A stretch of DNA of 64,000 bases, taken from contig NC_089980.1 of NCBI RefSeq assembly GCF_036417845.1, forward strand, positions 132,892,516-132,956,515, given 5' to 3'. This document shows positions 1 to 64,000 of this stretch, piece after piece. The notes beneath the pieces were generated by a model. The model saw only the letters and a program-made list of their open reading frames with translations. It was not told the origin of the DNA and did not search any database. The translations under genes were made by a program, and so were the position numbers. Origin of the DNA: Apteryx mantelli. Its lineage: Eukaryota > Chordata > Aves > Apterygiformes > Apterygidae. Each line of letters begins with the position of its first letter. The stretch's first letter is position 1.

Positions 1-3000
1 ACGCTGCAGTAGGAAAGCGGATGAGGTGGAAGCACATCAGGCGTGCAGGAACAGGGGGCATGGGAAAAGGCTAGTACAAGATAACTTGCAGTGGCTTGTT
101 CCTCTGTGAAGGAGGGGTGATCTGCTTCGCGTTTAGTGAGGGAAAGGGCAGTTCCTGCAGAGCAGCTAACCTACTGTAGCAGGATGTCTAGTAATTGCAG
201 TACTGTATTTGCATGTTTTAATGCTGCATCAGTGGACTTTGTTAAGAAATTTTTGACTATATTTGCAGCCTACTCTAAGGGCTTGTCTGCTTAAGGTGGT
301 GGCTTGTTACAGAGGTTTCACTGTGATGACCATCCATGACATGGCATGGATCATATAACCTTAATCCATCATTTTTGCACCTAACCTATACCTTCTGTCC
401 AAAGTTCAGTTTATATCTCTGGAAGTCTATATTGAATTCTGCACCAAGGCCCTCCCCTGTCCATCATAACTGCCATCCCAGCAAGTTAAAGAAGACAGGA
501 TATCTAGCCCACCTTTTAGAGCTCTAATATAGCACTTTCAAATAAGCAGATGTTTTTTCCCAGCCTGGCACAACTGAGTTGTTGCCATGTGTCATCTCAA
601 TCAGCTGATTTATGTAAAGTAACATTTGTTTTAGGAAGAGATCAAAGGTCACCTAAAATTGACGGTGTCTGACATTAAGCTCCTTACTTCTGGCTGAAAG
701 GGAACTTTCTTTCATTTGCCTTCTAGGTGTCTCTGCAGATCTTGCTTCATCAGGCTATGTTAGCCCAGACACTGATGGGTTATTTCTGCCCCTACTTCTC
801 TTTAAACACCCTGTTAGGCAGGGAGCTAATATCATCCTTGTTTGGGAACCGAAGCACAGACACAGCAAGGGTTTATGTGCATGGTCAGCTGCTGTGAACC
901 GAGGCTCTACTTAAAGCATCCTCAGTGGCAGGAGAGAAGATAAGGTGGGAGGCTGGGTTTGAGGATGCCTGTGTGTAGCAGAGCTGTGTGGATTTCCCAC
1001 TTAAATCTTAATAAGAAACATTAATTTCTAAACGCCTTCCCAGCAAACATAATAGATCTGCAATCTAGTAGGCAATTTACTGTCCTCGGAAATTCCTCAA
1101 AAAAGGCAGAGTTTCCCTCCATTGTTCATGCGCAGAGGAAAAGGTCTACTAGAGTTCCTGCTTTGGCTCACTGCTGTGACTACAAACTTGGCCCTCGACA
1201 ACCATCAGACTGAATGTGTAAAAATCATTTTCATTCCAAAGCCATCCCTACGTGCCTTATGACAGGCTGTTCACAGACCTTGCTCCTGAAATCATTTTAC
1301 TTTTCCTGCTTGAGGGAGAAATTCCTTAAATTGCTGGGTGGGGTCTCTAAACATCAGGGGTGACCAATCCTGTCAACTAAGATCCTGGATGTGCCTGTGC
1401 AAGCCTCAAGCCTCTTTGGCTGTCAAATAGGAATGATGACACTTCCTTCCTTCCTCTCACTATCTGTCTGGTTTTAAGCCTACAGCTTAAAACATGCAGT
1501 GACCCTTTACAACCAATGGCCGTTATCTCAATTAGGACGCTTGAGCGGTCCCATGCTGTTAATGAGAATCTATCTGAAAAGCTGCCTAGACTCTTTCTAA
1601 ATGCCTTATTCCACCTTGCCTCTCATTGGCAGTCTCAGCAGTTTTTAGCACTGTGGTACTGAACCCGGCGTAGACCTAACACATCTAACAGCAGCCAAGG
1701 GAGGCTTTCCATATCCTTAATTTAAGTGCAAGTACCTTTGAGGGTGCTGAAGCAGGGGGGATTCCCCCTAAAGTAAGCACTTAGATTGTCTATATAGCCA
1801 GTGGAGACACAGGTGCCTCTGAAAATTTGCAGTGGGAGATGCCACCAAAATTAGGCACCAAACTCTTCCCATTGAGGGCTAAGGACCTAAAGAATATTCG
1901 TAATCCTGATGGGAAATTTCATAAAACGTGTGCATTTTACATGCTAGGATTAGGAGAAACACATGCAAAAGCAACAGTGCAGGAGGAGAGACTGGAATTG
2001 TTCTCTAACACTGAAGCCAGCTGGCAGGGCACAGCTCACCTCCATATGTCTGAACTCTTCCCTCTGCTCCAAAACCAGGTAGCCTAGGCTGTGCTGCCAA
2101 CTTAGCCCCTGGCCCAAGCTGTCCTTTAAATCATTCCTGGGAATTCTGGGAGAGAAAGCTAGCTGGCATTGGCCCTGTCAGGGAACAGGCTAACTACTGA
2201 ACTCCTAGAAAAACCTGGCAGGAAGAGACCTCAGTAGGTCATCTACTGCAGCCCTACATCTCATATTTGTTTAAGCTCTCTCAAGACATCTCCAGGGCCA
2301 AAGTAATGCTACTTGCCCACCCAGATCAGAGCTGGACTGCGGGAGCAAACCCACTGCCAAGTGCAAGAAAATTGTCTTTGTGTTGCCATGCTGTCATGCT
2401 ATGAGAGCCCAAAACGCACCATGGGGGTTGACAAACATGGGCTGGACCATTCCTGGTCTTAATCTGAAGGGATGCCGTTCTGAGCCAGGCCAAGCATCTG
2501 GCCTAAATCTAATATGCCTTGAAGGTCTTTTGAGCATTATTAAAATGAACTAGTCCCATCCATGCTGATGATATTCTGTCTCATCCTCACACCTAATGTC
2601 AATGACAAAGGTGGAACTAAAAGCTCTCATGATTTTGAAAAGACTGTAGACAAATGTGGCCTTCCAGGAAGTTAAATACCAACAATATATAGTGTTTCTG
2701 TGTTACACTGTGCTCTGAAAGACAGACCCATGGAAAAATAGTAAGGCTGGAAGTGAGAATATTAGTGGAACCAAAAAATAAACAATTGTTTTTTCTCTCA
2801 AGCATGATAATTACAGAAGGGAATTATGACCTATGGATCACAGAGACCTGGCTTCACTGATCTAGGGAATTTACCTCCACTTGCATAATTCTGCGTCCAA
2901 TATGTGGATGCTACTTTATACCTCTATATTTTCGTTGCTAGGTGTGACAGACTAGGCCATCATGCAGGAAACGCCTGCTGTCCAGGGCAGGGTTATATAA

Positions 3001-5116
3001 ACTCCAAATGGCTGACACCTGCACAACTTGCAGTAGCTTCCTTATGCAGCAGGCCGCACTTGCAGCAATAACAGGAAAAAAATCAGGAGGTTAATAAAAC
3101 GAAACGAGCAGGAAGCATGCAGTCATCAGACTTTCTAGTACTTCACTCTATAGAAGTAGCTTGTGGCTGGCCTGACCTAGGGACCTCATCCAAAACTCAT
3201 TGAAGGCCATGGAAATTTCACTTTGACGGATGTTGTTAGACAACACTCTTCACTATATAAATATGGGAGTGAGTACATGGAGTTTCCCACCTTCCTTGTA
3301 CCCACGCACACAGCTGAGCTCCAAATCTCTTGCTTCCTTAATGCTAGATCTGAGATAGGCCTGACCCTAATGACTGCAGAGGCTCCAAAAAGGATGAGGA
3401 GGGGATGGGAAATTTCATGGTCACATCCCTTCTGCCACTGCAGTCCTCGGAGGTGAGTGAACGCCTGCTGACATGTGCTTTTCCACAGCCTTTCAAAACA
3501 TACCGCTCTCAGCTATGTGCAGAGCTGGAACAGCACAGATTTGAGCCCACTGACTATTTCCCAATTTCTTCTTTTGTTAACTTTTTCTTTGTTCCTTTTA
3601 CACAGTTTCCCCAAAACAACACTCCAGCAGGTGCCTTCAGCTGGAGTCAGGCAAAACCTCTTGAGCAGGGGTGAGGAAGAAATGGCAGAAAGAGGGCAGG
3701 AGTTGGGCAGGGCTTTCTTTTCCCCAAAATGTTCTAGCTTAAATGCCTTGTGCACTTTGCTTTCAGCTACTACTTTATTCGGCCTGGCATATTAATATGT
3801 TACATGACACGGGGTGCCTTTGCTCATGAGTGCCATGGCATCAGTCTACACACAAATAACAAAAAATAAAAATTAGCACCACAATCCTCTTGAAAACTAA
3901 ACCTCTGCCCAATCCTAGGCATTCCCCTAGCCCAACCAGCTCAAACCCTTGCACTGTGCTAGGCACAAAACTGGAATAACACAGTCCCTCAAACGTCGCA
4001 GAAGAAAGTATCTCACAGCCTGTTTATTGCCGGCTTGAATCCTTGTCACTAAGCAGTTGGATTTGGAGTTCTTGATTAATTTGTGTTTATTTTATTTTTG
4101 TTCTCACTCAGATGTGTTATCTAAGGTCAGTGCAACTTCCTCCACCTCCATCCTTTCCCTTTCAGCCAGCTCTCCCATGAAATATTGTTGTGCCTGGGTG
4201 TGTGTTTCTTAAAGTCATTGTGTGTTTTATGTTTGAAACAAACAATGTCTGACCATCCAACTTGTTACGTAGTCCTAAAAGGTCATGTTTTATGCACAGA
4301 AGGGAAAGCTCTTCTGTTGTGGCTGAGGAAGAATAAACTGGACAGTCACAGAAAATTACCACTGACACAAGGGCTTTAGCTCCAAAAATCAAATGCTCAG
4401 TGACTGTTTAAAAGGATAGACCAGTACCTTTGCTGGAATAAACTGCAGCTCCCTGGAGCTAGAGTCTTATTCCAGCTGCCTACCTTCTCCCTTCATCCCT
4501 TCTAATCTTCAGCTGCTTCTGGTTCCTCCATCCTTGTGTCTTTTACTGCCACAGATCAGCCTATGGCATCATAGACTTTTTGTCAGAAATGCCAGAGGGG
4601 AGAGCTACTTAAGCTGCAGGAAAATATTGGCACAGGGACAAATGAGCTTAAAATGGCCAGGAGTAATATGAAGTTCAAGAAAGATGTAACACAATTAGAA
4701 AGGTGCAGAGAAGAACAACAAGCACTGAAGATATGGGATGACTTCTGGGCAAGAATGACACCACAGAGCATCTGCTATAGCCCCCTTTTGAGGAAAAGCT
4801 ATGGGGTTAGAGGGTCCTTCAATCTGACCAAGTGCAGATGTGTTCATGACATTGAATGATCACTACCCATTAGACAGGCCAGGGAACAGTCTCTCTGTGT
4901 GAACAACGGAGGAAAAACCAGAAAAAAATGCTTTTAAAATGTAGCTTGGCAAAGCTCTAAAGCCAACCATAGTGGGGGAGGTCATAGCCTCAGTAACCAA
5001 GCATGTGTCTTACAGGCCTAGGAGAGGGCAAATAGCTAAGGCAATGGAAGAATATTCATCTTGGAAAGAACTCTGCTGTTGAAAAAATATCCAGCCAATA
5101 TGGTTGTTTCGTATCA
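1..5116. other. Gene-free flank upstream of ADGRF5
   Basis: No exon, RNA gene or long open frame that I recognise. All open frames here are under 110 codons, carry no domain signature and are not flanked by matched splice sites. In other amniotes ADGRF1 lies upstream of ADGRF5 in the same orientation; no exon of a second adhesion GPCR is visible, so this is intergenic DNA or a long leader intron of ADGRF5. A weak ancient CR1-like patch occurs near 2200-2300. Confidence 0.6.
2197..2300 (-). repeat. Possible ancient CR1/L3-like LINE fragment
   Basis: The stretch reading 'gacctcagtaggtcatctactgcag' style resembles the reverse complement of the CR1 3' region, which typically carries 'gacctc...gatcatctagtcca'. 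It is short and diverged, so this is a tentative call. Confidence 0.3.
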
Positions 5117-6819
5117 TCTTCCTGCTTCTGGTAGAGACGTGTTCACCCCTACCTCTGCTGTCACTGCCAACACTTCCCACAGGAGGCATCACATTCCCAA
5201 ACACAGAATATATAAATGTTTCAGCCAAGAGGAATAAAAAACACTAGCTCAAGAAGCCTACATGAAGATGGATATTTCTGGGTATTCTACACTGCAATAT
5301 ATTTAACTTCATGTTTCAACATAACAGCTGCAGAGTAAAAAAAATGGAAGCCCTACCGCATTAGCTCCTGAAAGAGGAATCATTAACCTATGTCATTCAA
5401 GATATTAGAGCAGAGATCACAACGATCTCCTCCAGCCTCATCACCATAAATCTATGAGCCATCTCTTGCTCATCCCTTTGCAGTAAATTTGTGAGTGCCA
5501 TGGTCTATTCTAACTTGGCAGCACTTTTCACCAGGGAAATTATTCCACTGCCTTCTTCACTTCACCCCTGGGGAGCTCTTCTGGACAGCAAATCTCCTTT
5601 TGCCTCTTATAGTTTCATCTTATTACATCTCGGTTCACTGCCTTTGTGGCCGCCATAATGTTCTCTTCCCTTGAAACGCTGGCTTCAACTTACACCTTTG
5701 CATTGATGACCCCTCACCAAAGAAGGCACTCCAGGGTGGATCAGGGATGAAGGCACCAGAATTTAACCACTGGGGCTTGCTTTGGAAAGAGCAAATGGTG
5801 GGAAATGTTTGCATCGCTATTATACGATGAGAGTTTAGGTTGGTATCTGAACTGGCTTTATTCAGAAGAGCCTCTAGATGGATTGCTCAAGAACTGGAAA
5901 GCAGACTTGGAAGAATGACGTGGTTAAGAGAACTGGGTATGTAGTCCCTAAGGAATGAAGGAAAGCATGGCTGGACTCTCAGTTGAGGGGGGCAGCATTG
6001 GCTCCAGTCATCCCAGCTCCCACAGAAGCACAGAATCGCTGAGGTTGGCACCTCCGGAGATCATCTAGGCCAACCCCATGCTCAGGGCAGAGTCAACTAG
6101 AGCATGTTGCTCAGAGCCACGTCCACTCAGACTTTGAATATCTCCAAGGATGGAGACTCCACAACCTCTCTGGGCAACCTCTTCCAGTGTTCAAACACCC
6201 GCACGGGAAAAAAGTTTTCTCTTACGTTGAAGCAGAATTGCCTGTATTTCAGTTTGTGCCCATTGCCTCTTGTCCTTTCACCGGGCACCACTGGCAAGAG
6301 TCTGGCTCCATCTTCTTTAAGCCCCCCATCAGGTATTTACACACATTGATAAGATCACCGAGCCTTCTCTTCTCCAGTCTGAACAAGCCCGGCTCTCTCA
6401 GCTTCTCCTTGCATGACAGACGCTCCAAGCCACCCAAACATCCTCGTGACCCTTCGCCGGACTCAATCCAGTATGTCCATGTCTCTCTGGTACTGGGCAG
6501 CCCAGAACAGGGCACGCTGCTCCAGATGCAGCCAGAACCAGGAAGTCTTCTCAGCACTAACTCTGGTATCAAATGAGAACACGTGTCCCAAAGACCCTAG
6601 AAAAGACACGGGGCTGGGCATGGTTCAAGAGAGGCTTGTGTCTGTCTGGAAGAGAGAGAGAGTGAAAATCTGAGAGCTGGACAGAAGGATAAGGTGGAAT
6701 AAGCCATATCCTGCTGAGTGCAGAGAAGTGACCTGAGCTGAGGGAAGTCATGCAATGAGCTGCAGGGTGGTGAGAGTGTCTAGCTTGAATCTAGACGCAG
6801 TCCAGCCACCAGGCCTGAG
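5117..6819 (+). repeat. 1.7-kb direct duplication, copy A
   Basis: This segment recurs at 38999-40702 in the same orientation, about 33.88 kb downstream. By eye the copies differ at roughly 1-2% of positions and by one single-base indel (tatag versus ttttag near 5610/39494). Homology begins sharply at 'tcttcctgcttctgg' and ends sharply at 'aggcctgag'. The unit contains an older CR1-like stretch, unique-looking DNA and a CR1 fragment at 6027-6535. No coding exon is included. No target-site duplication was visible at either edge. Confidence 0.96.
6027..6535 (-). mobile_element. Truncated CR1 LINE fragment (within duplication copy A)
   Basis: On the plus strand this reads as the reverse complement of a CR1 3' end: 'cacagaatcgctgaggttggca', then 'atcatctaggccaacccc', 'ctccacaacctctctgggca' and 'gataagatcaccgagccttct'. 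These are hallmark avian CR1 phrases, so the element lies on the minus strand. It is 5'-truncated and encodes no intact reverse transcriptase. Open frames here are repeat shadows. Confidence 0.93.
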
Positions 6820-8179
6820 CTAGCAAACCCTGCTCCAATTTATAATACACCATGCCAGTGATACCCAGGTATCTCTGCACCACTCTACACAGGCAAGGTC
6901 ATAGAACCCATGAGCTACCTGGGCACCATCTCCCTGCCAGAGATGGAGTTACCTACTCTGAAGGAAATCTACAGAGAGGTTAGTCCTCAGCCAGCCTTTT
7001 TCACATGGTGAATGGGGCTTTAAATGTAGCTGAACTTCATTACCTAACCCCACGCGAGAAAAAGGCCGGAAGTCTAGCATTAGTGTGCTTGCTTCCCAGA
7101 CAAGACAGCTGTACAGCTAACAAGTGGTCATGACAGGGCTAGCGTCTTGTCAAATGTGATAGACTGTGCAGCACCTTCCCCCTTCCCTGAGCTAGTGCTT
7201 AGCCAATAATTAGTGCAGTTAATGCTTATCCATGTCAAAATAGCCCCCGTGCTCCAGCAGATTGCTGTTCTCTGCTGACAAGCATCAGGTCCAGCTATTA
7301 AAAGAGGGCTAGAAAGAGGCTGGCTTGTACCATTCAGACAATGTGGAAATGTCCATGGAAATGTCTTTCTGCTGCTCTCAGATCATTAGGACTGCTTGAA
7401 GAAAGTGATAATTTAGCCATTCAACTGGGCAGTGTTTTCTATGCCGTAATTATGTAGCTGAGTGGTTCCTATTCCAGGTGCTGTGCCTTGTGAACATGAG
7501 TCTCACAGAGTTTTCTTCTTCTTGTAGGAAATCCTGCTTGGTCCCTGTATGGTTTGACCCTACTCTGCAGATAGCTAAAACCAATTTAATTTTTGTTTTC
7601 CAAGCAGACTGTAAAAAAAGGTCATCACCAGCTCACAAAGAAACTTAGAGAGAAATAGAGGAATTAAAAGTAATAGGTCAAGAAGGAAAAGTCTATGCCT
7701 CACAAAAAAGAATGGAAATGTGGCTTGATGTGACAGTGTGACAGTGTGAACCAGAGTCCTCTTTTAGAAATATCTATCACCTTGGGGAAGCCCTTGATGG
7801 GGATGTTCATTGTTCAGTTTCTCTGTGCTTAAACCTGAGAGAACCTAGTGCGGAAGTGGTCCAGAAGAGCCTGAACCTAAGATACAAATAGAAGAGTCCA
7901 AACACAGCTTTGAGTACACAGATCAGTGATCCAGCACATCTCCTCTGAATCTCTTTCAAAGGAAAATTAGTCCAGATTTAAACCTCATTCATTGCACAGA
8001 AATTGAAGCAACTGTAGAGAACCAGAAAGTGGCAATTAAGAGAGGGTCAATAAACTGAGCTGCACCCCCTCACCACACACTCACATGGAGGCAGAATCAA
8101 GTGCTTTATTCCATGTCAGATGCGTTATTGCCTGTTCTTATAAACCTCCATTGAAGGGAACTTTGCAGCCACCCTAGGT

Positions 8180-8500
8180 AGCCTAATTCAGTGTTTTTCT
8201 AGCTTTTACAGTTACACATTTTCCATAATAGCCAGCATAATTGTCTTTGCTTCAGATTGTGTGATTCCATGTCACCCTTCATTGAGAACATTTATATCAG
8301 CCCTTTGCAGACTGACAGACCATTACTGTGTCCTCACCTGAGCATTCTCATTGCTAAATTGAACAACCTTCAACCTCTTTGCATAGGTCACACTCTCCTC
8401 ACCTCTTAGTATTCACGTGTCTCTCTTTTGGATGCTCTCCAGTTCATCAACCTTTGAACGCAGCACTCCAGCCACAGCCTCAAAAGTATCAAGTAGAGCA
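8180..8500 (-). repeat. Probable old CR1-like LINE fragment
   Basis: Plus-strand phrases such as 'ctaaattgaacaaccttcaacctctttgcataggtcac' in pieces, followed by 'ttttggatgctctccagttcatc', follow the order of the CR1 3' untranslated and ORF2 end region in reverse complement, but with heavy divergence. Boundaries are approximate. Confidence 0.4.
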
Positions 8501-10291
8501 GACTAGTTACCTTCTAGGCCTTAAATTCAAAATGCTTGTTGATATATCTCAGAATGAGATTAGCTAATTTGCAACAAATTACACTGACTGGATTTAGGCA
8601 GCCATTTGCTCTGACTTCCTCTAGATCTTTTTCTGAAAGACTGCGGTATTGAGGTAGGTGAAACCATACAAAGTTACCTGAGAAATGAAGTTACCTGAAA
8701 GAAATGAAGCCCTAGGCATTGCCAGGTTCACCCCAAACCCTTTTGTCTCAAAGAAAATCTGCCCATTAGTTCCAATATGCTTGGGATTCAGTCTGTTCTT
8801 CTGTTTGTAAAACACATCTCTCTGAGAGGCTGACCATGCAAAATTCAGACTGAAAAATAAAAACACCACAAGAAAAATATCATGAGAACCTGCAGTGTAT
8901 CAGACCTCTGCAGGGTGGTTCCTTTCTTGCATTTGTGTGTGTTGCATCCAGTTTCAGCCTGGCTTTGGTGGCTTTTTCTGAGTTTGGAATAAAAGTAGTA
9001 ATGGGATATGATTGCACAAGCTGCTGAGATGCCAGTTAGATCCTAGAGAGGAGATTTACCAAAGTAGGCTTCCTAGTTACTGAAGTGTTAACAGCCTTCA
9101 CAGGACTGGAATGAAGGTGGATGAGTTTAGAGGGATGTATCTTATTAGTTTCATTTCTAAATTGTTCCCAAGTCTAATTTTGCTTTGAATGGTATCTCTC
9201 AGGTTGCATCTACATAGGAACATTGCCATGGCCTAGTTTGCCTGCACCGGGTGAAATGTGTCCCTCTCCCTTTGCAATGGCACCTTCTCAGTGAATTACA
9301 GGGTCGACATAGCTCTGCCTTGTTTGGGATGAAATGCTCCTAGTTCAGAGTAGATACCCTGTAACACACCCTTCGCATGCTCTTTGACCTGCCCTGGCTC
9401 TCAAAGTGCAGGCTCAGATGTTTAAAGTGCAACTGCTCTGGGGCTGGAATCGGGATGATAAACACAGGTGATTTGTGCCCTGATGGGTATAATTGATGGC
9501 AGAAGTACTTCAGGACCGGTGTCAGGCAGGCTAGGGGGAACACCCTGTAGCTGGTGCCCAGTTGTCGTGCAACCCTGATGATGGATGTGCCTTTGGCATG
9601 GTGCAGGCAGGCAGGCTTTTTTCCATTACTCCCTACAGCTTAAGAACAAAGAGAGCTATTCTCTGCCAGTGGCCTAACGCACGCCCGGCCTCCAGCTACC
9701 TCTAATGGGCCAGTCAGCACCACCATCTGGTTCTGCATTTCGCCAGCGTTAAGCTCTGTAAGGCAGAAATTCCTTTTTTTGTTTGTACAGCACCCAGGGC
9801 GTTCTGCAACCTGCTCACCTGCCACTGCTTTAGAAACGTATAAGCAACAACAACAGCTGGCTTAGAAGCACGTTTACCTCTAGCTAAATCCCCTTCCTTC
9901 AGCTGATGAGATCTTTTTAGGCTTTCTCCTTCAAAATATTTGCTAAACCAGAACTCTAAAATCCAGAACGTCCACAGTTTCTGGTGACAGGAGGGTAGCT
10001 GACAAATGAATAGAGGAAAAAACACTTAGCAAGATGATTAAGAGATTCAGTGATCCCTCTGTGCTCATGTACCATGTTGATCATGTATCTAATGCTCCGA
10101 CATTGCAAAATTTTCACATTTTCCTGCAAAGCGAACATGGATTTCTGATACCTTTTAGGCTGCAGTTTGATGATACACACTGTCTCCAGCAGAAACCCTA
10201 TTTTAAGGAGTCCCTTCCCCTTGCCACCATTTTTTTCCCATTTCTATACCCCAGGGTGCTGATGGCTAAAATTTTTGAAAGCTACAGAACC

Positions 10292-10322
10292 AAAAAAAAA
10301 AAGTGTGTGTGTGTGTGTGTGT
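10292..10322. repeat. A-run plus (GT)n microsatellite
   Basis: Eleven A residues followed by ten GT dinucleotide repeats, then a G-rich run. Ordinary simple-sequence DNA, likely length-polymorphic. Confidence 0.98.
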
Positions 10323-13300
10323 GGCTGGGGTGGGGGGGATGTTAAATCAGATCAGTTCTCTGGTCTAGGACTGGTACTGTGGAAGGTGTGGATCCACCAC
10401 AGCTAAACCTGTCTAAGCCAGGGATGTGATAGCCCTGCCTTCCTCTGCACCCCATCCTCTGTGAGACACCGCTGCTTGTCTGGACCTGCAAGGAGGCAGC
10501 TGCGGGAGCAACACTGGGTGAAAACTATTTAGCTGTTTCTGCAGGGATAGGCTGTGGCCTCAAGTGCAGCTGAACTGCTTGCTAGGGCAGAAAGGAAGAG
10601 GTCCCCTGCTCCTCACCCTCCTGTCCTTCTTGCCCACCTCCATCCCTTCCTTCCCCTTCCCTGCTTGGGGCCACATGAGCTGCTACCCTCCTTGCTCTGC
10701 CTCTGGCACTCCCTGAGCCCTTCTCTGAGCTGATTAAACTCGCTCATATGAAAGAAAGCTAGATGCCTTTTTGCTGTGTTAATTTTCTGCAGGGACAGTG
10801 AGTTAAATCACCTCACAGAGGGTCTGAAAAGCACTAGAGCCAGTATAAGGTTAGCAGTAAAACTCCTCTGCAGAGACAGAGGTGGTTGCATACACTGCTG
10901 TAGATGTAGCCTTGGTTTTCTGCTTGTTTAGATCCCTGAACCAGCTCAGGTGGGCATCAAAAAGACCATTGCCACTGCAACATTGGGTCAGGCCGCAAGG
11001 GCAGGGGGGCATCAGCTGTGCCGATTTAATCAGCTTAAAACTGCTGCCGAAGAGCAGGCTGAGCATTGACTTACCACAGTGCAGGGAGCCGTGAGCAGCC
11101 AGGTTTGTGGGAAGGGGAACAGGAATAGGCTGGTGTTGCTGCCAAAGACAACGTACCCTCAAGCTGGCTTATCGGGGAGAAGTTTACGGTCACGCACCAC
11201 AATATCCTTACAAATGCTAGACCTGCAAAGGCTGCAGGGCAAACTTTGCTAAATGCATTTTGCTTTTAGTGACTCAAACACAGCAAGGGGCAAATATGGT
11301 GTGACGCGTCTCAGGGCTGTTAGAAATCGAGCAACAAGCACACTCACCACAGACAGCTGGTGCAGGGATGAAGACCCAGTCTGAGCTCACTCTGAAACAA
11401 AAATCACTGCTGCTACCCTAGGCAGTTAATACCAAGGGCAACACAAAAAAATGCACAAAGCTATGGTGACAGCCAACCCTCCTGTCCCAGTACTGCTAGA
11501 GTCATGACTTTACTGTAGCTCCTGGGACCAGCCCTGGGGTCATGACTCCTTAAGTTGGGAAGTACTGCAGAAGTGGGAAAGCCACGTCACCTTAACATGC
11601 ATCTTATCGACTTCTTTGCCTCCATTATTCTGCGGCGCAACAATGAGTGACATTTATGGCTTGACTCAGTTGTCTGCCTTTTGGGATGCTCTGGTGTGTC
11701 CTACCTGGCCTTCAGCTGCTGCCTGGTGGCCCTGGAGATCCTGGGGCACATCTGCCTGCCCTGCATGTATATCGCCCCCCTACCAGCCCATCCCAGGCCT
11801 TCTTATGAGAAGTCAAGATCTCCAGAGGGACCGTTCCCAGTCTGGGGGGGAACAGGAGCTATCTACATAGACTCATCTGCTGAAGAGATTGCTGCTTTTT
11901 TAAAAAAAACAAACATATGAGCTTAATCCCAGGTTCTTCTAGACAAATTGCTTGAGTTCAGCAAGCCACTGCCTCACATGCAACACTACAGGTACAAACT
12001 CCATTGATAAACTGGTCAAGATCAAATACTGTAGGGACAAAGACTCCATCGTTGTTTGGACAGGCATCCTGTGTTTATGCAGTGGGCTCCTGGCTCTTGA
12101 ATTTGTTCAAGGTAGAAACACAGATAATAACTCAGAGCCCCCGCCTAGTTTGGGGAGTTTCCTGCTCTTCACCGTCTACCACAGTAGCCTTCAGAGCCCA
12201 GGTCTGAGTCCGTGCAGCTGCTCCAAGGGCACTGGCACACATCCCCAGAGCTCGCCAGCCTCAACCCCCTTGACTGCAAGCCTGACAAGGTGAGCATGCT
12301 GCAAACTCAGATAGGAAAGACTTGAAGTTTTTCCTCCGTTCTTTTTTAAATCAGAGCCCACAGACATTTTGCCCCAGCTACACAAACAGAGTTTTACTGC
12401 CTTTGGTTCTCAACTCCCTTCTTCCATTAGAACAAAGCAGGTGAGTAACAGCAGTGGAACAAGTTAGTCCACGTGATAAAGTAATTTGCAGATAAGACAC
12501 TGAAGGACTTAGATCAGCGCAGGGGGAAATAATGCAACTACCTGATGAATGGTATCAGGAAATATCTCCTCTTAAAATTCCTTGTGTGTTTTTTGCAGCG
12601 GCATCTCTGGTCAGCCTCACACTTGAAAATCGAGTGCAGACTCTAGAGACAACATGTTCTCCAGGCAGGAATAACATGTTCAGTTAATTATACAAGCTCC
12701 TATGATTCGTATTCCATTTGAGAGAGATCAAAGCAACCTGGACTGTTGTGGAAGGGAGAGGACTTTAAGATGGCATGGAACTAATTAAAAGACCTTCTCT
12801 TTGAATCATCTGAAAAGGTAAACCATATTATATCTCTGGGTTTCTTCTTTATTTTCTAAAATGTATGGGCTGGTATCTTTTGTGCTAGGTGGATTTGCAA
12901 GACAGGGTGTCATTATTTTGCAACATTTATGAAAAAGAGAAACTAAGAGAAAAAAGAATAGAAGGTCTTGTAGATCATCTATGTTCTGGGTTAAAGTGAA
13001 ACTCGGCTACTTAACTCTATGGAATCTTTTGTAATTTAGAGTTTACTTTAGATAACCTTTTTTTGGCCCGAATGCTGTGGACAAGAGATTTGCTAGCAAG
13101 CCTGGGTTTCCTTAGTTCTCCTGGACTTTTTAAGTCTATGGTACTTACTGACTCCCAGGAGCTGGTTTGTATCAGGAATGCTGAACATGTCCGCATAGCT
13201 TCTGATTTTCCAATTATGTGTACATAGATAATGGAGCAATTGCTGGCTAAAATGTTTCCATCAAGTCTTTTTTCAACAAGAAATTAAATGAACAAAGGGA

Positions 13301-14239
13301 ACAGCCACATTACTTGAGAAGGAAATTAATATTTTGTCCCATTTGCAATTTGATTTTTGTTTGCTAGTTTTCTGATTTTCCAGATATTGGTTTGAGACTC
13401 TTGGACTCTTAACTAGCTATTAAAGCTTGAGTAACAGCAAAGCATCATTTACATGAGTTGTCTTCTATATGGTTTATCATGTATACAATTAATGGGCTGC
13501 TTGGTCTCAGCTACTGGGTTGCACAAAGGGTGTATTTCAGAATAGAGAATAACCCACAATATTTGAATATGAATGCAAGTTTGTGAACAGTGGAAAGATA
13601 CATGCAAAACTATAGCAGCTACTACAACCTCTCTTTTTTAATGGCCTTTTTTCCTTTCTATTACCTATTTGTTTTAGCAGCCAGTTATCACTGAAATACA
13701 AGTTATTTGTACAGATTAAGCCACTGCAGTATATGCAGTACGTATATGCCATACATGCAAAATTATAAATCTTGTTCTTTTTAGTGTTTCTGTTACTAAG
13801 TCGTATCACAGTCTCAAGGACTCATTTCACTGCTTCTGGCTTGGCGATGTTCCTTCTTGATCCATCTTGATCTAGGGATCAGCCAGATCCATGGAAGTCT
13901 TGATGTTATCACAAGTGGTTGATGTCTTTCAAATAGCAAAATAGTCTCTTTTGTGGAATTCTGGATATTGATAGAGATGTCCAGGGAACTGAGGAGACAC
14001 TTCCTTTTCCCTATATTTTTTTCAATTCTGTCAGATATTCATCTGTTGCATAAACAAAGCCTTTAATATTCATTTGTTTTAAGGATATGTATTTTGGATA
14101 CTAAGAATTGGTGAGATCCTTCTCTTTCTGGTTTCTCTTTCTGGTCAAAGGTCTAGATATCGCAGTATCTCGTCTCTGGTATTTTTTACTTAAAAGAGTA
14201 TTAAAAGCAGGGCAAGTATGTAATGCATCACAGAATACA

Positions 14240-14600
14240 TAATATCAGGATCATTCTTTTTTGGGTACCCTACCTTATATTTATCAGTGTTGAACTTCAT
14301 CTCCCCATTTCATGAGGTCCCTATGCAGATCTTCATAGACAGAAGGTTTTGTTAATCTCAGTCACTTAATGTTGCCCACAGTGTTCCCTCATTAATCACT
14401 GCCTTTTCCTCATCACTTGAGAAGAGATAGTAAAACACCGATTTACGCATATGTTCCTATGGAACTCTGGTAACGACATCTCTCCATTGGAAAAACCGAC
14501 CACTTCTTCCTACTCTTGTCTCCTATCTTTTAACCAGGTCTGTGTCTAGGTGAAATCTCACAACAGATGAATCTCTCTAAGAACCAGCTTTGCTGAGGAA
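14240..14600 (-). repeat. Ancient CR1/L3-like LINE fragment
   Basis: In the plus direction the order 'tatcagtgttgaacttcatctccccattt', 'cctatggaactctggtaac', 'tccattggaaaaaccgacca' and 'tcctatcttttaaccag' matches the reverse complement of the conserved reverse-transcriptase end of old CR1/L3 elements found across amniotes. It is strongly diverged and has no open frame. Confidence 0.5.
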
Positions 14601-15689
14601 CCGTGACAAATGCATGTCAGTGAAACCCAAGTCAGTGACTTCAAGGGTATTTTTTGGCTATAAGCTCATTGCTGTCCTCCCTCCATTCACAAGGTGAGAT
14701 CACAGATCATGTTTACATTATAATTTTTTGTCATAGGGCCTACTAATCAGTGAAGCACCCTGTCTACTTGGGAGCATCATGCACTACGTGCAATGTAGTG
14801 GCCTGAGGCACCCGCTGCCAGTGTTCATCACTGTCTCAGCAGGCGCTTATTTGTCTGCTTTTACCTGGTGATTCACTGCCTTCCAAAGTCGGAGGTCCTA
14901 GCTGGTTTGCATGGACAGCATTTTCAGTTTTACAACAGCTCATAGTTTTCATCAAGTTAATCTTTTCCGCTCCGATGCTGTTCAGTGCTATTCTTAAGAA
15001 TGTTCCCCCAGTGCTTGCCTTTCTTAAAATGATTTTTGTAGTCTGCTTGAGTTCTGCCTTTTTCCATAGCTCTCTATTAGCTGTTCATTCTGGAGCTTGA
15101 TAACTGCTCTGCTAGGGATATTCAGAAAGCACATATTCATAGCAAAACACAAAACTTGCAGTATTCTTCAGCTCCTTTTCTTCATTCCTTGCTGGTACAT
15201 AAAGTGTGTCAGCACCTTCTTTAAGAGTCCATGCATGGCTTGCCTGCCCCTTTATATTTCCTTATCCAATCTACTGCATGAGTAAATCAGCTTAGGTATT
15301 ACTGATATGAAAAAGGTTGTTTTTTTCTGGACTTTGATTTCAGGCACCATGTTATGTTCTTGTATGTCAGTACTCTTGTGTTCTAGGTTATTTACTGATG
15401 TCAGTGTTGTTAATGGAGGTGTATTCTAAAAACTTAAAATACACATTTTTCCAGGAGATAATGTCTCTCTGGCAGTGAATTCAGATTGTCTCTCCCTTAT
15501 AGATCTTTCTGGTGGTGTCAGTGTTTACTTCAAACTTCACACAAAGATAATTTGAAAATGCTTAAATGCATTGAACTAGAAGGGCTCGTTAATGCCCTGG
15601 GTGTGCGAGAGATCACTTTACTAGGCTTTACATGTAATTTAAGACAATGCACATAGATGATGTGGCTGATAAAAATATTTTAGGTGAAA

Positions 15690-16575
15690 TCACAGAATCA
15701 CAGAACAGTTGAGGTTGGCAGGCACCTCTGGAGATCGTCTAGGGCAACCCCCCTGCTCAGAACAGGGTCAACCAGAGCAAGTTATTCAGAGCTATGTCCA
15801 GCTAGGTTTTGAATATCTCCAAGGATGGAGATTCCACAACCTTTCTGGGCAACCATTCCAGTGTTCAACCACCTTCACAGTGAAGAAGTTTTTTCTTATG
15901 TTCAGATGTAATTTCCAGTATTTCAGTCTTTGCTGTTGCCTCTCGTCCTGTCAATGGACACCACTGAAAAGAGTCTGGCTCTGTCTTTGCCCCCCTCATC
16001 ATCAGACATTTATACACATTGATAAGGTCCCACCAAGCCTTCTCTTATCCAGGCTAAACAGTCTCAGCTCTCTCAGCTGTTTCTCATATGACGAATGCTC
16101 CAGTCCTTAATCATCGTCGTGGCCCTTTGCTGGACTCACTCCAGCATGTCCATGTCTCTCTTGTATTGGGGAGCCCAGAGCTAGACCCAACACTCCAGGT
16201 GTGGCCTCACCAGTGCTGAATAGAGGGGGAGGATCACCTTCCTCAGTCTGCTGGCAATGCTCTTCCTAATGCAGCCCAGGATGCAGTTGGTCTTCTTTAC
16301 CATGAGGCTGCGTTGCTGGCCCACATTCAGCTTGCCCACCAGGACCCCCCAGGTCCTTCTCTGCAAAGCTGCTCTCCAGCTGGTCAGCCCACAGCATATA
16401 CTTATGCAAGAGGTTATTCCTCCCCAGGGGCAGGGCTTGACATTTCCCTTTGTTGAACTTCATGAGATTCCTGTCTGCCCATTTCTCCAGTCTGTCGAGT
16501 CCCTCTGAATAGTAGCATAACCATCTGGTCTGTAAATCACTCCTCCACATTTTGTATCATCTGCAATCCAGGAAC
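15690..16575 (-). mobile_element. Truncated CR1 LINE with partial ORF2
   Basis: Begins with the CR1 3' end in reverse complement ('cacagaatcacagaacag', 'ttgaggttggca', 'gatcgtctaggg') and continues into the C-terminal part of ORF2 on the minus strand. Recognisable phrases there are 'LEKWADRNLMKFNKGKCQ' and 'SALVRPHLE', the conserved end of CR1 reverse transcriptase. The frame is broken between 16366 and 16266 and the 5' part is missing, so it is a dead, 5'-truncated copy. Confidence 0.95.
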
Positions 16576-17630
16576 TTTCTCTCAAAACGGTGGATAATAA
16601 AAAGGGGCAAATGACGAAAGCCCAGGATGACAAAGGGTTTAGTTACATGGTCTTTTCCAGGCAGGCCCAAGTAAAGTTCCTCTATTAGTTTACCTTAACA
16701 GCCATGCTGAAAACTGAGGTAGTTCAGGAGCGGCAGTGGAGCAGGTCAGACACCCCTGTCCAGGAGGCAGGGATGTCCAAGCTCAGGCTGGGGCAGGAGG
16801 CTGGGCACGTAACAACTTCAGCCATCCAGTTTTAAAACACAGCTAAAAGTCTGGCAGGTTCATTAGCATTGCTGAAACTTTAGCTCCTACTGAAGCAGTC
16901 ACCCTTCACAAGAAATCAGCAACTATCAGACAGCCTTAAGAAGGGGATTTCTCCACCCAGTTTAGGTGCCTAAAGCTATGCACATGGGGTCTCTCTTTGA
17001 GAGACTTACTCTGTTGACTCCACAGAGATCTTAGGAGCTTTACTTCGGGAGGTTTTTCACGAGAAGCCTAACACTAAGGAAAAACCCGTGTTAGCCAAGG
17101 GGCAACTAAGGGACAGAAATCTCTGGCTGAGCCCACAGTGTTACCACAACCCTCTCCAGGGTGAGACATCGCTGGTAACAGAGCTCTCCCTGCTGCAATG
17201 GAGCAGGCCCTCACTAATGGCAGCACTTCTGACTATTTCCCCATGTTCTGGCTGTGCATTTGCTAAGTGCCACTGCGAGGAATATTTGAAAAGCCAAAAT
17301 CAACTTTTATCACGGGAGATGAATTTCCGCCACCTCCCCTGTCCCTGTTAGAAATCTGCTTGGGACTCTGCTTTCTCCAAGCCCTTTATTTCTCTCTCTA
17401 TTTGGTGTAGGCATAGCTGCATGAAAAAAAGGAGACATGAGAGAAACACTCTGGTGACAGCAGCAGGGAAATAATTATAGGCCTTGTTCCATGCTATGTC
17501 TTGTACAGAGCAAATAGGCCGTGTGTACTGAAATATTCTGAAAATACTGTTTTTGTAGAGTGTGCTGATGCTTCCTGCTGTGTGAGTCAACTGAAAATCT
17601 CCTGATGATTTTGCTGCATTTCCCTTTCAG
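16576..17630. other. Sequence immediately upstream of ADGRF5 start-codon exon
   Basis: No gene seen. It ends in a polypyrimidine tract and AG at 17629-17630, which places the ATG in an internal exon. The promoter and non-coding leader exon(s) of ADGRF5 must therefore lie further upstream, and I could not locate them. Confidence 0.6.
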
Positions 17631-17656
17631 GCTGTACAGCAAAGGCACTGGACAAA

Positions 17657-17761
17657 ATGCCATCCTGGGTTACTGCAGCTCTTTGCTGCCTATTTCTGCT
17701 TGTTGCAGAAAGGTGCCAGACATCACAGGACTCAGACTTTGACCCATTCATCCAATATGTA
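17657..17761 (+). CDS. ADGRF5: ADGRF5 coding exon 1: signal peptide
   Basis: The exon starts after the acceptor AG at 17629-17630, leaving 26 bases of leader before the ATG at 17657. Residues 1-35 open with MPSWVTAALCCLFLLVAE, a classic signal peptide with a hydrophobic core. The donor is gtgagt and the exon ends in phase 0. The ATG was chosen because it directly precedes the signal sequence. Confidence 0.92.
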
Positions 17762-20700
17762 GTGAGTATCCTTTCCCAGCTCCACTGGTTTTTACTTGGT
17801 CTCTGCTTGTGATGCCCAGCTGCCATAGCTCTCCTTTACATCCACAAAATCTTAAAGGAAGTCAGTATAAGATCAGGTGGGGAAACTGAGGCCCCGAAAG
17901 TTTCTCCAAAGGTGTAAAATGAGTGGAAAAGCCAGGAACTGAGCTCTTCTTGATTCCCACTCTCCAAAAGCAACTGAGCAAAATTTCTGTTTCCTCATCA
18001 TGTTAATCTGCAAGGGTTTTAAATTGCTCTCCCCTGAGTTAAGCCTGGGTAACAATTATGTGTGCACTGCTCCTGAATGGGATTCACCCATCCTGTGACA
18101 GATACTTAAAACAGAACAAATGAATCTTGCTTAGAAGTGGGGGGTTGATGCAACCAGCGCAGATATGGAGGTGCTTGCATGAAGGTGACAGGAGTCTCAC
18201 TGATGTCTTCACCGTAGGACATGAGTACACAGGAATAAAAATGCCGCTCCTGACTGACCTTCTGTTTAAGATGCTGAGCTTGGACTCAGACTTTATTCCA
18301 GTTTCCTACTTTTTCAATAATCTTTCTGGGATACTTATTCTTTTCTTTTGCCTCATTCATACCAGTATTCTGTATTATGGAAATCCATTTGTGTTTGGTG
18401 CTGTATATGTGTTTGGTAGAAGATGATAGTTTCTGCACAAATAGTCCTAACTAGAAAGGACAAAAGAGAAACAGAGAAAAAAAAAAAGGACTTACTCAGT
18501 ATGACTTCATAGTTTGTTAAAGAAAATTAGTCTACAAATCTACCAACTTCTAGTCTATCAATCACAGTTACTAGACCAGAAAATACTTCTGCATTATAAA
18601 TCCTTTCAAGTCAAAACAGTCCTAACTACATCTATGTACAGCCCATAGCACCACAGGGCCCTTAACCTTGGTGGATTTAACAGAAGACAACTGCAAAAAT
18701 AAAATGTTTATTTGTAAGCTGCATTCCTTCCCTGATTTTGTTGATGGCACCATGCTCTGGTTTTATCAACACAATTGAGTGGACAATGAGCTTATTTTGA
18801 TCAGGCTGAAAAGAGGCACTGAGAAGCGGAGAGGAAGGTGGGAACTCCTCAAGATGTTACTGCCACCATCCCCGCCCTGGCAAACCAAGACAAACTGGTT
18901 CCTGCAGCACCTTCTGCCCTACCATGGATGGTTAATAGGGACCGAGTATCTTGTTTGCTCTATGTTTTCAAACTGCTTCCAACTCAGCACTTAGGCATTT
19001 CCACGAAAAGAGCAATAACTTATTTCCTAGCATCATTGATCCATGATACACCCTGCAAATGAGTCATTATTTACTGGTGTGAAACATGTCTCGTGTGAAT
19101 ATGGTGTTAAGTATTTAACAACATAAAAATACTCTGCAGTTGTTTGGGAGAACAATTAGAAAAGGAAACCACCTAGTACTAAACCTGAAGGAAGAAGTGG
19201 ATTGCAGAGGGCTTTTTTTAAACTATTCCAGCTGACCTCTGAGCAAGGTGAAAGGTAGTACCCCTGGCTGTCTAAAAATGCCAGCACTCCTTGGGATCTC
19301 CACCGCCAGCACAACTGCGATACGAAGCCCAGCTCTAATCACACACCAGACGGTTCCTTTATGTAAAAAGATGACTTAAGAGTTGCCAAGCTATTCACCC
19401 TTTCCGTAAATAAAGATTTCAGTAGGGTTCAAGAAACTGGCAAAGCTTCAAATTTCCTGCCTGTGTCTCTGCTAGTTCCTTAGGCTTTATTTCTAACAAT
19501 GGTGCCAGTGTATTTTTAGGGTATGGCAAAAAAATAAGATGGTCTGCATCTCATTTGGCTGCATCTTTCATGAAGCCAGTCACACTGAAATTGTGCCACC
19601 ACTACCCTGATCAATCATGTGTTAGCAATGGCCCACAAAATAGCTGTTTGACCTAACGCCTGAGCTGGAGCCAAGACATTTCAATCCCCTTTCTGCTCCT
19701 ACGCCAGCTGGCTTTGCTGCTGCAGAGCTGGAATTTCAGAGCAAAGAGGCAATATGAGTTCTCTTTCTGGATTCAAAGACTAAGTGGAACTCATGGACCC
19801 AAAATCTTACAGGCAATATCTTCTCTCAGGAGGAAATATGCCTTCCAGGGCAGCAGCACCCAAATCTGCCCAAATGGGGTGCAAAGAGGGCAGAGTGGGT
19901 AGAAGGGCCAGATGGCTTCCTGAGTGGTTTGCAAGGCTGCCAGAGGGAGAGAGTAGTGCAGGCAGCCCTGCAGGCAGTTTGCGGCTCAGCTGCAGAGTTC
20001 CTGCTAAGCTCAGGCATATCGCCTTGTGGAGATATACACCCCTTAGCTGGTGTTTAACATTTCCCTGCTTGGAAGACATAAATATTCTATTTAAAGAGGA
20101 TGAGCGGGGGGAGAACAGCGGAGGGAGCATTCTTATTTATGCCTGTATTTTCTTGACTATTTCTCTCATCCTAGCAACAGCAGCTAAAACTTTCTTTTGT
20201 CTTCTCCACCAGACTGACAGTATGCTAGAAGAGGAACATTTCCACTGGGAGTGGCAAAGGCAGAAGCGAAACGGTATGTGCACTAATGTACGGTATCAGA
20301 ACAGATTCTAGCAGGCCCAGGATGAAATGACTACTGGGGACAGCATCTCTCTAGGTAGTGAATTGTCATCAAAAAGGGGGAGGTAATAAAGGCATAAACC
20401 ACAGAGGTGGAAACATTAGCTGGTCAGAGATTGAAATATATGAGCACAGCTTTCTATGCAAGATGAAATACATGGTGTAGAAAGAAAAAGGGACTTTTGG
20501 CAGGACGAGATCACAAGATAATCCCATACAGCTTCAGTCTACAGCTGATAACCTATCTGTTTGCTGAGTTGAAGGGGAGAAGGGATGAGGCAGCTTTTCT
20601 CTGCGTATATTATGCCACTTATATCAGCTTCCTATTGCTCTGAGTCCAAAGAAATCTGGGTTTTGTCAGACAAGCAGCAGATAAGACACATGTGCAGAAT

Positions 20701-23700
20701 ATCTACTGATTAGGAAACGGGAAGCAGAATACCGCATTCAGCTAACATTAAATAGCAGCAAAGAGCCCAAATGCTGACCTGGAAGCTATCAGCTTATGAT
20801 TTACCCTAACACATAGCTTTGCAGTTGCATCCTATTTCTTTTTCAGTGCTTACTTTTGACTTTCCCGCTGTGGAGTATACCGTTGACATTGAAGTAAGCC
20901 TTACGGATTCATCCTTTCTGGTGCCAATCAAAGAGTATTTCAAGAACCTTAATCTTCCGGTTTCAGCAAATGTTTCAGATGTAGAGATGACAATTTCAAG
21001 CGTCAATGTTACAACAGGTGGGTTGGTTGTTTTTCTTGCATTCTGGTAAATACGCTTGTTTGTCAGTATTTGATCTCTCCCGGTTTTACCACCCACCTCA
21101 CTTAAACATCGGCAAAACTGAACTGTCTCTGCTGCCTACTGAAGGGTCCAGGCCTGAAGCTTTAGCACACAACATAGCATCATGTTGTCTTATCTGCATC
21201 CCCACTGCTGCTCTTTACATAACGTTGGCATTAGGAATAGCCTTGAATTCTTTTCTCTTGTTAAGGAAGAGACAGAGTGTGAGAGAGCCTGAGCCAAAGA
21301 ATTTTGCTCCAGTTTGAATAACAAGTACTCTGAGTTACTTTAAAGTTTCAGGAAGCTGTAACAGCGATTATCAGAGAGTTTACTTCCCTCAGAGTTGCAT
21401 TTGGAATGTAAATTACTATAAGAGGCTGTACTCTGTCCCCAACAAAGACATGCTTCATGGGATGCAGTCTTTTCCTGATGTAACTCTCTAACTTATTCTT
21501 ACAGGCCAAGTATGGGACAGGTTTTATTATCTGAGTTGTGGTTGTGCAACATCACATCCAAATAATTAAAAAATAGTAGAGGATATGTAAACACACCAAG
21601 TATTTACAACAGTAGAGGGGGATGTTTTGTGCTTTCTTATCACTGGACTGAGAGCAGTGAAAGGAAATGTCCATCAGTTCTCAAAACAACATGCAAACTG
21701 GTATTTTAAGGGCCTTCAGGATCACACGCAATGTGCAAAAAACATTTTGTTAATATTTTATTCTACTTTATTGAGAGTTAAATTCATTTGAGTAGCCAAT
21801 GGCACATTAAGAGCAGAAAAACTTATAGTAAAAAGGAGTTTTTTGATTAGAGAATGTATGTCTTTAAAGAACTTCATGATAATGTTGCCTTCTCTCATGC
21901 AGCACTCAGATGTCAAGATACACAATGACAAGATGTCAAGATACAGAATGACACAGCATCTCACTAGCCACCAAGACCTCAAAGACCGTTACATACTTTT
22001 GAAGGCTGTTATTACAAGCTTGAAAAGCATATATGATGTTTACTTTTAGCCCAGGCAATATATTAAATATCCAGACTTAAAACTATCATAGGACCCTGGC
22101 CAATATGCCAGGGAAATATTTAGGATCAGGCTTCACATTTCCATTCATGTAACACTTAAAGATAACTGATCAGACTTATCCTTGTACAAGTCTAGTTCCC
22201 CTTTTTGGTTAGTCATTTATGATTAGTACAGTAAGATTTGCAAGGCATCAGATCATCATGCTTACATCAACTAAGTGAACACACAAGAAAGGCAACATTT
22301 ATTTAAGATCACCAGCATAAAGATATAGCAGGGTAAATATATCTCATGCAATATGTTATGCCCCATTTACCATTCTCATGTATTTCTTTTTCTGTCTGAT
22401 GCAAGTTTGTCTGCCCACTGGTGAGAACAAGAGCTGTTGCTCCTGCGAAAGTGGATATGCGTGGCCAAGAGCAGTTTGTGGTGACCTGATAACCTGCCCT
22501 TCTCTCAGTCTAGCACACAAACAGTCCTGTGGCTACATCAAACAACTGCCTTTCTATGGGCCTTACTGTGAGCCTCAGATGGGAGGTAAGGAGAAACAGC
22601 GCTGAATTTCATCACTGTACAACCCACACGCTGGTTAGAAGAAATATGGGATAGTGCTAAGGATGCTATATAGCAGTACCTCTGGGTAGAACTGGCTACA
22701 CATTGCCAATGAATGTGCAAAGTCTGTAGAGATGCTCCGGAGCACTTATTTCACATTGTGATGTGAGCCCACCTTGAGCCATGTACCCAGAAATATTTAG
22801 TGTCCATGCTGGAGCCCCAGCTCACTCCCTTGCCTCCTCGAGACTTTCAGCTTCTGCTAAGCAAAGAAAGTTTTGTATCCTCAGACTTTCAAGAGAGGAA
22901 CTTAAAAATGTGACCAAAGCGTGTCTTAATTCTGACAAGATGAGAGGGAACAAAAAAAAGAAAAAGCTTGTATCTTTTGTTTTCTTTTATTTCATGACTC
23001 TCATGCCAAACTGCCCATGACTTCTTAGGAATTTGACTGATGACTGGACACTTAGGCTTGCCAGTGCTGGAGTGGAGCATTAGCTGTTGTCTCCGCAGTC
23101 CAGGACAAACCCCATGAGGGTCTGCCTATGAATTGTGATGGAGCAGCATGCAGAGATACCCAGAGGCATCTTTAGAGGTGGAAGCAGTTCAACACCGTCA
23201 GTCTGCCCACGCTAATCAATGCTGCTGAAAGGCAATGCTTCTGTCCCAGGGCAGCCTCATGCCGACATAGCTATACTGCTTCCAGGACTAGAGCTAGTAT
23301 CTCTGCGAGGCAGCCCACCGCATGGAAGTCCCAGCTCCCTTGAAAGTTTAGGGCCCTGGGCACCATGCTCCATTGCATGGTATGGACATGTCCTTAAATG
23401 GATCCAGCTCAGAAAATTCCCATAGTTTTCTAAGCATTTTGCATTCTCTTGTGCCCATTGATAGGTCTTGACTCAGAACTTTACCCTCCTGAAGTCATCA
23501 AGGATTTTTCCATTAATTTCAGTGGAACATAGACTGGTCCTGTGGACGAGATTCATCCCATATAATTTTAGCCATGTAGAAGTTAAGCATCTGGTCAAAG
23601 TTAGTCATCCAAACTCCCTCTACAACTGGAACTCTTTAGTGATAATTCAACCGTGGTAGGAAAGCTGTCTATCACCTTTTGAATGTATCACATTCTGGAG

Positions 23701-26700
23701 GTATCTACAGCTTTGCATCAACTGAAGAAGGAGCACAGACATCTAGCAGGCACCAGACCTGTCAGATAAAAACAGTTAGGAGAATCCTACCTTTCCTGTC
23801 ATATAGTTGAATCGGGGCAAGTTGTAAGATTCGGGCTTGAATAGAAAGCAGATTAGGTTAGAACAAAAAGCCAAGAAATCACTCTGAAATAATTGTTTTT
23901 ATTTATACATTCATTTTTATCCTTTTCCTTACAGACTCTTGCGGTATGGGAGAGCCCCTTGTAATAAATATGTCAGTCAGACTCGACACAGTCTTTACAA
24001 ATGATCTCAATGATTCTTCTTCTGAATTATACAAAAAATACAAGGCTGACCTTGAAAAAGCGGTAAAGACTTTTTTTTTCCATCCCTGAAGGCACCTAGT
24101 CCCCTCAGAAATATGGAATTTATCCTAAGTATCAGTGTCTTACCTGTAAAATAGTGTGTACTGTCACTGTCCCAGCGGGGAGCTGTGAAGCATGCAGCAG
24201 TGGTAGCTACGAAGAGGGCCAAAGCTGGTCTCCACTGGAAGGCATTAACAACATTCCCATTCATTTTAATTTGCAAATAGGCAGGGAAGTATTTAGGAAT
24301 ATTTTGTATAAAGAAGCATGAAAAAATTCACCATATTGGTCCCAGTTTAAGTCTCCATGCAAGCAGTATAAATATAGAATGAGACTATAAGCACAAATTT
24401 ATCCCAGTGAAAGGGAGAAGAGCACCAGGCCCATTATACCAGCATATATATGCTATACGTTTTTAATCATGTCAATGTTGAATGGAGAGCTTCCTATTTT
24501 AAGCAGTCTGGAGTAAGATATAGAGGACTCATGCCATGTAATATCTCTTTGTTTGCAGTTTAACGAGAGCTACAGATGTTTACCAGGATTTGTACTGGCA
24601 ACAGTAACCAGTTTCAGGTAAGGAAGCAACTTCTTTCTTCTGGAACAGGCATCTTTCCATCCTGTCTCCTCAAGGAGACACAGTTAGGAGCAGGTCAGCA
24701 AAGACTATATTCACTGTGTTTAGAACTGCACAGTTACATACATACTGAATAACAGTACAATAGGAGCAAAGGAAAACCCAACTATTAGCATGAAAATGGG
24801 ATTGTGGTAAAAGTCACTGCTGTGCAAAAGTTAATGCACCATATTAACTCTCCAGCTGGATCAAAGCCTTTTATGGGCTTTCTGAAAAGGCTGAATTCCA
24901 TCCAAAAGGCAAAAGGATGCAAGTAACGCTATAGGAACATCTCCCAGGCCATTGGGAAGATGAATTAGTACATTGGCTCTGAGTGTAACACTGAATCTGG
25001 ATACAAGAGACATTACTTAAGTCAACACATACTTAAATGCAGCCGCATTTTAGGATTTCTAAGGGAAGTTTACTAGGAATAGGCATCCAGGCCAAGGAGA
25101 TGGCCCTTATAAGTGTCCTGACTTTGGGAAGAGCTGTAGCATAACCTTCTTGCGCACCAGAGCAAGTCTTGTGTCACAGGAGGAGCCTTCATGGGGCTCA
25201 TACCTCCCTAGCCATGCAAGACAGGTCACTACAACAAATAAATCCACTAATATGCAAGGTTATTTATTTCTGGTCCTTCTCTCATTCTTGTATCTGTTCA
25301 GGCCTGGAAGTGTTTCTGTGAACTATGAAGTAAAAGCAGCATCAGCAACCTTCAAACAGATAGAAAATTCTAACAGATTTGTACCACAATTTCTAGACAC
25401 AACGTACAGGCTAGTCCCCACCTCCTTTACCACAGAAATAACGAGTAAGTTTAAAGCTCTCTCAGTACTTCCCTTTGACCTTTTCCTCAGTATTGCTAAA
25501 CTTATCCATGCAGCTGCCTTATACTTGGTACTGGCCCTTCAAAAATTGTGTATTTCTCTGGCTGTTTCATTTCATCTCATCACACTCCATCAAAGCTGAG
25601 GAATTAGATGAGATAGCCATCCACCCAGTATCTCCCACTGAAAACCAAATCCTTCCAGCAACTCCATTGAACCCTGATAAAATCTCTCCATGGGAGAGAG
25701 ACTGAATACCCTTGAGCTCACTTTCAGAACTGTGACAACCCTTAGCATATCAGGCTGCCAGCATTTCCCTCTTCTTTAAACAAATTGATAAATCTCTTTC
25801 ACTTTACATAAGAGTGAGTTCCTTCTGGTTCCCTTGGCACATTTCCATGCCACTGCTGGAGGATGGTGTGCCACACTTCAGTAGCCTGACCAACTGCCCC
25901 AGAAAGTGTTGTACTTTCCATGCACTGAGCACTGGACTGTTTGTCCCAGACTTGGAGGATTACCTCAACCTGGTTGCTTCTCTTCCCAGTTTCTCCACTT
26001 ATAAGGTAGGGGTGGTGATAATATTTCTGGGATCTATGGCTGACAAAGACAGTAGAAGAATCTGTCATGGGAAAATGACATACCTTGCACCAGAGATGGT
26101 GCCATGTAAATGATGATGAGTATGTATAAGTTGTGAAACATCTACGATTCCCACGAGATGAAAGACGCCATGTAGATGTGAGCTGAATGACAATAATACT
26201 GAATGCTGCTCTTTGTCTTCCCAGATCAGACAAACTTCATTGTGAGTCCTGTAGATATTTTTGAAGGCGATACAATAACACTGATTTGTGAGACAAATAT
26301 AGCTTCCGAGAATGTGACCTGGTATCATTCTGGTCAGATCATCTCAAGCAGCAACCGGCATTCAGTGATGATAAAAGTTACGCATAGTACCTCAAGGACA
26401 GTTCTTAAAATTACTGAAGTTACAACGATGGATTCTGGTATGATTTTCTCTCTGTTGTTAAAACAGTAGATGCAAATCTCTAGCGTGAATAGTTTTCTAT
26501 TAAAAAAAAACAAAGAAGAATGCGGTGACTGCATTTACCTAGAGTAAAAGGGAAAAGTATAGTGTCCCTCATAATTTTTGTATTTGTTCTTTCTTTAATG
26601 AACCACCTACTCACTGGCAATGCCAGGCAGATGTGAACTGACTGAAGTGACTATATAGGCTGGGTCTTCCCAGTGTCAGGCTTCACTGCCATATCATGGG

Positions 26701-29700
26701 AGACAGTGGTGGCTACATAGCTGTGCAGCCTTCCCACCCTTCTGGTGTAGTGACGACTCATCAAGCACTTCTGCCCCTTGCAAACATAAACTAACTAGTA
26801 AGTTTGGAGTTACAGCATTTTTCATGTGTTCATGTTTAGGGCTGTCTGAAAATCAGAAACAGGTAAGCTGGTGGAATTGTGGTGGGAGGAGTTCTACATG
26901 TACTGTCAGAGTCTTGACTCAAGTTCCCACTCAGTTCTTCAGTTTGGACCAAGAATTTTACATCCAACTTCAGAAAGCATGGATGCTATGATGCAGGATA
27001 GCCTGTGATATTTGGGAGGTCAGAGTTGTGTATTCAAACCTCCTCGGGCTAAGGTCAGCCTGAATCTTGGTGTCCCCACTCCTGTGAGAGTGGTCTACTC
27101 ACAAGACCAAAAGGGGAAGGAAAACCTGTGTGCCTAAAGTAAGGAGGAAGAGCTCTGAATGCCTGTTTCAGAGGGAAGCCTAGCTTGCATCCAGGGGACA
27201 GATGCCTAAGAAAGTGGCCAGTAAATACCCTGTTCTCTTTGACAGCACCTCCTGAGCAGTGTAGGTGTCCGCACGCTGAGTGCCAGCTCTTGTGGAGTCT
27301 ACCTTAGGCACCTATCTCTCACTCATTCCCTGTAGGAACCTTTTGCACGGTCTTACTATTTTCTTACCATGACATGTTGCTACCACCTGGATTCAGACCC
27401 CAAACACCACCTCAGCTAGATTTTAGGCATTGCAGCCCCAGATCTGAGAGCAAATTTTGACTAGCAATAGTAGAGTCACTGCAGTCACTACAATCACACT
27501 GTATTGCAGTGTGATAGGAGATGTGAAAACTGGGAAAGGAAGTGGCTCCCAGCTCCTAACTCTAAATTTAGGTGAAACAACAGTGAAACATGTTCTCAGA
27601 TACTGCCTATGCTTTACAGGTTCCTATATGTGCACTTTCACAAACAGCAGTCTGTACTACAAGCTGATATATAAGGCCATGAAAGCAATAGATGTCTCTC
27701 CACTACACATCATTTCACACTTAAATGACATTGATGTTACGTGTGACAGTCCTGAAATGCAGACAAATGGTCCTTTGCTGTTCTGCTGTATTGACAGACA
27801 ATTACCACCACTAACTGGTGACTGGAAAGTAAATGGACCTGTCAACATTACAGGTAAGATTAACAAAAGATTGTCTTTAGCCTGTCTGGTTTGTTTGTTC
27901 TTCAGAGGCCTCCTCTTATTTTGCAGCAGCTCCCCCCAAAAGGCCAAGTCCTAGGATGAATATTGGGTGTGTGTTCCAAAGGGGGGACAGAGTGGTTCAT
28001 TTGTGTTGTCTTGGTCCCAGTAGGATTTTGGGCATTTCCATGCACTGTGCAAACACTGTTGCTCAAAACTGTGCCATCCTGGTTGGAAGCCTCTGCCTGG
28101 ACCAGCACCATAGTGACTTTTTCCAAAAAGCTTATTTTTGCATTCTCTAGTTTTGAGAGCAAGGGTGGTGGATCAGCCTCTAGGGATATATCCAGAATCA
28201 CCCTTGATGTGTGAAAAGCCTCTGGGTACCACATACCAAGATCTGGCAGCCAAGGGGGCAGGTGGTACAACATACCTGCAACATAGCAAAAAAATGACTC
28301 CACAATTTCCCTCTCCATGTGTAGCTGCGATCTATCACATGCCTATTCAGTCAGACTTCCCGAAAGGCTTTTTTTATAATACGATCATAAAGAGTTAATA
28401 CAGCTCTAAGAACAGTGTGCTAGAGACAATTACAAGATAGCATGAATAGAAACCATCATAAATGTCTATAAAACATAGTCATAAACAGTCTAATGCCCTA
28501 CTGGACTCTTAAATATTTTATGGCTGTGTATTAACCGTTTATTATTAACTGTCTGTTATAAATGAAACTTTAGCAGAAAGTGAAACAGCAAAATGAGAGA
28601 AAACCTTCAAAGTTCATGCACCCAGCCATTTCTACAGAGGACAGTTAAGGGTGTGCAGGAGTGTTTGCAGAGAGAAAGGATGAAATACTGGCCTACTGTA
28701 ATCAGCTGTTTTGCTCGATTCACTGTGGCCAGGTTTTATGAGCTTTGCTCATAAACCAGATGCACACTCAGCTTTAGCATGGGATAGCTTTAGCAGTTTT
28801 GTCCCCTTTCAGCTAAACCTGCACTCTTCAGATTTAAAGTTGAATGCCTGTCAAGATCCTCACAATATTTATTTCAAAATAAGATGACCTTAGAATCTGC
28901 AGTATTTCCTCTTATTTTACTTATATCTTACTCATCTTAAATATGACAGGTAATAAGGTTAGGGGGATTGTTTTTGGCAGTAGGTGCTCAGCACTGGGCT
29001 GAGAGTTGGGCTTCTGGCCTTTGGAGACCACTGTGAGTGCTGCCAGAGTAAAGGGTGTGCATGGATTTTAGCACTGATGAGTTAAAAGTGCTACGCTACC
29101 AAAGACGACATATAAACCCACAGGATTTTCCTTAGCTATTGTGATTGCTTGCGATTTTCAGAGCCCAGGTATTTTTGGACATCCATAGCCCCTCAAGGAT
29201 CATTTATTTCACTCTAGGAGTCTCCAGTTTCACTGGAAACTGCACTGAATACAAGCTCAAAGTCAATGCATTGCTATGCCCACCTGAGAAGTCAGGTACA
29301 GTGACAACATACACATGTGAGCTGCATACTGGACACGGTGCAAGCACCAGTCAAAACATCCGAGTGACATATTTCCGAACAGGTAAGAACCAGGTAGCAT
29401 GTAACACAGACCATAAGCTCTCTGATGCCCAGGTGGCATCTGTGGCACATGCCATTTGTAAGTGACTGACTATAACAAGTGACTGTCAATAACATGTCAT
29501 TTATCTTGTGTCATCTCAGCACATGTAACCATAACTTCAAGCATAAAAACATTTGTTTCTGTGGGACGTTCATTTAATCTAACGTGCACAAGTGATGTGA
29601 GCAATTATGACAGCGTCAGCTGGGAAATCCAGGACAGAAATAACACGAAAATTATCGACTGTGCTATGTGCATCAATAGCAGCAAACTCCCAGCCAAATC

Positions 29701-32700
29701 TGTGCTCAGTGTGAGGACTGCCACTGAGGACTGGAGCGGTGAGTGAATACAGTTTGTATTGACTACAGAGGCAATGAATTCTCTGTACTAGATCATTTAC
29801 AGCATCCTTAGTCCGGCAAATTACTGTGATGCCTGACCACAGGAAATAAAAAAGTGTTAAAACTGCTGGAGGACAGCAAGGCATGAAGCTGGCCACAACA
29901 TTGTCCTTGTTCAGTATTGGGACTCATGACCAGACAAAAGCTGAGAAGCCCTTATGTTGACTAAGACATAGTTTTTGTGTCATTGCTTTCAGGCACCTAC
30001 ATCTGCACGTTCTCCCAGAAGTATTTGAACAGTTCTGCCAATGTGACAGTCACAGTTGTTCCCTTGCCTCTGAAGCAGAACATCCTGCTAGATCCCATCA
30101 CAGCATTTATACAGAACAACAAGCTGCAAGCCCTTAAGTGCTGCATAGATGCTAAAGCCAGTGAAAATTATAATGTTACATTTGTGGTTCAACAAAATGA
30201 ACTTCAAGTCGGTAAGAAACAATAAACTTGTTGAATTAACAGTTACACTGAGTATCACAACCCCATCCTGTAGGATTCTTTTCATGATCTCCACCGTTAG
30301 TGAGTTAACAAATGCAACTATTTTTCACATGATTTGGGGTTGTATACATTAAGTTCCTTCTCACCCTTACTCATGTCCAGTTTCTTCCTGTTTTACTATC
30401 GTCTATTAGCCCATTCTTCTTACTACTAGTCGTCAGAAAGCACCAGATCTTTACCTCGGCCTATGTAGAATCAGTCAAAATGTGATTAACGTAATGTTTT
30501 ACAGATATTCTTAGAATCCTTCTTTATTCTTACCAGTGACTTTTACTCACCTTGTCATTACTTAGATTCTTTTGAATATTTTATTTTAGTGTCTCAGGGT
30601 TTGGGGTTTTCTTCAGTTGAGTCCATGTAACCAATTCATACTTATTGCTATTATGATCACCTACAAGGACTCCCGAGTGTATAAAAACAAGGAAATAGAC
30701 CATTTTTTTTTAGGGTGCCTGCAGTGCCTGGGAAGCATGGCTAACATTAATCAGAAGAATATTAAAGTCAACTGCTGTAGCGATAAATATAAAAATGAGT
30801 AAATTCAATGGTTTGGTGTGCCTTGCCAGGCAGTGAGAATAAGCATCCTCACCACTGTTCAGATTAGAAATTGGTGAATTCTGTTTATTTGCTTTTATCT
30901 TCCACTCTGACATTTTATGAATTCAGTATTGAGGAAATGTTACTTACAAAGAAGATCTATTAATTCATGAAAAATGTAGAATAATATACTAAGAATGCAA
31001 TTCAGAGAACTATACTATATTCGTCAAGGATACCGATAACATATAATTAACAGCACAAAAGCCTAGTTTTCTATATCTTAAACTTAGTGGCATGTTTTAT
31101 ATGCTAGGAGTTGTCAAGTGGCTCACAAAATAGCTAGATTAGAAAAGAGCACAGAAGAGCCACCTAAACTAACTCAGAAAACATGCAGGAGTGCAAAAAC
31201 AACAGGCTGAAATATAAGGTGAGTGGAGGCTGGATCTCTGAGTTGCTAAGAAAAAATGCCAAGATCCCTTTGGAAAAGACTGCAACCAGAGACCCTCAGG
31301 CACACTGAAAAGCAGTGGGAGTGCAGGGCAGATCCTGAGTTTGAAAGAATCATGTGCGAACAGAAAAAAGAAATTCCCAGCCTAAATCAAATGCCTGTGG
31401 TAGAAGCAGAAGCAGGAAGACCATTCACCAGAAGTGTTTCTAAGGCAAATTTTGGTTCCTGCATAGTAAGAGTGTTTGAGCAGGATTTGCTCATACACCA
31501 ACAATTGAAAAGGATGCTGATCATACAGTAGCTGCCAGAAGATTTACCTTTTAATAGATTTTTAAACTTTTTAATAATTTTAATAAATCAGCAACAGACA
31601 GATCAGCATACACAGACTCTCCACAAAGAAAGCCTTCCTCCAGGACCTATGGAAAAAAGTTTTACAGAAGCTTTCTGCTCTCTGCTAGCTGATTGACCCC
31701 AAATCTATATTAACCTGTCTCAATCTTTCCATGCAGGGAAAAAGAAAGAAGGGAATTTGTTGTGCTATTACACAATGTACAATTACACAGAACCAAAACC
31801 AGACAGCAACGCACCGCCCCTCCAGGCATATTGTAAGTTCGTTAATCGCATTGGAGATGAAGTCAAGAGTAACAATATAACACTGAAGCCGATATCTGGT
31901 AAGAAAACACTACTATTTAAAGCTGTTTGTTAAATATCCCCATAACTTTGTTAAGTCAGAGGCTGCAAATTTATTACTCATGACATGTAACAGGAGCAAG
32001 TTTGTGTTAGCCAAGAAGTTTTTGTCTCTTTTTTAATGGGAAATTTTGAAATACAGAGGAAAGAATGGGTTTTGCTGAAATTAAAAAAAAAAAAAATTTG
32101 TTTTCACTCTATTTGACAGTGGCCCAGTATGTTCCTGAGCTTTCATAGCTCAGTCATCTTCTGTCCCTACTTCCGCCTGGTGTGGCCTGCCCCACTGCGC
32201 AGTCTCCCACGTTGTAGTGTAGCCATAAACATCTCAGCTTGCACCAACAATTTGGCAAGGGTAAAAACTGTGGTGCCTCAGGAAGAAGTTGTCTAGCTCA
32301 GGAGGTCAGTCTGTGGGAGAGCATATCCACCTTAAACACAAGAGCGGCAACTTCCCTGAAGTGTTGCAGAGACCTGGGCAGGCCTAGTTTCCAGTCAGCT
32401 CTGGAAGAAATACTGGGTAATTAGAATTCAACATTCCTAAATCCAGTTTTAATGGTAAGTTTTGTTCTGACCAGAGTTTGGGTATTTCAGCTTCTTATTC
32501 TGAATCAGAAAAAACAAACAAACAAACAAACAAACAAAAAACAATAGTCATCCCTATGGTGCAGAAATTCTGTTTCTTCCACAGTATAAACAGTGGAGCC
32601 TACCACGGACTCAAGTGTATTTGGCCAGATTTCACTCTCTTTGGCAATAAATACAGTGTGCCTTAGGATCAGGCTGCAAACACTTTATTTACTTTAGTCA

Positions 32701-35700
32701 GTAGCTACTTACTGGTATGACTAACTTAATCAAAGCTGATTAGATTATTTGCAAAAGTCACTGTTCATGAAAAAGGTGTTGAGGCCTCACTATCAAGGTC
32801 TAAATGAATTTCCTGTTAGTGCTGCAGCAGCACTGAGTCCCCTTAAAAGAGTAAAATAACCCTCGGGCTAGAGATGGCCACGTACATACAAAGAATTACA
32901 ATTCACATAGTGGCCAATATAATCTCACCTGCACCCCTATTTTCTTATGTAATCTAATGGACAAATTCTAAATGTTTGGGTCTTGCTTTTTGGACTTGGT
33001 TCAGTACTCAAAAACAATGGGTTTGACTCAATTTTCTTTTTAATTTCATGATTCCCAAAAAATCAGACTGGGAATTTAAAAGGAGTTTGTTTTTTGTTTT
33101 CATTCTTTTGTGTGTTTTTTTTTTCACCAGGTTTTGCTTCTTGCTTTTGTTTCAGCTGCAAAAAATACTGAGTTTCAAGCATCTTGCTTCTCGTGCCTGA
33201 CAGAATCAGCAGGTGCTAAGATGTCTGTAAATGAGAAAACATTTTACAGTGTCCCAAGAAAAGTTTCCTAACCCTCAAGAAAGCTCATTCTCAGGCTTCA
33301 GAGCAAGATTTGAAGATATAAATATTTGCATTTTATTCTTATTGTGGAGAGTAGCAAAGGCTTGGAAGTTGTTGAAAAAATACAGCTTCCAAGGCATATA
33401 CACACTCAAAAGTCATGATTATCAAAGATGGCAAACTGAAATGCTAACCCCTGCGAGTTAAGGGTTAAAGACCTCTGAACTTTGGGAGCTCACAGGTCTG
33501 ATAAGGGGTATCTCTCTATTTCTCAGTTTTCCATCTCTCTCTCTTTTTCTCAATACAGGTGGGAAAGTTCACTGCTCAGGCAGTTTGGGCATTGGAGAAG
33601 AAGGGGCCAAAATAACGAAGCCGTGCACTGAGTTAAACAATGCAGATGGTTTTAACCGAGGCAATGTAACTTATGTGTGTTCCAGCACCTCCTGGGTGGT
33701 TGCCAGAAATGACTGCCTTTCGGTACCAATAAACAACTTGCTTCTGAATGCTGAGGTAACATTTATGAGTTTTTCTGAGGTTTGGGGCTTCGGGGGAAGG
33801 GGTAGCTTTAAAAGAGAGAACAAAAATGGACTTTTTGCTCAAGAATATCTAAAATATATTAAGTATTAAAAATAAAAATATTTAATTATATCTTTTAAAA
33901 GACATAAAGAACAATTGGCTCTATCTATATAAGTCAGTAAAAGAGGCCAGCTCCCTTTCTCTGGCCCAGAGGCACGTGGCACTGCATGGCTGACATCCAT
34001 ACACTTAAATGCCCTCTCCCCCAGACAAGATGACCTTATTCATAGTGTCTACTGGGAAAAGTCCCTGGCCTCTGGCATACCCTGAACCATGCTCAGGTGT
34101 TGCCTGAGTGAACGCTAGTTGGCACAAGCCCAAATCATGCCACCAAGCACACTAACAATGAAGCAGTATGGACAACTATGGGCCATTGCCCGAGCCTATG
34201 CGCAGACCCTGTTTAGCATGTCCCCTCAGCCACTGCACTTCCCAGATAGGTGCCGGGCTTAGGTTTTTGGGGAGGGGTAGCTGTCCTATCATATAGCGTG
34301 GTTCACTTCCACAGACCATCCAGAGTCACCCTTTTCTCTGTGAAGTTAGATGACAGAAATTATCTTTCTTTCATTAAATATTCACTGACTATGTTTATTT
34401 TAGTAAATTAGACATAACAAGGGCCCAAGCAGAGGTACAGCTACTCAATCATTTATTTTCATAACTTTTTTTCTAGGATACTCCCTGGTATGGTTTAGGC
34501 CCAGGCCAACTATTTTCTCCCAAATAATTCCCAGAAACAGCCTAGGAGTTAGCACAGGCAGGAGACCATTTTCAACAGGCAGTCTGGATACCCCATTCTG
34601 GAGGGACAAGAGGGTTCAATACTATCAGCATGGCTAGAATGGGCCTGGTTCTGTTTACTTAACTAGTATAGGTATAGCCATTATGAAGGAGGATCAAACT
34701 CCAGGCAAATTGCATGCAAGTAACGCAGTGTTATCTTCCATTCCAGTCTTTGGTCAACAACCCTGAGGCAAGAGCAGACCTACCTGAATATCTTGAGGAG
34801 CTTCAGAGAAAGTCAGCAGAGGAGCAAAGTGCACTAAATGAGACTGCAAACCTAGGAGCAATTGTTACCATCCTGGATTTGGTCTCCTCTATCCCGGTAG
34901 ATGCAAAGACTGCCACTGTTACAGTAAGGTTTTATTTTAAGTCTTACCAATACTTACCAAGCCCTTTGGCCTCTGTGCCACAGAGGAAGAAATTCTCCTC
35001 AAGAAATTTAACAGTTAGAGTCATGAGCAGGTGGGAATTAAGGGAATGAGATGAAATGACAGAAAGATACAGAAGAGCTTATGAAAAACCAAGATGAAGA
35101 CCAAGAGCCTATGCATGAAAGAGGACAAAAGGACTTAAGCGCTAGGAAGAGAAACTACTACATGCTTAGCAAATAGAAATGTTCTAGGATCCATAAATGT
35201 CTCTGGCACTAAACATCTGAGGAAAGGACAAATAATGATAGACTAGGAGCGGGAGTACAAAAAAGGAAAGGGTTAAAATAAAGATGAGGAGAGTTAATTC
35301 CAGGAGCCATGATCAAGTGAGGAAAATCAACCAAATGTAACAACAAATAAATAGCAGAACATATCTCAGAAATGCTTGAAAGCCTTAACTGTGAGGAATA
35401 GAAGAACAGCACTGCTTTTCTAAGCAGAAAAGCGCCAGAATATTTGATGTTTTGTAGCTACAGAACCATAAATGAGAGACAGAGGAATCAAGAATAGCAC
35501 AAAGACTGAGGCCTCAGACAGAAGGCTGGAAAAGAGAAAGTAGTAAATAATATAACAAGAAAAGCCAAGCAGCTGAACTTTTCAAAACCTTGACTTGAAA
35601 ATACAGCATGTAGAGGGATAATGACTGAAGGTTTCATATGGCTTGGGAAAAAGAGGAAATGCTGGGCTTTTCCAAAAGGCAATTCTAGTACCACACAGAA

Positions 35701-38700
35701 AATATCACCAGAAATAACAATGATTTGTATGGGATTTCAATAACACCATTACTCTGTTGTCATTACAGAATTTCCTCTCTACAGTGGACATGATTGTTAA
35801 TGATTCCAAAATAGAAACTTGGGAAGCACTGGATATGCAGCAGCCACATAAAAGTTCTTTGTTACTGCTTTCAGTAGAAAGATTTTCAGAGCACCTCCAA
35901 CCAGTTAATAATACCATTCCTTTTGTCAACACAAATACCATTCAGCTAGATGGTATAGTAGTGACAGAAAATAGCAAGGCAGACTATAGTAAGAACTTCA
36001 CCAGTAAAGAAAACCTCACAGTTAATGTGCTAATAGGTGAAGCTGAAATTCAGACTCTGCCACAAAACTCAACCATTGTCAGTGTGGCCTACTCAACACT
36101 TGGACGTATTTTGCCCCAGAATAAGTCCATGCTCGTGAATGGCTTACTGCTAACAACAACTGTGAGCAGAAACAGAAGCCAGAGCATCTCTATTAATATG
36201 ACTTTTGCAAAGAAAAATACTTCCCTAAAGGATCCGCAGTGTGTCTTTTGGAACTTCGGTCCCAGTAGCGGCGGCGATTGGAATAGTAGTGGTTGCACAC
36301 CCACAGAGGTAGGAAGTGATGTCATTTGCTCCTGCACTCACTTGACATCATTTTCAATTCTTATGTCACCTGATGAATCCCATCAGGGAAGCGCTGAAGA
36401 TTATATTACCTACACTGGCCTGGCCATTTCCATCTTCAGTTTGGTGGTCTGCATTATAATTGAATCCTTAGTCTGGAAATATGTGACGAACAACACAACC
36501 TCCTATATACGCCATGTCTGTATACTCAACATAGCTATGTCACTCCTGCTTGCTGACATTTGGTTCCTTGTCACTGCCTCTATTCATAACAAAAAGCCTA
36601 TCTGTACAGTGGTCACCTTCTTCATCCATTTATTCTACCTCAGTGTCTTTTTCTGGATGCTCAGCCTGGGCCTCATTCTTTTCTACCGACTGGTCTTCAT
36701 CTTACACAACACAAGCAAGACCGCTCAGAAAGTGGTGGCATTCTGTCTGGGATATGGGTGCCCCTTTGTCATTGCAGTCATTACCATCGCTGTCACTCTG
36801 CCAAGGGACGTTTACACCAGAAAGAAAGTCTGCTGGCTCAACTGGGAGGACAGCAATGCTCTCTTGGCCTTTGTCATACCTGTCCTGGTCATTGTGGCCA
36901 TTAATTTGTTCATCACTGCAGTCGTCATAATAAAAATACTGAGGCCAACCATTGGGGACAGGACAAACAAGCAGGAGAAGAACTCTTTGATTCAAATTGG
37001 CAAAAGTGTGGCCGTCCTGACACCGCTGTTAGGCCTCACCTGGGGATTTGGCCTTGCCACCATCATCAAAAGCAGCTCCCGGGCATTCCACATCCTCTTT
37101 GCTCTGCTCAATTCTTTGCAGGTGAGTTACACATGTGCATGGGTTTTTTTTCTCTATGACCATTTAACATGTAGTAACATTACTGCAGTGCTGTGCTTGG
37201 GGAGAATAAACACAGTTTGCAAAAAAGTTCAGGTTTGTCTTACACATCCTTATTTCCAAAGGGCTCTTTGGGAAACCCATTCTAGCAGCATCATTAACAG
37301 ATGAGCCTTGCAGATAAAGCTAACATAAAGATAACTTCTGACTTTGACAGTTGCTTTGGGGAGAATTTGCATCCCAAAGATTAAAAAAATAACCATGCTG
37401 TATGCAGGTGGGCAAGCTTCAGCATGTCTGCTCTCATTTACAGTGCATCTGGAAGTATCATAGGATGTTCTTGTGGGTTGAAGTAATGAGGGAGTGTAAA
37501 CAGCAGGGAAGTCACCAAAACCAGCAGATCAGTACTAAGAAAAAAGAGGATAACTGACCGAAATCCAGATGACTGATTATTTTCAATCAATCAGTAAGAT
37601 TTTTCTAATAACATATTTAACTAGCCACCAGTATCCAGATATAAAAGGATTTCTTATGGACGCAATGGTTATGTCTACTCTGTCTCTTAAGGTGGCTTCA
37701 AGATTGCACGTTTCAGACCAAACTCACCTGCCTTTTATATTGTGAGCCTTCTAGCTTACCTTGGGGGCACAGGTAGGGCATGTCTTCCATACATGAAAGT
37801 CTATCCTACCAAGTATGCTTAATGCTAGGAAACTACCTGTGTCACTTCTGAAGACCAGATATACCTATGGTTTAGGCAGGCTAGGCCTGGAGACCTCTAC
37901 CATATCAGAGGTCTGTTAAGTGAGATGCAGTAAGAAAAATGCCCTCTACCAAAGAAATCAGAGTTTAAATAGTCAATATGGACAATGTTTGAGATAACTA
38001 TGAGGTACTGCACTTAAAAGGTTGATGTCATCAAGGACTGAATGTAATTTTCTGTCCCCTAGGGATTATTCATTTTGGTGTTTGGGACTCTCTGGGACAA
38101 GAAGGTAAGAATTCAAACTACTACTTATATTGTGTGAAAGATATTGTTGGAATTCAAACATAATTGCTGTATTTACTGATTGACTTTTTTTGAAAAAATA
38201 GATACAAGAAGCCTTGCTGAAGAGGAATTCACTGTCCAGATGGAGTTCACAGCAAACAAAGGTTAAATTCTTTCCCTAAGAATGTATTTCTGAGTTACCG
38301 TTGAACAGTCTAACACACTCCTTGTGTCTTTTTAGTCAAATGCACTTTATATTACTAATTATTTATTAGAACTGGTCAGTGAAAGAGTGCTCAGAGAAAC
38401 TAACAACATAACTACGAAAATGCTCCCTTCCCCCCTTTTTCAAAGTTATTTCACCTGTGGTTCAAAAATGAGAGGAGGTTGGTCTATATTTGATTATAAG
38501 CAATATATAAAAAAACTTGCTAAAGTCTGTAAGAAGAAATGTAACTGAAAGTTAGAAAAATCAGAAAATTTCAGTGGCACCATTAATATATGCAACCATA
38601 CCAGAAATGCAAAGGGAACTTCTTGGTAAGAAGTTCGGCTATGGGCAGGAAAGGATGGAGACTCTAACCCTTGGGACTTCCAAGACAGGTTAGCCCACAG

Positions 38701-41700
38701 TTCATGCTGAGAACAGAGGATGGGAGGAAGTAAGAATCTCTTGTCAAAACTGTATCCATCTGAAGCAAAGAATCAGACTTCACTGAGCCAAAAACAGCAC
38801 ATAAATGCAGATGGTTTTGTAACCGAGTCACCTGGATACACTCCTAGAAGATGAGAGATTTGGGTTCCATGCCCAGCAAACTCCTGCAATTTAGTACAGA
38901 ACAGTCTGGGGCTAAAAAATAGAAACAGTGTTGGGAAAAGGGCCTGGATCCTTAAGGGAGCTCCTGTAAGGCTCCTCTCACATGGTTGGCTATTACTGTC
39001 TTCCTGCTTCTGGTAGAGACGTGTTCACCCCTACCTCTGCTGTCACTGCCAACACTTCCCACAGGAAGCGTCACATTCCCAAACACAGAATATATAAATG
39101 TTTCAGCCAAGAGGAATAAAAAACACTAGCTCAAGAAGCCTACATGAAGATGGATATTTCTGGGTATTCTACACTGCAATATATTTAACTTCATGTTTCA
39201 ACATAACAGCTGCAGAGTAAAAAAAATGGAAGCCCTACCACATTAGCTCCTGAAAGAGGAATCATTAACCCATGTCATTCAAGATATTAGAGCAGAGATC
39301 ACAACGATCTCCTCCAGCCTCATCACCATAAATCTATGAGCCATCTCTTGCTCATCCCTTTGCAGTAAATTTGTGAGTGCTATGGTCTACTCTAACTTGG
39401 CAGCGCTTTTCACCAGGGAAATTATTCCACTGCCTTCTTCACTTCACCCTTGGGGAGCTCTTCTGGACAGCAAATCTCCTTTTGCCTCTTTTTAGTTTCA
39501 TCTTATTACATCTCGGTTCACTGCCTTTGTGGCTGCCATAATGTTCTCTTCCCTTGAAACGCTGGCTTCAACTTACACCTTTGCATTGATGACCCCTCAC
39601 CAAAGAAGGCACTCCAGGGTGGATCAGGGATGAAGGCACCAGAATTTAACCACTGGGGCTTGCTTTGGAAAGAGCAAATGGTGGGAAATGTTTGCATCGC
39701 TATTATACGATGAGAGTTTAGGCTAGTATCTGAACTGGCTTTATTCAGAAGAGCCTCTAGATGGATTGCTCAAGAACTGGAAAGCAGACTTGGAAGAATG
39801 ACGTGGTTAAGAGAACTGGGTATGTAGTCCCTAAGGAATGAAGGAAAGCATGGCTGGACTCTCAGTTGAGGGGGGCAGCATTGGCTCCAGTCATCCCAGC
39901 TCCCACAGAAGCACAGAATCGCTGAGGTTGGCACCTCCGGAGAACATCTAGGCCAACCCCATGCTCAGGGCAGAGTCAACTAGAGCATGTTGCTCAGAGC
40001 CACGTCCGCTCAGACTTTGAATATCTCCAAGGATGGAGACTCCACAACCTCTCTGGGCAACCTCTTCCAGTGTTCAAACACCCGCACGGGAAAAAAGTTT
40101 TCTCTTACGTTGAAGCAGAATTGCCTGTATTTCAGTTTGTGCCCATTGCCTCTTGTCCTTTCACCGGGCACCACTGGCAAGAGTCTGGCTCCATCTTCTT
40201 TAAGCCCCCCATCAGGTATTTACACACATTGATAAGATCACCGAGCCTTCTCTTCTCCAGTCTGAACAAGCCCGGCTCTCTCAGCTTCTCCTTGCATGAC
40301 AGACGCTCCAAGCCACCCAAACATCCTCGTGACCCTTCGCCGGACTCAATCCAGTATGTCCATGTCTCTCTGGCACTGGGCAGCCCAGAACGGGGCACGC
40401 TGCTCCAGATGGAGCCAGAACCAGGAAGTCTTCTCAGCACTAACTCTGGTATCAAATGAGAACACGTGTCCCAAAGACCCTAGGAAAGACACGGGGCTGG
40501 GCATGGTTCAAGAGAGGCTTGTGTCTGTCTGGAAGAGAGAGAGAGTGAAAATCTGAGAGCTGGACAGAAGGATAAGGTGGAATAAGCCATATCCTGCTGA
40601 GTGCAGAGAAGTGACCTGAGCTGAGGGAAGTCATGCAATGAGCCGCAGGGTGGTGAGAGTGTCTAGCTTGAATCTAGACGCAGTCCAGCCACCAGGCCTG
40701 AGTAGTACTCCAGATGTGGTCTGACCAATGCTGAATGAAGAGGAATAATCACCTCCCTCAACCTGCTGGCAACACCTGTCCCAGTGGAGCGCAGGAAGCT
40801 GTTAGCTTTCTTTGCCTCAAGGGCTGGCTCATGGTCAATTTGGTCTCCACCAAGGGCCCCAGGACCCTTTTTTGCCAAGCTGTTTTCCAGCCAGTCAGTC
40901 CCCAGGCTTTACTGGTGCATGGGGTTACTTCTCCCCAGGGGCAGGACTTGGCATTTCCCTTTGTTGAACTTCAGGAAGTTCCTGTCGGCCCACTTCTCCA
41001 GTCCGTCGAGGTCCCTCTGAATAGCAGTACAACCACCTGGCGTATCAACCACTTCTCCTAGTTTCGTATTATTTGCACACGTGATGAGGGTGTACCTTGT
41101 CCCATTGTCTAAATCATTAATGAAGATGTGAAACAGTATTGGACCCCATACTGACCCCACTGTATGTCCCCTCAAGTGACGTGCTGAAGGCCCAGAAGGA
41201 GGCAGCCTCTGATCAGCAAGGCAGAGCAGCAGTGTGATTTTTAGGTGCTTCAGCCCTTTTCCGCATCAAGGCTCTGTGTCAGAATGAGACAGGGATGATG
41301 AGGATTCTGCCTCACTCCACTTGGTCTGGGATCCCCAGAATCATCCACCTGTTCTTTTTTTTTTTTAACTGGCACTCAAAGTATTCTGGCCATTCTGCAG
41401 GAGTATAAGTGCTGGAAATTTGGGGCTGGGAACATTCCCTAATGCGTTTTAAAGTGCTGTTCCTTCTCTACGGTTTGAAAATGGCAGCTGCTGGATGTGG
41501 TGCTATTTGGACTGTGGGAATACTTCCTTTTCCCCAGGCAGCTGGATTAAGTCATTCCCAACCAAGAATAAACAGTACAACTAACAAATAAGCATGTCAG
41601 TTTCTTCATTCCCTCCTGTATTGATACATCCTGCAGAATAAAGTAGAGAGAACAACTTGTTAAGTCATAGGCCCCAATTCTGAATTCATTTTCGGCAAAA

Positions 41701-43788
41701 TCTTCTGGGCCAGACGCTTTCAACTCTGTTTGATGCTGCTGAAACTGCCCCAGACAGTGCGCCTGTTTTCCCTGGCTGTTCTGCTGATAAGGAACAAACA
41801 AAGCATGATCAAAATCTTTGATCAAACTTTTTAATGATTTATTTCAGACGTGATTTATTTACATTCTTCCTTTATCACCTTATGAACTAGGTGACAGTGC
41901 ACAGAAGTAATTTTCCACATCGCATTATAACCTAAAGAACAGCAAAGAACTGAACAGAGATTTGTTTTCCATACTTTTTTTTTTTTTACATATCTCTTGC
42001 AGGAATCCCATTAAATTCTCAAACCTGATGGAATCATTTCAGAACCAAAAAAGAAACTTCTTTTGTTTTCCGTAGCAAAAGCTCACTTTTTTCCTTCCCA
42101 CCTGGACTGTACAAAGCTGTGTTCCATTGCCCTCTAGTGGATCAAGTTAAATTTGCCTCTGATTATCTCAGCCCATTGGCCTTCCCCAAAAGCATAAAAA
42201 TCACAGTTTTTCTGGCTACCTTAATGGATATTCTCCCTCAGATGAGGGACTAGAACTCTGTGCTGTCTGGCATGACAGACTCTGAAGCCTAAGCCATGTT
42301 CCCTGGCCAACAGTTAGATACAGCCTGTTTCTTTTTGTGTCCTGTACTTTATCTCCTTCATTGCCAACATGAACATGCAAATGTATGATGCCCCTTTTTG
42401 GACTGCCTGCTTGTACCACTGATCAGCATTTTACTGTAACTATTTTTTCCCCCTAAATGTGACTACAAAGAAAGTTCTAGGCTTTTGACAAAAAGCAATT
42501 TCTCTCTTACAGTCAACCTCCCTGATCCTGGTCACTCCAATGTTCTCTATGAGCTATCCATTTTCAAGAACTTTTAACAACTTATGTGGCAAAACAGGTA
42601 TGTGATGATAGACTTCTCCTACTGAAGTTCAAAAGGGATTTTTCCTGAGTTCTAATTCCCAGAGTCTGTCTATCCCCATATCTATCAATCTATTCCTCTA
42701 TCCATCCATCCATAGATGGCAGTTTCATCTTCTAGTATGAAGGAATTGTAATAACTCAAGTCATTGGAATCTGTAGCATAACTGTATAACACTAAAAGGA
42801 GAACTGGATGGTAGCATGTCTCATCAATTCTAAAATCCACTAAGCTTTGAGCTTTGTTTTTAACTCAGTGATCTCATGACACAGTGCTCCTCAGTTTTGT
42901 GTTCCTGTACTCCCTACCACCTTGCAGCTTATAGCTGTAGCTATTCAAAGGTTCTCTGGCAGTTATTTTATGGAGGTTACCATTTCAGGTATGACTTTAT
43001 TTTACAAGAAGCAGTGATGAAAATATGAATAACTTAATTCCTAAACATGTGATCTTTATGTTCAACTGCTGCTCAGAGTAGATGGTGAGTTTGGTCAAAG
43101 TGTGGGATATAAAGGAGGTTGATATAAAGATAAGCAACTGCTTTTTAATAATCTGGTTATGAGTTAGATAGTGGAACAAGAACTTAGTCTCTGACTCTGA
43201 TACTGAAAGTATATGTGAGCATACTAGCCAGGTACAAAAAGCCTCCCACCACAGCAATAAAACTTGCCTACAACTGCCTCCCACGCTGCTGTGCCTGAAA
43301 CTCCCATATTATCACCACTTGGCATGCTCTGCGCGTCAGGGTTTCAGTTTAGAGCCTCGTGGTCACAGGAGGGAGGGAGCTGGGACTCACCTGAAGAACA
43401 TATTTTCTAGATGGTTCCCCATGCTCAAGGAGAACCACTCAGCCGCTCCATTCGTGTGAGTAAATTACAACCCTATAACATGATCCTCAGTTCAAACTGA
43501 CAGAGCTAGGCTGTGCTACCAAACACATTGACTTTTTTATTCTCTGGCATTGCCATAACCCAGAAATGGAAGCTAGTGTCAGGGCTGCAGGGCAAGTCAA
43601 GGCCTCTGGGGTCATCAGGATGAGTATCTCTAACTGTCCTTATTTGTCATTGCCAACATGTCTCACACTGTTTGTCCTCATGTCTAATCACTTTGCTTTG
43701 CTTTGCAGGAAAATACAGAATATCTTCTTCAGAGCCATCCACCTCTTCCTCTGAAAACACTTCCAAGTCATATTCTTTGCTGAACTGA
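17657..43788 (+). CDS. ADGRF5: Adhesion G protein-coupled receptor F5 (GPR116), complete, 20 coding exons
   Basis: Twenty coding exons with consensus splice sites and fully consistent phases join into about 1350 residues, matching the family length (human 1346). Order: signal peptide (about 1-20), a basic RQKR furin-like site (51-54), a Cys-rich stretch (113-172), a SEA module with a GSV cleavage motif (237-239), three clear Ig-like domains plus a fourth degenerate one (about 283-690), the GAIN domain, a GPS with cleavage expected between Leu1003 and Thr1004 in a CTHLTSF context, seven transmembrane helices, and a Ser-rich tail ending in SLLN. In mammals ADGRF5 is a plasma-membrane receptor that limits surfactant pool size in lung and acts in endothelium and kidney; that role is known for the family, not shown here. 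The tethered-agonist start TSFSILM is intact. MEP1A lies downstream in convergent orientation, as in human. Confidence 0.97.
17868..17960. repeat. Possible old MIR/L2-type fragment
   Basis: The string 'ggggaaactgaggccccgaaag', followed about 50 bases on by 'ccaggaactgagctcttcttgattccca', follows the order of the MIR-type core and 3' region conserved across amniotes. Short and diverged, hence low confidence. Confidence 0.35.
20213..20273 (+). CDS. ADGRF5: ADGRF5 coding exon 2: furin-like site
   Basis: A short exon between 'ctccaccag' and 'gtatgt', phase 0 in and phase 1 out, encoding residues 36-55. It ends in WQRQKRN; the RQKR motif fits proprotein-convertase recognition, in line with processing of the ADGRF5 N-terminal region known in mammals. 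Confidence 0.88.
20847..21017 (+). CDS. ADGRF5: ADGRF5 coding exon 3: N-terminal ectodomain
   Basis: Pyrimidine-rich acceptor 'tttctttttcag' and donor gtgggt, phase 1 to phase 1. It encodes VLTFDFPAVEYTVDIEVSL and a following segment with the sequons NVS and NVT. The pattern of alternating hydrophobics suggests a beta-rich, SEA-like fold before the Cys-rich exon. Confidence 0.9.
22406..22585 (+). CDS. ADGRF5: ADGRF5 coding exon 4: cysteine-rich segment
   Basis: Phase 1 to phase 1, donor gtaagg. It encodes a compact module with nine cysteines, including CCSCESGYAWP and GPYCEP, reminiscent of a small disulfide-bonded EGF-like unit. This Cys-rich stretch between the N-terminal segment and the SEA module is characteristic of ADGRF5. 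Confidence 0.92.
23935..24062 (+). CDS. ADGRF5: ADGRF5 coding exon 5: SEA module, first part
   Basis: Acceptor 'tttccttacag', donor gtaaag, phase 1 to phase 0. It encodes LVINMSVRLDTVFTNDL and a charged helix YKKYKADLEKA, the usual strand-then-helix start of a SEA domain. Confidence 0.92.
24559..24617 (+). CDS. ADGRF5: ADGRF5 coding exon 6: SEA module, middle
   Basis: Short exon between 'tttgtttgcag' and gtaagg, phase 0 to phase 2, encoding FNESYRCLPGFVLATVTSFR. It continues the SEA fold and leads straight into the cleavage motif in the next exon. Confidence 0.9.
25302..25444 (+). CDS. ADGRF5: ADGRF5 coding exon 7: SEA cleavage motif
   Basis: Phase 2 to phase 1, donor gtaagt. It begins RPGSVSVNYEVKA. 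The GSV-S-V strand is the autoproteolysis motif of SEA domains, in which cleavage occurs before the Ser; the following helix completes the module. The residues needed for self-cleavage are present. Confidence 0.93.
26225..26437 (+). CDS. ADGRF5: ADGRF5 coding exon 8: first Ig-like domain, N-terminal half
   Basis: Acceptor 'tcttcccag', donor gtatga, phase 1 to phase 1. It shows the Ig signature: EGDTITLICET (B-strand Cys), VTWYHSG (C-strand Trp), and ends MDSG just before the F-strand Cys in the next exon. Splitting an Ig domain over two phase-1 exons recurs in exons 11-12. Confidence 0.95.
27620..27853 (+). CDS. ADGRF5: ADGRF5 coding exon 9: end of Ig 1 and start of Ig 2
   Basis: Phase 1 to phase 1. 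It begins GSYMCTF (F-strand Cys of the first Ig) and continues into a second Ig-like unit with VTCDS and WKVNGPVNITG. Acceptor 'gctttacag', donor gtaaga. Confidence 0.94.
29218..29382 (+). CDS. ADGRF5: ADGRF5 coding exon 10: second Ig-like domain, C-terminal half
   Basis: Phase 1 to phase 1, acceptor 'cactctag', donor gtaaga. It encodes NCTEYKLKV and TTYTCELHTGHG, giving the F-strand Cys of the second Ig-like domain and the final beta strand NIRVTYFR. Confidence 0.94.
29520..29738 (+). CDS. ADGRF5: ADGRF5 coding exon 11: third Ig-like domain, N-terminal half
   Basis: Phase 1 to phase 1, acceptor 'tcatctcag', donor gtgagt. It encodes VGRSFNLTCTSD and VSWEIQDRNN, then SVLSVRTATEDWSG: the B-strand Cys, C-strand Trp and the D-x-S-G lead-in to the F strand. 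Confidence 0.95.
29993..30211 (+). CDS. ADGRF5: ADGRF5 coding exon 12: end of Ig 3 and start of a fourth, degenerate Ig-like unit
   Basis: Phase 1 to phase 1. It begins GTYICTFSQ (F-strand Cys) and continues through VTVTVVP into a further beta-rich unit with LKCCIDAKAS. That unit pairs with the next exon and looks like a diverged Ig domain. Confidence 0.94.
31737..31898 (+). CDS. ADGRF5: ADGRF5 coding exon 13: Ig-like/linker segment
   Basis: Phase 1 to phase 1, acceptor 'tttccatgcag', donor gtaaga. It encodes NLLCYYTMYNYTEP and AYCKFVNRIGDE. Two cysteines probably complete the degenerate fourth Ig-like unit before the pre-GAIN region. Confidence 0.9.
32511..32541. repeat. (AAAC)n simple repeat
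   Basis: About seven AAAC units with flanking A-runs in ADGRF5 intron 13. Confidence 0.97.
33559..33755 (+). CDS. ADGRF5: ADGRF5 coding exon 14: Cys-rich pre-GAIN segment
   Basis: Phase 1 to phase 0, acceptor 'caatacag', donor gtaaca. It encodes a hormone-receptor-like Cys pattern (HCSGSL, KPCTEL, VTYVCSSTSWVVARNDC) and ends in PINNLLLNAE, the first helix of GAIN subdomain A in subfamily VI receptors. Confidence 0.93.
34747..34923 (+). CDS. ADGRF5: ADGRF5 coding exon 15: GAIN subdomain A
   Basis: Phase 0 to phase 0, acceptor 'ttccattccag', donor gtaagg. It encodes LPEYLEELQRKSAEE and LGAIVTILDLVSSIP, the alternating helices typical of GAIN subdomain A. Confidence 0.94.
35769..37121 (+). CDS. 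ADGRF5: ADGRF5 coding exon 16: GAIN, GPS and TM1 to early TM7
   Basis: A single 1353-base exon (451 codons, phase 0 to phase 0), residues 812-1262. It carries the rest of GAIN with many N-glycosylation sequons, the GPS (CVFWNF, then CSCTHLTSFSILMSP; His at 36339-36341, cleavage before Thr at 36345), and transmembrane helices from DYITYTGLAISIFSL through LLGLTWGFGLATI to HILFALLNSLQ. The large intronless GPS-7TM exon is a feature of the ADGRF subfamily. The donor ggtgagt follows directly. Confidence 0.98.
37122..37304 (+). other. Open read-through of ADGRF5 exon 16 into intron 16
   Basis: If the donor at 37122 is not used, the reading frame stays open for 60 more codons to a stop at 37302-37304. 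It would give a receptor with an alternative end after partial TM7. The extension has no known similarity, and an AATAAA lies inside it at 37205-37210. Most likely ordinary intron; noted because the open length could mislead gene predictors. Confidence 0.35.
38063..38104 (+). CDS. ADGRF5: ADGRF5 coding exon 17: end of TM7
   Basis: A 42-base exon, phase 0 to phase 0, encoding GLFILVFGTLWDKK. It completes TM7 and the membrane-proximal cytoplasmic turn. Acceptor 'tgtcccctag', donor gtaaga. Confidence 0.95.
38202..38261 (+). CDS. ADGRF5: ADGRF5 coding exon 18: cytoplasmic tail, proximal
   Basis: Sixty bases, phase 0 to phase 0, encoding IQEALLKRNSLSRWSSQQTK. This is the amphipathic helix-8-like, Ser-rich start of the tail. 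Acceptor 'tttgaaaaaatag' is a weak pyrimidine tract; donor gttaaa is non-optimal but has the GT. Confidence 0.87.
38999..40702 (+). repeat. 1.7-kb direct duplication, copy B (in ADGRF5 intron 18)
   Basis: Near-identical to 5117-6819, with the same internal order (old CR1-like part, unique part, CR1 fragment, about 290 bases of non-CR1 tail). It lies in the large tail intron between coding exons 18 and 19. At its right edge, at 40703, the sequence passes straight into a different CR1 body; at its left edge the flank is non-repetitive. No target-site duplication was seen. Confidence 0.96.
39909..40415 (-). mobile_element. Truncated CR1 LINE fragment (within duplication copy B)
   Basis: Same CR1 piece as at 6027-6535, carried along by the duplication. 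It reads as reverse-complement CR1 from 'cacagaatcgctgaggttgg' to 'cacgctgctccagatg'. Not coding. Confidence 0.93.
40703..41180 (-). mobile_element. CR1 LINE ORF2 fragment
   Basis: Begins exactly at the edge of duplication copy B with 'tagtactccagatgtggtctgacc', a CR1 internal phrase. The minus strand encodes reverse-transcriptase end motifs: GPILFHIFINDLDNG, then ANNTKLGEVVDT where a functional copy has the catalytic ADD-type box, then LEKWADRNFLKFNKGKCQ. The catalytic aspartates are replaced by Asn, so this copy is dead. Confidence 0.94.
42513..42597 (+). CDS. ADGRF5: ADGRF5 coding exon 19: cytoplasmic tail, middle
   Basis: Acceptor 'tctctcttacag', donor gtatgt, phase 0 to phase 1. It encodes STSLILVTPMFSMSYPF and ends NNLCGKTG, equivalent to the TSLV...LFGKTG stretch of mammalian ADGRF5. 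It lies 4.25 kb from exon 18, across the intron that holds the duplicated segment. Confidence 0.93.
43709..43788 (+). CDS. ADGRF5: ADGRF5 coding exon 20: C-terminus and stop
   Basis: Acceptor 'ctttgctttgcag', phase 1 in. It encodes GKYRISSSEPSTSSSENTS and ends SLLN followed by TGA at 43786-43788. The Ser-rich run and the LLN terminus match the conserved end of ADGRF5. Confidence 0.95.
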
Positions 43789-45118
43789 GGCACTGCAAAT
43801 GCTAAACAATGTACCTGTAAAAGGACCCATGCCCTTTCTGAGTCGCAAACAAAAGCATCTGTGGATCATCAAGAAGTGAACTGCTTCATATTGACTAAAC
43901 TGTGCCTTGGTGCATACTTCTGGAATAATCCTTTCTGGTTAATGTGTAAGGCAAGCAAGCTTTGTGAGGTGGAATTTTACATTCTGCCAATGCCAGAAGA
44001 GATTACAAGACATTTCAAACTTAGAAGGATTTGAAGGCCTTCAAGTGCCAGTAAAGACATCGGGATTGAAGAATTCTCAGCCTCTACGAGGGTGCTTCGC
44101 ACTGCACAGTACTGAGCCATAAAACACAGTGCTATCACAGCTGTTGTCCAGTGATTCTAGTATTTCCTGTTGCCAACTCTCTGAACGATGTCAAAAGCCT
44201 ATGTAGATACACAAATACCTCATAGCTTCTCATCCACCCTCCTGTTAAGAGTCTGGAACAGCCAAAGGGTATAGTGCTCTGCATTTTCTATTTAAGACTT
44301 TGTGGAACCAAAGATTCACAGCTGAGAAGGTCCATTTCAGATCTTCACTTTTGAGTCAGATAAAAATGAAGACCATGATGATTCCTGCATGGTTATCTTT
44401 CATATGGGATGCACCGAAAGCTCCATGTGGCATGTTTTTAAGAAAAGGAAGCAAGCTTTATATCCCTAACTACAATTCTCTAATTCTGCCTCCCTTGATA
44501 CGTAATGTGATAAGAGAAAGATGGTTGCTGCCCTTTACCTTTTCAGAGGGGGCTGCATTTATTTAGTGTTAAGTACACAAGGATTCTCTTGTATAAAGTC
44601 TGTATGTTTAGATCTTCTGTTGCTCAACAGAGGAGACTCACACTTGGAGGGCTCAGAGAGTCAATTCTGCAGTGAATAGAAACCACCACGTGCCAGGCAG
44701 GATGAAAGGTTCTATATAAATTATTGCTCTAATGCTACATTTGTGCAATGTTATTTTCAAGCCCCTATGCCTTTAAAGGCAGGCTTAAGCAGAGGGTTAT
44801 GAAAGTGCCTGCAAAGTATTTGTAGCACAGACAAATGTTAAGAAATCTTAATGCAAAATATGATAGAAGGAATTTCACAAATCATGAAGATTTAGATTTG
44901 GGGCCAATATCAAATACTGTTGTCAGGTGGTGAAGCCCCATTTGGTTCCTGGGAAAACCAGGCCTATGTTCAGCAGCGGAGAACTCGTTCCCTGGACTTT
45001 GGAATGGGCCAGAATGGGAAACTGTTGTTTTCAGTTATGGGGATGTGTGGAAGTTTGAGATGGGCAGGTGTTGATGGTGATGATGACTGAAGACAATAAA
45101 CAAGCATCAACCAAGTGT
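43789..45118 (+). other. ADGRF5: ADGRF5 3' untranslated region
   Basis: No coding frame. It runs from the stop codon to the strongest downstream polyadenylation hexamer at 45095. The length of about 1.3 kb is inferred; the cleavage position is approximate. Confidence 0.7.
45095..45100 (+). promoter_or_regulatory. Candidate ADGRF5 polyadenylation signal
   Basis: Canonical AATAAA about 1.3 kb after the stop codon, followed by T/G-rich sequence (tgtattatttatag and tttttgtttg). The first well-placed canonical hexamer in this stretch. Confidence 0.6.
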
Positions 45119-45120
45119 AT

Positions 45121-47440
45121 TATTTATAGAGAAAGCCATTTTTGTTTGAAATTGTATACTGTATGTAATACTAGAACACAGTTACAGATTAAGAGTTACT
45201 TGAAAATCCAGAATCTCTGAACTGTATGGACAGTGGAAACTTGAAAATCAGACCTTTACCTTTCCAGAAAGGCCATTTATTATTCCAAGTAAAATTTGAC
45301 TTTGGACAGCCATTTGGTCTAACCTACTCCAGAAGTAGTTTATGCAATAATGCTGCAGAAGGAATCCCCTTTCAGTGGGATAGGCTGCTTATAAACTGTG
45401 CAGTGTGAGTCCCTATAGACAGCACAGTTCCACCACAACTTATCTCTGCAGCCATTTCATCTCTGAGGTTTCATCACATCTCCAAGATCAGGTAAACCTG
45501 GGTCTAGTGTGTATGTGAACGAGAAATCAGGGTGTGATGCTGAGCTACCCAGCACTGAAGGGCTACCTTTGGGTAGATCTTCAAAAGGTCCTTGTCAGCA
45601 TTATAAATGCCGTGATAGTTTGTGAAAGAGAAGTGGCTAGGAAATGAACTGTGCCAGCCTTAAAGACTAGCAGCCAGGATTTCACTGGTCTTGACACAGG
45701 GATAAAGAGAAATGGAGAGAGAAGGAGAGCTGGAAGCGAGTGCTGAATGAAGGAAGAATGGCAAACAGTAAGCCTGACTCCCCTGCATCCTGACCAAAGT
45801 CCTCCAGTCATCCTCTCTCCTCAAGTAAAGGCTGCTGCAGGGCTTGTTTCATGATTACTATGTATGACTATCACCCACATACCTCCCCCAGGTAAGCTGG
45901 AAGGGTAAGTACACCTACCAGGTATAAGTACAGTGTTACAAAACACAATGAGAGCCTCTATCTTATTAAAGAGCTGAGGAGGCCTAAACAGGCTCAAAAT
46001 ACTTTCTTGCTAAGGAATATCCCTGGTAGCTGGAAAGGTAGAATGCAGGGGAGCACAACACATAAAATAAGAGACCGAGATTCTGAGTCCGAGCATGTGC
46101 CTGTGCCAGGCGGAATAGAGCAGTGAGAGCTCTCTTTTGACCTGTCAAGCCCACCTGATCTCTGGAACAGGTGGGATCTCTCCCTTACCCACCTTCCTTC
46201 TGTGGCTGTGGGTGGGGAACAGTCACTACCCTGGCACCTTCATGTGATTTATTTCAATTCAGGAAAAACAGCAAAGGATGGAATTGTGACATTCAGGCCT
46301 CTGAGGGACAGACCTGCCTTCTTCCACCCTCCCTAGTTGTTCCTGGACTGTGTCAATTGCCGACCATCTCTTGTTTATGCTACGAGCCCAGATTTCACCC
46401 TTTGCTTCTAAAAGGCTTTGGGAATTCTCAAAATGAACGGTGCAAAGAGGCCAGGACCATTTTATCCATAGTGCAGCAGACAGTGAAAATATATGTGCCC
46501 CAAACCAGGGGTTTACAGGTGTGCAGTTCCGGATGCCTTTTCTTTGGACCATGAAGCCAGTTATGCTCTGATCTCTGTGATGCTTTCACAGGCTAGTGGT
46601 CTGGCCAGTGTGTGCTTCTTACACTGCCCCAATAAACTTATATTCAGGAAACAGCTGCATTTTGGAAAAGTCAAATTAGGCAGGAATAAGAACACCTCAT
46701 GTACAACTTGCATAGTCTTTAAGGGCTATCCAGCTGGATACTTATGTTGCAGCACCTGAGATCACAAGTGGATTGGTCAATCCCATGAGCAGATGAAATA
46801 AGTAATTTGTTAAAGGTTTCTGTCCTGTATCCTTCCAATCATCCTGGCCTCCACAGTCTTCCTCACACATCCATTCTCCCTGCCCCATAGAGCTTTGGGC
46901 CCCCCTAAACCTCCTGCCCTGGAGGCACACTGAGCTTTCTGCTGACTCATTGTCCCTCACCCACCTCGTTGGCCAACAGCTGGTAGGAAATTAGATGTGC
47001 TGCAGCAAGGGCCAAGCTACAGAGATGCTGAATGTCCATCTGGGGCACACAGCCGACTACGCAGCTCACTGTGCCAAGAGAACGAGTAGTGGTCACATCC
47101 TGCCTATCTCTCCCTTGGGGGAAACTTTAATAAGCTCTACCCAACCATCAATACTCATGAACTTACAAAGAGAACTTTTTCAGCGCTTTTGGTTAAAAAA
47201 AGGCCAACAGGATTCAGTGCTATTGAGAAGCAGGGGGCTGGCAGGCAGCAAACACACACAGACCATGTGATTTCCTGAGAATTTTCCTGTTAGAAAACCA
47301 GGGTAAAAGATACGATACAATCTCCACAAAATCTAGGATCATTTCTTCAAACTTACTCCAAGTTCTTTTCACTTTTTCTTCAGGATAAGGAGTGCTAATC
47401 CTCTTACAGCCTCTTCCTGGATCATTCCTCCCAGGCACAC
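45121..47440. other. Intergenic DNA between ADGRF5 and the CpG island
   Basis: No coding exon, RNA gene or repeat family recognised. Open frames are short and lack similarity to anything I know. Confidence 0.6.
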
Positions 47441-47640
47441 CTCCCTCTCTCCCTTCTCCCCCCCCTTCTCTCTCTCCCCCTCTCTCCCCCTTCTCTCTCT
47501 CCCCCCCTTCCCCTCCTCTCCCCCTCTCCCCCCTCCCCTTCTCTCTCTCCCTCTCCCCTTCTCTCTCCCCCTCGCTCTCTCTCCCTCTCCCTCTCTCCTT
47601 CTATCTCCTCCCGCTCTCTCTCCCCCCTCTCCCTCCCTCC
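47441..47640. repeat. CT-rich polypyrimidine simple repeat
   Basis: About 200 bases almost free of A and G on the plus strand, made of irregular CTCTCTCCCC-type units. The long open frames on both strands here (Ser/Pro/Leu-rich plus, Arg/Glu/Gly-rich minus) come from this composition and are not genes. Confidence 0.97.
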
Positions 47641-47789
47641 GGACACTTTTCGCTCCCACACACGCAGCCACATCGGAAGTGTCAGTGGGAAAACCTGGCC
47701 GGGGTGTGTACGCGAGCACCCACCTCCCACTCCCCGGGGCCCCTGTCGCGGCCCTTCTCCCCACACGGAGGCGGGCAACCGCCCCCCGC

Positions 47790-47802
47790 GTTGCCTGGCA
47801 AC
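47790..47802. promoter_or_regulatory. Perfect X-box palindrome (RFX site) 1
   Basis: GTTGCCTGGCAAC: two perfect inverted half-sites (GTTGCC/GGCAAC) separated by one base, matching the RFX consensus GTNRCC-N(0-3)-RGYAAC. Confidence 0.8.
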
Positions 47803-47861
47803 GGCCGCCGCCGCGCGTGCGCGGAGCCCGCCCCGCTACCCCGACCGTTGGGGCGGGGCTC

Positions 47862-47876
47862 GTTACCCGGGGCAAC
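47862..47876. promoter_or_regulatory. X-box palindrome (RFX site) 2
   Basis: GTTACC-CGG-GGCAAC: both half-sites fit the RFX consensus with a 3-base spacer, 60 bases from site 1. Two such sites within 90 bases in a CpG island are typical of RFX target promoters. Confidence 0.75.
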
Positions 47877-47996
47877 GGCGGCCGGGCCCGCGGTGTCCCG
47901 GCGGGGAGGTGCGGGGGCACTCGGCTACTACGAAACGCTCCAGATCGGTAGTGAAACCGGGGAATAAAAGCCTGTTCCCAGCCCCTAGGGAAGGGC

Positions 47997-48101
47997 ATGG
48001 AGCCGCGGCCCCCGAGAAAGAAGAATCCCCACCCCCACCCCCCGCCAGCATTGCTGGGAGCACCACCAAACCGGGCAGCCCATGAGCAAGACACCGACTG
48101 A
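47997..48101 (+). CDS. Candidate short frame downstream of the CpG-island promoter
   Basis: An ATG in 'gggcATGG' (good start context) opens 34 codons (MEPRPPRKKNPHPHPPP...) to TGA at 48099-48101. The first residues align with the start of the minus-strand frame beginning at 52279 (MELLSLRKEVPPPC). Conservation of the region around the ATG in two copies argues for a first exon or a repeated unit; the peptide has no known domain, and the true exon may splice before the stop. Weak call. Confidence 0.25.
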   Translation: MEPRPPRKKNPHPHPPPALLGAPPNRAAHEQDTD

Positions 48102-48449
48102 AAAAAAAAAAGGGAAAACTGGAAAATTTTACTGCCCTTTCATAGTTTTTTTTTACATAGTATTTCAGTAACAGCATTTAGCACACTGCAGTTCAAAGTC
48201 GCTTCAGTATCTAAACTGCCAGCGACACAAGGACTCTGGTGAAATGATGGGATTTCTTAGGAATATGGTGCTGCCAGCATCACAGGCAGCAGGTCAACCA
48301 GAGGCCAAACCAGGGCAGAAGCCCCCTGCAGCCAGGCCAGCCCTGGCCAGGCCGCTGAGCTGCCTGCCAAAGCAGGGCCCATGCATACTACCCCAGGGAT
48401 GGGCCCTGCCCCTGGGAATGGTTGGGGCAATTCCAAACCTGATTCCTAC

Positions 48450-48657
48450 CTTGGGCCAGGGGCTTTTGAAGCCAGGCCTGAAGACCACCATCAGGAGAGC
48501 CAGGAGGACGTTGCAGGCTGAGGGGATGTTGAGCAGACACAGGAGCAAAAAGCTCAGTGCCATGAGCTCGCACATGGCCCTCAGCCTCCGCAGCTCCATG
48601 CCGCCAAAGGGAGCGCACCTCAAGCGTGCAGCCTGCACAGCGCTCGATGTCCAAGTC
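48450..48657 (-). other. Exon-like segment, unknown gene or relic
   Basis: On the minus strand a 208-base piece lies between an acceptor ('ttgaaacag') and a donor ('cccaag|gtagga') and has two frames without stops. One frame (DLDIERCAGCTLEVRSLW...) is mixed; the other contains a hydrophobic run (MCELMALSFLLLCLLNIPS) that could be a membrane segment. I do not recognise the family. It may be an exon of an unannotated gene, a decayed duplicate, or chance in GC-rich DNA. Confidence 0.25.
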
Positions 48658-48840
48658 CTGTTTCAAGAGTGCAAGCCAAAACACAGCACACAGCTCTTAG
48701 CAGTGGTCCCCTTACAGCGACCTAGACCCTCCCAGCCCAAGGGAGGTCAGCATGACACAAACTGCTGCTGAACAATTCCCTTCCCATGCGGTCCACCATC
48801 CTCCCAGTCCCTGCCCCCTCTTCTCTGCTCTTGGGCTCAC

Positions 48841-48882
48841 CCTTTGCACATTGCTCCGTGCCCCAAGATTGGCAGCACCAAT
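48841..48882 (-). other. Small exon-like segment upstream of 48657
   Basis: Minus strand: pyrimidine-rich acceptor 'ctcttctccttgtggcag', 42 bases encoding IGAANLGARSNVQ in one frame, then a strong donor gtgagc. Good splice signals on both sides, but no family recognised. It lies 183 bases upstream of the 48450-48657 segment on the same strand. Confidence 0.22.
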
Positions 48883-51733
48883 CTGCCACAAGGAGAAGAG
48901 CAAAAGGCTGCCAAGAGAGCAATTTGGGAAGAAGAAGGGCACAGTCAGCTCAGTCGATCTGCCTTCCCTGGTTGCCCGCTGCTGGGGCTGGTTTCACACG
49001 TGTTCCACTGGGACACCCTGTCCTCGGCAAGAAGTGCAAAGAATCGTCCCCAAACGTTGCTGGGCTTTGCTGAGGGGATGTTTCCATGGATCTGGCACTT
49101 GCAGCAGGACACGCTGAGGGAGGGGGAGTTCAATCCCAGCACGTCCCCCAACCAGCAGCGCATCCACCCAGTTTCTTGGGTGGGCGCTGCCCAAGGAGGG
49201 AGCGTGCAGTGGTTTTTGGGCACTGAGGAGGCCGACAGACACAGACCGATCGCCGCAAGAGGAGGAGAGACTGGGGAGAGACCAAAGGAGCCAGCTCTTA
49301 CCCGGCTGCCTTGCTCCTTCGTCCCAGCTCAATGCCACACTCTTCACCCACTCGCTCGCTCGCTCGCAGGCAAAGTGGCACCTGAGGCTCTCTCGGCCCC
49401 ACCTTCAGAAAGAGCAGGGGTTGTGATGGCGACATCACTTCGACACACCTCGGGTGTGAGGGCACCCCCGGGGCTGAGCTGTCACTCCTGTCACCCAAAC
49501 ACTGACAGTTCTCAGCACTGCAAGGACGAGCCCAAGACAGCTGCAGCCATGAGAAACCCTGACAAAACCGGAGACCCGTCCTTGGCAAGCCCGTACAAAG
49601 GCGGTGGCCTTTGCCTGCCAGTGCCAGAATCCCGTGTCCTGGCCGTGCAGGGAATCGCAGCAGTGACATCTCCCCAGACACTTAGGCCAGTGCCAGCACA
49701 CCGCACACTCCCTGAAGGCTCCAACACAAGTGGGCCCTTTCGCTGGTGGTGCCAGGATGGCTGGACAGGCAGCAGCCTGCCAAAGGCCTGCGTGGGAGGG
49801 CTGGGCAAGTGCCCGGCTTGTGTTACGGGGGCCCTCTAAGAACTGCCTGACTCAGGGCTGACACTCGAGGAGCCACCGGCACGTGGGCAGCATGTAGCCT
49901 GCCCTGCCACCAGGTGCCCACGGGCCCTGGCATGCTGCAGACCCCTCCGTGTGTGCCATGGGGAGGAAGGTAGCTGCTGGAAGACGAGGCAGAGGCCCTG
50001 GGAGCTCTTCCTCAGTCTTCTCCCCTGCAGCCCCACAAACACCCTGACCTTTTCAGAAGCTAAGGGGTTAGTGTGGAATCTCTTTGCCGTGTTCCAGGTC
50101 AGTAGTGGTAGCAGTCTCTGTCACCTTGGACCACTGTTGTTTTCATTTCAGTGTTGTGAGGTAGAATGGATTTGTAAGGCAAGCAAGATATTTGCAATTG
50201 CTACCACTTGCCAGAGTTGCAGGTCTGTGCTAAAAAAAGCAAAGTCCAAACGAGCTTTAAGCTAACACAGCTCCATCAGCCTTACTGGCCTAGAGCAACC
50301 AAGCAAGAATGATGCCCTGCACTGAAATCTTGTGGGTGGAGGTGTGCAGTAAAAGAGGTTCTTCATTACACTACAGGAACTCCAACTTCTCATGCAAGTG
50401 ATACAAGCTAAGCAAAGATCGACAACTGGAAACACAATTCTTTGCTTTTAGGGAAATCTCCTAGATGCCAGTTTGAAGAAGAAACAAAGACCTACTCAGG
50501 CTTTTGCCATGAGCTAAATTCACCGGACCTTCAGATACTGTTTGCATTTGTCCACAAAACAATTTTTCTCCTTGGTACAACACTGTGTATAAAGAAATCC
50601 GAGATACAGTTTCCAAAAAGCACCATTTCTCTAGAGAAATTCCAGATGACAAGTCAGGATTATAGCAATCCCCCTCTTGGAGGATAGGAGTTAAGGGGCC
50701 TTGCTAGAGCTGGCCTGGTGTTTAGAGGTACAGATCAAACTAACTCTCAGGCTAGAAATTGCAGGTACTCAGTGCTTCAGGGTAACTTCATGCCAGCTTT
50801 ATTTAAGAGCCTTAGAAACTCATGCTTTCAACATTCAGCTCCGACGACTGTAGCAAAGCTGCCTCTATTAGACATGATGTTTGAGAGAGCCAAGGGAGAA
50901 AACACATGACTTTATTGCAATACAGACACTGGGAAAAGGAACTAACGAAAACTATAGTCCTTAGGAGCTTGGTTTTCTTATTGTTTATAGCCCATGGGCT
51001 GACTGCAGCATTTGCACTTGGGAGATAGTTTATGCCATGATGATTACTTTTACTTGAACTCCAGGAGTCCCAGAAAACTGCACTGCACCTGTAGCTATGG
51101 CTGCTTTCATCCATTCTTGTGCTGTATTCCTGCATCAACTCAGAGGCAGGAAGATCCAGAAATGTGAACCACAAGCCTGTATTAAAAATGGATGAGTTAA
51201 CTCAGCTTGGAAGACAACACAGGAAAGACAAAGCTGCTCTCTGAGGCTGTTCTTGCCCTTGTGAGAGTTTTCCCCTTCCAACAGTATAGCAACAAGCATC
51301 TGGCCCTGCAACAACTGTTGCTGGTTTTGCTGCTCTGTTCAGAGCATTATCTTGCCCACCGTGTCTTCTCTTCTGTGTCATGGTGGTGCATCCAAATCCC
51401 TGTATTTTGGAGGAGAGTTGTTTCACCGTCTTGATATAAGGAGCTCCCAGAATTACATGATTTGAAGAGCTGCAAGTTCCTGGGCACTTGGGGACATGCA
51501 GTTCTGGACAGAAGTGCTTTCTCTGCCTTGAGCTGCTAAGAGAGGACTGTCTTGTGTCCCATGCTGTGGGATTCCTATGAATGCCAGTTTGGCCTGAGCA
51601 GTCCCTATGTCAGGGACAGCTTCATTTGTCAGAGTTTAGGAGGTTTCCATGTGATGGTCTGCTGATGAAATCTCTTTTAGGCTTGTCCTTTTGGGCATCT
51701 TTTTGGAAGACTGACACTGTCAGTCTTCAGATC
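48883..51733. other. GC-rich, then ordinary intergenic DNA
   Basis: 48.9-50.0 kb is GC-rich and holds long overlapping open frames on both strands (the longest is 331 codons, + strand, 48844-49839), none with a domain I recognise. From about 50.1 kb the composition returns to ordinary intergenic DNA without recognisable features. Confidence 0.5.
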
Positions 51734-52240
51734 TCAAGAAAAACGGAGCAGGTGAGCACAGGTCTTCAGAAAAGGGGCAGATACTGACATGTTTGTAGAG
51801 TGACTGCAGCTGTATTCTTGAGGCATTTTTTCTGTACTGATGAGATGATTTGGACTCTGATTGTTACTCTCAGGGTGAGGGGCTGGCAGGGCCAGGGCCC
51901 AGCCCAGGTGCAGCTGGAATGTGTTCCTTTTCCAATGCAAAGTCTCAAAGTAGGAGCAACCAGAAGGAGCAGGGCCAGTCCCTGCCATCTTTCCCAACCA
52001 GCATGTTCTGCTGTCAACAGGCTCTGAAGATGCAGGAGAGCAGTGTAAAACCAGCTTCCTGATGGAGGATAAGAAATCCCTGGGCCTGGCCACCAGCAGC
52101 CTAGACAGATGTGACAGTGTCGTTCCAGAAGGCCTTGGGTGAAGTGGGACATGGACCCAGTGAGCCACAGATCCCAGTGAGGCCCTACAAGGGGACAGAA
52201 GCTCTCCACATAAAGACATGTCCCTGATATGGAGTGCACA

Positions 52241-52380
52241 GGGTGGGGGCACTTCTTTCCTGAGGGAGAGCAGCTCCATCCCCTTCTCTTGGGGCTGGGG
52301 ACAAACTTTTATTCTCAGGTTTCAACCGAGAACTAGAGTATCAAGGAGGGCCCAGGTGCACCCAAACCTCCCTGTTTCGA
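52241..52380 (-). repeat. Degenerate inverted copy of the 47.9-48.0 kb promoter/first-exon module
   Basis: Read on the minus strand this stretch matches 47893-48035 on the plus strand: 'gaaacctgagaataaaagtt', then 'tgtccccagcccc', 'gaaggggatggagc' and 'cgccc'-like endings against 'gaaaccggggaataaaagcc', 'tgttcccagcccc' and 'gaagggcatggagcc'. The TATA-like AATAAAAG and the ATG (52279) are kept at the same spacing, but CpG density and both X-boxes are missing. It is therefore a diverged, inverted paralogous piece. Confidence 0.75.
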
Positions 52381-53768
52381 CATCCTCTGAGACTGGACAC
52401 CATCACAAGTCCCCTTGTATGGAGAAGTCAGTGTGTGGTTTGGCAGGGCATGAAGACATGTGCTTTGTCAACATACGTAAACTGAACAGCGCCAGAGTCC
52501 ATGTATGTTTTTGTAGTGACTAATGCCAACTTGCAGTTCTACCCTTGATTTTCTTGGTGTTTGGTGCACCAGCCCCTGGAGTCAGGGGATTTATGAGAAC
52601 ATCACTGTGAAAGCAAGAAGAGCATTTTCCAGCTCTTGCCAAAGAACCAAGTGGGCATATCTAGCCCTTGCTCTTCATTCAGCCTGATTACCAGATTTCA
52701 CTTCCATCTCAGAGTAATTTCCGTTTCCACACCATTATATTCATAGCCATCCTGCCTTCCTGCCCGTGCTCCTCACCAAAACACAGGAAAACTCTGGTGC
52801 ACTTGGATGAGCTTCTCTCTGTCTTACCCCTATGCTCATTGCTGCATTTCTTCATTGTCCCATATTTTCTTTTCATTAATAGGGCTGAAAAAAGGCCCAC
52901 TGCTGTTTGTTTTCACTTCCTTTGCAAAGTCAGACTCAGTTTGGCTTCTGACAAGTCTCCTTCTGCCTCCATGTCATTACCACTAAGAAAGAGCTTTCTC
53001 AGCTGGTTAAATCTTTCTTTCTATTCCTGATTGCTCTTCTATTATGTTTCTGCTAATCCACTTAATGCCTTTATGTCTTTTGCCAGTTGTTGCAATGTCT
53101 TATTACTCCAGATGTGGTAAAGACAGTGCCTGCACTTGTGTTAGAGGAAATGACAAGGTGATTTCCCCTGCAGCTTTGGTTGAAGCTTACCGCCCTCAGC
53201 TAAGAGGCAGTCACTAATTTTGAGCATGCTTCTAGCCTGTTGCCATGAAACTCTGCCAGCCCAAACTCCAGAAAGCAACTGTTCCTGGTGCAGAGGTGGA
53301 GTGGGCAGAAGCCTCTTCTGGTGAATGTGTCCCACCACTGGCACTCCCCCGTGTTTTCTTCACAGCCCTAATCCTTGAGATATCTTTGTGATCTTCCTCA
53401 TCTCTATCAGTGATGGCACTGTCTGGCACAGACCCCTGATACCTGCTGCTGACTGAGGGTAAAGTAATTCCAGGGTAGGGGCAACTTGCTGTCCAGCACC
53501 ACCAAAATTATGTGGAGGAGAGGATTTAACCAGGACTTGCCTGGATGCTTTCATGTGATGTCCCTCTGCATGGAAGCTTTGTATATCATTAAGGGGGAAA
53601 GAGATCTGGAGAGAGGAGAAATGAAGGGGGGGAAACTTGAGGGCAGACATGCTTGCATGAAATGATGGCAACTCCTCTCATAAATCTTGCAGATGAATAA
53701 GGAGCAGCCACATGGCTTCATTCCTGTTTCTCTGTCTCACACATGAACTACCAAGCAGGGCTTGCAAT
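52381..53768. other. Intergenic DNA downstream of MEP1A
   Basis: No exon, RNA gene or repeat that I recognise. Open frames are below 125 codons and lack domain features. Confidence 0.55.
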
Positions 53769-53774
53769 TTTATT
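53769..53774 (-). promoter_or_regulatory. Candidate MEP1A polyadenylation signal
   Basis: AATAAA on the minus strand about 320 bases downstream of the MEP1A stop codon. Reasonably placed for a short 3' UTR; not otherwise confirmed. Confidence 0.5.
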
Positions 53775-54092
53775 CATCTTTATGGATTTTTTTGTCATTT
53801 GTTATATAAACCTGGGTAATTTATGAACTCGAAAACTTTCGTGGGGGACTCCCCTGGCTGGAGCAGCTTGCAGAAGGTAATTGGATCTGTAACTATCCTT
53901 TGCCCATGGTCAGGTCCAGCCAGATAATCAGGCATGTTAAGGCATAAACTGTTACAAAATTATTTGTTTTGCTTTCAACGTTCATATGCGGACTGGTCTT
54001 TTACAAGTTGTATTTTAAAATTTTTCACTGCAAACTGATGTCTTTTGAAGTCTTGAAAAATACTGGACTGAGATTTATCCCCCTACAACTCT

Positions 54093-54240
54093 TTATCTTC
54101 TGCCCATCATGGAAATGAGGACAATGGTTAAGACAATGGTTCCAGCAATTCCACCAACTGTCAGTCCCAGGATGTTTCCATGGACCTGCATTGACTGACA
54201 TCTCTCACCCGTAAAGAAGAAGGCTTGTCCTGATGGGCAC
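54093..54240 (-). CDS. MEP1A: MEP1A last coding exon: EGF end, transmembrane helix and stop
   Basis: Phase 2 in, acceptor 'ttattttcgcag'. It encodes [16 protein letters not shown] (end of EGF), [14 protein letters not shown], a hydrophobic helix up to IVLISMM, and a three-residue basic tail GRR before TAA. The cytoplasmic tail is minimal. Confidence 0.96.
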
Positions 54241-57200
54241 CTGCGAAAATAAACCACAGATTCATGTGTAGCAGGGATTGTGTCCCACCCTATAGACCCA
54301 CCTATAGGTCCCACACTCACTGTTCTGCATGGGCAGTTCCCATTAGAGAGGTTCACATCACAACATCCCCACCTTGTTGGGAGGCTATTTACATCCCCTG
54401 AAAAGCACCGCAGAGAGGGTTTTCCTGGGGCTGCTAGTAAAAAACAGTCACTGCAGTGAGGTGTTTTGTTCCTGCTGTTGCCTAAAAACCTAGTAGCTCA
54501 GATCTTTGGGGATTGTAGCTCTGAATACTTATCACTTGTGTTACTTAGTTCATAAGAAAATCGAGGCTGACAGGGGAGAGGTCAGTGGTACCTGCAGCTT
54601 GCTTTCCCTTTGATATTCACACAGACTCCATCATTCTGGCAAGGATTTGGGTTACACGGGTCTTGCAGATAAGGAAGCCAGTCTTGAACAGGCTCAGTAT
54701 CCTGGGCTGCTCTCTTGTGCCGTTCGAGAATGAGGCCTTCCGTGATGGAAGATTGTGCAGGCTCTACAGGGACTTCAGTGTTATTGAGGTGAATTAGATC
54801 TTTTAAAGAAAGAAAGAGGAGAGAAGGACGTCAGATAACAGTGAGTGGTTTTATTCTATGCAGTATTCTTTGTGTCAGAGCTTCACAGGCTGCTTTGTGG
54901 ACTGGAGGAGACTCCTTGTCCATAAGCCCCTTAGAGAGCTCTTGCTGTGCCACAGGAAGTACTGCATATTTAAAGCACAAAATAGAAAATAATACTGAAT
55001 ATATGGTAACTAGTTAGGTAAATCAGAAGCATTTCCTGCTTTGGAAGACTGTGATAAGTGTGACTGCTCTTTTTGAAAACAAACACAATGGAAAAGGCTT
55101 TTTAATATGTTCACATGCCTAGAAATGGAGATAGCTACTGGTTAGGGTGCTTAAAGGTGCCTAAGAAGTTAACCCTCAATAAATCATTGCCATTTAGATT
55201 CCTCTGAACTCACAAACACTTCAGTTGATATTGCCTGCTGAAATTAAGGTGAACGAATCCTTTTAAAAGTTCTTCCTGTTAGAAGAGAAGAGGGCTTAGA
55301 GACTGGAGACAATAGTTATTTGACTGAGCATGTGAAAAGAGATAGATAGAAAAGAGACAGAAAAGAGATGATCCACTTGTTTTTGTAAGGAGAAGCTAGA
55401 AAAGAGTCTTTACCATGAAATTCTGCAAAAATAATCAGATCATCATTTTTCAGGAAGCTTCTCCGTCTCATCTGGCTGTGGGATATGAAGTTATTCCACC
55501 CCCAGTCTATACTTCTATAGCAATTGCATGAGGCATCAAATTTTCCAACAATAGATGGTCTCTCCCATATTAAGGTTGTGTTAGCGTCTGCAAAGAGAGT
55601 ATGGGTGAGAAATGAGCACCATAAAATCTTCCAAACTGGAAGTATGACATGACTTTTACCCCACATTAAACAGGATTTATGCTGCAAAATCAAGTTCAGG
55701 GCTCAGATGCCCAAAGAAGTCACAGAGCACTGACAAACTATGGGTGCCAGCAGGTGCTTAGAAATAGTCTACATGAGGACTCTTAGCCCATGTGAGGGCA
55801 TTTAAATTCCACAGCTCTCCTTTCATTGAGGGCTAAACTAGTTCAAATTACTTTCCCTGTTGTCACCAACTAAGAGCACCCTCCTGCATAAGGACACCCC
55901 TCAGCATGGCTGAGTGCTCACATTCAGCTTTTAAGCACCTATGGTTTAGAGTCTAATGGGTTTTGTTCATTGCTATGATTGTGTTAAAAAAAATCATACC
56001 TGGAATTTAAAACTTCCTACTGAAAAGGCATGTACCATTGTTCCACTGGAAAAAGTAAAGACGGATGGAAACTCATCGCTAGTATTTTATTCTGCAGCAA
56101 ATTCAGTATTGTCCTTTTCTTATTTCTTTGAATTACCACACCCATAGGGAATCCTAGGCCTGGACATAGAACAGTGGTGCTACATGCGATATAAATCTGG
56201 AGCTACAAGACAGTCCCTATCTGAAAGAGTTTGTAGCCTGCAGTCTACACCCAGCAAAGGGAGATAAGTTTCAAATGCTGCAGACTGATCTCACAGGTGT
56301 TTGCAGGTATTTTGTTCCTTGAATACAGCTACAGTGTGAACCCTATGCTTTCAGACCATGTATATTCAAGTTAACTGAGCCCCCAAAATGTAGTTTTAAC
56401 TTAATTAATGTTGTATTAGCACTGGAATACAGCACCCTGCTGACATTGCACTATCATGTGCTGACGTAACACTCATCATATTGGGCACTAACATGAAAGA
56501 GCACAGAAACTAGGAAATACATTCTCAAACTGCAGATAGAATGGGATTTGGCAACTCTTTGGCACAGGAGAACTGTGTCAAACTCAGATAGTCAAACTCA
56601 GACATCCCATGGATTCTTCATAATAACAACAACAACCCTCTTTGCAACACTTTTCACATCAGATGGCCTTTAATAGACAGGAATTCTGAGTCATACACAG
56701 GGAAAAGGCCCAAATCAGGAAAGGCAGACAAAGTTGCCCAACTTTTGAATCCTGCACTCAATCCTGTGGCTCAGACTCCTTAGCTTTCTTTTTCATCATT
56801 TTTTCCATTTTCATGCAAACACCACTTACCTGAGATAACATGGTTTTTGCCTGTGGTGAAGCTTCTACTTGCGGACATCCTTTTCAAGATGTCAGGATCC
56901 TGGTCCAGCACTGTGAGGATAGCCTGGCGGTTCAGAGCTGGCCACTCCAGAACACCGTCGTTCTCTCCACTGCACAAGTGAAAGGCAATCCGAGTGTAGC
57001 CACTGATTCTGGAGTGGGGATACAAACTTATGCCATAGCCATAACCCTCAGGGCTATAAAACCGAGGGCTTTGAATAACACTGCTCGATGTGTTTTGGAG
57101 GATTTGGCTGAAATTCCGAATGACCCACACAGCCGTGGGACAGGGTGTTTCTGTGAGCATCACATCATCGATAGCAATCCCACCAGATGAAGAGCTGGGG

Positions 57201-60200
57201 TCGCCCTTTAGTCCTTGGAAGAGGTATCGGAACTTCTTTTGAGCATTGAGGGTTACATGGGCAATTTTCCAGTTATAGTCATTATCCGCTTTTGTAAAAG
57301 AAAAGCAAAACTGCCATCAGCATGATTAGTCATATTATGAAGCAGCTTATTCCTAGCCATCCATCCATCCAAGCTGCATTTTTAGGCAACTGGTTTTCTC
57401 ACAGAGTCCTGAAGGCTAGAGATCTTAAGTTGCTATTATGATTACAATATACTCACATTACAAGACATTATCATCTAAATGCCTTGGACACATTGTATTA
57501 GGAAGTATGCAGATATTAGTGAATGACAGTCTCTAATTCAAAGGGCAAGATGCTAAAGGCCAAGACATAACAAACAGATGGGAGTAAGTATCCCAGGATG
57601 TTGGAATCAAGTATTACCACCAGTTTTTCATGAACTTGTCCTTCTTCCATGAAATTCCAGCAGCTCAGTATAGGCAGGTTATCACGTCTTGGGTTTTGAC
57701 AGCATTAAATGCATAGTCCCACGGTAGCTGGATTTGTCCTATGCAGCAAAATCACCCAAAGTGGGAACTCACATTTCCAAAATTACCTGTATTTTTTTCA
57801 TTTCTGGCCATATAAAAAATCAGCCTGGGCTTCTTATTGAGTAATGTGAGCACAGGTATTTACATGTCAGCAAGTCAGCGTCAGATCATATTATGGCCAG
57901 TGGAAATATAGACTGATAAAACTCCAGCAAAGTTTGGGGTCCCATTCATTAAGTGCAACATAATATTATCAGGAAAGTTGTGACTTCTGCTGTGGACCAC
58001 CTGAATTGCACTATTAAAAGCCACAGTTTCACTGACGCATACACTTCTGCAATACCAGAATCATTAGCTGGATTGCAAGATGCTCTTCTGGTAGGTTAGG
58101 GAACACCTTTTGAATTCTGAGCCAATTCACCATATTCCTGAACTCAGTAAATCAACCTTTCCTCTCCCAATATTTTGTATATTCCTCATATTTCCAGAAT
58201 TACCTTGAAAGGTTTGGATTTTCCTCATCTTGCGAACATTTCCAGTGCCATCATCCTCTTTGACCCAGATGACCAGCTTGTCGGAAAGGCTTCCTGTGAT
58301 CCTATAGAAGAACTGGAGGCACTGCTGAGTTCTCTTTGGATAAAGGATTCGAGACTCTAGAACTGCCACCTCATCTGCCTGGCCAGAGCTGGTACTGAAG
58401 TACATGAAATAGCCAGCATCTGGGAAGAAAGTGCAGAGTATCAGTGTCTCTTCCCAGCTTTCCTGCTAGCTGCATAGTAGAAACCAGTCATTTCAACCCC
58501 ACTCTTTTAGTAGGCCTAAATGTAGTAATTGACATAAATAGCAGAAGGAAACAGTATATGATAACCAGTTAAGATAGAACAAGGTAAGAATATGACTAGT
58601 AGTTTAGCATATATATGTTTGTAACTCACTGCAGGCTCCTTATGTCAATTTTGTGTCAGTTGCTTTAGCTGGAAGTTAGATGCCTCAGAAATGTCAAAGA
58701 TATGAGACAAAAATGATATAGGGCCTTCCACACAGAGAAGGGTTGAAGGAAACAACCTAACTGCAAGTAACTAGTAGACATAATTATTACTTGATTTAGA
58801 TTGAAGATAAGGTGATATGTTCATATGCTATTACCTTATAAAGAATAAGATAATTTTGTATCAGTGATTAAGATAATAAAAAAGGGTTGGACACTGAACT
58901 AGCACTCTCCTGACCTTGAACATGGAGAAGCTCCTTTTTACAGCTTGTCCAAATACTTTTCAAAACTTAGCTCCTCAATTTGGGGATTTGGGGTAAGAAT
59001 TTTTACCCCTCTAATTTAATTCCCCACTAACATTCTCTGAAGTGATCTTTACGTAGATTTGAAGTATCTACCTTTATCCTTATATTTACCTTTGTTTTGA
59101 TTTGACATTCACAAATTCACCATTTGCACACATTTCTTATCTTGGTATCACACGACCTTGTCGCATCTTATCTGTATTGTATTGCTCTATAGCTATTCAT
59201 TACAGTCTATGATTACACTATTAAGTGAAATTCTTTTAGCTATTGTGTGAAAGCCTCCTCTTCTTGGGGCAGGTTTCTTGGACTCTCATGGTTGCAGCTA
59301 GCATCTGGGGCGTCACCAGTCAAACCTGCAGCTGCATAATCACAGTACAGCCACCTGCATGGCCAGTGGAGCTCTCAGAGCTATTCTGTGTTTCATGTTC
59401 CTTCTAACCAGGTCTGGGGAATATTCTCTGTTGCCTCCCACCTGGTAGCAATGCTTTGATCACATACCCTATGGAAACTTTGTCAAGGGTGCCTAGTTGC
59501 TTTATATGCACTGTTAAGCAAGTAGGATCTATGATTACTATTGCTCCAAGTGGGAGACAGGGCTGTGAGCCTTATTCAGGTGCCTAACTTTGTTGTGGAG
59601 TGTGTTATAGTATCAAAGCCCCAGAGGAACTAGACTTTATCTCCTTTTTGTTAACAAAGAGAAACATTAACAAAGGCAACATTAAGCACCTATGGCAGAC
59701 AGTCAGGATATGGTCTTTGGGGACTTCAGCAAGGGCATACAGGGATCAAAGCAAAAGTCTGGCTGCTAGGTCCTCTCTCTGACCATTAAGCTGTACTTTC
59801 CCTTCCTCAGGTAGGCCAGGAAAAAGTAAAAAACACTGGATTGGCGACTGTTTGAGCTAAATATGGTCCATCTGTGTTAGAAACCTAAAATTAGCCCCCA
59901 CTTGAGATAGCTGCAAAAGCAGTTCTCCAAAAGTATCTAAATTCCTGATGGAGTTAATGAGCCTTTGAAGGCCTTCAAAAGGAGAGGCACTCCCTAACCT
60001 GGCAATTCATTTAGGCACTCTGGAGATCCTCAAAGGCACCTACCTCTCTCCATTAACTCTTCAGGGAACACGGTTACTTATTTTATGCTAACTGAGTCAC
60101 TAGATGCTAAAGCGTAAGTGCAAGTTAAGTACTTATTTTAGACAGGCTCAAACCCGATAATATCAAACAACTCAGCTGAACTCTTTTTCAGTAACAGTTA

Positions 60201-62646
60201 TATAATGCAAAAAAAAAAAGGAGAAAGAAGGAAAAATATTAGAGGAAGGTTAGGAGCATGTTCTTGTAGAAGATGTCAGATGGTTTTCTTGAGTTAATTT
60301 TCACTCTCACACCTGATTGATAACTACCAGCATTATGAGAGGTTGAGGCTCTGTTCTTCTTTCCAGTGACTGGTTCAACATAAGGGGAATAGACTCTCTT
60401 CCTGATGACAAGTCAAATTCTTCCCTCATCAAAGAATAAAAAAGCACAACTGAATGTGCTTTGGGCCATGATTCTTGCATTCTATACTTAGGCAAATTTT
60501 TCCACCAAAGTTTCTTGAAGTCTGTAATAGTTTCTGCTGACTAAGTAATGACAAATCATGCCCTTGCTTAATCTTTACTTTCACTTGTAAACTAGCAACC
60601 TGCAACTGTGACTGGAGCTGACTCCACTCTTTTTGAGATTCTCTTCCTTTGAAAAATGTCAAATTAACATTTTAAAAGAACATTATCACAAAACGTGACT
60701 TTCTTCTACCTCCAGAGCATGTACTCCTCAAGTTTAACTTATTGTTCACTTTGCAAATGCAACATTTATCAGTGGTTTATGAGTGCTATTTCATTCTTAT
60801 CATGTAGCAATATAACTCTTACTCAGACTTTGAAAGTTGCAGTAAATCCTCTTCCAGGCTATATTTAAAAGGACTCCAGTTCAGATGGTTCTTTGTTCCC
60901 TTTTATACTGCTGTTCTGGAGAACACTGCACTATGTTCAAAAAGCTTAATAATAACACTAAAGAGAATATAAGCTCAGACTCACAGTGCCAAGACATGTG
61001 AAAAGGAAAGAGACTTTTTGCTTAACTAGAAACATTACAGCTAAGATGTCTGCTGGATAGTCTCCTGAATGTAGTCATCTAATATTCTGTTTTCAGAGTA
61101 GCCAATGCTAGCGTTTCTCGAGGATTGACTACAGTGATAACATCTTTAACAACTTCTCTAAACCTTCCTTTAAACCGAACAGCCCAGCACAGATATGCAC
61201 AAGTGACCATTACCCCAGCTAACCCCTTTTCTATGGGTTAGTGTTCTGTTACTTGGCTTTACCTTTACAACGCCCAGCAAGTGTGTGGTCTTCTTGCCCT
61301 GTAGCACTGTTCTGTTGATGGACCCAGTCTAGGTCATCTCTGGTGCCTTGAATCATGCCACAGATATTTTCAAACTCAAAAGCACACTGGTCCAAAAGAG
61401 TGTGAGTGGAAGCTGAAAAAAACGCATACATGGTTACCCCCAAAGAAGTATCCCATTTAAAACAAAATTTGGATATTTCTACTCTGATTTGTTTTTTTGT
61501 TTATATTGGTATAGATATCATGTACAGAAGACCTGATCACAGCAGATGTGAGTCCTAAGACAAGGATTCAAGAGAAGAAAAGGTTAATTCCCAGAGGGAT
61601 TCCCTGCGTAAAGATACCACGATCCCACCATACTGCAGAAGCTTAACGAACTTGCATGTATCAGCTGAAACAGAGTGACTGCTGGTGGCTGTCTCTGTGC
61701 CTGCTTGTAAGTCTTGGAGACACAGTCACTTTATGAACAGTGGTGTTGATTAAAGATGTTATCATCCCATTCCTGTATTTAACTGCTGGAGGTTATCAGT
61801 CTCCATGGCTCACCTGGGTGCCTGGATTCAGGAGCATGGTTTAACCCACTTCAGGCAAAGTCTGTCCAGTTAGCTTAGGTCAATTCAGCTAAGTTTGCCT
61901 GCAAGTGGATGTTCCTGTTGGCAGAGCTGTGGGGACGATAATTTCTTGCTAAAAAATACAGGTCGTGATAACATCTTTAACCAGCTGAGTAACCAATGGC
62001 AGACTCTAGACTTAGCCCATACCAGGTGCAAAATTATGCATCTGGTCTAAATTTCAGTAAAAGAGAACAAAGCACAATTGCATTCACCTCACAACAGAGG
62101 CACAGGGAAACTGCCCACAAACCAGCAGAACACAACTGTGTGTCTGAGCCCCTAGGAGCAACATGGAAGGGAAGATGGGAATGAACTGTCTTTCATTGAC
62201 TAACTGGACTGTTACAAAAGTAATGACAGTTGGCAGAGCCAAAGAGAAGCCAGAGCCAAGGAAGAAATGAACAATCTGAGTCTCTGCACCACAGGCCCTC
62301 TTCAGTATTGCCTCAAGAGCACCTGAGAAGAATTTTCTTGTTTTTAGAGACTTAAGGGAGTTAAATCAGGCAGGCTAAAGTGTAAATATAGGAAACAGTT
62401 TGCCATACTTAAATTATGACTTACTGCAGTTATACATGCGATTGAGTCTTTCCAGGTCAATGGCACTGAAGTCTAGACGTTGCCCAATGATGTTATCAAA
62501 TGCTGGTATTTTCGCTGTGATTGTGGGGATGCTCTCATTTTTGTTAAATGAAAATGGTGCATAGTGCATCACTGATTCATAGTCATAGGGGGTGTTCAAG
62601 TCAGTGATGTAGCTGTCATCATACTTCAGAAAGTTGTGTTCCTTGC
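54093..62646 (-). CDS. MEP1A: Meprin A subunit alpha, 3' part (7 coding exons), 5' end outside window
   Basis: Seven minus-strand exons with matched phases encode about 525 C-terminal residues of an astacin-family zinc endopeptidase; full family members have about 745-760. Order: end of the astacin catalytic domain with the Met-turn SVMHY, a MAM domain, a MATH/TRAF domain, an inserted linker with an RHKR furin-type site, an EGF-like domain, one transmembrane helix and a very short cytoplasmic tail ending GRR. In mammals meprin alpha is cleaved by furin in the linker, so it is secreted from intestinal and kidney epithelium as large oligomers; the RHKR motif supports the same here. The exons with the HExxH zinc site and the propeptide lie past 64000. 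It is convergent with ADGRF5. Confidence 0.96.
54592..54799 (-). CDS. MEP1A: MEP1A exon: linker with furin site and start of EGF-like domain
   Basis: Phase 1 to phase 2, acceptor 'ctttaaaag' (weak pyrimidine tract), donor gtacca. It encodes [18 protein letters not shown], then [10 protein letters not shown] with the RHKR convertase motif, then [19 protein letters not shown], the first half of the EGF-like domain. The linker is shorter than I recall for human. Confidence 0.93.
55414..55587 (-). CDS. MEP1A: MEP1A exon: MATH/TRAF C-terminal part
   Basis: Phase 1 to phase 1, acceptor 'ctctttgcag', donor gtaaag. It encodes [34 protein letters not shown] and [17 protein letters not shown], the closing strands of the MATH domain. 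Confidence 0.96.
56830..57288 (-). CDS. MEP1A: MEP1A exon: MAM end and MATH/TRAF start
   Basis: A 459-base exon, phase 1 to phase 1, acceptor 'ttttacaaaag', donor gtaagt. It finishes MAM ([31 protein letters not shown]) and opens the MATH domain ([32 protein letters not shown]). The acceptor pyrimidine tract is A-interrupted but phase and homology support it. Confidence 0.95.
58204..58419 (-). CDS. MEP1A: MEP1A exon: MAM domain middle
   Basis: Phase 1 to phase 1, acceptor 'tttcttcccag', donor gtaatt. It encodes [35 protein letters not shown] and [15 protein letters not shown], matching the central MAM strands. Confidence 0.96.
61263..61412 (-). CDS. MEP1A: MEP1A exon: MAM domain start
   Basis: Phase 1 to phase 1, acceptor 'cgtttttttcag', donor gtaaag. 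It encodes [19 protein letters not shown] and the RDDLDWVHQ motif, the signature start of a MAM domain, which mediates meprin subunit association. Confidence 0.96.
62425..62646 (-). CDS. MEP1A: MEP1A exon: end of astacin protease domain
   Basis: Acceptor 'ttttttgcag', donor gtaagt, phase 1 to phase 1. It encodes [17 protein letters not shown], then [24 protein letters not shown] is the Met-turn with the zinc-proximal Tyr of astacins. It ends [10 protein letters not shown], the last Cys of the catalytic domain. Confidence 0.97.
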
Positions 62647-64000
62647 CTGCAAAAAGAACAGAAAAGTGGTTCATTCTTAGAGTAATCAGAAAAGAAATGG
62701 ATTTAGCCAGGCCCCTTGGATACAATTCTCTGAGGTAGAATTGATATATCCAAAAGCAATTGCTTTCTGATAAAGGGTTCAAATTCGATGTGATTTGTTT
62801 ATGAGGTAATTTGAACAACAAAACATCTTTAGATTGCAGTTTCCTGCCCCCACGTGAGTTCTGTAAGTTCAAAATCAAATATAAGCCAGCCATAAAGACC
62901 TATGATATATTGGAGGTCAGATTAGATTGTCTAATGGTCCCTGGTAAACATCCTGAAGGAATAAATTTAAAGATGAATATACTCCATTCCAGATTCTGTG
63001 AACATTGATGCAAAAATTTCCCAGGATATTAGATCCCATAGGAACAAGGAGGAGCCCTTCACTCATCGAGGGGACAGCAATGGCAGTTCTGGAGTGCCCC
63101 CAGCCTCTGCTGTCCTTCAGTGCAAAAAACACGGTATGAATGTGTGAAGGCAATGAGGTTTTACCCTAGATTGATGGTATTGCTACAGTCACACCCATTT
63201 GCATGTTTCTGTTTTATTAACCAAAAATTTTTTCTGAAAAGTCTTATGGAAACACGTTTCTTGCGGTTCCTTGGTGAAATCATTTCTTTTAAGAGAAAGG
63301 GTTCTTTTTCACTGTGGAAATATCCTCTGAGGCAGAGAGAGGGAGCATTTCACACACTTCAGTGTGGAAGTAAAGAGAGATTCCCAGCATTCCCACAGAT
63401 AATATTTCCAGAATATTTGGGTTCATTCTCTCTCCAGGAAGAAACAGCACATGACTGTACGCAGTGGATAATTGCAGCTTCTCTGTGTACAACTGCCCTT
63501 CCCTTCTGAAGCTCTATACTGAGCACAAAGGTCTTCAGTTCGAGGCTCGAGATTATGTAAGAGCTTGGGGGTTATTTTCTTACAGATACTTGAACTGGAC
63601 CTTTTATCAAAAAGGGTGAGAATCTTGCTAATCAAGTACTATTGCTTTTTATAGCTGGGAATAAAATCTTGGCAAAACACAGCCCTATGTAATAATGCTG
63701 TTCTTTAAGATACTTATCAGTCAAAGAGTAACTTTTAGATGTTTTTAAAAGAAGTAAACCCTTCAGTGAGAAGGCAACTTCATTTCCTAGGCTTTCCTGT
63801 GTGTTTTCTCTGAAGTTTAATAAGCTTATTAGCTCTTCTGTCAGCAGGAACATGAATAAGAGATCTTTTTTTCTAATCAGCCAGATTTTTGCACTGAAGT
63901 TTATGGAAATGCACTATGGTCAAAACTGTTACCATGCTATTAAATTTGGGTTTTCAGATCATTAATGAGGAAACAGATGGACAGACAGACACACCAGCCT
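62647..64000 (-). other. MEP1A: MEP1A intron running off the window
   Basis: No exon with the astacin zinc motif HExxHxxGxxH is present on the minus strand here, so the preceding exon lies beyond the right edge. No repeats or other genes recognised in this stretch. Confidence 0.75.

Follow-up and report, generated by a model that had tools for sequence, protein, structure and literature searches.

CpG islands that lie away from annotated promoters and yet have promoter-like sequence are known as orphan islands (Illingworth et al., 2010; PMC2944787). According to the same source, orphans make up about half of mammalian CpG islands, number more than 10,000 in mammals, and many of them start transcripts. 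In the case of RFX2, binding sites occur near start sites, and motif discovery in mouse testis returned a 14-bp inverted repeat (PMC4498915). RFX2 itself is reported as a likely target of A-MYB in mouse pachytene cells (PMC2797782), and of the 23 H3K4me3 peaks that 3'UTR-piRNA genes show in rooster testis, 21 coincide with peaks of A-MYB (PMC8514520).

A CpG island of Apteryx mantelli, described here, belongs to one of these known kinds, the orphan CpG islands, and probably to a second, the promoters with RFX sites. Like the orphan islands of Illingworth et al. (PMC2944787), it is located away from annotated promoters and has promoter-like sequence; unlike those mammalian islands, it comes from a non-mammal, carries two RFX palindromes and is known from sequence alone. 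It resembles the RFX2/RFX3-driven promoters known from ciliary and spermiogenic genes (PMC4498915) in having X-box inverted repeats within CpG-rich sequence that looks like a promoter, but its palindromes measure 13 and 15 bp instead of 14, and no ciliary or sperm gene body was found alongside. The promoters of A-MYB-driven pachytene piRNA precursors and testis lncRNAs (PMC8514520) are similar in being intergenic and CpG-rich, with MYB cores and no coding product seen; in the present island the MYB cores are only weakly enriched, and the likeness is one of sequence.

The window, i.e., the whole 64-kb stretch of DNA that was analysed (C3:132892516–132956515, in a searched genome of 1.504 Gb), contains two convergent genes; the gap from the last domain-bearing piece of one to that of the other measures ~17 kb. 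Domain searches and an exon score place the pieces of an ADGRF5-type gene at 20847–37121 on the + strand, including an exon-like stretch (20847–21017), ADGRF3_N (22405–22578), an Ig match (26248–26442; 27.4 bits, just under the cut-off of 30), and GAIN/GPS/7TM (35760–37121, where the 7TM stretch ends). This 7TM stretch has ADGRF1 as its best solved relative (389 bits), and no ADGRF5 chain is present among the 42 matches listed. ADGRF1 presumably has no Ig domain, and the Ig match therefore favours ADGRF5 over ADGRF1 for the left gene. Pieces of MEP1A occupy 54594–62650 on the - strand, with Astacin at 62423–62650, MAM at 58190–58426, MATH at 56846–57133, and EGF, below the Pfam cut-off, at 54594–54656. 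The MATH stretch matches meprin alpha with 155 bits vs 75 bits for meprin beta, and Astacin, MAM and the weak EGF of meprin alpha follow in order on the - strand. The 3' parts of both neighbours, as placed by their domain-bearing pieces, face the island, which is thus away from any known promoter and between the tails of an ADGRF-type receptor (+) and meprin alpha (-), as the preliminary description had it. Among titles and abstract starts, no paper was found that describes a promoter located between these two genes in birds; a turkey paper (PMC8470100) contains both gene names.

The island spans 47421–48130, without assigned strand, and its 710 bp with G+C of 0.67, CpG o/e of 0.73 and 51 CpG exceed the CpG-island thresholds (at least 200 bp, G+C above 0.5, o/e above 0.6). 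At its left lies a CT tract of ~200 bp, a near-pure run of + strand pyrimidines at 47440–47640 (131 C and 2 G) that is purine-rich if read leftward. This tract directly adjoins the CpG-dense part of the island, at ~47640–48000. In 200-bp bins, CpG o/e reaches 1.06 (28 CpG) at 47801–48000 vs 0.20 for the 64-kb window, and such retention of CpGs implies little germline methylation. The preliminary description presented this as the only CpG island in the window; it is the sole substantial one, and a weak second patch is found at 49171–49450 (o/e 0.57). A DNA search of the own genome, which passes over simple repeats and very common words, matched the place of the island once and revealed no second copy, so that the island is not a repeat or a recent copy of another promoter. 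An origin as a retrocopy or repeat, considered in view of a poly(A) run at ~48101, after the island, was rejected for the same lack of a second copy. Searches of the window for tRNA and Rfam families gave no matches.

Two palindromes of X-box type are located in the island, both without assigned strand and 72 bp apart: GTTGCCTGGCAAC at 47790–47802 (GTTGCC and GGCAAC with T between them; 13 bp, spacer 1) and GTTACCCGGGGCAAC at 47862–47876 (GTTACC and GGCAAC with CGG between them; 15 bp, spacer 3). The motif scan also gave an isolated half site, GTTGCC, at 47774–47779 on the - strand. Against GTTRCC-n0..3-GGYAAC, which we take to be the consensus form of the X-box, each palindrome scores 12/12 and no other place in the 64-kb window reaches 11/12, so the two palindromes noted earlier are both exact and unique in 64 kb. 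The weak point of the case is their spacing, since lengths of 13 and 15 bp depart from the canonical 14-bp inverted repeat (spacer 2) reported for RFX2 (PMC4498915). Among 423,684 order-1 Markov islands modelled on the island, 371 had one X-box and none had two, and in an order-2 simulation no X-box of any kind appeared in 4000 islands.

The exact 13-mer, which is the spacer-1 T/A variant, occurs at 107 places in the genome, and its reversed control, a count lowered by its CpGs, at none; the 16 spacer-2 variants together give 183 places vs eight for the reversed control. Contig C23 has 24 of the 100 places listed, 18 of them in pairs 133 bp apart, and nine exact X-box pairs with this distance are among the places listed at C23:9.1–10.3 Mb. 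On C23, L062 at 9.15 Mb resembles L063 at 11.66 Mb (91% over 1.9 kb), and on another contig L064 (C24:5562906–5564906) holds a CpG island in which the exact 13-bp X-box appears three times at distances of 77–78 bp. The sample taken for context comprised 68 loci (L001–L008 and L010–L069), with C23 represented by three; the window's own site, seven listed places on C28–C44 and seven unlisted places stand outside it. CpG-island context (513 bp) is present at 23 of these loci and absent at 45, against a background of ~1% (4/360 overlapping windows from 12 stretches of 2 kb; 11/1270 in the window). Because this background is small and leans to large contigs, it was split by contig: island context is found at 5/29 loci vs 0/240 background windows on C1–C5, and at 18/39 loci vs 4/120 background windows on the other contigs. 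By a hand estimate, G+C content accounts for only about a threefold rise. The 13-mer is enriched in CpG islands, yet it is no promoter mark by itself.

Other elements accompany the X-boxes, including motifs that we take to be of ETS, NRF1-like and MYB type. The + strand carries an ETS-type core CGGAAGT (47674–47680), the NRF1-like GCGCGTGCGC (47813–47822; one base off the consensus as we assume it), GC boxes, among them GGGGCGGGGC (47850–47859), and AATAAAAG (47963–47970), which can be taken for a TATA-like box and just as well for the poly(A)-signal hexamer AATAAA. The last three had been listed before and are indeed present; the motif scan found neither CCAAT nor TGACGT in the island. Three CAACGG MYB cores fall within 47799–47878 (AACGG at 47800 and 47874 on the + strand and at 47845 on the - strand), two of them overlapping the X-boxes at their right ends. 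Their number compares with a simulated mean of 0.63 (P 0.024, and P 0.056 for the wider YAACKG, both uncorrected for the number of motifs tried), and the 23 island-context loci of the 13-mer have on average 1.4 CAACGG per 613 bp, with three or more at 3/23. MYB cores are only weakly over-represented in the island and are found at other island sites as well. The ATG at 47997, 34 bases after AATAAAAG at 47963, has the good context claimed for it (G at -3 and +4), but opens an ORF of just 34 codons (47997–48101, + strand, stop included).

Direction was approached through splice-site-like signals and skew. Donors were scored with a weight table (maximum ~8.6), by which sites of at least 4.5 occur at 0.5 per kb on the + strand and 0.8 per kb on the - strand. 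No + strand donor of at least 3 is present at 47200–49200, the best having 2.9 at 47908. The top donor-like site of the island, gag/GTGGGT, lies at 47724 on the - strand, reading leftward; its score of 4.9 is common by chance at the density given for that strand. Further - strand donors score 3.4 at 47441, 4.3 at 48450 and 4.7 at 48841, and the sole - strand acceptor of at least 7.5 to the left of 47724 within 37–48 kb is at 40528. GC skew changes from -0.97 at 47440–47640 to -0.19 at 47641–47803 and +0.04 at 47804–47940, which would make a leftward RNA rich in purines, an effect due mainly to the CT tract. The island is framed on the - strand by an acceptor of 9.0 at 48097 and the donor at 47724; the best codon score of the framed piece 47724–47984 is -8.9, long open frames are expected at such G+C, and the reading of the island as an exon inside a gene that runs leftward is not favoured.

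As to the product, Pfam gave no match at E up to 1 in the three + frames of 46.0–61.0 kb and the three - frames of 36.0–51.0 kb. ANKRD66 or another ankyrin gene was rejected as a candidate in the same ranges. The exon score was trained on the window's own receptor and meprin pieces. Three exons used for this training reached 26.9 (receptor), 6.7 and 8.7 coding bits, and two exon-like receptor stretches outside the training set, labelled by eye (20847–21017 and 27620–27853), reached 5.4 and 2.6. The best candidates in the gap have 2.2 bits (42513–42597, +), near the 2.6 of the weaker receptor stretch, and 1.5 bits (50031–50097, +). The power of this score is weak, the Astacin piece (itself in training), Ig and EGF being missing from its list. 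On neither strand did Pfam or the weak-power exon score detect a clear coding exon in the gap; short or domain-free exons could escape both. A - strand ORF starting near 48600, with a donor-like end at 48450, was rejected as coding because related copies carry indels whose lengths are not multiples of three, and its third positions are not those that change fastest; its per-bin P values are inflated, as the copies share history. A non-coding product is favoured on these grounds, and the direction is uncertain, a leftward transcript appearing slightly favoured over a rightward one.

To the right, at 48274–49994, lies a diverged member, without assigned strand, of a GC-rich family clustered on C1 and C3. 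This copy is 70–83% alike to the family in aligned pieces, with best-kept blocks near 48825–48925 and 49335–49425. The family has 96 listed matching pieces, that of the window included, at 1.6–10.5 Mb of C1 and 123–139.6 Mb of C3 (e.g., L086, L087, L088, L089, L090, L094), drawn from the 40 of 51 candidates that were scored, so that places elsewhere are possible. One C1 copy and one C3 copy are 93–96% alike, and the clusters therefore look young and the window copy an outlier. The family looks non-coding; in a 10-kb cluster piece read in six frames (E up to 0.1), only reverse-transcriptase and endonuclease domains were found. The adjacent stretch 50048–51213 has one further genomic relative found, 67.5% alike, which is L095 in the C3 cluster at 139.51 Mb. 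Elsewhere in the window, 5117–6819 and 38999–40702, ~1.7 kb each and 34 kb apart, are 98.8% identical and may represent a recent duplication or young insertions; parts of them resemble L094, a locus with pieces of reverse transcriptase.

The island is likely a promoter. We lean, with some reserve, towards an orphan CpG-island promoter that would be bound by RFX and divergent, making non-coding RNA in RFX-expressing cells. The island itself, the two exact X-boxes, their rarity in simulation and the enrichment of the 13-mer in islands point in this direction and fit what PMC2944787 and PMC4498915 describe, and to this extent the RFX-linked orphan promoter of the preliminary description is borne out. 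Such an island would be unmethylated in the germ line, as its CpG retention suggests; RFX-family dimers would bind the two palindromic X-boxes, with help from NRF1, SP and ETS factors and perhaps A-MYB; and one or two non-coding transcripts would start in RFX2/RFX3-rich cells, for which pachytene spermatocytes and multiciliated epithelium are candidates. A leftward transcript toward the ADGRF5 tail may be slightly favoured by the donor of 4.9 at 47724 and the purine skew of 47440–47640. A bolder proposal, which we consider quite improbable, is a joint A-MYB/RFX meiotic promoter, divergent in pachytene spermatocytes, whose lncRNAs, possibly piRNA precursors, would run antisense into the ADGRF5 and MEP1A tails, the GC-rich member of the right flank being a lone ancestral-like relative of the C1 and C3 clusters.

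The island might instead be a distal element bound by RFX, an enhancer or a poised Polycomb island serving ADGRF5, MEP1A or a farther gene without a stable transcript of its own. This is possible, if doubtful: only about one third of RFX2 peaks in mouse testis are in promoters, but the strongest peaks favour them (PMC4498915), and although orphan islands are often methylated in development (PMC2944787), the CpG-dense core has motifs of promoter type (NRF1-like, GC boxes, ETS). The preliminary description placed here the start of an unannotated, lineage-specific gene or lncRNA reading rightward. For a protein-coding gene of this kind speaks the good-context ATG standing 34 bases after AATAAAAG and downstream of both X-boxes. 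Such a gene has become unlikely and its rightward reading found no support, with an ORF of just 34 codons, no + donor of at least 3 at 47200–49200, no Pfam domain in the three + frames of 46.0–61.0 kb, no clear coding exon by the weak score (2.2 and 1.5 bits for the best + gap exons vs 26.9 for a training exon, the receptor stretch outside training having just 2.6), and a non-coding-looking copy of a GC-rich multi-copy family within 2 kb to the right, into which it would run straight.

The absence of a gene body found nearby would suit a decayed promoter, out of use after its gene was lost or moved, but the o/e of 1.06 at 47801–48000 and the intact state of both palindromes are hard to square with long neglect and make this very unlikely. 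An artefact of chance or composition (GC-biased conversion, assembly) is scarcely credible: the island does adjoin the CT tract and GC-rich family DNA, but two palindromes occurred in 0/423,684 simulated islands and no second copy was found in the genome.

By itself the island is ordinary, since orphan islands are numerous in mammals (PMC2944787). If the orphan promoter is active, it would add one more RFX-controlled non-coding promoter to the genome, and would suggest that X-boxes inside CpG islands, such as those at the 23 loci where the 13-mer lies in island context, can be listed from the genome sequence itself.
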